Made by a program: the position numbers and the translations under genes. A stretch of DNA of 38,211 nt from a virus: IMG/VR virus record IMGVR_UViG_3300042520_002859, positions 1 to 38,211 of that record; one strand, given 5' to 3'. The notes under the pieces are model-generated. The model saw only the letters and a program-made list of their open reading frames with translations. It made no database searches and was not told the origin of the DNA. Below, one piece after another: positions 1 to 38,211 of this stretch (positions are counted from its first letter, which is position 1; every line of letters starts with the position of its first letter).

Positions 1-120
1 TACTCGTTTCAGTCGGGGTCGGTGTACTCGTTTCAGTCGGGGTCGGTGTACTCGTTTCAGTCGGGGTCGGTGTACTCGTTTCAGTCGGGGTCGGTGTACT
101 CGTTTCAGTCGGGGTCGGTG
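1..120 (-). repeat. Five perfect tandem copies of a 24-base repeat encoding PTPTETST
   Basis: The unit tactcgtttcagtcggggtc plus ggtg occurs five times without a mismatch and almost certainly continues beyond the left edge. Diverged copies follow to about 190. Read on the minus strand it encodes the octapeptide PTPTETST. The unit length is a multiple of three, so gain or loss of copies keeps the reading frame. Confidence 0.95.
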
Positions 121-1660
121 TTGGAGTGCTTGTTTCCGTAGGGGTCGGTGTTGGTGTACTCGTTGCCGTTGAAGTAGGGGTTGGGGTCGGTGTAGAACAA
201 ATCCAAGTAGTTACTGAACTATTATAGTTTTGTAAAACATCTGAAGATGAAATCGCACCATCCCATATTTCTAATCTACCAAATTTTAATGCAGAATATG
301 AACCATCGCCTAAGTTTGTACTATCTGCGGTGCCTATTGCATAATATAAACCATTACCACTTTGGTATGGTGCTTGTCTAACAACTGTTGATGAACCAGC
401 ACTTTGACCATTTACATATGCGGTTAAAGTTGTATTGTTCTGTACAAATCCAATATAGTACCAATTATTAAGAGGTGTCGATATTGATGATATTATTTCA
501 CTACCATATGGCCAAACACTAAACTTTAATGCTCCACTAACCATTTCAATTTGTGAATCGTGCCAACCAATGTTTAAAACAGCACTACCTTGTTCACTCA
601 ATATTACACCATTATCTGTTAAATAAACCCAAAGAAATATAGATGTATCTGTAGAATCATAAAGTGTATTAATTGAGGTGTTGGTTAAAATATATTGACT
701 GGTACCGTTCAACACTATTGACGAAGTACATCCATCATTTTGATATGATGGTGAACCAATTATACTTGCATTTGTGTTACCCAAAATGTCCGTAACCGTT
801 GTTCCACTTCCAGAATATGATATTGAATCATTTATGTTTAAGTCAACAATTTTGTTATATGGAACTATTGTCGGTGTTGGTGTCGGTGTTGGTGTACTCG
901 TTGCAGTTGGTGTCGGTGTTGGTGTACTCGTTGCAGTTGGTGTTGGTGTAGGTGTACTTGTTGGGGTTGGTGATGGTTGTAATAATGAATAACTTAAATC
1001 GTTATTTGGTATTAATGTGTATGATAAATCTGTGTTTGGTATTAATGTATAAGTAAAATCATTATTTGGAATAATGACATATAGTAAATCATTACCAGGA
1101 ATAATCACATATGTGAAATCATTTTCTGGTATAGATGGTGTTACTGTTGGTGTTGGCGTTGCTGTAGGGGATGGGGTAGGTGTTGGTATTGAACAAGAAA
1201 CATCACCACAATCTAAAACGACCCTTAAATCATCTAAATCATAATCAAATTCTGAGCCTAAATCAAGACCTACAATTTCATAACATACACCATTTCCAAG
1301 ACTATATATTATTCCTGTTAACCCACTTGTTAAACTTCTACCTATTTTATTGTGTGTTTGATCACAATCCCTTAAAAAGTAATAATAATATGCTATTTGA
1401 GTTTCGGTTGGCGTCGGTGTAGGTGTCTCTGTTGCCGTTGGGGTTGGTGTAGAAGTCGCAGTTGGTGTTGGGGTCGGCGTTGGTGTTGCGGTATTTGTTG
1501 GTGTAGGTGTACTAGTAGCCGTAGGTGTGATAGTAAATGTAGGTGTAGGTGTTGGGGTAATAGTAAAAGTGGGTGTGGGGGTCGGTATGACTTGACCATC
1601 ATTAGGTCTAACCACAAAAATTCTTGTTGCTCCAACTCTTGACGATATTTTACTAATCAT
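1..1660 (-). CDS. Pro/Thr-repeat adhesin or tail-fibre protein with LamG-like domain (partial, 3' end missing)
   Basis: The reading frame opens at ATG 1660 and stays open to the left edge, giving about 553 codons with no stop in the window. In reading order it has a short N-terminus, a Pro-Thr-rich block (about 1590-1402), a small domain with four Cys (about 1400-1186) and a second short Pro-Thr block. Then come five 10-residue repeats (1123-974), a third Pro-Thr block (973-862), a concanavalin/LamG-like domain (about 850-198) and a final Pro-Thr array of perfect 24-base repeats. The LamG call rests on beta-strand-like segments such as SIFLWVYLTDNGVILSEQG, NNWYYIGFVQNNTTLTAYVNG and FGRLEIWDGAISSSDVLQNY, typical of laminin-G/pentraxin-type domains in phage fibres. 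It starts 6 bases after the 1667-2248 gene, so the two are probably co-transcribed. Inference: a virion surface protein that binds host glycans. Confidence 0.8.
   Translation of the reverse strand, partial: MISKISSRVGATRIFVVRPNDGQVIPTPTPTFTITPTPTPTFTITPTATSTPTPTNTATPTPTPTPTATSTPTPTATETPTPTPTETQIAYYYYFLRDCDQTHNKIGRSLTSGLTGIIYSLGNGVCYEIVGLDLGSEFDYDLDDLRVVLDCGDVSCSIPTPTPSPTATPTPTVTPSIPENDFTYVIIPGNDLLYVIIPNNDFTYTLIPNTDLSYTLIPNNDLSYSLLQPSPTPTSTPTPTPTATSTPTPTPTATSTPTPTPTPTIVPYNKIVDLNINDSISYSGSGTTVTDILGNTNASIIGSPSYQNDGCTSSIVLNGTSQYILTNTSINTLYDSTDTSIFLWVYLTDNGVILSEQGSAVLNIGWHDSQIEMVSGALKFSVWPYGSEIISSISTPLNNWYYIGFVQNNTTLTAYVNGQSAGSSTVVRQAPYQSGNGLYYAIGTADSTNLGDGSYSALKFGRLEIWDGAISSSDVLQNYNSSVTTWICSTPTPTPTSTATSTPTPTPTETSTPTPTPTETSTPTPTETSTPTPTETSTPTPTETSTPTPTETS
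862..973 (-). repeat. Pro-Thr-rich coding repeat block between domains
   Basis: Minus-strand codons give alternating PT with interspersed ATST units, the same composition as the left-edge array but with more base differences between copies. It separates the 10-residue repeats from the LamG-like domain and probably acts as an extended linker. Confidence 0.85.
974..1123 (-). repeat. Five tandem 30-base repeats encoding a 10-residue unit
   Basis: Copies begin (minus strand) at 1123, 1093, 1063, 1033 and 1003. The residue consensus is N-D-[FL]-x-Y-x-[IL]-[IL]-P-[NG]; the last copy is degenerate. DNA identity between copies is only moderate while the residue pattern is kept, which points to selection on the protein. 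Confidence 0.85.
1402..1590 (-). repeat. N-terminal Pro-Thr-rich coding repeat block
   Basis: On the minus strand this encodes TPTPT-type repeats including TFTIT variants. It is the first of four Pro-Thr linker blocks in the adhesin gene. Confidence 0.8.
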
Positions 1661-1666
1661 AATATA

Positions 1667-2248
1667 TTAACCAAATGTTGTAAACGTTCCTAAGATATTC
1701 CAAGATGATCCAACTCTAAGTGCTGTTAATCCTATTACATCAGTTTTATTTGAATTACCCACTGGTTGTTCATTATTTGCCCAACTAACAGTAACACTTT
1801 CATTATTTAATCTATATGAAGAAGCGATATATGGTGTTGATTCTTGTTTTACTATAAATGTTAATGAAATTGCACTTAAATTTTCGGTTGGTACGTTTGA
1901 TACATTATATGTGTTATTATTTAATGAATTTGTTAAATAATATACTGAACCATCGTTATAATCAAATTCATATGTTGACGTTCCACCACTAACCTCAAGC
2001 ACTATTTTTTCATTTACACTACCGATATTCAATGAACCACTAAAATTAACATTTTCTTGTACTGTTAAATTTCCATTTATAAATTGACTACCAGTGAAAT
2101 GGTGTGATCCACTATCTACTAGTATTTGTCTAAGTTGATTTAAAGTGTGTTGATATGTTACCCCAGAATGAACAACGGGTGTTAATCCATTAAGCGGTAA
2201 ACTTGCTAACGATCCGCTGGGTAATTGTGATATTTTTTTTCCTGCCAT
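1667..2248 (-). CDS. Small tail-fibre/virion surface protein
   Basis: 193 residues. The N-terminus (KISQLPSGSLASLPLNGLTPVVHSGVTYQHTLNQLRQIL) has the arrangement K-I-S-x-L-P, then L-x-P-V-V, then a short L-x-Q-L-R helix. This N-terminal module is seen on many phage fibre and appendage proteins, where it attaches them to the virion. The remainder is Ser/Thr/Asn-rich and beta-like, with no Cys. It lies 13 bases after the 2262-3731 gene and 6 bases before the adhesin gene, so the three likely form one unit. A TATTTATT motif lies just upstream of its ATG. Function is inferred from the N-terminal pattern and neighbours; no specific family is named. Confidence 0.65.
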   Translation of the reverse strand: MAGKKISQLPSGSLASLPLNGLTPVVHSGVTYQHTLNQLRQILVDSGSHHFTGSQFINGNLTVQENVNFSGSLNIGSVNEKIVLEVSGGTSTYEFDYNDGSVYYLTNSLNNNTYNVSNVPTENLSAISLTFIVKQESTPYIASSYRLNNESVTVSWANNEQPVGNSNKTDVIGLTALRVGSSWNILGTFTTFG

Positions 2249-2251
2249 TTA

Positions 2252-2259
2252 AATAAATA
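2252..2259 (-). promoter_or_regulatory. TATTTATT late-promoter-like motif
   Basis: On the minus strand the octamer TATTTATT lies 3 bases before the ATG at 2248. That is very close, so it may be only AT-rich leader. It is a one-base variant of the motif found before other units in this window. Confidence 0.3.
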
Positions 2260-2261
2260 TT

Positions 2262-3731
2262 TTAATAAAGTATTGTATTATTATCTTCTGTTAAGGTATA
2301 TTCTCCAGATTCTATTAATAATCCATCTGAAAAATATCCAATTAATTCGTCTTCACAGTCTAAACCACATATGAAGAAATCATATTGATTTAATCTTGTT
2401 AAGAAGTTATGTCTTACGTGGACAAAATCTAGGGGTTCTTCATAATATTTTATTGATTTTATATTAAAGCAACATACACCCCTGTGGTTGATGTCCATCT
2501 GTTGTGACCCTCCCCAAGATTGGATAAATGGTTGTGATCCTCTATTTGATGCCACAACCTCCTCCCAGTTTTCTTTTTTATATATTGGCCTACCGTTTAA
2601 ATAAATTTTTAATGTACCCAATCTTCTTTGTCTTTCATCCGCCCACTTTTTGTTTAAAAATTCATATTTTTCTTCATAAGAAGCAATTTGATTACTCGTT
2701 ACGGCGGTAACTACGGTATCTCTATAATCTTCAATTTTCCAACCTAATAAATCATTCCAACCACCATGATTTTCAACATCACAATCTGTGTAGTGTTTAT
2801 ATCTATCAAATACTATTGTTATATTAAAATCTTTTGTTTGATCCGTTGTACATAATTGAGGTGTAACGTCTGATTCAACATAATAACTTTCAGTATATCC
2901 ACTAGTAGTATGGCAATAACCAGAATATCTTGTGGCAGTCCACATTATTTTTCTGTCTGAAGTAAAACCAAAAGACAAACTATTATCTGCGATACTTGAA
3001 TAATCGCTTGGACCTCCAGAGCCAAAATAATAAAACTTACCACCTGCTGACCATGGTAATGACTCTCTATTAAATATAAAATCCAGTGACCAACCCTTTT
3101 CTGTTCTTCTTTTTATGATTGGAGAAGAACATTCGTTTGGTTCAGGTTGTATAAATTGGTACGCCCAGGGCTTAACACCATATTTTGGGGTAATACCGCA
3201 ACACGCGGTAGGTCTTTGTAGTTTACCTGTACATTTATAATAAAAATACTCGTCAACAAAGCTTGAAATTATATCAGCTTCATTAATACCCATATTCAAA
3301 TCTATAAAGATTGGATTATTATAACCGGTTATTCTCATGTAATGTACCTTACCATCATTATCATTAAACAAATAAACGTCATTATTTAATATTTGATATT
3401 TGTGGTAAAAACTTAAACCATCACAAAAAGCATCAAAGCTTATTGTTGTTGAATATCCAGAATATGGATATGACGAGTTATTTACCCTATTATCATACTC
3501 AGATAAGGTAATTGTGGTTCTAACACAAGCAAAATCCTCTAAACTATCATTTATTTTAAGAGTAGAGTAAGTTATTGGTCTTGATAAATCTAAAACATCA
3601 TCATTATGATCATCTATAACCTTTGCTATCTCATAATCATAAAATTCTGAAGTATCTAGCTTAGAATCCAGTTTAGTTCCATAAAACTTTAAAATATTCT
3701 GGCTGTTCATATTTAGATAAATATCTTTCAT
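2262..3731 (-). CDS. Virion structural protein with LamG/concanavalin-like domain
   Basis: 489 residues. The middle and C-terminal parts read like a LamG-type beta sandwich. Examples are KGWSLDFIFNRESLPW, a glycine-rich strand (FYYFGSGGPSDYSS), NSLSFGFTSDRKIMW, KDFNITIVFDRYKHY and the late KIYLNGRPIYK strand-turn followed by CFNIKSIKYYEEPLD. Several Cys are spread through the chain. It is the first gene of the minus-strand unit that also holds the two fibre proteins. The start ATG at 3731 is 32 bases from the divergent gene at 3764. Likely a tail-tip, baseplate or capsid appendage carrying a carbohydrate-binding fold; the exact location in the virion is not visible from sequence. Confidence 0.65.
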   Translation of the reverse strand: MKDIYLNMNSQNILKFYGTKLDSKLDTSEFYDYEIAKVIDDHNDDVLDLSRPITYSTLKINDSLEDFACVRTTITLSEYDNRVNNSSYPYSGYSTTISFDAFCDGLSFYHKYQILNNDVYLFNDNDGKVHYMRITGYNNPIFIDLNMGINEADIISSFVDEYFYYKCTGKLQRPTACCGITPKYGVKPWAYQFIQPEPNECSSPIIKRRTEKGWSLDFIFNRESLPWSAGGKFYYFGSGGPSDYSSIADNSLSFGFTSDRKIMWTATRYSGYCHTTSGYTESYYVESDVTPQLCTTDQTKDFNITIVFDRYKHYTDCDVENHGGWNDLLGWKIEDYRDTVVTAVTSNQIASYEEKYEFLNKKWADERQRRLGTLKIYLNGRPIYKKENWEEVVASNRGSQPFIQSWGGSQQMDINHRGVCCFNIKSIKYYEEPLDFVHVRHNFLTRLNQYDFFICGLDCEDELIGYFSDGLLIESGEYTLTEDNNTILY

Positions 3732-3740
3732 AGGATTTGA

Positions 3741-3748
3741 TATTTATA
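3741..3748 (+). promoter_or_regulatory. TATTTATA late-promoter-like motif in a divergent gap
   Basis: The octamer lies 15 bases before ATG 3764 within a 32-base gap between divergent genes. On the opposite strand the same bases read TATAAATA, the classical T4 late consensus, 9 bases before the ATG at 3731. One element could therefore serve either direction. Confidence 0.5.
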
Positions 3749-3763
3749 TAAAAAACCATTTAG

Positions 3764-4495
3764 ATGAATAATTTTATTAAACAAGTGATTGAAGAAAAGT
3801 TTGCATCAAAAGCACAGCAAAGATTTTTCTATGCTCAGGCCGGTAAAGGGGGTAAAAAAGGTAAGAAGTGGGCAAAATGGGCTAAAGAATTCTCAGCAGA
3901 TACGGATTTTAAAAAAATACCGGAAAAAGCAGAAAAAGAAGATGAAATTGAAGAAATTGTTGATGATAAGGGAAATATCAAAAGAAGTGATGTTCCATTA
4001 GTAATAAAAAAGAGCACAATTGGATCAAAGAAGAGAACAGACAAAGTTGTCAAAACTGGTGCTGGTGCAATGGGAACTCATGGTGTTCACGGTACACATA
4101 CAACTTTAAAATATTGGGCTGAATCTGATATGAGTGGAGCTTTAGGGTATGATGATACTCTTGGTGATGACGCGACATATGATCAAGCATATGAACATTT
4201 CACAAAAAAACTAGGATTAAGTGATGAAGAAGCTAAAGAAAGATTAAAAGCACTTGGATACATTCCTGGAGAAAAAGATCTAGTTAGACTTGTTGAAAAT
4301 CCTAAAAAATATATGAACGATTATATTGAAAGTGTTTTAGTTAAAAAAACTGACGATACTGACGTTCTAAGTAAAGACGAAAATAAGGTGGAATTAAACC
4401 CACTTATTAAAAAACAAATTGATTCCTTGAAAAAATCCTTAAAAAACAATAATATATCTATAGATAAGATTATAAATCATTTGAAAAGTGAATAG
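3764..4495 (+). CDS. Structural/accessory protein with SKAQQRFF N-terminal motif
   Basis: 243 residues. The N-terminus holds ASKAQQRFFYAQA, then a very basic Gly-Lys stretch (GKGGKKGKKWAKWAKEF). The SKAQQR-F motif resembles the short phage family DUF3008, whose function is unknown. The middle has a Gly/His-rich stretch (TGAGAMGTHGVHGTH), followed by helical, charged sequence ending in a predicted coiled coil. It opens the plus-strand unit; the next gene overlaps it by 8 bases. The basic N-terminus suggests nucleic-acid or capsid-interior contact, but this is inference. Confidence 0.55.
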   Translation: MNNFIKQVIEEKFASKAQQRFFYAQAGKGGKKGKKWAKWAKEFSADTDFKKIPEKAEKEDEIEEIVDDKGNIKRSDVPLVIKKSTIGSKKRTDKVVKTGAGAMGTHGVHGTHTTLKYWAESDMSGALGYDDTLGDDATYDQAYEHFTKKLGLSDEEAKERLKALGYIPGEKDLVRLVENPKKYMNDYIESVLVKKTDDTDVLSKDENKVELNPLIKKQIDSLKKSLKNNNISIDKIINHLKSE

Positions 4496-4982
4496 TCAAT
4501 TAAAAGACAATGTGTATGATGTTCCAAACGATGTTTTGGAAAAAATAACTTCAGCTTTATCTTCTGTGAGTGATGAATCAACTCATGGCGTACAAAGAGC
4601 AAAAAGGCTTTGTTCTGAAAAGAAGGTAACATATGGTCAATTAAAAAGAATTATACACGACATAAAAACAATAGATAAGGAAAATGATAATTTAAGGTAT
4701 GAATTGTATGGTGGTGAATTGATGGAAAAATGGGCAAATACATTTTTAGATGGTCAAAGAGGGTTAGTTAAATCGAAAAAACAATCATCACAAAAAATAA
4801 ATAATTTAACCGGAATGAATGGTGTAAGAAAGAATCCGTTCCTTAATACCCATAAAAAATCTGAAGAAAAACCAACCTACACAAATTTTTTAAAGTCTAA
4901 TTCAGATAAAACTTCCGTATCACCAATAACCTCAACAGGTATTTTCGAAGAAGTTGAAAGAATAAAAAAATTAATGTTATAA
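4488..4982 (+). CDS. Hypothetical phage protein, GTG start
   Basis: 164 residues, not recognised. An in-frame stop sits at 4482-4484 and the first usable start is GTG at 4488, overlapping the previous gene by 8 bases, so translational coupling is likely. The N-terminal half is helical and charged with a segment LCSEKKVTYGQLKRIIHDI. A central motif YELYGGELMEKWANTFLDGQR is followed by a disordered, Lys/Ser-rich tail. The short helix FEEVERIKKLML at the extreme C-terminus resembles C-terminal helices of several neighbours. Position among structural genes suggests a virion or assembly role. Confidence 0.55.
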   Translation: MNSQLKDNVYDVPNDVLEKITSALSSVSDESTHGVQRAKRLCSEKKVTYGQLKRIIHDIKTIDKENDNLRYELYGGELMEKWANTFLDGQRGLVKSKKQSSQKINNLTGMNGVRKNPFLNTHKKSEEKPTYTNFLKSNSDKTSVSPITSTGIFEEVERIKKLML

Positions 4983-4985
4983 ATT

Positions 4986-5639
4986 ATGCCAACACAATTA
5001 GAAATAATCGCGGAAAAACAAAGACAAGAACATCTTTCTAGAAATTCCTATATTGAAAAAAATGGTTACTCATCAGTACACGAAAACGCATTATCAACAG
5101 GTGACGATAAAGGTAAGGGTGAAACAGATAAGATAGGTTCATCTACCGACATTCAAACTAGAATGAGCAATATTGTTAAAAATACATATTCTGGAGAAAA
5201 TTCTTATGGTATAAACAATCCTAACGCGTTATCTGATGGTGATGAAAGAGGAAAGGGTGAAACAATTACTATAGGATCGAAAACTGATATTAATACTAGA
5301 ACAGAATTATTGTCTAGAAACATATATAGCAATACAAAAGGTTATGGCGTAAACAATCCGAATGCTATTTCAGATGGTGATGAAAAAGGTAAAGGAGATA
5401 ATAATGGAAAAGTTGGATCTCTAACTGATATTAACACAAGAACAGAATTAATAAACAAAAATGTTTATAAAGGTGATAATGGTTATTCAAGTATTCACCC
5501 TAACGCATTATCTGACGGTGATATAAAAGGTAAAGGTGAAGTTAATACACAAGTTGGTTCTTCAGTAGATATTAATAATCGAATTGACTCAATTGCACGA
5601 AACAAATACGGGGAAACTAAAAGGTATCCAGATTTTTAA
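4986..5639 (+). CDS. Repeat-built structural-like protein (four ~45-residue repeats)
   Basis: 217 residues, almost wholly made of four diverged repeats of about 45 residues. Each repeat contains, in order, R-N-x-Y, a Gly-Tyr pair, [NH]-P/E-NA-[LI]-S-[DT]-GD, a KGKG motif, GS-x-[TV]DI and a closing N/T-R. There is no Cys, signal peptide or membrane segment. The regularly spaced GD...KGKG...TDI signature suggests a repeating fibrous or decorating unit. It lies 3 bases after the previous stop and 1 base before the next ATG, tightly within the operon. Family not recognised. Confidence 0.6.
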   Translation: MPTQLEIIAEKQRQEHLSRNSYIEKNGYSSVHENALSTGDDKGKGETDKIGSSTDIQTRMSNIVKNTYSGENSYGINNPNALSDGDERGKGETITIGSKTDINTRTELLSRNIYSNTKGYGVNNPNAISDGDEKGKGDNNGKVGSLTDINTRTELINKNVYKGDNGYSSIHPNALSDGDIKGKGEVNTQVGSSVDINNRIDSIARNKYGETKRYPDF

Positions 5640-5640
5640 T

Positions 5641-6642
5641 ATGAAATTAGAAGAAATAATTGAAGAGCAATACGATTCAATTTTAAAGACCAGTAAAAAT
5701 AGACCATTGGTAGATGCTATTGTTAATAGACATCCTATTACTTTCTATTATAGTGGGCCAAGAAAACCTAAAAAGAAGAGTGTAAAAGCGGGTTACCGTG
5801 TTAAAGCCGAAGCAGTTGCTCTTGGCGCAAATAAGCATACAGGTAATTTAGTTCTAAGAGCATATATAGACGATCCGTCTAAATCAAAAAGAGGTACACC
5901 TACTAAAGTTGGTAAAGAAAAATCAAATTATGGTTGGAGGACATTTTTAGTAGCTAGAATGTCAAGTATTCAAGTTATTTCAAATGAAACCTTCAACACA
6001 ATTAGAGACAAATATAATGGAGGCGCCGACGATGCTTCTATGAGTCTTACTTATGTTAAAACAGATTTTAGTTCAACCCCACCAAAACCAAAAATTGGCG
6101 ACACTAAAAAACCAGAGAAAAAACCTACAGCTGAACCCGAAAAACCAAAACCACCAACAATTACAAAACAAGCTAGAAACGTTGATGCTGAATTGAAAAA
6201 ATTTGATGACGAATTAGCGACTATTGAAAATGAAATTCAGACCGCTTTAGCTTCATATAAAGAAAATAAAGGCACACCGGAAGAAAAGAAATTTATTGAG
6301 CAGTTAAAGGTTCTTGGTGATAAAAAGAAAGAATTATTAAATAAAATTGCTGACACTATCACTAATATTGGTAAAGACGTAAAACCGGAAGATAAGCCAA
6401 AAATAAATGCATTTACTAGAAGGGTTTCAGCAAAAAAGAACGATCCCGAAACACTTATTCCGTTACCAGCAGAAAAACCAAGCAAAACACCTAATCAAAA
6501 AGATCAAACACCTGAGGTAAAGGATAAAAAATTACCACAGGTACCTAAAAAAGAAAAACCAACTGAAGATCCTGATGATAATCGTTATGATTTAAATGAA
6601 AACTTTGTAAATCGAGTAAAAAAACTTATTTCATACTTTTAA
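5641..6642 (+). CDS. WYL-like domain structural protein with Pro-rich linkers
   Basis: 333 residues from ATG 5641. A longer frame opens at 5584 inside the previous gene, but 5641 directly follows that gene's stop. Residues about 20-125 look like a WYL-type beta barrel: PITFYYSG, YRVKAEAVALGANKHTGNLVLRAYI, a Trp-containing strand WRTFLVARMSSIQVI. After it come a Pro/Lys-rich linker, a coiled coil (about 180-240) and a second Pro-rich linker. The C-terminal helix is NENFVNRVKKLISYF. WYL domains are best known as ligand-binding regulatory modules. Here, with no DNA-binding domain and inside a structural operon, a virion or assembly role seems more likely. Moderate certainty on the fold. Confidence 0.55.
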   Translation: MKLEEIIEEQYDSILKTSKNRPLVDAIVNRHPITFYYSGPRKPKKKSVKAGYRVKAEAVALGANKHTGNLVLRAYIDDPSKSKRGTPTKVGKEKSNYGWRTFLVARMSSIQVISNETFNTIRDKYNGGADDASMSLTYVKTDFSSTPPKPKIGDTKKPEKKPTAEPEKPKPPTITKQARNVDAELKKFDDELATIENEIQTALASYKENKGTPEEKKFIEQLKVLGDKKKELLNKIADTITNIGKDVKPEDKPKINAFTRRVSAKKNDPETLIPLPAEKPSKTPNQKDQTPEVKDKKLPQVPKKEKPTEDPDDNRYDLNENFVNRVKKLISYF

Positions 6643-6668
6643 CTTTATTTTAATCAAACAAACAAATA

Positions 6669-6676
6669 TATTTATA
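6669..6676 (+). promoter_or_regulatory. TATTTATA late-promoter-like motif
   Basis: The octamer ends 5 bases before ATG 6682, in the 39-base gap after the WYL-like gene. The sequence around it is AT-only (aacaaatatatttataatat). If transcription starts about 7-10 bases downstream the mRNA would be almost leaderless. Confidence 0.5.
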
Positions 6677-6681
6677 ATATT

Positions 6682-7233
6682 ATGGGAAACGGTACAATAT
6701 CAGAAAATGATTTAATGCACAAATTAGTGCAAGCAAAAAAAGTAATGAATAAAGTTGACGGCGGTGACTTCGAAAGAGGGCACGTCAATGAAAACATTTT
6801 AAAAAGTGCACCAGAAGATATCACACCACAATCTGTATCTGCAACTAGAGAAATGCCAGTGCCTAATATAGATAAAATAAAACAATCTAAATTACCGGAC
6901 GCTATTAAACAAGCGTATATCGATAACCCAATTCCACAAATATCATTAAATGAAACCTTAGATATGGATTTTGTAAAAGGGGCAAAAAAATTAATGGAAA
7001 AAGAAGGTTTAAGTAAACCAACCCCTCAACAAAAACAAACAACTGGTACAGCAAATATTGATATGAACGCAATAGCTGTTTTAATTGAGAACACCGTTCG
7101 TAAGGTTATGGATGAAAAATTAAATCAAATTCTAACAGCACAACAAACAACATCAATAAATGAAAATCTGGTGTTGAAAGTTGGTGATTCTGTTTTCAAA
7201 GGTAAGATTACCGGCGTAAACAAAGCTAAGTAA
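6682..7233 (+). CDS. Hypothetical structural-like protein
   Basis: 183 residues, not recognised. The N-terminal helix (NDLMHKLVQAKKVMNKVDGGDFERG) is followed by Pro-rich low-complexity sequence with a segment NPIPQISLNETLDMDFVKGAKKLM. A helix with coiled-coil character lies at about 125-150 (NAIAVLIENTVRKVMDEKLNQIL). The C-terminal strands end in LKVGDSVFKGKITGV. No catalytic motif, Cys or membrane segment is seen. A late-promoter-like motif lies directly upstream and a 51-base AT-rich gap follows, so it may be a separately transcribed virion component. Confidence 0.55.
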   Translation: MGNGTISENDLMHKLVQAKKVMNKVDGGDFERGHVNENILKSAPEDITPQSVSATREMPVPNIDKIKQSKLPDAIKQAYIDNPIPQISLNETLDMDFVKGAKKLMEKEGLSKPTPQQKQTTGTANIDMNAIAVLIENTVRKVMDEKLNQILTAQQTTSINENLVLKVGDSVFKGKITGVNKAK

Positions 7234-7284
7234 TATTCACTTTTATTTTTTATTTCCTTATAATAGACATATAAGATTAAAAAA

Positions 7285-8511
7285 ATGTCTAAAATAAGAG
7301 TATTAGCTATTCCATCTGATAGCCACGGTGTTGGTAAGTACAGAGTACTAGATCCATTTAAATTTATTGGTAATAAACATTCTGATGAAATTCATGTAGA
7401 TATTGTAATGAATTTAGAAGACAATGATAGCGTATTTGATAATTACGATGTTGTTGTTTTCCATAGTTTTATTCATATGGCTCCTCATGAAAGAAACATG
7501 GAAAGAATTGAATGGTTAAAAAAACGAGGAATCAAAGTCGTAATGGACATTGATGATTTTTGGTCTGTAGATCAAAGACACCCAATGTATGAACAAATTA
7601 AAAAACAAAACATAGCAGAAAAAAAAGTTTTATTTTTAAAAGCTGCTGATTATATAACATGTACTACTGAATCTTTTGCAAACGAAATTAAAAAACGAAT
7701 AGGTGCAAAAAATGTATTTGTTTTTCCTAATGCTGTTGATGACACAGAACCACAGTTTCAATCAAACCCAATTAAGTCTGATAAGATTCGATTCGGTTGG
7801 TTAGGTGGATCTTCACATTTGCACGATATTGAACTAATGAAAAGCGGTATTGAAACCACACAAAACCAATATAAAGATAAATCACAATTTGTTTTATGTG
7901 GGTTCGATTTAAGAGGTAGTGTTCACGAAATTGATAGATCAACCGGTCAAGTAACACAAAGACCAATATTACCACATGAAACAGTTTGGTCAAAATATGA
8001 AAGTATTTTTACTTCTGGTTATAAAGTTTTAGACACAGATTATAAAAACTTTCTATTATCATATACCCAATCAGATTATCCAACTATGGATGTTCCATAC
8101 GTGAGAAGATGGACACAAGATATTAACAAATACGCATTGAATTACAATTATTTTGATGTTTCATTAGCCCCACTAGTTGAATCACATTTCAATTCTTGTA
8201 AATCTCAGTTAAAAGTTATTGAGGCAGGATTTCACAAAAAAGCGATTATTGCAAGTGAAAATATGCCATATACTCTAGATTTAATTTCAGCAGTTGATGA
8301 AGGTAAATTCAAAGATACAGGTAATGCGTTGATGGTATCTTCTAGAAAAAACCACAAAGATTGGGGAAAACATATGAAAAGATTAATTGAAAACCCTAAT
8401 ATGATTGAAGATTTGGGTAATAGATTATATGAAACTGTTAAGGACAAATACGCACTAAAAAATGTTTGCGCTGACCGCGTTCAATTTCTCAAATCCATAG
8501 TAAATAAATAA
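7285..8511 (+). CDS. GT-B fold glycosyltransferase (group 1 type)
   Basis: 408 residues. The N-terminal Rossmann-like half opens with IRVLAIPSDSHGVGKYRVLDP. The VVMDIDDFW and YITCTTESFANEIKK segments are typical of GT-B group 1 transferases. After the linker PNAVDDTEPQF comes the C-terminal donor-binding half: RFGWLGGSSHLHDIELM, then SLAPLVESHFNSCKSQLKVIEAG with the E residue expected in the E-x(7)-E-like region, and KKAIIASENMPYTLDLI. The presumed reaction is transfer of a sugar from a nucleotide-sugar donor to an unknown acceptor. Two more transferases lie downstream (11694 and 12758). Acceptor could be virion protein, host surface or modified DNA; the sequence does not decide. Confidence 0.8.
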   Translation: MSKIRVLAIPSDSHGVGKYRVLDPFKFIGNKHSDEIHVDIVMNLEDNDSVFDNYDVVVFHSFIHMAPHERNMERIEWLKKRGIKVVMDIDDFWSVDQRHPMYEQIKKQNIAEKKVLFLKAADYITCTTESFANEIKKRIGAKNVFVFPNAVDDTEPQFQSNPIKSDKIRFGWLGGSSHLHDIELMKSGIETTQNQYKDKSQFVLCGFDLRGSVHEIDRSTGQVTQRPILPHETVWSKYESIFTSGYKVLDTDYKNFLLSYTQSDYPTMDVPYVRRWTQDINKYALNYNYFDVSLAPLVESHFNSCKSQLKVIEAGFHKKAIIASENMPYTLDLISAVDEGKFKDTGNALMVSSRKNHKDWGKHMKRLIENPNMIEDLGNRLYETVKDKYALKNVCADRVQFLKSIVNK

Positions 8512-8521
8512 TTTTTGGTTT

Positions 8522-8550
8522 TTTGAAAAAAAATGACTATATTAGTTTAT
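8522..8550 (+). promoter_or_regulatory. Possible host-type promoter before the accessory block
   Basis: A TTTG (8522-8525) is followed after 17 bases by TAGTTTAT (8543-8550), a partial match to the Bacteroidota -33/-7 pattern (TTTG and TAnnTTTG). The ATG of the next gene is at 8571. The match lacks the final G and is weak. Confidence 0.3.
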
Positions 8551-8570
8551 AACATTAAAATCAAAAAATT

Positions 8571-8801
8571 ATGTATTACTTAGTTACAATCGGTTATGAA
8601 ACCGAACAAATGGACAGAGAGGGTAACCCTAGAATTAAAAAAGTAAAATACGTCCTCCAGGCGGAATCAGTTGAAGAAGCAACAATCGTTGCTGGCAAAT
8701 ACAGATCTGGCGACATTAGAGGAAGTGAAAGCTTAAGTATAGCAAAAATGCCAATTGAATGTGTAATAGACGCGAAAAACACTCCGGAATATTACAAGTA
8801 A
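8571..8801 (+). CDS. DUF4494-like small protein
   Basis: 76 residues. The layout (YYLVTIGYETEQMDREGNPR, then KKVKYVLQAESVEEATIVAGKY, then SLSIAKM) follows the pattern of DUF4494, a small family common in Bacteroidota and their phages. The pattern is an initial strand, a hydrophilic turn, a conserved Y-L-V/A-x-A-x-S-x-x-E-A helix start, and a final strand. Biochemical role unknown. It is followed after 1 base by the HD-like gene, so the two are co-expressed. Family assignment is from memory of the pattern and should be treated as probable. Confidence 0.6.
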   Translation: MYYLVTIGYETEQMDREGNPRIKKVKYVLQAESVEEATIVAGKYRSGDIRGSESLSIAKMPIECVIDAKNTPEYYK

Positions 8802-8802
8802 A

Positions 8803-9372
8803 ATGATTTCGAAAGAAAAAATTGAAAAAAACAAAAACAAGTTTCTTGAAGTAAATGAAACTTACAGCATTTTTACAAAAGAGTTAGAAGAGTTTCTGGG
8901 TGATGATTTTTATCATTGCCCAGCTTCTCCTTCTCTGGATTTATACGGAGCGTATCCAGGTGGTTTATTGGATCATCTTTTAAAGGTTTGTAAATATTCC
9001 CTTTACATAAATGATATTCTACCTGAAAAAATAAAATTAGAAAAAAACAAAATAATAAAAACTGTTTTTTTATCTCAAATAGGAAAAGTCTTCTTATTTA
9101 AACCAAATCAAAGCGAATGGCACAGAATTAATCAAGGTAAAATGTATGTATACCAAACAGAAGGTATGATAGCAATGAAACCGGGTGAAAGAAGTGCATA
9201 TTACGCATTAAAATATGGTTGTAATTTAACTGAAGATGAATACCAGTCAATAATTAACACAGATAAAGATTCTGATGATAAAATGGCAAAATGGCATTCA
9301 TCAATGTTATCACAGATATTAAAACACGGATTTGAACTAGCATTAATAGAAGAAAAATATGGAAGCAAATAG
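8803..9372 (+). CDS. HD-superfamily-like protein lacking the metal-binding residues
   Basis: 189 residues. The order of segments follows HD-domain phosphohydrolases. GGLLDHLLKV (His58) fits the first motif. VFLSQIGKV (residues 88-96) aligns with the usual L-L-H-D-I-G-K, but the His-Asp dyad is replaced by Ser91-Gln92. IINTDKD stands where an R/x-H-D motif is expected, and ILKHGFELALIEE stands where L-x-x-A-D-x-x-A-x-x-E is usual. The scaffold is retained but most metal ligands are gone, so hydrolase activity is unlikely. It may be a regulatory or binding pseudo-enzyme. The gene overlaps dUTPase by 14 bases, suggesting a link to nucleotide metabolism. Confidence 0.6.
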   Translation: MISKEKIEKNKNKFLEVNETYSIFTKELEEFLGDDFYHCPASPSLDLYGAYPGGLLDHLLKVCKYSLYINDILPEKIKLEKNKIIKTVFLSQIGKVFLFKPNQSEWHRINQGKMYVYQTEGMIAMKPGERSAYYALKYGCNLTEDEYQSIINTDKDSDDKMAKWHSSMLSQILKHGFELALIEEKYGSK

Positions 9373-9976
9373 TAATTTTTTGAACATCTTAGAAAAACTT
9401 AAAGAGTACGAATCTATTTTATCTACGGATGAAAACGCAGATTTAGATGAAACTTTAGTAAATGAAATAAACCAAACATTAGATGAGTTGAATGAAGAAG
9501 TTTATACCGCACAAGCGAAAGAGTTTTCTTCATTTTTTATTAAATTCATTAATAAATCAACAAATGAAGATCCCAAGTTTGCTTATGAGGGGGATAGTGG
9601 ATTTGACTTAAGAGCAGACATTGAAGAGCCTATTGTGATACAACCTTTTAAGCGGGTTTTAGTACCAACAGGATTATATTTTGAATTGGTTAAAGGTATT
9701 GAAATACAAGTTAGACCAAGAAGTGGTTTAGCAGTAAAACATGGTATTACTGTGTTAAATAGCCCAGGAACCGTTGATAGCCACTATAGAGGCGAGGTCA
9801 AAGTACCATTAATAAATCTAGGCGAAGAGCCTTTTAAGATTGAAAAGGGTGACAGAATAGCTCAGGCTGTGGTTTGTCCAGTATTTGGGGAAGGTAAAAT
9901 TCAATTAACTAAAACGGACGAAATAAACGACACACCTAGAGGAGAAGGCGGCTTTAATTCTAGTGGTATTAAGTGA
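9359..9976 (+). CDS. dut: dUTPase (deoxyuridine 5'-triphosphate nucleotidohydrolase)
   Basis: 205 residues. All five trimeric dUTPase motifs are present in order: DSGFDLRA (79-86), PRSGLAVKHGI (120-130), GTVDSHYRGEV (137-147, with catalytic Asp140 and the stacking Tyr143), GDRIAQAVV (164-172) and RGEGGFNSSG (194-203). It hydrolyses dUTP to dUMP and pyrophosphate, lowering uracil incorporation and feeding dTMP synthesis. The core is preceded by about 60 extra residues that are acidic and helical, longer than usual for the family; these may mediate protein contacts. The start ATG at 9359 lies inside the end of the HD-like gene. Confidence 0.95.
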   Translation: MEANSNFLNILEKLKEYESILSTDENADLDETLVNEINQTLDELNEEVYTAQAKEFSSFFIKFINKSTNEDPKFAYEGDSGFDLRADIEEPIVIQPFKRVLVPTGLYFELVKGIEIQVRPRSGLAVKHGITVLNSPGTVDSHYRGEVKVPLINLGEEPFKIEKGDRIAQAVVCPVFGEGKIQLTKTDEINDTPRGEGGFNSSGIK

Positions 9977-9984
9977 TATTTATA
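9977..9984 (+). promoter_or_regulatory. TATTTATA late-promoter-like motif
   Basis: The octamer begins just after the dUTPase stop and lies 38 bases before the TTG start of the PhoH-like gene at 10023. It is followed by aaggtgaaaaataa. Confidence 0.4.
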
Positions 9985-10022
9985 AAGGTGAAAAATAACC
10001 GTTAAAATTAAAAATTAAAGTT

Positions 10023-10736
10023 TTGATAAAATCAAGAAATAAAACCGTCGTTTTAGAAGAGAGAAAAACACCACATAAGCAAAGAATCAAAGAACTGATC
10101 AAAAAGCCCAAAGAGAAATTTTTAACACAATCACAAGAAGAATATTGGAGAATATTGGGTGAAAATCAAATAACATTATGTTTTGGCCCAGCCGGGGTTG
10201 GTAAATCTTACATAGCCATGAAAAGAGCTATAGATCTACTTTGGGATGACGATAACAAATATGAGAAGATTATTATTGTTAGACCAGCAGTTGAAGCTGA
10301 AGAGAAGTTAGGCTCACTTCCTGGCGGTTTAGAAGAAAAGTTAGACCCATACATTTATCCTTCATATTATCTTTTAAATAAGATTATTGGGAAAGAAGCG
10401 AGAGAAAGAATGAAAGATGAGGGATATATTGAAGTTGCTGCATTGGCTTACATGAGAGGTTGGAACGTTGATAATACAATCCTAGTTTTTGAAGAAGCAC
10501 AAAACGCAACACCAGCACAAATAAAATTATTACTAACAAGAATCGGTTTTAATTCAAAATTTTTCCTATCTGGTGATTTAGAACAATCAGATAAATTTAA
10601 AGATAAAACTAAAACGGGTCTTTACGATGCTAAGAAAAGATTAGAAAATGTTAGAGGCATTGGAATTTTTGAATTTGGAAATGAAGATATCGTTAGAAAC
10701 CCAATTATCGGCGAAATCTTGAAAAGATACGAGTAA
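10023..10736 (+). CDS. phoH: PhoH-like P-loop ATPase
   Basis: 237 residues from a TTG start; the in-frame stop at 9996-9998 and lack of any ATG before residue 66 make TTG the best choice. Walker A is GPAGVGKS (55-62). The PhoH-family signature VRPAVEAEEKLGSLPGGLEEK follows it. Walker B is ILVFEEAQN (153-161), with FLSGDLEQSD as the sensor region. PhoH-like ATPases are widespread in T4-type and marine phages. RNA helicase or RNA-decay roles have been proposed for the family, but its phage function is unsettled. It stands alone between dUTPase and the HAD-like gene. Confidence 0.92.
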   Translation: MIKSRNKTVVLEERKTPHKQRIKELIKKPKEKFLTQSQEEYWRILGENQITLCFGPAGVGKSYIAMKRAIDLLWDDDNKYEKIIIVRPAVEAEEKLGSLPGGLEEKLDPYIYPSYYLLNKIIGKEARERMKDEGYIEVAALAYMRGWNVDNTILVFEEAQNATPAQIKLLLTRIGFNSKFFLSGDLEQSDKFKDKTKTGLYDAKKRLENVRGIGIFEFGNEDIVRNPIIGEILKRYE

Positions 10737-10779
10737 TTACCCATTTACTTTATTAAATTTAAACCCTATCTTTTGAAAT

Positions 10780-11421
10780 ATGAACATATATATTTCAATT
10801 GATGGGGTTTTACGTAATTTCATAAATAGATTTCATTATCATTATGAAAATGCATACATCGATGTTGATGTAGAGGCAAGTGAAGATAAGTTTGATTACA
10901 AAGTAATTGAACCTATAACAAATCTAGATCTATCAGATCATTTTCTTTTTCAATCTAAGGAGCAAAAAGATTTTTTTCAGTACATTGAATATCCAATGGA
11001 ACTTTATGGCCATTCTCCGGTGAGTTATAACAATGTATATAACGAACTAAATAAATTTGTTTATGATTACAAAGATCATAATGTCACAATCATTGGTTTA
11101 GACGAACTAGGTAAAGCAAGACCTGCAACATTCTTTTTTTTATCTAGAAGTGGTTTTATGGTAAACAATATCAAATTTGTTCTAAGTAAAGATTTAGAAA
11201 AAGAATGGGAGAATGTTGATGTTTGGATAAGTGATTCTGAAAAAATATTACAACATAAACCAAAGGATAAAGAATTTATATTGTTTAAAACACAATATAA
11301 CCAACACTTTACTTATGAAAAAACAATTAATAAATTAAGTGATATCAATATTGATGGAAATAATATATTAATTGATATTAATAAAAACGAAAAACTAATA
11401 ACAGATGGCGGAATTTTATAA
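10780..11421 (+). CDS. HAD-like protein with altered nucleophile motif
   Basis: 213 residues. The N-terminus MNIYISIDGVLRNF aligns with HAD motif I (h-h-h-D-x-D-G-x), but the nucleophilic first Asp is Ser6; Asp8 is kept. TIIGLDELGKARPATFFFL may correspond to motif II, and VDVWISDSE (Asp152) to motif IV. The insert of about 80 residues after motif I would be a cap. Loss of the nucleophile argues against phosphatase activity by the normal mechanism. The C-terminal tail is Asn/Ile-rich (about 185-213). It overlaps the next gene by 17 bases. HAD fold is probable, not certain. Confidence 0.5.
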   Translation: MNIYISIDGVLRNFINRFHYHYENAYIDVDVEASEDKFDYKVIEPITNLDLSDHFLFQSKEQKDFFQYIEYPMELYGHSPVSYNNVYNELNKFVYDYKDHNVTIIGLDELGKARPATFFFLSRSGFMVNNIKFVLSKDLEKEWENVDVWISDSEKILQHKPKDKEFILFKTQYNQHFTYEKTINKLSDINIDGNNILIDINKNEKLITDGGIL

Positions 11422-11689
11422 CAAAAACTATTACATCGATATCGATGGAATGATAGAAAAATGTAGAACAGGCGGTACTCTACAAGATGAGGATGGGAAA
11501 GACGTTATGGAAATAAATGTTTTCAAATATGAACTTTTAAAAATGATGTTAGATAGAGTACTAAATGAAATTGATGATATTGAAGAGGATGATGTTCTTT
11601 CTTCATTAAAACCAAGTCCAAGTTCATTATCATTTAACCTAGCATTCAACACCCTAATTCAATACGGAATAATAAACGAAGAAATATAA
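11405..11689 (+). CDS. Small acidic hypothetical protein
   Basis: 94 residues, not recognised. It starts MAEFYNKNYYIDIDGMIEKCRTGG, then an acidic helical stretch (LDRVLNEIDDIEEDDVLSSL) and a short C-terminal helix. No enzyme motif, membrane segment or signal peptide is seen. Its start lies inside the HAD-like gene and the next gene follows after 4 bases, so it is translated within the same operon. Confidence 0.55.
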   Translation: MAEFYNKNYYIDIDGMIEKCRTGGTLQDEDGKDVMEINVFKYELLKMMLDRVLNEIDDIEEDDVLSSLKPSPSSLSFNLAFNTLIQYGIINEEI

Positions 11690-11693
11690 AAAA

Positions 11694-12761
11694 ATGAGTG
11701 AAAAATTAAAAAACATCGAAAAATTACAAGACGCACTACTGAGGTTGGAAACTAAAGAAAATAAAATTTATTTTTTATGTTACGACACTAGAGGTGCAGC
11801 TAAAGCTTCTGTTAAGCACATATATGATATGGCACTTTTTCTTAAGGAAGCAGGAATGGATAGCAATATACTAGTAGAAGATACGAGTTTTGCTGGGGTA
11901 TCTAGCTGGTTAGGTGAGGAATATAGTAAAATACCTGTTGTTTCAATTAAAGACAATAAAGTTGAAATGTCAATTGATGATGTTTTGGTAATACCAGAAC
12001 AATATTCTAATGTTTTACAACAATTATCTAATATTAGATGTACTAAAATTATGTTAGTACAACAGAAAGAATATATGTATGATTCTTTACCAATTGGTAG
12101 CCGTTGGAAAGACTATGGTATTGAAAAGGTTATTACAACAACCAATGCTGCTAAAAAGTACATTAATGAATATTTCCCAGAAGCGTTAGTTTTTGTTATT
12201 CCTCCAGTAATCGAAGATTATTTTACAAAATCAGAAAAGTCACAAAAACCATATATTGCAATTAGTGTAAGAGATCGTGTTAAGCACAGAAAACTTATTT
12301 CTGAATTCTATTTAAAATACCCACAATTAAGATGGGTTACATTTAAAGATATGGTACAAATGTCAAATAAAGAATTCGCAGATTCATTAAAAGAATGTTT
12401 AGTATCGTTATGGTTAGATGATGACAGTACTTTTGGTACATTCCCATTAGAATCAATGAAATCTAATGTGCCAGTTGTTGGTAAAATCCCATCAACAGAA
12501 CCTGATTGGTTAAGTGAAAATGGTATATGGACATATGATGAAAATAAGTTAGTTGAATTGTTAGGGACTTATACTTTAGCTTGGTTAGAAGGTGCTGGTA
12601 TTACCGATGAGGTAAAAGACAAAATGATGGAAACATTAACACCATATGATAAAGAAATAACAAAAAATAATGTCATTAACATATTTGAATCTTTCAATTC
12701 AAAAAGAGTTGAAACAATAACAAAAGCATTAGAAAAATTAAAAGAAGAAGAAACAGTATGA
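11694..12761 (+). CDS. GT-B fold glycosyltransferase-like protein
   Basis: 355 residues. The N-terminal half has a Rossmann-type opening (KIYFLCYDTRGAAKASVKHIYDMALFL) typical of GT-B donor or acceptor domains. The C-terminal half has PYIAISVRDRVKHRKLI, then SLWLDDDSTFGTFPLESMKSNVPVVGKI, which matches the usual G-F/T-x-P-L-E-A/S-M nucleotide-sugar-binding motif with the conserved Glu. The C-terminus is a Lys/Glu helix. It overlaps the GT-A gene at 12758 by 4 bases, so the two transferases are probably made together. Substrates unknown. Confidence 0.72.
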   Translation: MSEKLKNIEKLQDALLRLETKENKIYFLCYDTRGAAKASVKHIYDMALFLKEAGMDSNILVEDTSFAGVSSWLGEEYSKIPVVSIKDNKVEMSIDDVLVIPEQYSNVLQQLSNIRCTKIMLVQQKEYMYDSLPIGSRWKDYGIEKVITTTNAAKKYINEYFPEALVFVIPPVIEDYFTKSEKSQKPYIAISVRDRVKHRKLISEFYLKYPQLRWVTFKDMVQMSNKEFADSLKECLVSLWLDDDSTFGTFPLESMKSNVPVVGKIPSTEPDWLSENGIWTYDENKLVELLGTYTLAWLEGAGITDEVKDKMMETLTPYDKEITKNNVINIFESFNSKRVETITKALEKLKEEETV

Positions 12762-13543
12762 AAAATATAACAGTAGTATTACCAGTTCACAAAATCGATG
12801 AAGATTATAAAGACATGTTACAGTATTCTGTAGAATCGGTTAAACAATTTTATAATGATGTAAAATTATTAATTGTTGCCCCGAATAGTTTAAAAAGTGA
12901 ACTAAGTAAAATTGATTTAGGCCAAAAATTAGAAATTAATTATCACTACCATAATAGTGATACTGATTTTTGTACACAAATAAATGAAGGAGCTAGTAAA
13001 TGCGAAACCGAATGGTTTTCAATTCTTGAGATTGATGATGTGTATCAAAAAGTTTGGTTGTCTAGTTTAAACCAATATATGGTAGAAAATCCAGAAGCAG
13101 AAGTTTTCTTACCAATTGTAAAAGATATTGATGAAAAGGGAAATTTTACAAACTTTACAAATGAATCTGTTTGGGCTTATGGCTTTTCTGAAGTTCAAGG
13201 AGAATTAGATAATGAAGTTTTATTAGAATATCAGAGCTACCAAATAAGTGGCGGTCTTTATAAAACTAAAAAGTTTTTAGAAGTTGGTGGTTTGAAATCA
13301 AATATAAAATTAACCTTTGGTTATGAACTTTTATTGAGATTGACACACAATGGCTCTAAAATTGTTGTAATTCCAAGACTTGGTTATAGACACGTGAATT
13401 TAAGAGAAGATTCTCTTTTTTGGAAATATAAAAATGATGAAACCTTAAAGTTAGGTGAAAAGGAAGCTAAATTTTGGATTGATACAGCAAAAAAAGAATT
13501 TTTCTTCACAAATAAACGAGAAGTAAATTATAATGAAAATTAA
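12758..13543 (+). CDS. GT-A family 2 glycosyltransferase
   Basis: 261 residues. The start ITVVLPVHKIDEDYKDMLQYSVESV is the family 2 opening (strand plus regularly spaced Ser). NEGASKCETEWFSILEIDDVYQ contains the acidic cluster in the position of the D-x-D metal-binding motif. The later SYQISGGLYKTKKFLEVGGL and FGYELLLRL segments match the acceptor-side helix of this family. Overlaps of 4 bases upstream and 1 base with the sigma-factor gene downstream tie it to late-gene control at the transcript level. Likely transfers a sugar to a phage or host acceptor. Confidence 0.8.
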   Translation: MKNITVVLPVHKIDEDYKDMLQYSVESVKQFYNDVKLLIVAPNSLKSELSKIDLGQKLEINYHYHNSDTDFCTQINEGASKCETEWFSILEIDDVYQKVWLSSLNQYMVENPEAEVFLPIVKDIDEKGNFTNFTNESVWAYGFSEVQGELDNEVLLEYQSYQISGGLYKTKKFLEVGGLKSNIKLTFGYELLLRLTHNGSKIVVIPRLGYRHVNLREDSLFWKYKNDETLKLGEKEAKFWIDTAKKEFFFTNKREVNYNEN

Positions 13544-14241
13544 TGCCAAGAAAACGAACCCAAAAAGTTTATTTTGGGGAGGATCAAGAAAAGGCGGTAG
13601 TTAAGTACTTAGAAAGTAGTGACGATGCAGAAAGAAACAAGATATTCAACGAATATTTACGAGAACCCCTAGTAATAATGGTGGAAAGTATTATAAGAAG
13701 ATATAAGCTTTACCGAAAAGATTTTGAATTTGAAGACTTACATACAGATACAATGTCTTTTTTAATTACTAAAATCAATAAATTTGACCATACAAAAAAC
13801 CATAAAGCATATTCATACTTTGGAACCATATGTAAGAATTACTTAATGGGGGCCATTCAAAAAGATACAAAAGACACAAATAGAAGTATTTCATATGAAG
13901 ACATATCAGAAGATATTGAAAGTAGGTTAGATTTTTCATATACAATAGACGATTATCATGTTGACTATTCTAATGTTATTATCACACTTACAAACAAACT
14001 AGAAGACTTTGTGGAAACAGAAGAATTAACAGATAATGAGAAGAAATTAGGATATGCTCTTTTAGAGATTTTTAGCAATTTTGAATCGATTTTTCAAATA
14101 GGTGATGGTAACAAGTTTAATAAAAATTTAATCCTCCTATCATTAAGGGAAATGACATCCTTATCCACTAAGGAAATTCGTATATCATTAAAAAGATATA
14201 AGACATTATATGATGGGATATTGGGGGGATTTTTAGAATAA
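13543..14241 (+). CDS. gp55: gp55-like late-transcription sigma factor (sigma70 region 2)
   Basis: 232 residues. Residues about 25-115 resemble sigma70 region 2 in phage late sigma factors: LREPLVIMVESIIRRY, then DFEFEDLHTDTMSFLITKINKFD (core-binding helix), then AYSYFGTICKNYLMGAIQK followed by a charged segment, corresponding to the -10 recognition helix. The C-terminal part has helical sequence (LSTKEIRISLKRYKTLYDGIL) that could be a short region 4-like or clamp-binding tail. T4 gp55 directs host RNA polymerase to TATAAATA late promoters together with the sliding clamp. The repeated TATTTATA motif in this window is the obvious candidate target. The ATG overlaps the stop of the GT-A gene by one base. 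Confidence 0.65.
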   Translation: MPRKRTQKVYFGEDQEKAVVKYLESSDDAERNKIFNEYLREPLVIMVESIIRRYKLYRKDFEFEDLHTDTMSFLITKINKFDHTKNHKAYSYFGTICKNYLMGAIQKDTKDTNRSISYEDISEDIESRLDFSYTIDDYHVDYSNVIITLTNKLEDFVETEELTDNEKKLGYALLEIFSNFESIFQIGDGNKFNKNLILLSLREMTSLSTKEIRISLKRYKTLYDGILGGFLE

Positions 14242-14244
14242 ATC

Positions 14245-14252
14245 TATTTATT
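14245..14252 (+). promoter_or_regulatory. TATTTATT late-promoter-like motif
   Basis: The octamer begins 3 bases after the sigma gene stop and ends 4 bases before ATG 14257. Because it follows the sigma gene it would let the baseplate operon be transcribed separately. Confidence 0.4.
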
Positions 14253-14256
14253 ATTT

Positions 14257-14625
14257 ATGAGACCACCAAGAAAAACATTATCATTAGATACCGACTCAGC
14301 TCTGGCACTAATGCAAGAAATCTACCATGATATTGTAGAACAAAAAAACACGGCAACATTAATAATGAAAAAGATGCTTTCTTTTATGAAAGAGTCTGAA
14401 GACATGTCAGTTATTGGACCAGTTATTAAGGAACAACAAAAAATCCTTAACGAGTGTACAGAGAAAAAAATCTCTCTGGTTAAGATACAAAACGCCTTAA
14501 TTCAGAAAGGTGCGACATCAGATAAATTCGCTCCAGGTAAGTTAACACTAACAGATGAGGATAGAGAGATGTTAGAAAAGCTTATGGATGATGATAAAGA
14601 TAAAGGACAAAAATTTGAGCTATAA
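14257..14625 (+). CDS. Helical hypothetical protein preceding baseplate genes
   Basis: 122 residues, not recognised. It is almost entirely helical and charged: SALALMQEIYHDIVEQKNTATLIMKKML, then a second helix pair, ending in the acidic DEDREMLEKLMDDDKDKGQ tail. No Cys, signal peptide or enzyme motif is visible. The stop overlaps the next ATG by one base. Size, composition and position suggest a tail or baseplate assembly chaperone or small structural component, by inference. Confidence 0.55.
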   Translation: MRPPRKTLSLDTDSALALMQEIYHDIVEQKNTATLIMKKMLSFMKESEDMSVIGPVIKEQQKILNECTEKKISLVKIQNALIQKGATSDKFAPGKLTLTDEDREMLEKLMDDDKDKGQKFEL

Positions 14626-16520
14626 TGTACGATTTAAAAGAAAAACGAGCACAAATTAAATCTAAACTTAGAGCTATTCAAGTTGCTAATAATTTAAAAA
14701 CTAGCGGAATAGAGGGTTTAGGTAAATTTGATGACACGATTGAAAACCTACAAGGCCAAATTGGTAGTACTATTGAGGGCTTTACTGATAAAGTTAAAAA
14801 TAAACTACCGAATACCGAGAATTTATTTGAAAAAATAACGAAAGATCTTGAACAAATCTTACCTAAAAAAAATAATGAAAGTTTATTAAGAACAACAACT
14901 AGAGATGCTGTTAAGCGTACATCAGCTCTTATTAAACCAATTTTTTTAAGTAATATAAGAAAGCTATTTTTTGCAAATGATAGCGATTTTGGTTGTGGAG
15001 CCCAAACATTAATGCCAGTTAGTGGATTAACCATTTCACCAAAAGAATTTGATCCTTTAGATATATTACAAACTAGCCCATTTGATAATTTGGGTAAAAT
15101 ATCTTATGAAGGTCAGCAATCTTCTAATAAAATAAAAATGAATAGGGTTTTTTATGATACATTTAGTACTAGCCCATATGCTTTTATTCCTGAAGATGAG
15201 ACACAATTATTTAAAATGAACTGGAATGGAGGTATTCAAAAATTTGAAATAACAGAAATAGATACAACAACAGTGACGGTTGATAAATTTATAACCAACT
15301 ATTACGAATCAATAGAATTCCCTAGTCTTACTGACGTTGTTAAAAATACATTTAATTTTATTATTCCGGTTGGGGACGCTTTAACTATAACCCCTGGTGG
15401 AAAAAGTAATCCAGCATTTGATTCAGCAATAAATAAATTAAATAAAACTATAGAAAAATTAACCGGGTATTGTGGTGACACTAATCAGGATTTAAAACAA
15501 AACCCAACAGATCAATTTTCTGAAAGAGAAATGGATGTTTCAACATTTTTTGATTTTGATGATGTTGAGGGTATTGATTTAGACGATGAAAGTAGAAGAT
15601 TAAATAAGGTATTAAGATTCACAGACTGTAACAACTTTGATTTACCAATGAATCAAAAAATTGTTGAAGACTTTGCATTTTATGCTTCTACCAAAAATGA
15701 AGTTGAAGTTTTTAAAGCGTTTGATAGTGCTTTAGTTAAAACAGCTAAAGACGCAGCAAGCAAAAATATATCAATTCCATTTCCTAATTTTTTACTTAAT
15801 TTACAACTTAATTCTTTAAAGAATTTACCTAAAGCATTACTTTCAGTAGTGATGTCTCCTAAATTCTTTTTTCCAATTGTAGTTTTATGGAAAATGTTAA
15901 AAGCAGCGTCAATTACTGCGTTTATTAATGTTAAAACAATAATTAAAAATATTTCTAAATTCTTATATAACACATTAAAAGATATTTGGAATAAATTCTT
16001 AGAGATATTCTGGAAATTAATTAAACCACAAATTTTAGTTATCATAAAAGATTTAATTAAAAGAATTACAAAAAACTCTAAATCAAGATTAAAAACCATT
16101 ATTCTTGCTTTAATAGATATATTAAGTATGATTATACCATTTGTTGGTATTAAAAGTTGTGAAGACTTCTATAATGCTATATTACAGGTATTGAACTTAG
16201 TAAGGGTTGGTGTTAATCAAAAAATTAATGGTCTATTATTACAGTTAAGTAAAAGATTACCAGGATATAGTGAAGATAGAGCAGCAGCAAACGTTGCTCA
16301 ATTACTAGAGGCAAACGGTATACCAACTGGCGATCTTTTTGGTGAAGAAAATAATGTTATGTCTTTTGTTTCATCTATTTTAAAAGGACATCAAAAAGAA
16401 ATGGATGAAAATTCATTTGTACAAGTTAGCTTAGATTATGCTCAAATACCGGTAGCACCATTGGGTGGTGCCGCAATAATACCTCCAGGTTTATTAAAAG
16501 CACATGGTAAATTAACATAA
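14625..16520 (+). CDS. Large baseplate/tail structural protein
   Basis: 631 residues, no family recognised. The N-terminal ~100 residues are helical coiled-coil type. A segment NIRKLFFANDSDFGCG follows, then beta-rich sequence to about 290 and an acidic stretch (FFDFDDVEGIDLDDESRR). A long hydrophobic and amphipathic helical region occupies about 385-520 (VVMSPKFFFPIVVLWKML; ALIDILSMIIPFVGIKS). The C-terminus is Pro/Gly/Ala-rich (VPVAPLGGAAIIPPGLLK-like). Helical hydrophobic stretches occur in tape-measure and hub proteins that enter the host envelope. It sits directly before a gp5-like OB-fold gene, so a baseplate-hub or tape-measure role is plausible but unproven. Confidence 0.5.
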   Translation: MYDLKEKRAQIKSKLRAIQVANNLKTSGIEGLGKFDDTIENLQGQIGSTIEGFTDKVKNKLPNTENLFEKITKDLEQILPKKNNESLLRTTTRDAVKRTSALIKPIFLSNIRKLFFANDSDFGCGAQTLMPVSGLTISPKEFDPLDILQTSPFDNLGKISYEGQQSSNKIKMNRVFYDTFSTSPYAFIPEDETQLFKMNWNGGIQKFEITEIDTTTVTVDKFITNYYESIEFPSLTDVVKNTFNFIIPVGDALTITPGGKSNPAFDSAINKLNKTIEKLTGYCGDTNQDLKQNPTDQFSEREMDVSTFFDFDDVEGIDLDDESRRLNKVLRFTDCNNFDLPMNQKIVEDFAFYASTKNEVEVFKAFDSALVKTAKDAASKNISIPFPNFLLNLQLNSLKNLPKALLSVVMSPKFFFPIVVLWKMLKAASITAFINVKTIIKNISKFLYNTLKDIWNKFLEIFWKLIKPQILVIIKDLIKRITKNSKSRLKTIILALIDILSMIIPFVGIKSCEDFYNAILQVLNLVRVGVNQKINGLLLQLSKRLPGYSEDRAAANVAQLLEANGIPTGDLFGEENNVMSFVSSILKGHQKEMDENSFVQVSLDYAQIPVAPLGGAAIIPPGLLKAHGKLT

Positions 16521-16521
16521 T

Positions 16522-16719
16522 ATGGATAAAGAAAAATATATTGAAATAGCAACAGATTGTGAAAACAGGAGCAACAAAGATCTTGTAGAAGCTAGGGATT
16601 TTTTTATTAACGAATTTGATGAATTGAAAATAGTAATAATAGATTTAACTAGAAAATTAGAAGCAGTAGAAACATTATATAATAAAATTAATAGCGAATT
16701 AAATAAAAGGTATAAATGA
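16522..16719 (+). CDS. Small coiled-coil protein
   Basis: 65 residues, all helical and charged (NEFDELKIVIIDLTRKLEAV), with heptad spacing of Leu/Ile. No other motif is seen. It begins 1 base after the previous stop and overlaps the OB-fold gene by 4 bases (ATGA). Likely a small partner or chaperone of the adjacent baseplate proteins. Confidence 0.6.
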   Translation: MDKEKYIEIATDCENRSNKDLVEARDFFINEFDELKIVIIDLTRKLEAVETLYNKINSELNKRYK

Positions 16720-18206
16720 AAATAATTGATATTGGTATTTGTATTGACAACAAAGATCCTAGAGGTTTTGGTAGAATTAGAGCTAGAAATACCGAAGAAC
16801 TAGATAGCACTAGAGCAAATGCTGTACCTTATAAGGACAAATGGTCTAAAGACGACCCATTTGTATATTCACCATTTTTACCAAATCATATCAATGTTAT
16901 ACCACAAGAACAACAGGCAGTAAAAATAGTTAGATATGATGACAGTAAAGGATTACAAAACCAAGAGTACATTGCCGGTCCATTCACCACACCTCACAAC
17001 TTTAATTATCAAAACGAACTATCGCAATTAACTGAAACATCATTAGGTCAAAGAGGAGAAAAGACCCCCGCAATAAAATCTTTCACAGGTGATAAAAAAA
17101 TTTATGATGATGGTTATTTAAGACCAGAATCGGTTGGTAGTTTACCAAAAATTGATGATATTTCATTAAATGGTAATTACGGATCTGATATTATTCTAAC
17201 AGAACATGGTGTGCAATTAAGGGCTGGTATTTTAATTCATAAAAATAATGCCACAAAAACCCAAAAAGAAGACTTGGAATTATATCCAATGTATTCACAA
17301 AAACATTCAAAACTATCTTTAAAAAAGTTTCCTAGTACAAAAAAATTAGATAAAAAAATAATTGAAGAGACGACTATTCCTAGTATTGACATAAAACACA
17401 TTTTTGAATATGATGTGGACAGTTTAACAGCACCAACAACAATAACATATTCAATATATCGAATTGAAAGAAATGAGGGGGATAAGTACAAATCAGATGT
17501 TTTTAACATCAACACTGAATTAAATAGCGAAACCTCTAAACTTATACATACAGAAACTGTTACCATTTCTTCAGAAACAAACGACGCTAAATTACAAGAA
17601 GCGTACATTCAAATTAGAGATTTCATATCAAAATTAGATACAGATAAACTGATTGATGTGGTGCCAGGATTAAATGATGAATATGCACACCCGTTTTATT
17701 TCAGACCTAAAAATACTTTAAGAACAAAACCGAACGCAAACTCTTTTTTACAAAATATTGTACATTTAGACAAAACAAATGGTTTTGGTTTTTTATATAG
17801 TCAGAGCTCTCCAGATGTACAACCAGTAACTAAAATAGTTGAAAGACCATATTTAAAAAAAATTAGTGAAGTTGATCAAAGTTTTGCTGCTTTAACGGCT
17901 GATAAAGTATTGTATTTATCTACAAGTTCACAAGGTACTGACGGTAAAAAAATAGACTTTCGTGCATTAGATAAGTACGAATATACCGAAGAAGACTATA
18001 TTATGAGAATTGTACCAAATACGTTCTCATCAGTTAGGGGAGAAAAACTAATAGAAATATTAGAATTAATGACACTTATTCTCCTAAACCATACTCATGG
18101 TATTTTAACACCACCAAAGTATTTTAAGGCTACCGTAAATGAATTACAAAAATTAATATCAAGAGCAAAACAAGATATGGTTAATAGTTCGATTAGAATA
18201 AATTAA
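16716..18206 (+). CDS. gp5: Baseplate hub/central spike protein with gp5-like OB fold
   Basis: 496 residues. The N-terminus (IIDIGICIDNKDPRGFGRIRAR) matches the OB-fold start of T4 gp5 and VgrG-type spikes: a strand, D/N-x-x-D-P-x-x-x-G-R-[IV]-[RK]-[VA]. It is followed by SPFLPNHINVIPQEQQAVKIV. T4 gp5 trimerises at the tail tip and carries a lysozyme. Here no lysozyme catalytic triad is evident and the rest is unlike the triple-stranded helix, so only the OB-fold role is claimed. Residues about 445-496 are helical and contain HTHGILTPP. It overlaps the small coiled-coil gene by 4 bases. Confidence 0.65.
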   Translation: MKIIDIGICIDNKDPRGFGRIRARNTEELDSTRANAVPYKDKWSKDDPFVYSPFLPNHINVIPQEQQAVKIVRYDDSKGLQNQEYIAGPFTTPHNFNYQNELSQLTETSLGQRGEKTPAIKSFTGDKKIYDDGYLRPESVGSLPKIDDISLNGNYGSDIILTEHGVQLRAGILIHKNNATKTQKEDLELYPMYSQKHSKLSLKKFPSTKKLDKKIIEETTIPSIDIKHIFEYDVDSLTAPTTITYSIYRIERNEGDKYKSDVFNINTELNSETSKLIHTETVTISSETNDAKLQEAYIQIRDFISKLDTDKLIDVVPGLNDEYAHPFYFRPKNTLRTKPNANSFLQNIVHLDKTNGFGFLYSQSSPDVQPVTKIVERPYLKKISEVDQSFAALTADKVLYLSTSSQGTDGKKIDFRALDKYEYTEEDYIMRIVPNTFSSVRGEKLIEILELMTLILLNHTHGILTPPKYFKATVNELQKLISRAKQDMVNSSIRIN

Positions 18207-18211
18207 TATGA

Positions 18212-18219
18212 TATTTATT
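18212..18219 (+). promoter_or_regulatory. TATTTATT late-promoter-like motif
   Basis: The octamer lies 10 bases before ATG 18230 in the 23-base gap after the OB-fold gene; local sequence is atatgatatttattaaat. Confidence 0.45.
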
Positions 18220-18229
18220 AAATAAAAAG

Positions 18230-19603
18230 ATGTCATATTTTCGTTCATATTTTGAGAAAAATAACACCATATTAAAGGATTCCCAGGTTAATACTTCAAA
18301 GAATCCTAATACTGAACTTATATACGGATCAACATTTTCAAAGTTCCTATTTAAGGTAGATTTTACCGATCTTAAACAAAAGGTAGATTCTGGTGAGTTT
18401 GTTGTTACAAGCGATACAACACATACATTACACCTAACAAACACCATATTTGGTGATGAAACCCTACTTAGACAAAAGAATGGTAGGGGAAGAGACAGAA
18501 CAACCTCATTTGATATAATTGTATTCAAAATAAATGAATTTTGGGACGAAGGTGTTGGATTTGACTATGAGGATCAAATATTTGATTTTACAGATGGTAA
18601 TAACACATTCGATGAAAGACCATCAAACTGGTTTAACAGGACCACATTAAACAGCTGGACTAGTCAAGGTGTTTACACAACATCCCCAACTATAGTTAAA
18701 ACTATTCACTTTGACAATGGTAATGAAGACATTCATGCTGACATTACAGAGTATGTAAACGGTATCATTGTTTCTGGAAATACAGATCATGGACTAGGAC
18801 TAGCCTTTGCTGTATTATATCAAGATATTGAGGCCGAGGTTGATCAATCAGTAGCATTCTTTACAAAGTATACACAAACATTTTTTGAGCCGTATGTTGA
18901 AACCTTTTTTGATGATAAAATTGATGACGACAGACAAAACTTTATTGAAAAAACAACACAAAATCTTTATTTATATGTTACAAAAGGTACCAATTTTTAT
19001 GATCTAGATAATTTACCCGCAGTAGATATTACAGATGCTGCTGGAAATGTTATTGTCGGTTTAGGTAATTTACCAGCAACAAAGGTAAAAAGAGGAGTGT
19101 ATAAAATCACATTTGGCTTAGATGGGGTATTATGTGATGGAAAAAGATTTTATTATGATAAATGGAAAGGGGTGAGCTTAGATGGTGTATCCATAAACGA
19201 TATAGTGCAAAAATTTGTACCAAAACCATATTCATCAAAGTTCTCTGTTGGAGAAAACGAAACAAACCTCCAAAGATATTCTGTTCAATTTTTTGGTATT
19301 AAATTGAATGAAAAAATTAAAAGAGACGAAATAAGAAAAATTGTCACAACATTTAGATCAATCGATACCCCTAAAAACGTTCTTTTAGATGAAGTATCAT
19401 ATAGGGTTTACATTAAAGAGGGTAAAACTAATGTTAATGTTTTTGATTGGACACAAATGGACAAAACAAATGAAAATTCATTCATGTTAGATACATCTTA
19501 TTTTATACCTAGAGAGTATTATCTAGAAATTAGAGGTAAAATGCATAATGAGTACATTTACTACAATGATACTATAAAATTTGAGATCGTCTCAGAAAAA
19601 TAA
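18230..19603 (+). CDS. Virion structural protein, DNRLRE-like region
   Basis: 457 residues. The N-terminal half has FLFKVDFTDLKQKV, HTLHLTNTIFGDETL, SFDIIVFKINEFWDEGVGFD, then SNWFNRTTLNSWTSQGVY and ADITEYVNGIIVSGNTDHGLGLAF. That sequence of strands ending in D-[IV]-T-x-[YF]-V...G-L-x-[FL] resembles the DNRLRE type of beta domain seen in surface proteins. The remainder is beta-rich with a YYDKWKGVSLDGVS segment. No Cys-rich, membrane or enzyme motif is seen. Its place after the gp5-like gene suggests a baseplate wedge, neck or tail protein. Confidence 0.55.
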   Translation: MSYFRSYFEKNNTILKDSQVNTSKNPNTELIYGSTFSKFLFKVDFTDLKQKVDSGEFVVTSDTTHTLHLTNTIFGDETLLRQKNGRGRDRTTSFDIIVFKINEFWDEGVGFDYEDQIFDFTDGNNTFDERPSNWFNRTTLNSWTSQGVYTTSPTIVKTIHFDNGNEDIHADITEYVNGIIVSGNTDHGLGLAFAVLYQDIEAEVDQSVAFFTKYTQTFFEPYVETFFDDKIDDDRQNFIEKTTQNLYLYVTKGTNFYDLDNLPAVDITDAAGNVIVGLGNLPATKVKRGVYKITFGLDGVLCDGKRFYYDKWKGVSLDGVSINDIVQKFVPKPYSSKFSVGENETNLQRYSVQFFGIKLNEKIKRDEIRKIVTTFRSIDTPKNVLLDEVSYRVYIKEGKTNVNVFDWTQMDKTNENSFMLDTSYFIPREYYLEIRGKMHNEYIYYNDTIKFEIVSEK

Positions 19604-19606
19604 AAC

Positions 19607-19614
19607 TATTTATA
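19607..19614 (+). promoter_or_regulatory. TATTTATA late-promoter-like motif
   Basis: The octamer ends 4 bases before ATG 19619, in a 15-base gap after the preceding structural gene. Confidence 0.5.
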
Positions 19615-19618
19615 TATT

Positions 19619-20062
19619 ATGGATATTAAAAATATTGTAAAAAAACACCTATTAGAAGCTTTAGAAGAAGGTGGACAGAAACCAGAAAATTATATGTTTT
19701 TTGGTAATATAGAACAAATGGCTAGACAATGTAACCTTTTAATGAAAGAAGATCATACTCGTATTGATTCTATTTTAAAAGAACACGACTGGGCACAAGA
19801 TCACATTGCAGAAGCTAAAAGTCTATTAGACCAAGTTTTTGATTTTTTAATGAACGAAACAAGCAATGTAGAAGATTCATTAAATGAGGCTAAAGAAGAT
19901 ATTGACGAAAGTAAAAATAAGCCTACAAATGCGAAATTATGGTCTAGAGCCAAGTCTTTAGCAAAATCTAAGTTCAAAGTATATCCATCAGCATACGCTA
20001 ACGGTTGGGCCGCAAAATGGTATAAAAAGCACGGTGGCGGTTGGAGAAAAACAAAAAAGTAA
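19619..20062 (+). CDS. Helical protein with C-terminal Tyr-Ala-Asn-Gly-Trp basic domain
   Basis: 147 residues. The N-terminal ~90 residues are helical and acidic (HLLEALEEGG; HIAEAKSLLDQVFDFLMNE). The C-terminal ~45 residues form a distinct basic module: NAKLWSRAKSLAKSKFKVYPSAYANGW, then AAKWYKKHGGGWR. This Y-P-S-A-Y-A-N/S-G-[WY] module recurs at the C-terminus of small phage proteins; function unknown. The positive charge and aromatic residues suggest DNA or capsid-interior binding. One base separates its stop from the next ATG. Confidence 0.6.
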   Translation: MDIKNIVKKHLLEALEEGGQKPENYMFFGNIEQMARQCNLLMKEDHTRIDSILKEHDWAQDHIAEAKSLLDQVFDFLMNETSNVEDSLNEAKEDIDESKNKPTNAKLWSRAKSLAKSKFKVYPSAYANGWAAKWYKKHGGGWRKTKK

Positions 20063-20063
20063 T

Positions 20064-20813
20064 ATGAAAATATTAGTAGGTGAGGAGGATTTAAAATATA
20101 TTGAAGAATCTCTAAATAATGGAGAGGTTCTACAAGAGGATCTTAGAAGATGGTTCAAAGAAAAATGGGTTGATGTCAGTAAAAAAGTTGGTGGTAAACA
20201 CCCCCCTTGTGGTAGAAAAAGTGCGGACGGTAAATCATATCCTAAATGTAGACCATCTAAAAAAGTATCAAAAGAAACCCCTAAAGTTGCTTCTTCTTAT
20301 GATAAAAAAGAAAAGAAAGCAATGACCACACAAAAAAGAAAAGCCGAAAAAAAGGACCCTAAAATAGGTACGGGTAATAAACCAACAAGGGTAAAATTCG
20401 ATGAAGAAATGAAATCAAGAAAAGTAATTCAAATAACTGAAGAACAATTTAAACGTTTATTCGAGTACAACGAACAAACCCCTGTTTTAGTTTATGAAGA
20501 TGAATCAGGTTCAGTTGAAAATACCAATTATATTGCTGATGATATTTTAAATGAAGCTATATATCAGGGCCGTAAGGTTCAACTTGGAAAAATCATGCAG
20601 GGTGATATTAAAAAGTTTAAAGTTTATGTCAAGAATGATAAGGGTAAGGTGGTTAAGGTAAATTTCGGCTTTGGAGGTAAATCCGCAAAGGGAAAAAGAA
20701 TGGTTATTAAGAAAAATAATCCTGAAAGACGTAAATCGTTTAGAGCTAGACATAATTGTGCAAATCCTGGTCCACGTTGGAAACCTCGTTATTGGGCGTG
20801 TAAAACTTGGTAA
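20064..20813 (+). CDS. Two-domain basic phage protein: DUF5872-like plus RRKSFRARH domain
   Basis: 249 residues from ATG 20064; a frame opening at 20034 would start inside the previous gene. Residues about 29-95 contain KEKWVDVSKKVGGKHPPCG (Cys49) and KSYPKCRPSKKVSK (Cys62). They resemble DUF5872, a module of phages and giant viruses. The linker has KVIQITEEQFKRLF. Residues about 180-249 (KVYVKNDKGKVVKVNFG; NPERRKSFRARHNCANPGPR; PRYWACKTW, with Cys232 and Cys246) form a conserved C-terminal module common in T4-like marine phages. Paired Cys suggest zinc or disulphide sites. Probably virion-associated; role unknown. Confidence 0.65.
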   Translation: MKILVGEEDLKYIEESLNNGEVLQEDLRRWFKEKWVDVSKKVGGKHPPCGRKSADGKSYPKCRPSKKVSKETPKVASSYDKKEKKAMTTQKRKAEKKDPKIGTGNKPTRVKFDEEMKSRKVIQITEEQFKRLFEYNEQTPVLVYEDESGSVENTNYIADDILNEAIYQGRKVQLGKIMQGDIKKFKVYVKNDKGKVVKVNFGFGGKSAKGKRMVIKKNNPERRKSFRARHNCANPGPRWKPRYWACKTW

Positions 20814-20821
20814 TTTTATAA

Positions 20822-21136
20822 TCAGATTAGTCTAATCTTTGACCAATACCAGATTTTATTATCAGAATACCTATGGAGGCTTTTAGCCTCTTTTTTTTCG
20901 ACTAATTTACCCATTTGAACTAAATGTTCATGGTTTCTTAGATCTACCCCAATATTAAACCCTCCGTCGCATTTATCATGCGTAGTTTCTCTCATGGGTT
21001 CAACATACTTACCCTCATCAAAAAGTTTAAGCATTTTAACCATTTCATCTTTCTTCATCTTACAGTCTATGCCCCTTTGATTTATCATTTTTTCCAGGAC
21101 ATCGGTACGCAATTTACTATAATCTGTTTGATTCAT
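20822..21136 (-). CDS. SAP-domain DNA-binding protein
   Basis: 104 residues from ATG 21136. A longer frame to 21217 would begin within the capsid terminator, so it is not used. Residues about 5-45 (YSKLRTDVLEKMINQRGIDC, then KMKKDEMVKMLKLFDEGKY) match the SAP fold: helix, turn with a conserved Gly, K-x-[ED]-[ML]-[VI]-x-x-[LM] helix. SAP domains bind DNA. The C-terminal half (GFNIGVDLRNHEHLVQMGKL, KIWYWSKIRLI) is not recognised. It is convergent with the plus operon ending at 20813, leaving 8 bases between stops, and a plus-strand terminator hairpin lies within its coding sequence. Confidence 0.65.
   Translation of the reverse strand: MNQTDYSKLRTDVLEKMINQRGIDCKMKKDEMVKMLKLFDEGKYVEPMRETTHDKCDGGFNIGVDLRNHEHLVQMGKLVEKKEAKSLHRYSDNKIWYWSKIRLI
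20875..20898 (+). terminator. Rho-independent terminator for the plus-strand baseplate operon
   Basis: GAGGC (20876-20880), loop TTTTA, GCCTC (20886-20890), then eight T (20891-20898). It lies about 60 bases past the stop at 20813 and inside the coding sequence of the convergent SAP gene, where the same bases encode KKEAKSL. Confidence 0.8.
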
Positions 21137-21160
21137 AAACACAAAAATAAATAATATTTC

Positions 21161-21170
21161 GGAATATTCC
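21161..21170. other. 10-base palindrome GGAATATTCC upstream of the SAP gene
   Basis: Perfect palindrome in the 46-base stretch between the capsid terminator and the SAP start codon. It could be an operator; no other copies were noticed, so this is weak. Confidence 0.3.
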
Positions 21171-21182
21171 AAAAACAAAAAA

Positions 21183-21200
21183 CCCCCCGAATCCGGGGGG
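21183..21200 (-). terminator. Strong terminator after the major capsid gene
   Basis: On the minus strand CCCCCCG, loop GATT, CGGGGGG is followed by TTTTTTGTTTTTGG. It begins 24 bases after the capsid stop. The G/C-only seven-base stem is exceptional in this AT-rich genome and fits a highly transcribed gene. Confidence 0.92.
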
Positions 21201-21223
21201 TCTTTTATATTATACAATTAAGA

Positions 21224-22966
21224 TTATCTTAAAGTATCCAAGCTAAATGTGCTCAAGCCACTTACGTTGATCACACCGAAGTAACGGTTGTTAACCATTT
21301 TCTTCGCGTATCTTGTCATGATACCTTTGATTGGTGTCATGTTAAATGGATTGTACATTGTTGGTGTTAATTGTAAAGGTACATATGGTGCGTAGATGTA
21401 ACCAGCATCCAATAATGATTTACCTTTGTGACCGATCACGATTTTACCTGCTGGTAAATATGGATCACGGTATACTTGATAACGACCAGCTAATGAACCG
21501 ATTTTCTCAATACCCATGTTGTATTGATCTTGCTCAGGAGCAGCATTTGATACGTGGAAATACTCTAAATCGTCGAATACTGCAGAAACTTCTGAAGATA
21601 CTACGATCCAGTTAGCACCACCTCTCAATGTTGTTTTATGGATTTGAGCAGAAATTTGGTTGATTTTTGTAACCAAAGTTTGGTTCCAGTCTTTCTGAGT
21701 GTAACCCATAAATGGTGTTCCACCAGTTGCACCGTACTTCCACTCGTTGTAATCCCACTTAGCAGTCCAAGCAGCACCTTTTCTAAGGTCACGTAAAATT
21801 TCACGGTCAACCTCAGCAGCGATTTGCTCAGATAATAAAGCTGTTAATTCAGCTTCAGCATCGATGTTATGGAACGCAGAAACGTCTTGTGCTAATTCTG
21901 GAGACCAGCTAGCTCTTAATTTTCTTTCAGTTACAGAAACTGTTACAGAAGAAAGATCGAAAGAAACCTCACCGATTTCATCTTCAAATTCTAAAGTTTC
22001 GTATACTCTGTAAGTTACTTTGAAGTTAGCTAAAGCTAAATCGTTAGAACTGAAATCAGATGCTGCGAAACCTGAAGTTGTACTGTATGATTCTAAGTCA
22101 ACGTTAAGGTAGATTAAACCTTCTTCGTCACAAATATCATTGAATCTGTTAAGACCAGAACCACCTTTTCTACCATACTCAACGATACCTTTACCATATT
22201 TTTGAGTTACAATGTTAAAGTTTTTAACACCGTTGTTAGCAGTTGTGTTACCAGTGATTTCAACTTGTAAAGAAGCTAAGAATTCTTCAGTGTCCATAGC
22301 ATTACCATTAACACCTACTAATTTACCTTGACCGTCTTTAGTGAAACCAGAAAGAACGATAATTGCGCTAGATACAGATGCACCACTTAAAGCAGTTGCA
22401 CTTGTAGAAGCAGCGCCATTAGAGAAAGCTACGAATGCATGAGGGTTTACTTCAGCAACTGTGAAAGAACCTTTTGAATAATCAAAAAGACCTTGATCAG
22501 CAGCATCTGAACCTTCATAGAAACGATCGTAAAGACTTCTAGCACTTGTTGTACCAGTTTCATAACCTAATGTAGCAGCATCGCTATTGCCTGGCATACC
22601 AAACGGTGCTCTGTGTGCATTAGATTGTCTTTCTTGAATTTTAGGTACGAAGTAGAACAATTTACCAATTGGTAAGTTCATAGCTTGTACAGAAACGATG
22701 TCATTCGCTAATAATTTAGAGAAAACACGACGGATGATAGGGAATACCACTGTCTCGAATGATCCTGAAGAGTCAGAAACTGCTGCTTCATTGATTAAAT
22801 AAGACGCTTGGTTTTCATACAACTGTGCGATGTTATCTTTTTGATGGCCGTCAAGACCTTCTAGGAATCCTAAGTCTTCCCATTTTTTGATGGTATCTTC
22901 TTTGATAACACGTAAGTGCTTAAGACCGATGTTACCAACCATACCTGATTCTAATAATGCTCCCAT
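21224..22966 (-). CDS. gp23: Major capsid protein (gp23-like)
   Basis: 580 residues, slightly longer than T4 gp23 (521). Key matches are NIAQLYENQASYLINEA near residues 45-61, FETVVFPIIRRVFSKLLANDIVSVQAMNLP at about 69-98, and the C-terminal-half segment RKLRASWSPELAQDVSAFHNIDAEAEL followed by LLSEQIAAEVDREILRDL. It forms the hexameric capsid shell. A candidate prohead-protease site I-N-E|A sits at residues 58-61, similar to where T4 gp23 is trimmed. Codons look less AT-biased than in neighbours (more AAC, TAC, CGT), as expected for the most abundant protein. It lies downstream of the scaffold gene (33-base gap) and ends at a very strong terminator. Confidence 0.95.
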   Translation of the reverse strand: MGALLESGMVGNIGLKHLRVIKEDTIKKWEDLGFLEGLDGHQKDNIAQLYENQASYLINEAAVSDSSGSFETVVFPIIRRVFSKLLANDIVSVQAMNLPIGKLFYFVPKIQERQSNAHRAPFGMPGNSDAATLGYETGTTSARSLYDRFYEGSDAADQGLFDYSKGSFTVAEVNPHAFVAFSNGAASTSATALSGASVSSAIIVLSGFTKDGQGKLVGVNGNAMDTEEFLASLQVEITGNTTANNGVKNFNIVTQKYGKGIVEYGRKGGSGLNRFNDICDEEGLIYLNVDLESYSTTSGFAASDFSSNDLALANFKVTYRVYETLEFEDEIGEVSFDLSSVTVSVTERKLRASWSPELAQDVSAFHNIDAEAELTALLSEQIAAEVDREILRDLRKGAAWTAKWDYNEWKYGATGGTPFMGYTQKDWNQTLVTKINQISAQIHKTTLRGGANWIVVSSEVSAVFDDLEYFHVSNAAPEQDQYNMGIEKIGSLAGRYQVYRDPYLPAGKIVIGHKGKSLLDAGYIYAPYVPLQLTPTMYNPFNMTPIKGIMTRYAKKMVNNRYFGVINVSGLSTFSLDTLR

Positions 22967-22999
22967 TTTTTAGTTTGTTTTATTTGTTTTTTTAGTTTA

Positions 23000-24163
23000 T
23001 TATTTTAATTTACTCATTAAGTCTTTCATTCTTCTGAATTGTGGGTTTTCGTAAGCTTTTGATTCAGCCAACATTTCTTGTGAAGAAGAGCTTGAAGGAG
23101 TATTTGCAATTTTCTCAACTACAGACTCTGTTACTGGTTTTTTAGTATCTAGTTCTGTTTTGATAGAATTATATAGATTTTTAGATTCGTTTATAGTTGA
23201 AATTGAATCAAATCTCTTTAAAATATTCAATTTCTCTTGTTTTGTTGTAGAATGTTCAGTGAATAAACGTGTTGCATAAGCTAAATTTGCGTTGAACACT
23301 GCAACTTCATTAAGTTTTTCTTTGAAAAGAACTAAAGCTTTTTTGTATTCAGCATTTTGCTTCTTAAGGTTGTCAACTTCTTCATTCATTGCACCTGCAG
23401 CAAATACTTTCTTACTTTTTAAACCAGCTCTGTTAGCTTCATTTTTATCACCATGAGTGTTCCATTTTGTTCTAGCAGCTTCTGTTGCTTCAACTTCCAT
23501 AGTATCGTCTTCAGAAACTTCTTCTTCAGAATCTTCTTCGTCGTCTAATGTAATTTCGTAAACAGTTTCTTCTCCTTCACCTTCAGCAACATCTTCCATA
23601 GACTCTTCTTCGTTCCAATCTTCAGAAACTTCCATTTCTTCTTGATCTTCTTCAGATTCGTCTAGTTTAATGATGTACTCATCATCTTCGTCTTTAAGTT
23701 CGATATTGTTACCGTCCTTTTTAACTACAATACCATCTTCATCAGACATTGCTTTAAATACTTTTAATACCTCTTCATCAGAAGCATTAGTCATATCAAG
23801 CATATCATCATCTGCAGCTGGCATATCACCCATTGACGGCATATCATCCATTTCTGGAGACTCGTCATCGATGTCTTTAGATGGTTCATCATTTATCGAG
23901 GGGATTTCTTCATCATCAGCATTCTCAGCTTCATCTTCATCATCTGAATCTGGCTGTTCTGACATATCTTCTGATTCCTCTTCTGTAGGTTCCATAACAT
24001 CTTCTTCAGTTGCTACTTCTTCCTCTTTTTCTGACTCTTTAAGCAACTCATTTAGTTCTTGCTTCATTACTGAAGAAAGTATACCTTTTGCGTTTTGCTT
24101 TACCGCTTCTTCAAGTGTATTAACTTGAAGTAATGCTTGTTCTAGAATAGATTTTTCGGTCAT
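23000..24163 (-). CDS. gp22: Prohead core scaffolding protein (gp22-like)
   Basis: 387 residues. It is extremely acidic from about residue 40 to 230, dominated by Asp/Glu with Met/Ser/Pro. A Lys/Glu coiled-coil region follows (MNEEVDNLKKQNAEYKKALVLFKEKLNEVAVFNANLAYATRL), then the terminal helix YENPQFRRMKDLMSKL. That architecture and its position between prohead protease and capsid match T4 gene 22, the internal scaffold that is degraded by gp21 during maturation. Several [LI]-x-E sites, the T4 protease preference, occur, such as MLAES near the C-terminus. A terminator and a TATTTATA motif separate it from the protease gene, so it and the capsid can be transcribed as a strong late unit. Confidence 0.85.
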   Translation of the reverse strand: MTEKSILEQALLQVNTLEEAVKQNAKGILSSVMKQELNELLKESEKEEEVATEEDVMEPTEEESEDMSEQPDSDDEDEAENADDEEIPSINDEPSKDIDDESPEMDDMPSMGDMPAADDDMLDMTNASDEEVLKVFKAMSDEDGIVVKKDGNNIELKDEDDEYIIKLDESEEDQEEMEVSEDWNEEESMEDVAEGEGEETVYEITLDDEEDSEEEVSEDDTMEVEATEAARTKWNTHGDKNEANRAGLKSKKVFAAGAMNEEVDNLKKQNAEYKKALVLFKEKLNEVAVFNANLAYATRLFTEHSTTKQEKLNILKRFDSISTINESKNLYNSIKTELDTKKPVTESVVEKIANTPSSSSSQEMLAESKAYENPQFRRMKDLMSKLK

Positions 24164-24182
24164 CTTTTTAATTTATTTACTA

Positions 24183-24190
24183 TATAAATA
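24183..24190 (-). promoter_or_regulatory. TATTTATA late-promoter-like motif before scaffold and capsid
   Basis: On the minus strand gtatatttatatag, 19 bases before the scaffold ATG at 24163, and directly after the terminator-like hairpin of the protease gene. Confidence 0.55.
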
Positions 24191-24212
24191 TACACATAAT
24201 CAAAAAAATCTA

Positions 24213-24230
24213 CTTTTCAATATTGAAAAG
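24213..24230 (-). terminator. Terminator after the prohead protease gene
   Basis: Perfect inverted repeat CTTTTCAAT/ATTGAAAAG. The outer flanks AAATC and GATTT also pair. On the minus strand it is followed by a run of seven T. It is AT-rich and so weaker than the capsid terminator. Confidence 0.6.
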
Positions 24231-24253
24231 AGTGATTTTTTCTCGTTTTATTA

Positions 24254-24943
24254 TTATTTGCTTAGAAAAGAATCTAGCCTACCCATTAGTTTTTTCATTC
24301 TATCTTCAACAATAGGCTTTTCCTCAACAGTCTCATTGAATTTATCCTTGTCGCTAATATCTTGAAACACATAAGCGCCAGGTGTAGATGGGGAAGAAAC
24401 TAAATCAAAACATACCAATTCAAAATCATCTTGAACAATATTTTGTCCTTTGATTTGTTTTAATGAACCAACACCTCTTGATGAAATACCTAATGTAACC
24501 CCGTTTAAAATTAACATAGCTGCTTGATCACCTTTACAGCTAACAATGCCCATTTTTCTCCAACCTGGAGATGTTAATATTTTGATTTTACCCATAAGGG
24601 TTTTACCATCCCACCATGTTTCTGTAATTGTGTGAGATACTCTATCTAGATCGATAAGAGAAGAAGATGGGTGATTTAATTCGTTTAGTGCAGACCCCTT
24701 TTTTATTATTGTTTGGTATTTTTCATTTTCCCTTTTTAAAAGATTTTCAGGGTAAATTCTACCATTCTTATTTGGGGTATCGAATTTTTGTAAAACAGCA
24801 TACAGAATAAGATCCTGATCGGTATCCTTATTCTGTATTTCTGTTATTATATTTTTGTTTTTATAATCTTCGGGTGAGATGTGTCCAGCGTCGTATTCTA
24901 TTAAAATCCCCTTACCCGTTTCATTTGGTCCCAATACTTTCAT
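24254..24943 (-). CDS. gp21: Prohead maturation protease (gp21-like serine protease)
   Basis: 229 residues. Conserved segments in order are LQKFDTPNKNGRIYPENLL (51-69), ALNELNHPSSSLIDLDRVSH (85-104), ETWWDGKTLMGKIKIL (108-123), GVTLGISSRGVGSL (148-161) and VQDDFELVCFDLVSSPSTPGAYV (170-192). His91 and Ser154 are the probable catalytic His and Ser; the D-D-F-E and V-S-x-P-S-T-P-G-A motifs are typical of the T4 gp21 group. It cleaves scaffold and capsid proteins inside the prohead. It lies upstream of scaffold and capsid, as in T4, with its own TATTTATA motif. Confidence 0.93.
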   Translation of the reverse strand: MKVLGPNETGKGILIEYDAGHISPEDYKNKNIITEIQNKDTDQDLILYAVLQKFDTPNKNGRIYPENLLKRENEKYQTIIKKGSALNELNHPSSSLIDLDRVSHTITETWWDGKTLMGKIKILTSPGWRKMGIVSCKGDQAAMLILNGVTLGISSRGVGSLKQIKGQNIVQDDFELVCFDLVSSPSTPGAYVFQDISDKDKFNETVEEKPIVEDRMKKLMGRLDSFLSK

Positions 24944-24965
24944 TTATTGATATATTAATATACCA

Positions 24966-24973
24966 TATAAATA
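24966..24973 (-). promoter_or_regulatory. TATTTATA late-promoter-like motif before prohead protease
   Basis: On the minus strand cttgtatttatatgg, 22 bases before ATG 24943 in a 44-base gap. Confidence 0.5.
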
Positions 24974-24987
24974 CAAGCATTTTTGAA

Positions 24988-25416
24988 TCAAATCTTACAT
25001 TTATTAAAATTAAATAATGTTTTATCAGTTAAACAGTTATCAATCGACGTTTGAATAAACGTTTTTAATAATGTTTTGATATTTTGTGATTTAACGTCAA
25101 AAAAATTATCTACAAATAAAGTTACTTCTAAGTTCATAAAAGATCTTTTATCTACTTTTATACCTTTTGTCCTAATATCAAGATCTACAATACTTTCTTT
25201 TTTGAAATAGCTATTGAAATCATATGACCTAATATGCTCTTTTAAAGTTTTTCGTGCAGACATTATCGTTCTGTCAAAATCTAATTCTTCATTTTTAGGA
25301 GCTACCCAAGCATTTAATTTCAAATAAATGGTTTTTAAATTTTTATAATCTACGGTACCATAACCGATTTTTACTTCTTTATAATCCCCTAAAGGAATAT
25401 ATTTCCCAATTTTCAT
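24988..25416 (-). CDS. Hypothetical head-cluster protein
   Basis: 142 residues, not recognised. Alternating strands and helices: VKIGYGTVDYKNLKTIYLKLNAWV, then DFDRTIMSARKTLKEHIRSY, then RSFMNLEVTLFVDNFFD and a final helix with LLKTFIQTSIDNCL. No catalytic motif or membrane segment is seen. It lies between portal-side genes and the prohead protease, the place held by small core proteins in T4, but no similarity to those is claimed. Its start faces the bS21 gene across a 94-base AT-rich gap. Confidence 0.55.
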   Translation of the reverse strand: MKIGKYIPLGDYKEVKIGYGTVDYKNLKTIYLKLNAWVAPKNEELDFDRTIMSARKTLKEHIRSYDFNSYFKKESIVDLDIRTKGIKVDKRSFMNLEVTLFVDNFFDVKSQNIKTLLKTFIQTSIDNCLTDKTLFNFNKCKI

Positions 25417-25498
25417 TAACTTTTACATAATTTTTTTTTATTTTATGGTGTAGTATAATAATAAGAAAAAAATTTTAATTTTCCAAAAAAGTGGGTTA

Positions 25499-25506
25499 TA
25501 TTTATT
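25499..25506 (+). promoter_or_regulatory. TATTTATT late-promoter-like motif before bS21
   Basis: The octamer (within gggttatatttattccat) ends 4 bases before ATG 25511, oriented opposite to the surrounding head genes. Confidence 0.45.
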
Positions 25507-25510
25507 CCAT

Positions 25511-25702
25511 ATGATAATAATTGATTTAAAAAAAGAAAAGAACCTAGAATCAGCACTAAGAACTTATAAGTATAAAGTTCAAAGAGTAAAACAAGTTCAA
25601 AATTTAAGAGAAAGACAAGAGTTTGTTAAACCCTCAGTAAAAAGACGTGCTGAAATTAATAAAGCTATCTATGTTCAAAAAAAGAAAAACGGTCTTGATT
25701 AA
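25511..25702 (+). CDS. rpsU: Phage-encoded ribosomal protein bS21
   Basis: 63 residues, the normal size for Bacteroidota bS21. The start MIIIDLKKEKNLESALRTYK and the basic signature FVKPSVKRRAEINKAIYVQ (38-56) match bS21, a small-subunit protein next to the 3' end of 16S rRNA. Tyr54 is present. Structural work on Flavobacterium ribosomes implicates bS21, including a Tyr near this position, in hiding the anti-Shine-Dalgarno sequence. Phage-encoded bS21 has been described in other phages and linked to late infection. The gene sits antisense between two head genes, overlaps the stop of the 25699-26451 gene, has a late-promoter-like motif and ends in a palindromic terminator. Likely incorporated into host ribosomes to bias translation toward phage mRNAs. 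Confidence 0.88.
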   Translation: MIIIDLKKEKNLESALRTYKYKVQRVKQVQNLRERQEFVKPSVKRRAEINKAIYVQKKKNGLD

Positions 25703-25713
25703 TTATCAAGACC
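25691..25713. terminator. Bidirectional terminator containing both stop codons
   Basis: Perfect 9-base inverted repeat GGTCTTGAT (25691-25699), loop TAATT, ATCAAGACC (25705-25713). On the minus strand it is followed by GTTTTTCTTTTTTT; on the plus strand by ATTTCTT. The stop codons of bS21 (25700-25702) and the convergent gene (25699-25701) overlap in the loop. Confidence 0.85.
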
Positions 25714-26451
25714 ATTTCTTAGTTCTATTAATCTAAAGTAATTTAATCTAGAGGTTTCTTTATTATTAACCTCTTCTTTTACCTTATTTAATTTATTATT
25801 CATTTCACTATCTGTAGATTCAGTTAAAATAGACTCTATTTTCGAATTAATATTTTCCTTTAATTCGCTTGTTTTTACAACAATATCATCATTAGTCAAA
25901 GACATTATGTTTTTAAATTCAACTTGCTGTTCCTCACTTAATGTATTACCATAAAGCACATTAAAATTGTTTGCTAAAACCCCATATAATAAATTCTCAT
26001 TCATTGTGAATGGTACAGTGTTTTTTTCTTCAGTGGAAGCTTGCTTCTTTTTTGTTAGGTGTTCTATTAATTTTTTTCTAGCAATTACCTTATTTTCAAT
26101 ATTAGATAATGTATCTTGCGTAAACAACTGGTCTAAAGATTCATATAATTCATTACCCTCAGTCTCAAATTCGCCTAGTTTTGCGTTTAATTCCTCACAA
26201 AAAACCAAAAGCTCATTATTGATAGATTGACTATTTAATAAATTCTCAAGCCCCTCAACATATAATTTTGCTGTTTCTTTATCTTCAATGAATTTGTTTT
26301 CCATTTCTTCATAGAACAGATACATCTCTTTGAATTTTTTGTTTTCAGTTATTGATTTAAGAATATTCTTTAATTCAGTTTTATTCTTTTCCCCGTAAGA
26401 CTCTGTTAATTTTTTTATTAACTTACTTTTAATGATGCCAATTTTGCTCAT
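25699..26451 (-). CDS. Helical head-cluster protein after portal
   Basis: 250 residues, nearly all helical and rich in Lys/Glu/Asn. It contains KLIKKLTESYGEKNKTELKN, several coiled-coil stretches and a central segment NTVPFTMNENLLYGVLANNFNVLYG. No Cys-rich, enzymatic or membrane motif apart from a single Cys (VFCEEL). It lies 2 bases downstream of portal. In T4 small prohead core proteins occupy this position, so a core or scaffold-associated role is possible. Its stop codon overlaps the convergent bS21 stop. Confidence 0.6.
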   Translation of the reverse strand: MSKIGIIKSKLIKKLTESYGEKNKTELKNILKSITENKKFKEMYLFYEEMENKFIEDKETAKLYVEGLENLLNSQSINNELLVFCEELNAKLGEFETEGNELYESLDQLFTQDTLSNIENKVIARKKLIEHLTKKKQASTEEKNTVPFTMNENLLYGVLANNFNVLYGNTLSEEQQVEFKNIMSLTNDDIVVKTSELKENINSKIESILTESTDSEMNNKLNKVKEEVNNKETSRLNYFRLIELRNGLDN

Positions 26452-26453
26452 TT

Positions 26454-28253
26454 TTATTGATTTAAAATGTCTTTTATTTTATTTTCTATTTCATAAATAT
26501 TCTTCTTAGCCTTCTCAAGATCAAATAAATCTGAAATATCTGTACTCTCACCTAATAAATTATTAATTTTTATTTTCCTATTCTCACTTAATGGTTCAGA
26601 CGCAGCCTCACCACCTCCACCAGACGGAGATGGAGGAGGCATATCCATACCACCTTCTTCACCACCTTCCGCAGCTGCTGCATCTAATTTTTGTCTTTCT
26701 TCTTCCGGAATACCGTATTTAGAATCGACTTCATCAAATATACCAGATCTAGGAATAATTTTAGCGGTGTTAGTTAATTCAGTACCCATAGCTCTTTCCA
26801 AACGTTGTTGTTGAAGATCTAGGATAACTTCATTATCACTCATACCTAAAATATTTTTCTTAGCCCAAGTATGTGAAACTGGTAGAATACCCACTTGAGA
26901 TTGATCTGATGTTGCGTCTTTATAAAGAGTAACTTTTTCTTTCCATTGTTCAATCTTTAATAGATCTGCTTGAGATGATGGATTAGTTAAACCTAATGTA
27001 AAGTTTTCTAATTCATCTTCTAAACCTAAAAGATATAAATGTATTAATGCAATTTTGTTTAGCTCTTGAATTAATGACTTCTGAACTCTATTAATTGTTC
27101 TCGCAAAACGAATATCCATCAAAGCAAGATTCTTACCATCACCAACAACTTCTTCAAAACCTAAAAATGCTTTAGGTATACGAAGTGCTGCTAATAGTTT
27201 CTTTTGAATGTATTCAATATCGGCGATCTCACCTAAGTTCTGTGCTCCGGCTAATGTCTCAATTGGACTAGGCGCTGCTGGATCACGAACAGGTATAAAA
27301 TAATCTTGATCAATAGCCATTTGATTATATCTCATATCCACTTGGCCGTTCCTTTGATCAACTACAGTATCTCTTTTAAATTTACTTGCAACACGTTGTA
27401 CATACGCTTCAATATCTTTATCATCCATGTTACCAACAAACACTTTAAACACCCTTCTTTCTGGTGCTCTTGATGTTCTATAAATTAACATAGCGTCTTC
27501 AGCTAAAAGTAATTGTTTCCAAATTCTTCTAACTTTATCTAACATGGATGTACCATAAGGAAGCTTTCTATCGTCACCCAATAATCTAAAGTGAGCAACC
27601 TCCCATGATTGGAATTCCATATCTTTATTGGTCCAACTAAAACGTAATTCTTTAATTGGCATTTTTATTTCACCCTGGTTTGGTGTTCTAGTCTTTGCAC
27701 CTTCCCATCTTTCTATTTCAATGTTTGGTAATTGTTGACAACCAATAACCCCCTTTTCAGGATCACTTTTTAAATACACAAAGTTGTCTCCATATTTGCA
27801 TAGGTTTCTAGCCCACATTTGTAGGTTAGTGTTAATATCTAATCTATTCTCAAATAAATCAGTTAAAATATCTTTAACTCTAGTAGATTCTGAATAAACA
27901 CTTAGTATTGTTCCCTTTTCAGATATTGTTGTTGATTCTTCAGAATAAATGTCTAATGCTGCTGAAATTTCAGGAGTAAATTCCATTGATTCAAAATCAT
28001 AATACGCAGCTAATCTATTTGGTTCATAATAAACTGATTGATTATATAATGAATTATCTAATTTCGCCCACTTATCAAAAAGAAATTGAGATTGTTGCGC
28101 CTGTAATTTAGCCTTTTCAAATTCAACTGGATCATCAGTTTTCAGTAATTCTTCTCTAGAAAAATTAAATGAGGGTGGGTTTATATCACCTCTATTCTGA
28201 AAACCAAATATTTTGGTTAATTTTTGAAAAACGGTCAAGTCTTGATTTGCCAT
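26454..28253 (-). CDS. gp20: Portal vertex protein (gp20-like)
   Basis: 599 residues. Characteristic stretches are YYDFESMEFTPEISAALDIYSEEST, then LQMWARNLCKYGDNFVYL, EVAHFRLLGDDRKLPYGTSMLDKVRRIWKQL, EDAMLIYRTSRAPERRVFKVFVG and YIQKKLLAALRIPKAFLGFEE. These match the T4-type portal family in order and spacing. The C-terminus carries a Gly/Pro/Glu-rich segment (about 535-560) and a helix. The protein forms the dodecameric DNA gate of the capsid and docks the terminase, whose gene is directly upstream (44-base gap). A TATTTATA motif lies 4 bases before the ATG. Confidence 0.93.
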   Translation of the reverse strand: MANQDLTVFQKLTKIFGFQNRGDINPPSFNFSREELLKTDDPVEFEKAKLQAQQSQFLFDKWAKLDNSLYNQSVYYEPNRLAAYYDFESMEFTPEISAALDIYSEESTTISEKGTILSVYSESTRVKDILTDLFENRLDINTNLQMWARNLCKYGDNFVYLKSDPEKGVIGCQQLPNIEIERWEGAKTRTPNQGEIKMPIKELRFSWTNKDMEFQSWEVAHFRLLGDDRKLPYGTSMLDKVRRIWKQLLLAEDAMLIYRTSRAPERRVFKVFVGNMDDKDIEAYVQRVASKFKRDTVVDQRNGQVDMRYNQMAIDQDYFIPVRDPAAPSPIETLAGAQNLGEIADIEYIQKKLLAALRIPKAFLGFEEVVGDGKNLALMDIRFARTINRVQKSLIQELNKIALIHLYLLGLEDELENFTLGLTNPSSQADLLKIEQWKEKVTLYKDATSDQSQVGILPVSHTWAKKNILGMSDNEVILDLQQQRLERAMGTELTNTAKIIPRSGIFDEVDSKYGIPEEERQKLDAAAAEGGEEGGMDMPPPSPSGGGGEAASEPLSENRKIKINNLLGESTDISDLFDLEKAKKNIYEIENKIKDILNQ

Positions 28254-28257
28254 ACTA

Positions 28258-28265
28258 TATAAATA
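28258..28265 (-). promoter_or_regulatory. TATTTATA late-promoter-like motif before portal
   Basis: On the minus strand atagtatttatatag, ending 4 bases before ATG 28253. Confidence 0.5.
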
Positions 28266-28297
28266 CTATTCTATTTAATCTAATTAATTTTTAAGGA

Positions 28298-30091
28298 TTA
28301 ATCAACCCTTTTTTTTGACCCAAATAACCAAGAATATTGTGTGTACTGTTCCTTAGCTGGTATATTTGATGTTGATGATTTTGCATAAGGAGAACTGTCA
28401 ACTTGCATCATACCAACTTGATCAAAAGATGACCCGTATGAATAAGCGGTATTTTGTGGCGCCTCATACGTTCTTTCAGACATAACCCAAGATTCTAACA
28501 TTGCTTTATTTTGTTGTTCATTTCGTTTTAATTGTGTAAAAGAAATATCACCAACATACATTGCAATAGCCATACTCATAATTCCATCATCATGAGCTCC
28601 CTTCATGTGGTTAGGTTTACCATTTATGTAAACAAATGTGTTTAGTTCATTTAATAACCTATGTGATCTAATGATGAAATCATGTCTTAATTGTTCTTCA
28701 AAACATGATACAATTTGTGTTCTCTTATTATTGAAATTTATTCCAGGTATTTTTTCTAAAGCTTTATGGTTATATTCCCACATATTTTTAGTGTTAACAC
28801 CATCAATAAATAAATCTTTATAATTCATTTCTTGTAGCTTTCTTGATGTTGCTACACCCATACCCCCAGTAATATCAATAACAATAAACGCATTATATAA
28901 TACACCCCATTTATATGCAATAGAGGCTAAATCGTCTGGTGGTATTTTACCTATGTATTCTAATACCTGTTCTCTATCATCAAAATCAATAATATTGATT
29001 GCGGAAAAATCTTCACTATCACCTCTACTAACGTCAACACCCATAATATATCTATGCCCCTCTAATGGTTCTTTCCATTGCCATAAAGTACCTTGCATAT
29101 ATTTCTCATTAGGTGCTTTAACCATTGTCTTGGCTATTTTCTCCATAGTTTCCGAAGGTATAACACTATCACCCGATCCTAAGAAATCACATTCAAGTTC
29201 TTGAGCAATTTTTCTCTTATCATACTTGAATTTTTTTGACATAGATTCGAACCAACTTGAATATGGTTGATACCCTTCATCCATGTATTGAGCATATTTT
29301 GTTAAATCATATTCTGGATCATTTAATGTTATTTCATCATCATTATATTGTTCTCTATTCAACATATAATGTACAATATCTGGGACTTTTAACCATTTTA
29401 GATCTTTAGTATAACGTGGATCTTTAAACCATCTTAAATCTGTAATATGAAAGTCGTTAATACCTCTTATTGCTTGTTCATATACACCATAATAAATTGG
29501 ATCGTAACCGTTTGGTGTTGAAATCAATATAATCTTACCACCGGTAGATAAAGATGCCATAGAAGCCGCCCAGAAGTCTTCACCAGCCTCAATATACGCG
29601 GCCTCATCAAATACAAGTACTGTTGGTGTAAAACCACGAAGAGCATCTGTAGATGTTGCAACGGCTTTTACCTCAGATCCATTATTTAATCTAAATCTAC
29701 TTTCCGAGTTTTTATCAGGTGAGAATCCCACATTAATCCATTCTGGCCACTGATCTAAAAAATGACGAACTTTATTAGCCATTTCAATGGCTGTGTCTCT
29801 TTTGTTAGCAATAATCAATACTCTCTCCGGATTTTCTGGTTTTGCTAATTGTAGTTTTTTCGATAACCATGCAGCTGTTACTGTTGTAACACCAGCCTGT
29901 CTATACTTTCTAGTGATATTTTCGTTATATGTTTCGTAATCTTTTAATAATTGAATCTGATCTGGAAACAATTCGAGCGGAACATATTTCTTTTGAGTAT
30001 TATCATATGTTTGTAGATATGTTCTCAACGCATATGGTGTATCTTTAATTACACGTGCATACTCTTTTAGTTGTTCTATTTTGTTGTTCAT
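28298..30091 (-). CDS. gp17: Terminase large subunit (gp17-like)
   Basis: 597 residues. The ATPase region has a deviant Walker A RKYRQAGVTT (61-70), in which the usual Gly-Lys is Gly-Val and the basic residues lie upstream. Walker B is PTVLVFDEAAYIE and the coupling motif ILISTPNG. The C-terminal RNase H-type nuclease has GVDVSRGDSEDFSAINII, then AFIVIDITGGMG and KGAHDDGIMSMAIAMY, supplying the Asp triad. It packages DNA into the prohead and cuts it at headful. The gene lies after a terminator and a TATTTATA motif and before portal. Confidence 0.94.
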   Translation of the reverse strand: MNNKIEQLKEYARVIKDTPYALRTYLQTYDNTQKKYVPLELFPDQIQLLKDYETYNENITRKYRQAGVTTVTAAWLSKKLQLAKPENPERVLIIANKRDTAIEMANKVRHFLDQWPEWINVGFSPDKNSESRFRLNNGSEVKAVATSTDALRGFTPTVLVFDEAAYIEAGEDFWAASMASLSTGGKIILISTPNGYDPIYYGVYEQAIRGINDFHITDLRWFKDPRYTKDLKWLKVPDIVHYMLNREQYNDDEITLNDPEYDLTKYAQYMDEGYQPYSSWFESMSKKFKYDKRKIAQELECDFLGSGDSVIPSETMEKIAKTMVKAPNEKYMQGTLWQWKEPLEGHRYIMGVDVSRGDSEDFSAINIIDFDDREQVLEYIGKIPPDDLASIAYKWGVLYNAFIVIDITGGMGVATSRKLQEMNYKDLFIDGVNTKNMWEYNHKALEKIPGINFNNKRTQIVSCFEEQLRHDFIIRSHRLLNELNTFVYINGKPNHMKGAHDDGIMSMAIAMYVGDISFTQLKRNEQQNKAMLESWVMSERTYEAPQNTAYSYGSSFDQVGMMQVDSSPYAKSSTSNIPAKEQYTQYSWLFGSKKRVD

Positions 30092-30094
30092 ATA

Positions 30095-30102
30095 TATAAA
30101 TA
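30095..30102 (-). promoter_or_regulatory. TATTTATA late-promoter-like motif before terminase
   Basis: On the minus strand tttttatatttatatat, ending 3 bases before ATG 30091; it starts within 4 bases of the T-run of the preceding terminator. Confidence 0.55.
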
Positions 30103-30105
30103 TAA

Positions 30106-30129
30106 AAAGTGGTCAAAATTGACCACTTT
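30106..30129 (-). terminator. Terminator between the 30133 gene and terminase
   Basis: Inverted repeat AAAGTGGTCAA/TTGACCACTTT with AA at the centre. On the minus strand it is followed by TTTTTAT. It begins 4 bases after the upstream gene's stop codon. Confidence 0.85.
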
Positions 30130-30132
30130 AAT

Positions 30133-31458
30133 TTATTTAGACAATCCCACGTTGGTACCTCGCAAAAGGTCGTCTAAATCATCGGGACCGTCATCGTCGT
30201 CATCATTAGAGCCATCGTAATTGTCATCATCATAATCTTCATATTCCTTTTTTAATAAAATTGCTTCTCGCATAATTTCATTAAACACTTGAGTAGCTAA
30301 TCTATTTTTTGATTCGTCTTGACTTACCACATTAGAAATTATTTTTAAAAACTCTTTTGCTGGAATGTCGTAAAGAATTTTTTCAAACCAACTAATTAAA
30401 CCTTTGTTTTCGTCTAAAAACATTTCATCTGGTAACAACATGCGTAACTTTTCATATAACTCAGGACCCATTCTCAATTGAATTGGCTCGTTACTTAATA
30501 CATCTGTCTGTCCCATCACCTTTTGTGCCATTCCAGGTTCTTTAGGTAAACCATGTCTAGCTGTAGCCTCTTTTATACCCTTAATCAATTCGTGACATAA
30601 AACAGGAAACATTGTTCCTTTAGCAACTATTTTTGTGTCTACTGAATCATCTCCTTCATATTCACCCTCATCACCGCCTCCTTCAGAATCTGGTTCATCT
30701 AGAAAATTTTGACCGATCACTCCCGAACCAGTTTGACTCATTCTATCTATCATTTCATCCATTGTAAAATACATGAAATCCGTGATTGACATAACTCTTC
30801 TATATAATGGATAAAGTCTAGGGTCAATTTCGTCTAATTTTGATTTTACTTCTGGTTTTTCGTAAATATGGTGTGCTTTTTTAGCTGCACCTTGTACGAT
30901 TGCATTGATAATATTTCTTTTGTGTTTCTCTAATTCTAATTTTTCTTCTTGAGTTAAATCTTCAACATCAAATGAAGGTATTTGAATTCCAGATTCTTCG
31001 TCATCATTCTCTTCATCGTCAGTTTCTTCTTCAGGTGAATATCTAAATTTTGAAGTGTCTATACTTCCAGTTTCATTCAAACTAATTTCAAATTGATACC
31101 AATTAGGATTTATTTCAGTTTCATCAATACATGCTTGTAGAGCTAATTCTTTTAATGCTGGAATATGATTATTTTCAATTCTAACAATTTGAGAGAATCC
31201 AGACATCATTTCGTTAAACAACATACCCTGTACTTGTTGAGAACTTAAGTCTTGAATATTTGTAACTCTTCTTAAATGGTCAACAATTTTCTTAAACCTT
31301 GCGCCAATTAAACGTTCAACATCCTGAGGGCCTCTACCCATAGCTGGGTTTGAACCGTATAAACTATCTGGACTACCGGCCGTTCTTTCCAAATTAGAAC
31401 CCATCCTTTCTGGATAGTTACCATAATCTATAGCTTCTTTAATTTTTTTACTTTTCAT
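30133..31458 (-). CDS. Large hypothetical head-module protein
   Basis: 441 residues, not recognised. The N-terminal part has YPERMGSNLERTAGSPDSLYG and a helical region (GARFKKIVDHLRRVTNIQDL, GMLFNEMMSGFSQIVRIENN). Then comes an acidic linker (EEETDDEENDDEESG) and a helical core (NAIVQGAAKKAHHIYEKPEV; YPLYRRVMSITDFMYFTMDEMIDRM). The C-terminal half has FPVLCHELIKGIKEATARHG, and the extreme C-terminus is poly-Asp. The H-E-L-I-K-G segment faintly recalls metal-binding helices but the second ligand set is not clear, so no enzyme call is made. The start overlaps the stop of the 31458 gene by one base. Confidence 0.6.
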   Translation of the reverse strand: MKSKKIKEAIDYGNYPERMGSNLERTAGSPDSLYGSNPAMGRGPQDVERLIGARFKKIVDHLRRVTNIQDLSSQQVQGMLFNEMMSGFSQIVRIENNHIPALKELALQACIDETEINPNWYQFEISLNETGSIDTSKFRYSPEEETDDEENDDEESGIQIPSFDVEDLTQEEKLELEKHKRNIINAIVQGAAKKAHHIYEKPEVKSKLDEIDPRLYPLYRRVMSITDFMYFTMDEMIDRMSQTGSGVIGQNFLDEPDSEGGGDEGEYEGDDSVDTKIVAKGTMFPVLCHELIKGIKEATARHGLPKEPGMAQKVMGQTDVLSNEPIQLRMGPELYEKLRMLLPDEMFLDENKGLISWFEKILYDIPAKEFLKIISNVVSQDESKNRLATQVFNEIMREAILLKKEYEDYDDDNYDGSNDDDDDGPDDLDDLLRGTNVGLSK

Positions 31459-32393
31459 TAGTTATTACTAAAAATTTTGTTAATCATGTTAATTACCCTA
31501 GACTTCGCTTCTTCACCACTAATCTCCTTAGCCTTAGCTTTTGGTACAGGATTAGGTAAAGGTTGTTTTTTGGGATCTTGTGGTCTTTGTCCTGGATGTC
31601 TTGGCTTTTCTCTTGTTGGTCTATCTGTATCTGGCTTAGATGGTGCTGGTTTAACATCCGGCTTAACATCTGGTTGTGCCATATCAAATTCATTCATAAA
31701 TTCAGGTAAATGATCAATCATTTCTTTCTCATATAAATCAGAAGATTCATTAATTTTTTCTTTTACTAATGAAACCATATCACCTTTAGTAACTAAACTA
31801 TGGTAATTAGAATTAATAGTATTTTCAACAAACTCATGTAAATTTTTGAAAACTGGTTTTACCTTTTTAGATTTTCTTAATTGTCCAACTGAGATTACCT
31901 CATCTTCTTTAACTTCCTTAAATTTTATTGACTCATTTGTATCTCTATTATACCACTTTTTATTCTTTTCATTCCAACGATAACCTAAATTCATGGCCGC
32001 TTCAGCAAATCCATCATCGTCAAAATCTTCGCTACCGTATTCCCCATAATTCCATCCCATATCAGACATAGCATTGTATAATTCCTCATCAGTTTGCCCA
32101 TCGTCTGATTTAGATGATTTTTTAGTATCTTTCTTTTTAGAACTTTCTTTAACTTCAATGTTTTTATCCTTAAGAATACTTGGATCATGTGCTGCTTTAT
32201 CTAAAATTGCATTAACAGCCGCTTTATCTTTTGGATCACCAGCAGTATAAATAGTTTTAGTTGTTGTAACTGTTTGAGCTTCTTTTAAAACCTTATTTGC
32301 AAATTTTTCTAATTGCTTATCGTTAAAACTAACTAAAGTTTTTTCTGAAAATCCTTCAGACATTAGTTTTTGTATTAATTGTGCTCTTTTCAT
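31458..32393 (-). CDS. Hypothetical protein with helical N-terminal motif
   Basis: 311 residues, not recognised. The N-terminal 40 residues (RAQLIQKLMSEGFSEKTLVS, then FNDKQLEKFANKVLKEA) form a compact helical motif resembling a small two-helix binding domain. The middle is charged and repetitive, with MSDMGWNYGEYGSEDFDDDGFAEAAMNLGYRW. The C-terminal part has a Pro-rich linker (PDVKPDVKPAPSKPDTDRP) and a short helix. Overlaps on both sides (1 base and 4 bases) place it in a tightly coupled operon with 30133 and 32390. Probably a virion or assembly protein. Confidence 0.55.
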   Translation of the reverse strand: MKRAQLIQKLMSEGFSEKTLVSFNDKQLEKFANKVLKEAQTVTTTKTIYTAGDPKDKAAVNAILDKAAHDPSILKDKNIEVKESSKKKDTKKSSKSDDGQTDEELYNAMSDMGWNYGEYGSEDFDDDGFAEAAMNLGYRWNEKNKKWYNRDTNESIKFKEVKEDEVISVGQLRKSKKVKPVFKNLHEFVENTINSNYHSLVTKGDMVSLVKEKINESSDLYEKEMIDHLPEFMNEFDMAQPDVKPDVKPAPSKPDTDRPTREKPRHPGQRPQDPKKQPLPNPVPKAKAKEISGEEAKSRVINMINKIFSNN

Positions 32394-32791
32394 TTTAATT
32401 TAAAATTTATTTCTTCGTTAATTAATCTAAGCCCTTTGGTTGCTAATTTAGTAGTTACACTTTCTAATTCTTCAGCAAAATGAAAAGAAATCCTTATTGG
32501 TCTCTCTTCAGCCTCCATATCAAAAGCTTCCCATCCTAAAGCAACAATCCCATCAACAGCGTCGATTACACCAAAATAGTCAGAATTTTGTACTAGTTCA
32601 AGCTTTAAATCACAATTTTTTAATAGCCCAACTAAATCGATACTTTCTATTTCTGGTGGTATTGCTCTACCTGCAGATGGGATTATGAACCACTCTTCTA
32701 CTAATGTGTCTGGATCATTACCAAAGATAAATTCATATTGTCTTTGGCCCTTATAGTCTTGACCCAGTTCATTAATATAGAGTAGATACAT
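32390..32791 (-). CDS. Conserved-looking hypothetical protein
   Basis: 133 residues, not recognised. A compact alpha/beta protein: YLLYINELGQDYKGQRQYEFIFG, a loop with WFIIPSAGRAIPPE, then LELVQNSDYFGVIDAVDGIVALGWEAF and ISFHFAEELESVTTKLATKG. No catalytic signature, Cys cluster or membrane segment is obvious. The ATG overlaps the stop of the upstream gene by one base and its own stop overlaps the downstream start by 4 bases. Close packing suggests a partner of its neighbours. Confidence 0.6.
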   Translation of the reverse strand: MYLLYINELGQDYKGQRQYEFIFGNDPDTLVEEWFIIPSAGRAIPPEIESIDLVGLLKNCDLKLELVQNSDYFGVIDAVDGIVALGWEAFDMEAEERPIRISFHFAEELESVTTKLATKGLRLINEEINFKLK

Positions 32792-33840
32792 TATTCAAAA
32801 TATTTACTTAATGTTGTGTTGATACTTTCGTTTATATCATTTAATTCAGGAGTGATATCTAATTCATCTTCAGCCTCTTCTTCCGGATTAATTTTAGTTC
32901 CATCAGGATTTCTTGATAAAGGTTCTAAACCAGCTTCACTTCTTTCGAAATCATCAGTGTCAAAGAAATAATATTCACCCAAATCTTGTTCTTCCTCTTC
33001 AGGAGATTCAAAATTTGAATTAACCAACTCTTCTAATTTAGAAATTCTTTCTGCTAAATCATCTTCAGGTGTTGGCTCATCTTCTGCAGATGGTTCATCA
33101 CTTGGTGCTGGTTCTTCACCTGCTACTGGTTCTTCAGTTTCATCTCTATCGAATTTTTTACCAATTTCCTCAATATCGTCCTCTTCTAATTTGTCAAGGT
33201 CAACAGCAGAAATGATCATGTTCAAAACGTATTTGATATCATCACTTTCCATTTTAACTTGCTGATCCCTTAATTCTTGTCCAAGTTTTCCTGCAAATTT
33301 TTGGATTTCCGCCATATAATCTGATCTTTTACCTTCTTCAGGAGACATAGTTGGTTCTTCACCTGACATTTGTGGTTCATCAGCAGGCATTTCTGGTGCT
33401 GGTTCTGGTGCTGGTTCAGTATCGCCGGCTGGAGGTAATGCTGGTGGCATATCGTTTACAGCATCTTGAGGCATTGGAGCCTCTTCTTTTGGCTTATTTG
33501 GCTTTAAAACATATTTTGTAACTTCTTCATTCAATTCTTGAGAACTTAATAGTTCAAGTCTTTTCAATGCTTCAGCATATGAAGTAAATCTATTTTTATT
33601 CTTCATAAACAATCCACCGATATAATCTAAGGCTTGTTCATTTAGTCCTTTTTTCACATAATAACCATCTTTTTCTCTAACAATACCATAAACACCATTA
33701 GAACTCTCTTTTACAAGTTCTGCATTTTTAGTTTGTTTTGAAGATGATGATCTTTCGTTATAGTAGGCTAACTCAAGGATTCTCCTCATTTTTTCGTCCC
33801 CTTGTAGCTTTTCGCTACCTATAGGTTTTAAATCTCCCAT
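32791..33840 (-). CDS. Acidic Pro-rich structural-like protein
   Basis: 349 residues. The N-terminal ~115 residues are folded-looking: MRRILELAYYNERSSSSKQ, YGIVREKDGYYVKKGLNEQALDYIGGLF and FTSYAEALKRLELLSSQ. The rest is strongly acidic and Pro/Glu-rich (about 120-165 and 230-260) with an intervening helical segment YMAEIQKFAGKLGQELRDQQVKM. A C-terminal helix ends NESINTTLSKYFE. Composition resembles the scaffold protein of the same phage and other prohead or neck proteins. No enzymatic motif. It has a TATTTATT motif 34 bases upstream and starts an operon of four overlapping genes. Confidence 0.55.
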   Translation of the reverse strand: MGDLKPIGSEKLQGDEKMRRILELAYYNERSSSSKQTKNAELVKESSNGVYGIVREKDGYYVKKGLNEQALDYIGGLFMKNKNRFTSYAEALKRLELLSSQELNEEVTKYVLKPNKPKEEAPMPQDAVNDMPPALPPAGDTEPAPEPAPEMPADEPQMSGEEPTMSPEEGKRSDYMAEIQKFAGKLGQELRDQQVKMESDDIKYVLNMIISAVDLDKLEEDDIEEIGKKFDRDETEEPVAGEEPAPSDEPSAEDEPTPEDDLAERISKLEELVNSNFESPEEEEQDLGEYYFFDTDDFERSEAGLEPLSRNPDGTKINPEEEAEDELDITPELNDINESINTTLSKYFE

Positions 33841-33874
33841 TGTAATAATATTAAAATAAGCTTATTCTTAATCA

Positions 33875-33882
33875 ATAAATAT
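33875..33882 (-). promoter_or_regulatory. TATTTATT late-promoter-like motif
   Basis: On the minus strand tcaatatttattgatt, 34 bases before ATG 33840 in a 72-base gap. Next to it an AATAAGCTTATT palindrome lies at 33855-33866. Confidence 0.4.
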
Positions 33883-33912
33883 TGAATAAAAGGAAAAAAA
33901 TACAGTTTACAA

Positions 33913-34704
33913 TTATGATAGAGATAATTTTTTGTTTGATACCTCTTTTTTCAAGTTCATTAATTTTTCTATGTATCCGTTTCTTCTTAACAATTTGAAT
34001 GTTAAGTTTTCATATGAATATTCCCCACCAGTAGTTAAACCGGTCTTTCTAAATTTTTTGAGTTTATCTCTTAGATCTAATATTTGTTTTGTAACATCAT
34101 TTCCCGAACTAAAAGAGTCTAATAATGTGTCAATTTTCTTTGCAAAATATTCACCTTTACCTAAAATTTGATTTGTATCTATCGTTTCTTTTTTTGCTGA
34201 TGGTTCAACTACCCATTCATTATTAAGAATAGAATAAACACCCGTTGATGAATGTTCTTCATCTATATCTTGAACATATATCTCAACATCAAACCCTTTA
34301 ATTTTAATATCATTTTGTTCATTCCACACGCCCTTTTTAGCATCAAAAAATTCTTTTACTATGTCATTTAAAGCTGTGGATGTTGATTTATCTCCATCAT
34401 TTAGTTCATCCATATCAACCAATATATGTAAATCAACGTCAGAATATTCGGACCAGTTATAGTTAGCTAAAGAACCGGTTAATATAACGTCATGAATAAA
34501 GAAATCAACCCCAGTAAAATCAATAAAATTATCAGTTATTTCCAATAATCTATCAACAATCTCTTTTTTCATCACATAAGAACCATTACCCCCTTTTTCA
34601 AATATAGTAGGGCATAAATGATCTTTTATTTGAAAAGATTTGATAATTTTATTATCGACCTCCGGATCTGATAATTCTAAAAGTTCATCGACTAGATTAT
34701 TCAT
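33913..34704 (-). CDS. MNT-type nucleotidyltransferase-fold protein
   Basis: 263 residues. The signature ILTGSLANYNWSEYSDVDLHIL (74-95) gives the Gly77-Ser78 and Asp89-x-Asp91 motif of the polymerase-beta nucleotidyltransferase fold, and FDVEIYVQD (Asp139) supplies the third acidic residue. The active site therefore looks intact. The C-terminal ~100 residues are helical (KKIDTLLDSFSSGND; LLRRNGYIEKLMNLKKEV). Such proteins transfer a nucleotide to a protein, RNA or small molecule; similar ones occur in T4-like marine phages with unknown substrate. Its ATG overlaps the stop of the KTSC gene by one base. Confidence 0.78.
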   Translation of the reverse strand: MNNLVDELLELSDPEVDNKIIKSFQIKDHLCPTIFEKGGNGSYVMKKEIVDRLLEITDNFIDFTGVDFFIHDVILTGSLANYNWSEYSDVDLHILVDMDELNDGDKSTSTALNDIVKEFFDAKKGVWNEQNDIKIKGFDVEIYVQDIDEEHSSTGVYSILNNEWVVEPSAKKETIDTNQILGKGEYFAKKIDTLLDSFSSGNDVTKQILDLRDKLKKFRKTGLTTGGEYSYENLTFKLLRRNGYIEKLMNLKKEVSNKKLSLS

Positions 34705-34949
34705 TAACTGACTTTTTTAAACTTATATTTTGTTTTAATATTACTGTTTAAAAATGAACCTTGAGAATCACTCATTCTGAATTTAGTGAACAGCTCCCAA
34801 GGAACACCTTCGTATTCATAAATACTTCCATTATTAAACACAATAATCAATTGTGATGTTTCTGTGTTATATGTTGCTGATTTAATATTTGTTGATTTAA
34901 TATCAACATGAATCAGCTTACCATCGATTTTTTCTGAAATAATACCCAT
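34704..34949 (-). CDS. KTSC-domain small protein
   Basis: 81 residues from ATG 34949; a frame reaching 35027 would run through the Hsp20 terminator and is rejected. The order IKSTNIKSATYNTETSQLIIVF, then GSIYEYEGVPWELFTKFRMS, then GSFLNSNIKTKYKFKKV follows the KTSC domain (S/T-x-x-[IL], Y-x-x-x-x-x-L-x-[IV]-x-F-x-x-G, Y-x-[YF]-x-x-V-P, S-x-G-x-[FY]-x-x-x-I-[KR]). The domain is found alone or fused to lysyl-tRNA synthetase relatives; its function is unknown. It is translationally coupled to the nucleotidyltransferase, which suggests a shared pathway. Confidence 0.8.
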   Translation of the reverse strand: MGIISEKIDGKLIHVDIKSTNIKSATYNTETSQLIIVFNNGSIYEYEGVPWELFTKFRMSDSQGSFLNSNIKTKYKFKKVS

Positions 34950-34993
34950 ATTCTCTTTTTTATAAAATATAAGACTTTTTAAAATAATAAAAA

Positions 34994-35012
34994 AGCCCCA
35001 ATTAATGGGGCT
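34994..35012 (-). terminator. Terminator after the Hsp20 gene
   Basis: On the minus strand AGCCCCA, loop TTAAT, TGGGGCT is followed by TTTTTATTATTTT. It lies 22 bases past the Hsp20 stop. Confidence 0.9.
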
Positions 35013-35033
35013 CAGATTTTGCAACAATAAATG

Positions 35034-35402
35034 TTAATTTAATGAAATTAACCTCTCCAATGATTTCTTTTTGTCAACTGGTAACGTTAATTCAAGAATA
35101 CCATTTTCAACTTTACCAACAATATCCTTTTCTTTAACGTCATCCGGAATATTGTATGCTTTTACAAAATTATTTACGAAATACGTTCTTTCGTCTTTTT
35201 CTTGTTTTTCAAATGATATTTTCAATATACCATCTTTTGTTGTAATTTTTAGGTCTTCCTTAGTTAAACCAGGAATTGACAATAAAACTTTGTATTCGGT
35301 TTCATTTTTACGAATACTTGTTTGCGGCCCAACCGCAATACGTGTTGCGTCAAACGCTTTGTCCACAACATCAAAAAACGGGTCTTTAAATAATGTAATC
35401 AT
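35034..35402 (-). CDS. hsp20: Small heat shock protein Hsp20 (alpha-crystallin domain)
   Basis: 122 residues from ATG 35402; an upstream ATG at 35462 would add 20 hydrophobic and lysine residues read through the operator region and is less likely. The alpha-crystallin domain covers about 28-115: SIRKNETEYKVLLSIPGLTKEDLKI, then DGILKISFEKQ, YNIPDDVKEKDIVGKV and the NGILELTLP signature. The C-terminal LISL resembles the I-x-I anchoring motif. It holds unfolding proteins in an ATP-independent way. Hsp20 genes occur in several T4-like marine phages, probably aiding virion assembly. It is divergent from the ClpC-like gene. Confidence 0.92.
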   Translation of the reverse strand: MITLFKDPFFDVVDKAFDATRIAVGPQTSIRKNETEYKVLLSIPGLTKEDLKITTKDGILKISFEKQEKDERTYFVNNFVKAYNIPDDVKEKDIVGKVENGILELTLPVDKKKSLERLISLN

Positions 35403-35444
35403 AGTTTTTATTTTTTTATTTAGCATTTTGCAAATTACAAACCA

Positions 35445-35495
35445 AATGTCTAAAACTGACATTTAGACATTCGTTAGACATTTTTTTAGACATTT
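35445..35495. promoter_or_regulatory. Four-copy TTAGACATT operator-like cluster between hsp20 and clpC
   Basis: Three direct copies of TTAGACATT begin at 35463, 35474 and 35486, spaced 11 and 12 bases apart (about one helical turn). An inverted copy AATGTCTAA at 35445-35453 forms a 10-base inverted repeat with the first (AATGTCTAAA/TTTAGACATT). No gene is encoded in 35403-35559. The arrangement is typical of cooperative regulator binding in a divergent promoter. Confidence 0.65.
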
Positions 35496-35533
35496 TGTCA
35501 ATCATTATCTTTTTTTTTATGAAAAAAAATCCG

Positions 35534-35541
35534 TATGTTTG
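35534..35541 (+). promoter_or_regulatory. Bacteroidota-type -7 box (TATGTTTG) before the ClpC-like gene
   Basis: Exact match to TAnnTTTG, 18 bases before ATG 35560. No clear TTTG is seen at the -33 position, which is a T-run. The operator cluster lies about 40-90 bases upstream. Confidence 0.55.
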
Positions 35542-35559
35542 CTTATAAATCAAAAAGTT

Positions 35560-37578
35560 ATGCCAGTAGACTTCGAATACGAGGAAAATCAAAGAACAAA
35601 TCCGAAAAACAGAAAAAGTACAACAGGTACACCTATTCTAGATAATTTTTCTAGGGATCTAATTAAATTAGCTCAAGAAGGTAAGATTGATCCAGTTGTG
35701 GGTAGGGACAAGGAAGTTAAAAGAATCGCGCAAATTCTTTCTAGAAAGAAAAAGAATAACGCAGTCATTGTTGGTGATGCTGGTGTTGGTAAATCAGCTC
35801 TAGTTGAAAAATTAGCCTTAATGATATCCAAAGGTAATTGCCCATCTAATTTACTAGATAAGAGAGTCGTTTCACTTGACCTCACATCTCTTGTTGCTGG
35901 TACAAAGTATCGTGGGCAATTTGAAGAGAGAATTAAAGCAATCTTACATGAACTACAAGAAAACCCAGATGTGGTTGTCTTTATTGATGAATTACACACT
36001 ATGGTTGGTGCGGGTAATGCTAGTGGCTCTATGGACGCCGCTAATATTTTAAAACCAGCATTAGCAAGAGGTGAGATTCAATGTATCGGTGCCACAACAT
36101 TTGATGAGTTTAAAAAACATATCGAAAAGGATGGGGCTTTAGTTAGACGTTTCCAAAAGATCATCTTGAAAGAACCAACAGAAATTGAAACAATTGAAAT
36201 ATTAAATAATTTACAAAAATCATATGAGGACTATCATAAAGTAACATATGGTGAAGAAGTTATTGAAACAATTGTTAGATTGTCCGGAAGATATATGACC
36301 GATAAACAATTTCCAGATAAAGCAATCGATGTTTTAGATGAGCTTGGTTCAGAAAAAAGAGTTGTAACAAAAATCCCAGAGATTGTTGATAAATTAAAAA
36401 AAGAAATTGAAGATATTAGAAATAAAAAGATTGAGGTGGTTAAAGCTCAAGTTTATGAACAAGCAGCAAAATTAAGAGATGAGGAAAAAAGAGTCCTTAA
36501 GAAATTAGAGGATGAGAAAATTAAATGGTTAGACAAACAAAAAGGTAATTTAATACCTGTAACAGTTGAAGATGTTTATGAGATTGTTTCTAACATAACA
36601 GGAATACCAATCACAAAAATTGACAATAATGAAGTAAGTAACTTACTTAATTTAGAAACTGAATTATCAAGTAAAGTTATTGGTCAAGACGATGCAATTT
36701 CTATCATATCTAAAGCCATTAGAAGAAATAGGGTCGGTATTAAAGATAATAAAAAACCTATTGGTTCGTTTATTTTTATAGGTTCCACAGGTGTTGGTAA
36801 GACATATTTGGCTAAAAGCTTGGCTCAATTAATATTTGGATCAGAAGAGAAAGTTATTCGTGTTGATATGAGTGAATATATGGAAAAACACGCGGTATCT
36901 AGATTAATAGGATCTCCTCCAGGGTATGTTGGTTATGATGAAGGCGGTCAATTAACTGAAAAAGTTAAAAACAACCCATTCTCGGTAATCCTGTTTGATG
37001 AAATTGAAAAAGCACACAAAGACGTCTTTAATATCTTACTTCAAATATTAGACGAAGGTCATCTTACAGATTCATTTGGTAGAAAAGTTAATTTTACCAA
37101 TACCTTGATTATCATGACTTCTAATGTTGGCGCAAAAAAAGTATCCGAATTTGGTAACGGTGTTGGTTTTTCTACAACCAGTAGCCAAACACAACAACAT
37201 GAGGTTAAAAAAACAATGATACAAAAATCATTGAAACAACAATTTAACCCAGAGTTTTTGAACAGGATAGATGATATTATTTTATTTAATTCTTTAAATG
37301 AGGAATCACTTAAAAAGATTATTGGCTTAGAAATCAATAAGTTATCACAAAGATTGAAAGAGAAAAAATATCTTATTTCTTTTGATGATTCTGTTTTGAA
37401 TGAAATTATTCAAAGAAATAAAGAAGAGGCTTATGGTGCTAGACCAATAAAAAGAATAATACAATCTCTTTGTGAGGACTTTTTAAGTGATCAAATTTTG
37501 ATGGGGACAATTAAGGAAAATAAACCCGTTAAATTAATTTATAAAGAAAAAATGGTCTTAAAAACGAAAATCATATAG
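35560..37578 (+). CDS. clpC: ClpC-like AAA+ unfoldase lacking the N-domain
   Basis: 672 residues from ATG 35560; a TTG at 35539 lies within the promoter. Two AAA+ modules are complete: Walker A GDAGVGKS (72-79) and Walker B VVVFIDE (138-144); then Walker A GSTGVGKT (408-415) and Walker B VILFDE (476-481), followed by SPPGYVGYDEGG and FLNRID. Between them is a short UVR-like segment KAQVYEQAAKLRDEEKR (about 295-311), as in ClpC rather than the long M-domain of ClpB. A VGF tripeptide (535-537) sits where ClpP-binding loops occur. The usual ~150-residue Clp N-domain is missing; the protein opens with a ~20-residue basic, Asn-rich tail. Predicted to unfold proteins and possibly feed host ClpP. 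Confidence 0.9.
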   Translation: MPVDFEYEENQRTNPKNRKSTTGTPILDNFSRDLIKLAQEGKIDPVVGRDKEVKRIAQILSRKKKNNAVIVGDAGVGKSALVEKLALMISKGNCPSNLLDKRVVSLDLTSLVAGTKYRGQFEERIKAILHELQENPDVVVFIDELHTMVGAGNASGSMDAANILKPALARGEIQCIGATTFDEFKKHIEKDGALVRRFQKIILKEPTEIETIEILNNLQKSYEDYHKVTYGEEVIETIVRLSGRYMTDKQFPDKAIDVLDELGSEKRVVTKIPEIVDKLKKEIEDIRNKKIEVVKAQVYEQAAKLRDEEKRVLKKLEDEKIKWLDKQKGNLIPVTVEDVYEIVSNITGIPITKIDNNEVSNLLNLETELSSKVIGQDDAISIISKAIRRNRVGIKDNKKPIGSFIFIGSTGVGKTYLAKSLAQLIFGSEEKVIRVDMSEYMEKHAVSRLIGSPPGYVGYDEGGQLTEKVKNNPFSVILFDEIEKAHKDVFNILLQILDEGHLTDSFGRKVNFTNTLIIMTSNVGAKKVSEFGNGVGFSTTSSQTQQHEVKKTMIQKSLKQQFNPEFLNRIDDIILFNSLNEESLKKIIGLEINKLSQRLKEKKYLISFDDSVLNEIIQRNKEEAYGARPIKRIIQSLCEDFLSDQILMGTIKENKPVKLIYKEKMVLKTKII

Positions 37579-37592
37579 TTTTTTACTAAATA

Positions 37593-37625
37593 TTTGACTT
37601 TTTATGAAAAACACATATATTTATA
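37593..37625 (+). promoter_or_regulatory. Promoter before the candidate small RNA
   Basis: TTTG at 37593-37596, a 19-base spacer, then TATATTTA (37616-37623), close to the Bacteroidota -33/-7 pattern. The same stretch contains the octamer TATTTATA (37618-37625), so it could be read as a late promoter instead. Confidence 0.5.
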
Positions 37626-37629
37626 TGCT

Positions 37630-37731
37630 TGAAGGTTCTCTTTGTCGATTACCTTTTCGTTTTTTTCAAAAGTAAGCGGGGTTGAATCCGCCGAAAGACC
37701 TATAAACCCCGACATCTTGTTGGGGTTTTTT
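37630..37731 (+). ncRNA. Candidate structured RNA or transcription attenuator
   Basis: About 100 bases between a promoter-like element and a strong terminator with no reading frame. Possible stems are AAGGT/ACCTT (37632-37636, 37651-37655), CTTTT/AAAAG (37653-37657, 37668-37672) and GCGG/CCGC (37676-37679, 37688-37691). GGGGTT (37678-37683) can also pair with AACCCC (37705-37710), the 5' arm of the terminator. That is the layout of an anti-terminator/terminator switch upstream of the lipoprotein gene. No known riboswitch or small RNA was recognised. Confidence 0.4.
37704..37730 (+). terminator. Rho-independent terminator upstream of the lipoprotein gene
   Basis: Stem AAACCCCGAC/GTTGGGGTTT with loop ATCTT, followed by a T run. 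It ends the clpC-side transcription or the candidate RNA. Confidence 0.88.
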
Positions 37732-37777
37732 ATTACCATTTGGTTTTTACGTTTTTTTTAGTTATATTAAACATAAT

Positions 37778-37996
37778 ATGAAAAAATATACATTTATTTT
37801 GGCTCTTGGTGTAGCACTTACACTAACAGCATGTGGTTCAGGATCTGCCACAAAGGAAGCAACAGATTCAACTGCTGCACAAGTTGATACAACTGCTGTA
37901 CCTACAGCTGATTCGACAGCAAGCGTAGTAGAAGCCCCAGTAGCGCCAGCTGACCCGTCTAAACCGGCAGCACCAGTAACTGAAGCGGTAAAATAA
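37778..37996 (+). CDS. Small Ala/Pro/Thr-rich lipoprotein
   Basis: 72 residues. The N-terminus MKKYTFILALGVALTLTACG is a lipoprotein signal peptide with the lipobox L-T-A-C (Cys19) and Gly at +1. The mature part is Ala/Thr/Pro/Val-rich, acidic and unstructured-looking (VVEAPVAPADPSKPAAPV). It should be lipid-anchored in the outer or inner membrane. It could be an outer spanin for lysis or an exclusion lipoprotein; nothing in the sequence decides. It has its own terminator directly after the stop. A start of a membrane protein follows at 38103. Confidence 0.8.
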   Translation: MKKYTFILALGVALTLTACGSGSATKEATDSTAAQVDTTAVPTADSTASVVEAPVAPADPSKPAAPVTEAVK

Positions 37997-38001
37997 GAAA
38001 T

Positions 38002-38031
38002 GGGCCAGATAACCTGGCCCGTTTTATTTTT
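38002..38031 (+). terminator. Terminator after the lipoprotein gene
   Basis: GGGCCAG (38002-38008), loop ATAAC, CTGGCCC (38014-38020), then GTTTTATTTTT. It starts 6 bases after the stop. Confidence 0.92.
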
Positions 38032-38102
38032 AATCATTCTAAAATAATGTGTAATTTGTTTTTTTGGATTTTTTTATTTATTTTTATGATATAAACAAGC
38101 AA

Positions 38103-38211
38103 ATGAAACAAGACTCACAAACTAAAATCTTATTCATAGCGACCATTATTATGCTTTTAATGGTTTTTTTAATTGCAAAACACTACAGAAATGAAGTGTT
38201 TGAATTAAAAC
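38103..38211 (+). CDS. Membrane protein with one N-terminal TM segment (partial, 3' end missing)
   Basis: The frame opens at ATG 38103, is A-rich upstream, and runs off the right edge after 36 codons. Residues 9-24 (ILFIATIIMLLMVFLI) form one transmembrane helix preceded by a short polar N-terminus and followed by a basic KHYRNE stretch. This is the topology of an N-terminally anchored membrane protein. The next-door lipoprotein makes an inner-spanin role conceivable, but too little is seen to claim it. Confidence 0.6.
   Translation, partial: MKQDSQTKILFIATIIMLLMVFLIAKHYRNEVFELK

Follow-up and report, generated by a model that had tools for sequence, protein, structure and literature searches.

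The bS21 gene and its surroundings

The window (the whole 38,211-nt stretch of viral DNA analysed here) contains a T4-type head module at 21224-35462. A gene for ribosomal protein bS21 is the sole + strand gene of this module, lying between the protease and major capsid protein (MCP) genes and the portal and large terminase subunit (TerL) genes. The features referred to in the text are as follows.

25511..25702, + strand: phage rpsU-like gene for bS21, 63 aa, Tyr54 retained (Pfam, PHROG, 7JIL alignment, dN/dS)
25499..25506, + strand: TATTTATT, putative late-promoter motif 4 nt before the bS21 ATG (-12 to -5 from the A of the ATG)
25691..25713, no strand assigned: inverted repeat GGTCTTGAT-taatt-ATCAAGACC, T-rich on both outer sides, putative bidirectional terminator
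25699..26451, - strand: convergent 250-aa gene, ending in RNGLDN, with a 4-bp overlap with bS21
24988..25416, - strand: divergent 142-aa gene of unknown function
26454..28253, - strand: portal protein, gp20-like (Pfam, PHROG)
28259..28265, - strand: TATTTAT 5 nt before the portal ATG
28298..30091, - strand: TerL (Pfam, PHROG)
30096..30102, - strand: TATTTAT 4 nt before the TerL ATG
30106..30129, - strand: putative terminator hairpin closing the upstream unit, immediately ahead of the TerL promoter motif
24254..24943, - strand: prohead protease, gp21-like, with TATTTAT 23 nt upstream at 24967-24973 (Pfam, PHROG)
23000..24163, - strand: 387-aa gene in the scaffold position, with TATTTAT 20 nt upstream at 24184-24190
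21224..22966, - strand: MCP, gp23-like, without TATTTAT in the 50 nt upstream (Pfam, PHROG)
13543..14241, + strand: candidate gp55-like late sigma factor, sigma-70 region 2 (remote homology; in 9/9 phage records searched)

A sequence-only reading of this DNA had described bS21 as antisense within the head cluster. This holds for the window and also for its relatives, as in 105/105 of those holding both genes bS21 is encoded on the strand opposite to TerL. The same arrangement was reported for 47 Bacteroidota jumbo phages, in which bS21 is found on the opposite strand within a conserved TerL/portal/protease/MCP block (Chen et al. 2022, PMC9723584). The window shares this placement, and an aromatic residue at position 54, with clades a-e of that study, whose phages have predicted Bacteroidota hosts.

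The 63-aa ORF was matched by Pfam Ribosomal_S21 (PF01165; 1.5e-10, 41 bits against a curated cut-off of 27), the match spanning positions 2-54 of 55, and the PHROG ribosomal protein S21 family gave a second match. No other domain was matched in the Pfam and PHROG scans, and the earlier identification as a full-length bS21 is thereby upheld. The best solved relative is bS21 of F. johnsoniae (PDB 7JIL, 4.9e-12), whose alignment to the window protein is ungapped; homology with host bS21 thus fixes the start codon. In this alignment Tyr54 of the window protein lies opposite the anti-SD-stacking Tyr54 of F. johnsoniae, as the sequence-only reading had expected. When 57 phage rows were aligned with 49 host rows, Tyr was found at position 54 in 49/49 host rows and an aromatic residue in 57/57 phage rows (Y in 53, F in 3 and H in 1). 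The core positions common to host bS21, as checked, are nearly all conserved in phage bS21. Moreover, dN/dS among close relatives is 0.03-0.19, and the protein is therefore under selection. Judged by sequence, with Tyr54 in register, the window protein would belong to the Bacteroidia-type, anti-SD-occluding bS21. The link from Tyr54 to the anti-SD had been put forward as new; however, it had already appeared in print in 2022 for this group of phages, with Tyr54 or another aromatic residue in all 47 phages predicted to stack on A1534 (PMC9723584).

Divergence of phage and host bS21

Phage and Flavobacterium-type host bS21 fall into two groups, the branch separating them having a support of 100/99; the tree was built on few columns and its finer branching is unsure. 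Val23 is present in 56/57 phage rows against Phe in 49/49 host rows, and Gln28 in 54/57 phage rows against Thr in 48/49 host rows. The N-terminal region bearing residues 23 and 28 was placed over the mRNA path by Chen et al. 2022 (PMC9723584). Thus, the phage protein shares its family, length, KPS core and Tyr54 with Flavobacterium host bS21 (7JIL; PMC9976891), but differs in its separate clade, in V23/Q28 for F23/T28, in the lack of an SD and in its putative phage promoter. When the phage protein was used as query against genome contigs there were zero host bS21 matches; host sequences were instead retrieved with the F. johnsoniae protein. According to the accounts in Chen et al. 2022 and McNutt et al. 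2023, the bS21 of Pelagibacter phage HTVC008M incorporates into E. coli 70S ribosomes. That protein is phage-encoded like the window bS21, but comes from a different host phylum and, as far as those accounts go, is without the Bacteroidota-type anti-SD occlusion.

Probable terminator hairpins beneath the bS21 C-terminus and before TerL

The 9-bp arms of the inverted repeat (25691-25699 with 25705-25713) include the last bS21 codons GGT CTT GAT and the bases that follow, whilst the convergent gene ends in the other arm. The hairpin therefore encodes the C-termini (NGLD) of both proteins. Nearly all convergent neighbours end in NGL, and GGNCT...AGNCC is present in 47/52 distinct relatives. Paired synonymous changes are found among relatives L001-L160, GGT to GGA being accompanied by ACC to TCC, and AAT to AAC by a change in its partner. 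Two relatives (L137 and L141) have a C-terminus without NGL altogether, and in these the repeat is absent too. The conserved phage C-terminus was taken by Chen et al. 2022 (PMC9723584) as a hint of ribosome function. A bidirectional terminator, as the repeat appears to be, would be a sufficient alternative explanation for its last residues, and this earlier sign of protein function may be at least partly a terminator footprint.

At TerL, a hairpin followed by a T-run is present in 50/50 distinct upstream regions, with the stem ending 13-19 nt before the ATG. These hairpins comprise 25 different stem strings, and the motif occupies the space left before the ATG. Terminator, putative promoter motif and ATG are thus packed into ~40 nt (30089-30129 in the window; 50/50 relatives).

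Position of the TATTTAT motif

As an over-abundant word in the window TATTTATT was rejected, with 11 occurrences against 11.5 by chance; only its position is significant. Because the count is at chance level, the single example before bS21 proves little alone. Counted by position, TATTTAT is found 4-6 nt before an ATG 7 times in the window, against 0.05 expected. A 287-kb relative (G001) has 25 genes with the motif at a gap of 4-6 nt (0.5-0.95 expected), 4 at 7-10 nt and 35 at 11-17 nt (1.2-2.4 expected), and the near class of a 121-kb relative (G003) numbers 12 against 0.10 expected. This positional pattern was not found in 400 kb of Flavobacterium genome (2 against 0.34 expected), where enrichment was seen for the host box TAnnTTTG, at 18-52 nt upstream. 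The motif-bearing genes of G001 include those for portal, TerL, baseplate wedge, baseplate hub, head-tail adaptor and endolysin, as well as tRNA nucleotidyltransferase, an antiterminator-like protein and an HNH endonuclease.

Gaps were also counted gene by gene in distinct relatives, taken as IMG/VR loci. Before TerL the strict motif lies at a gap of 4-7 nt in 50/50 and before portal at 0-6 nt in 53/53, whilst for the protease it lies at 14-23 nt in 46/47 (at 6 nt in the remaining one) and for the scaffold-position gene at 19-27 nt in 40/40. For bS21 it lies at 2-7 nt in 40/54, around one quarter of phage bS21 genes having no strict motif there (16/60 in one set, 14/54 in another). It was not found within 50 nt upstream of MCP in 41/41, and TATTTAT is absent from the 50 nt upstream of the divergent 142-aa gene in 50/53. 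This placement across the head genes fits the transcription units of Chen et al. 2022 (PMC9723584), in which MCP is joined with its preceding gene and the protease with its following gene; MCP probably depends on the promoter of the preceding gene. In related phages MCP is among the most transcribed genes (PMC9723584), despite having no near motif.

A candidate late promoter and sigma factor

TATTTAT has the appearance of a late promoter, and a gp55-like sigma factor encoded in the window probably reads it. The late-type character proposed by the sequence-only reading gains support from the phage-wide positional enrichment, from the absence of the motif in an inferred early region and from the presence of the sigma candidate. 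That candidate was matched by phrog_234 in 6/6 members scanned and in 9/9 phage records including the window, and Sigma70_r2 was found in 5/6 of those scanned. Its best PDB profile match was T4 gp55 (E 0.004); hhalign gave an E of 0.0011 but a probability of 20%, and individual sequences match weakly (E 1e-4 to 1e-6). By these matches, 13543-14241 appears homologous to the gp55-type late sigma family, remotely. A further family, phrog_12791, gave no match, although its control matched nowhere either. An AlphaFold model of the candidate was of low confidence (pLDDT 59) and too poor for a fold search.

The inferred early region of G001 (140-180 kb) has many short genes and 26 host sigma-A-type boxes, and contains no TATTTAT genes at gaps of 4-6 or 11-17 nt. 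Within it, in the probable early region at 140-168 kb (L177-L178), many short genes have A-rich leaders and are preceded by GTATATTTG-type boxes, and most of the proteins scanned there are without known function.

Chen et al. 2022 (PMC9723584) reported late-stage bS21 transcripts alongside those of structural genes. Late expression, which the sequence-only reading had predicted from the motif, was therefore already published, whilst the promoter motif is absent from that study and stands as a new element. Amongst 60 relatives, 22 combine the late motif with a host sigma-A-type box that lies 17-18 nt ahead of the bS21 ATG, 22 (the window and its nearest relatives among them) have the late motif only, 4 have the host-type box only and 12 have neither. 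Given the host-type box in some relatives, late-only bS21 expression is predicted for the window, not for the group. In the 22 relatives with both (e.g. L064 and L026), the host-type box TATATTTG is found at a fixed spacing before the late motif, which suggests tandem early and late promoters. Further upstream there is a CCAAAA element, likewise conserved.

T4 late transcription shares with this system a short -10-type motif before structural genes, a gp55-like sigma and a T4-type head module. However, T4 late promoters (TATAAATA) are located 14-28 nt from the ATG, whereas TATTTAT is located here at 4-6 or 11-27 nt. The T4 motif was also tried as a late promoter here and rejected, TATAAAT not being enriched at a gap of 4-6 nt. 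With TATTTAT 4-6 nt from the ATG, closer than in T4, many phage mRNAs should be leaderless.

Predicted near-leaderless transcripts

The host sigma-A -7 box is located at -12 to -5 from the RNA start (PMC9723704). TATTTATT occupies -12 to -5 from the bS21 ATG, and the RNA start is therefore predicted at about the ATG itself (25511). This motif geometry predicts little or no leader on the mRNAs of bS21, TerL and portal. A pyrimidine is present at -1 in 33/36 predicted leaderless (near-class) genes against 160/303 others (p = 3e-6), as expected for an RNA start at the A of the ATG. Motif geometry, the -1 pyrimidine and the terminator spacing thus agree with a predicted RNA 5′ end at the AUG. Loss of a Kozak-like A at -3, considered as a sign of the leaderless state, was not significant (p = 0.11-0.51), and the search for a fixed initiator in the short-leader class found an A-rich sequence without a clear single start. 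Leaderless transcripts make up only 5.5% of mapped mRNAs in F. psychrophilum (PMC9723704), and in F. johnsoniae 87% of mRNAs have a leader longer than 10 nt. One paper states that phage transcripts are often leaderless; in the open-access literature we found no leaderless late transcripts described for Bacteroidota phages.

Absence of the SD and the host rpsU switch

SD-like sequence precedes 0/44 window genes, in line with the earlier observation that gene starts throughout the window lack an SD. To compare bS21 genes, 80 Flavobacterium-type rpsU and 60 distinct phage bS21 genes were paired with a Flavobacterium-like 16S tail, entered by hand. An extended SD was found in 80/80 host rpsU (-18.4 to -22.8 kcal/mol) and an SD in 0/60 phage bS21 genes (median pairing +0.8 kcal/mol). 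The phage gene is therefore without the host feedback element.

The extended SD of host rpsU is preferred by ribosomes without bS21, which are poor on SD-less mRNAs, and both Y54A and C-terminal deletion raise rpsU translation (McNutt et al. 2023, PMC9976891). From this published mechanism and the retained Tyr54, phage bS21 on ribosomes should lower rpsU translation. McNutt et al. 2023 (PMC9976891) speculated that the host replenishes bS21 during infection via autoregulation; our comparison suggests that the phage may blunt this replenishment. Retention of Tyr54 suggests that ribosomes carrying the phage protein would stay SD-blind, as they normally are. The effect most clearly predicted for it therefore concerns host rpsU, the only host mRNA needing an exposed anti-SD, and not the SD-less late mRNAs of the phage. 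We infer that rpsU shut-off is the most likely reason for Tyr54 being kept and the SD being lost.

Role of the phage bS21

The best explanation, and one we consider probable, is that the phage replaces host bS21 with a version freed from the host control loop. Host rpsU output is feedback-limited, since its mRNA has an extended SD and is translated by ribosomes lacking bS21. The SD-free phage bS21 would be transcribed from the TATTTAT late promoter, most likely by host RNA polymerase using the gp55-like sigma of the phage, and with the motif so close to the ATG its mRNA would be leaderless or nearly so, like those of TerL and portal. As phage bS21 fills ribosomes late in infection, Tyr54 would fold the 16S 3′ tail away and the ribosomes would be kept SD-blind, suiting the SD-less phage mRNAs. 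Host rpsU translation would thereby be switched off, and new and repaired 30S subunits would take phage bS21. Of these steps, we infer the RNA start, the late timing in this phage, the incorporation and the rpsU shut-off.

Replacement of host bS21 in favour of phage mRNAs is a hypothesis of Chen et al. 2022 (PMC9723584), in which the words promoter, motif, leaderless and autoregulation are absent. The interpretation is thus largely published, and what is new is regulatory: a putative phage-wide late promoter, probable leaderless transcripts, a missing SD switch and a likely terminator within coding sequence. To the clades of Chen et al. 2022 we add the late motif, the loss of the SD that host rpsU has, and the terminator that underlies the C-terminus.

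Both Chen et al. 2022 and the sequence-only reading proposed specialised ribosomes, in which phage bS21 shifts mRNA selection towards phage late mRNAs. This would work through the divergent N-terminal helix, possibly tuned to leaderless mRNAs. The phage-specific Val23 and Gln28 lie where mRNA would pass, in the same region as was singled out by Chen et al. 2022 (PMC9723584); bS21 is late and co-expressed with structural genes in related phages (PMC9723584), and many motif-bearing genes look leaderless. However, only part of them do, the divergence could by itself reflect drift or escape from host factors, and most host mRNAs are SD-less too, such that Tyr54 does not discriminate. We therefore regard specialisation as possible but unlikely. 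Much the same standing is given to simple supply, by which phage bS21 completes 30S subunits late, when host rpsU mRNA is gone, with selectivity and rpsU unaffected. A late bS21 shortage would hurt the phage, given that ribosomes without it are poor on SD-less mRNAs, and supply would agree with the strong purifying selection and the near-complete conservation of core residues common to host bS21. It leaves the fixed phage-specific residues unaccounted for, and any ribosome occupancy should reduce rpsU translation according to McNutt et al. 2023 (PMC9976891). A bolder scenario, which we hold only tentatively and think somewhat doubtful even beside these two, is that the host bS21 feedback loop is turned against the host, with SD-free, leaderless late bS21 silencing rpsU and yielding phage-specific ribosomes whose altered N-terminal helix suits leaderless late mRNAs.

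TATTTAT might instead be a translation-initiation element, in keeping with the tight 4-6 nt spacing to the ATG in ~40% of G001 motif-bearing genes. This appears improbable, as there is a second class at 11-17 nt with few genes at 7-10 nt, the protease and scaffold-position genes have it at 14-27 nt, and the TerL terminator hairpins end directly before it (50/50). Moreover, the pattern is missing from inferred early genes and from host starts, though the ribosomes are the same. The least probable account, to which we give very little credence, is that phage bS21 has a role away from the ribosome or becomes part of the virion, as raised by Chen et al. 2022; its gene does lie inside the head module, but the checked core positions common to host bS21 are kept and no other domain was matched.

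Under the favoured replacement of host bS21, the idea of ribosome takeover becomes testable in the genetically tractable F. johnsoniae, with reporters for the rpsU switch. A general preference for phage mRNAs is replaced by a specific, measurable prediction, the loss of rpsU translation. For lake phages of a widespread uncultured group, the analysis also supplies a putative late promoter together with a candidate sigma factor.

Lastly, the window carries a gene for an ATP-dependent (Lon-like) protease at 35560-37578 (+ strand), with a host-type TATGTTTG box upstream. Removal of host bS21 by a phage protease was a speculation of McNutt et al. 2023 (PMC9976891).
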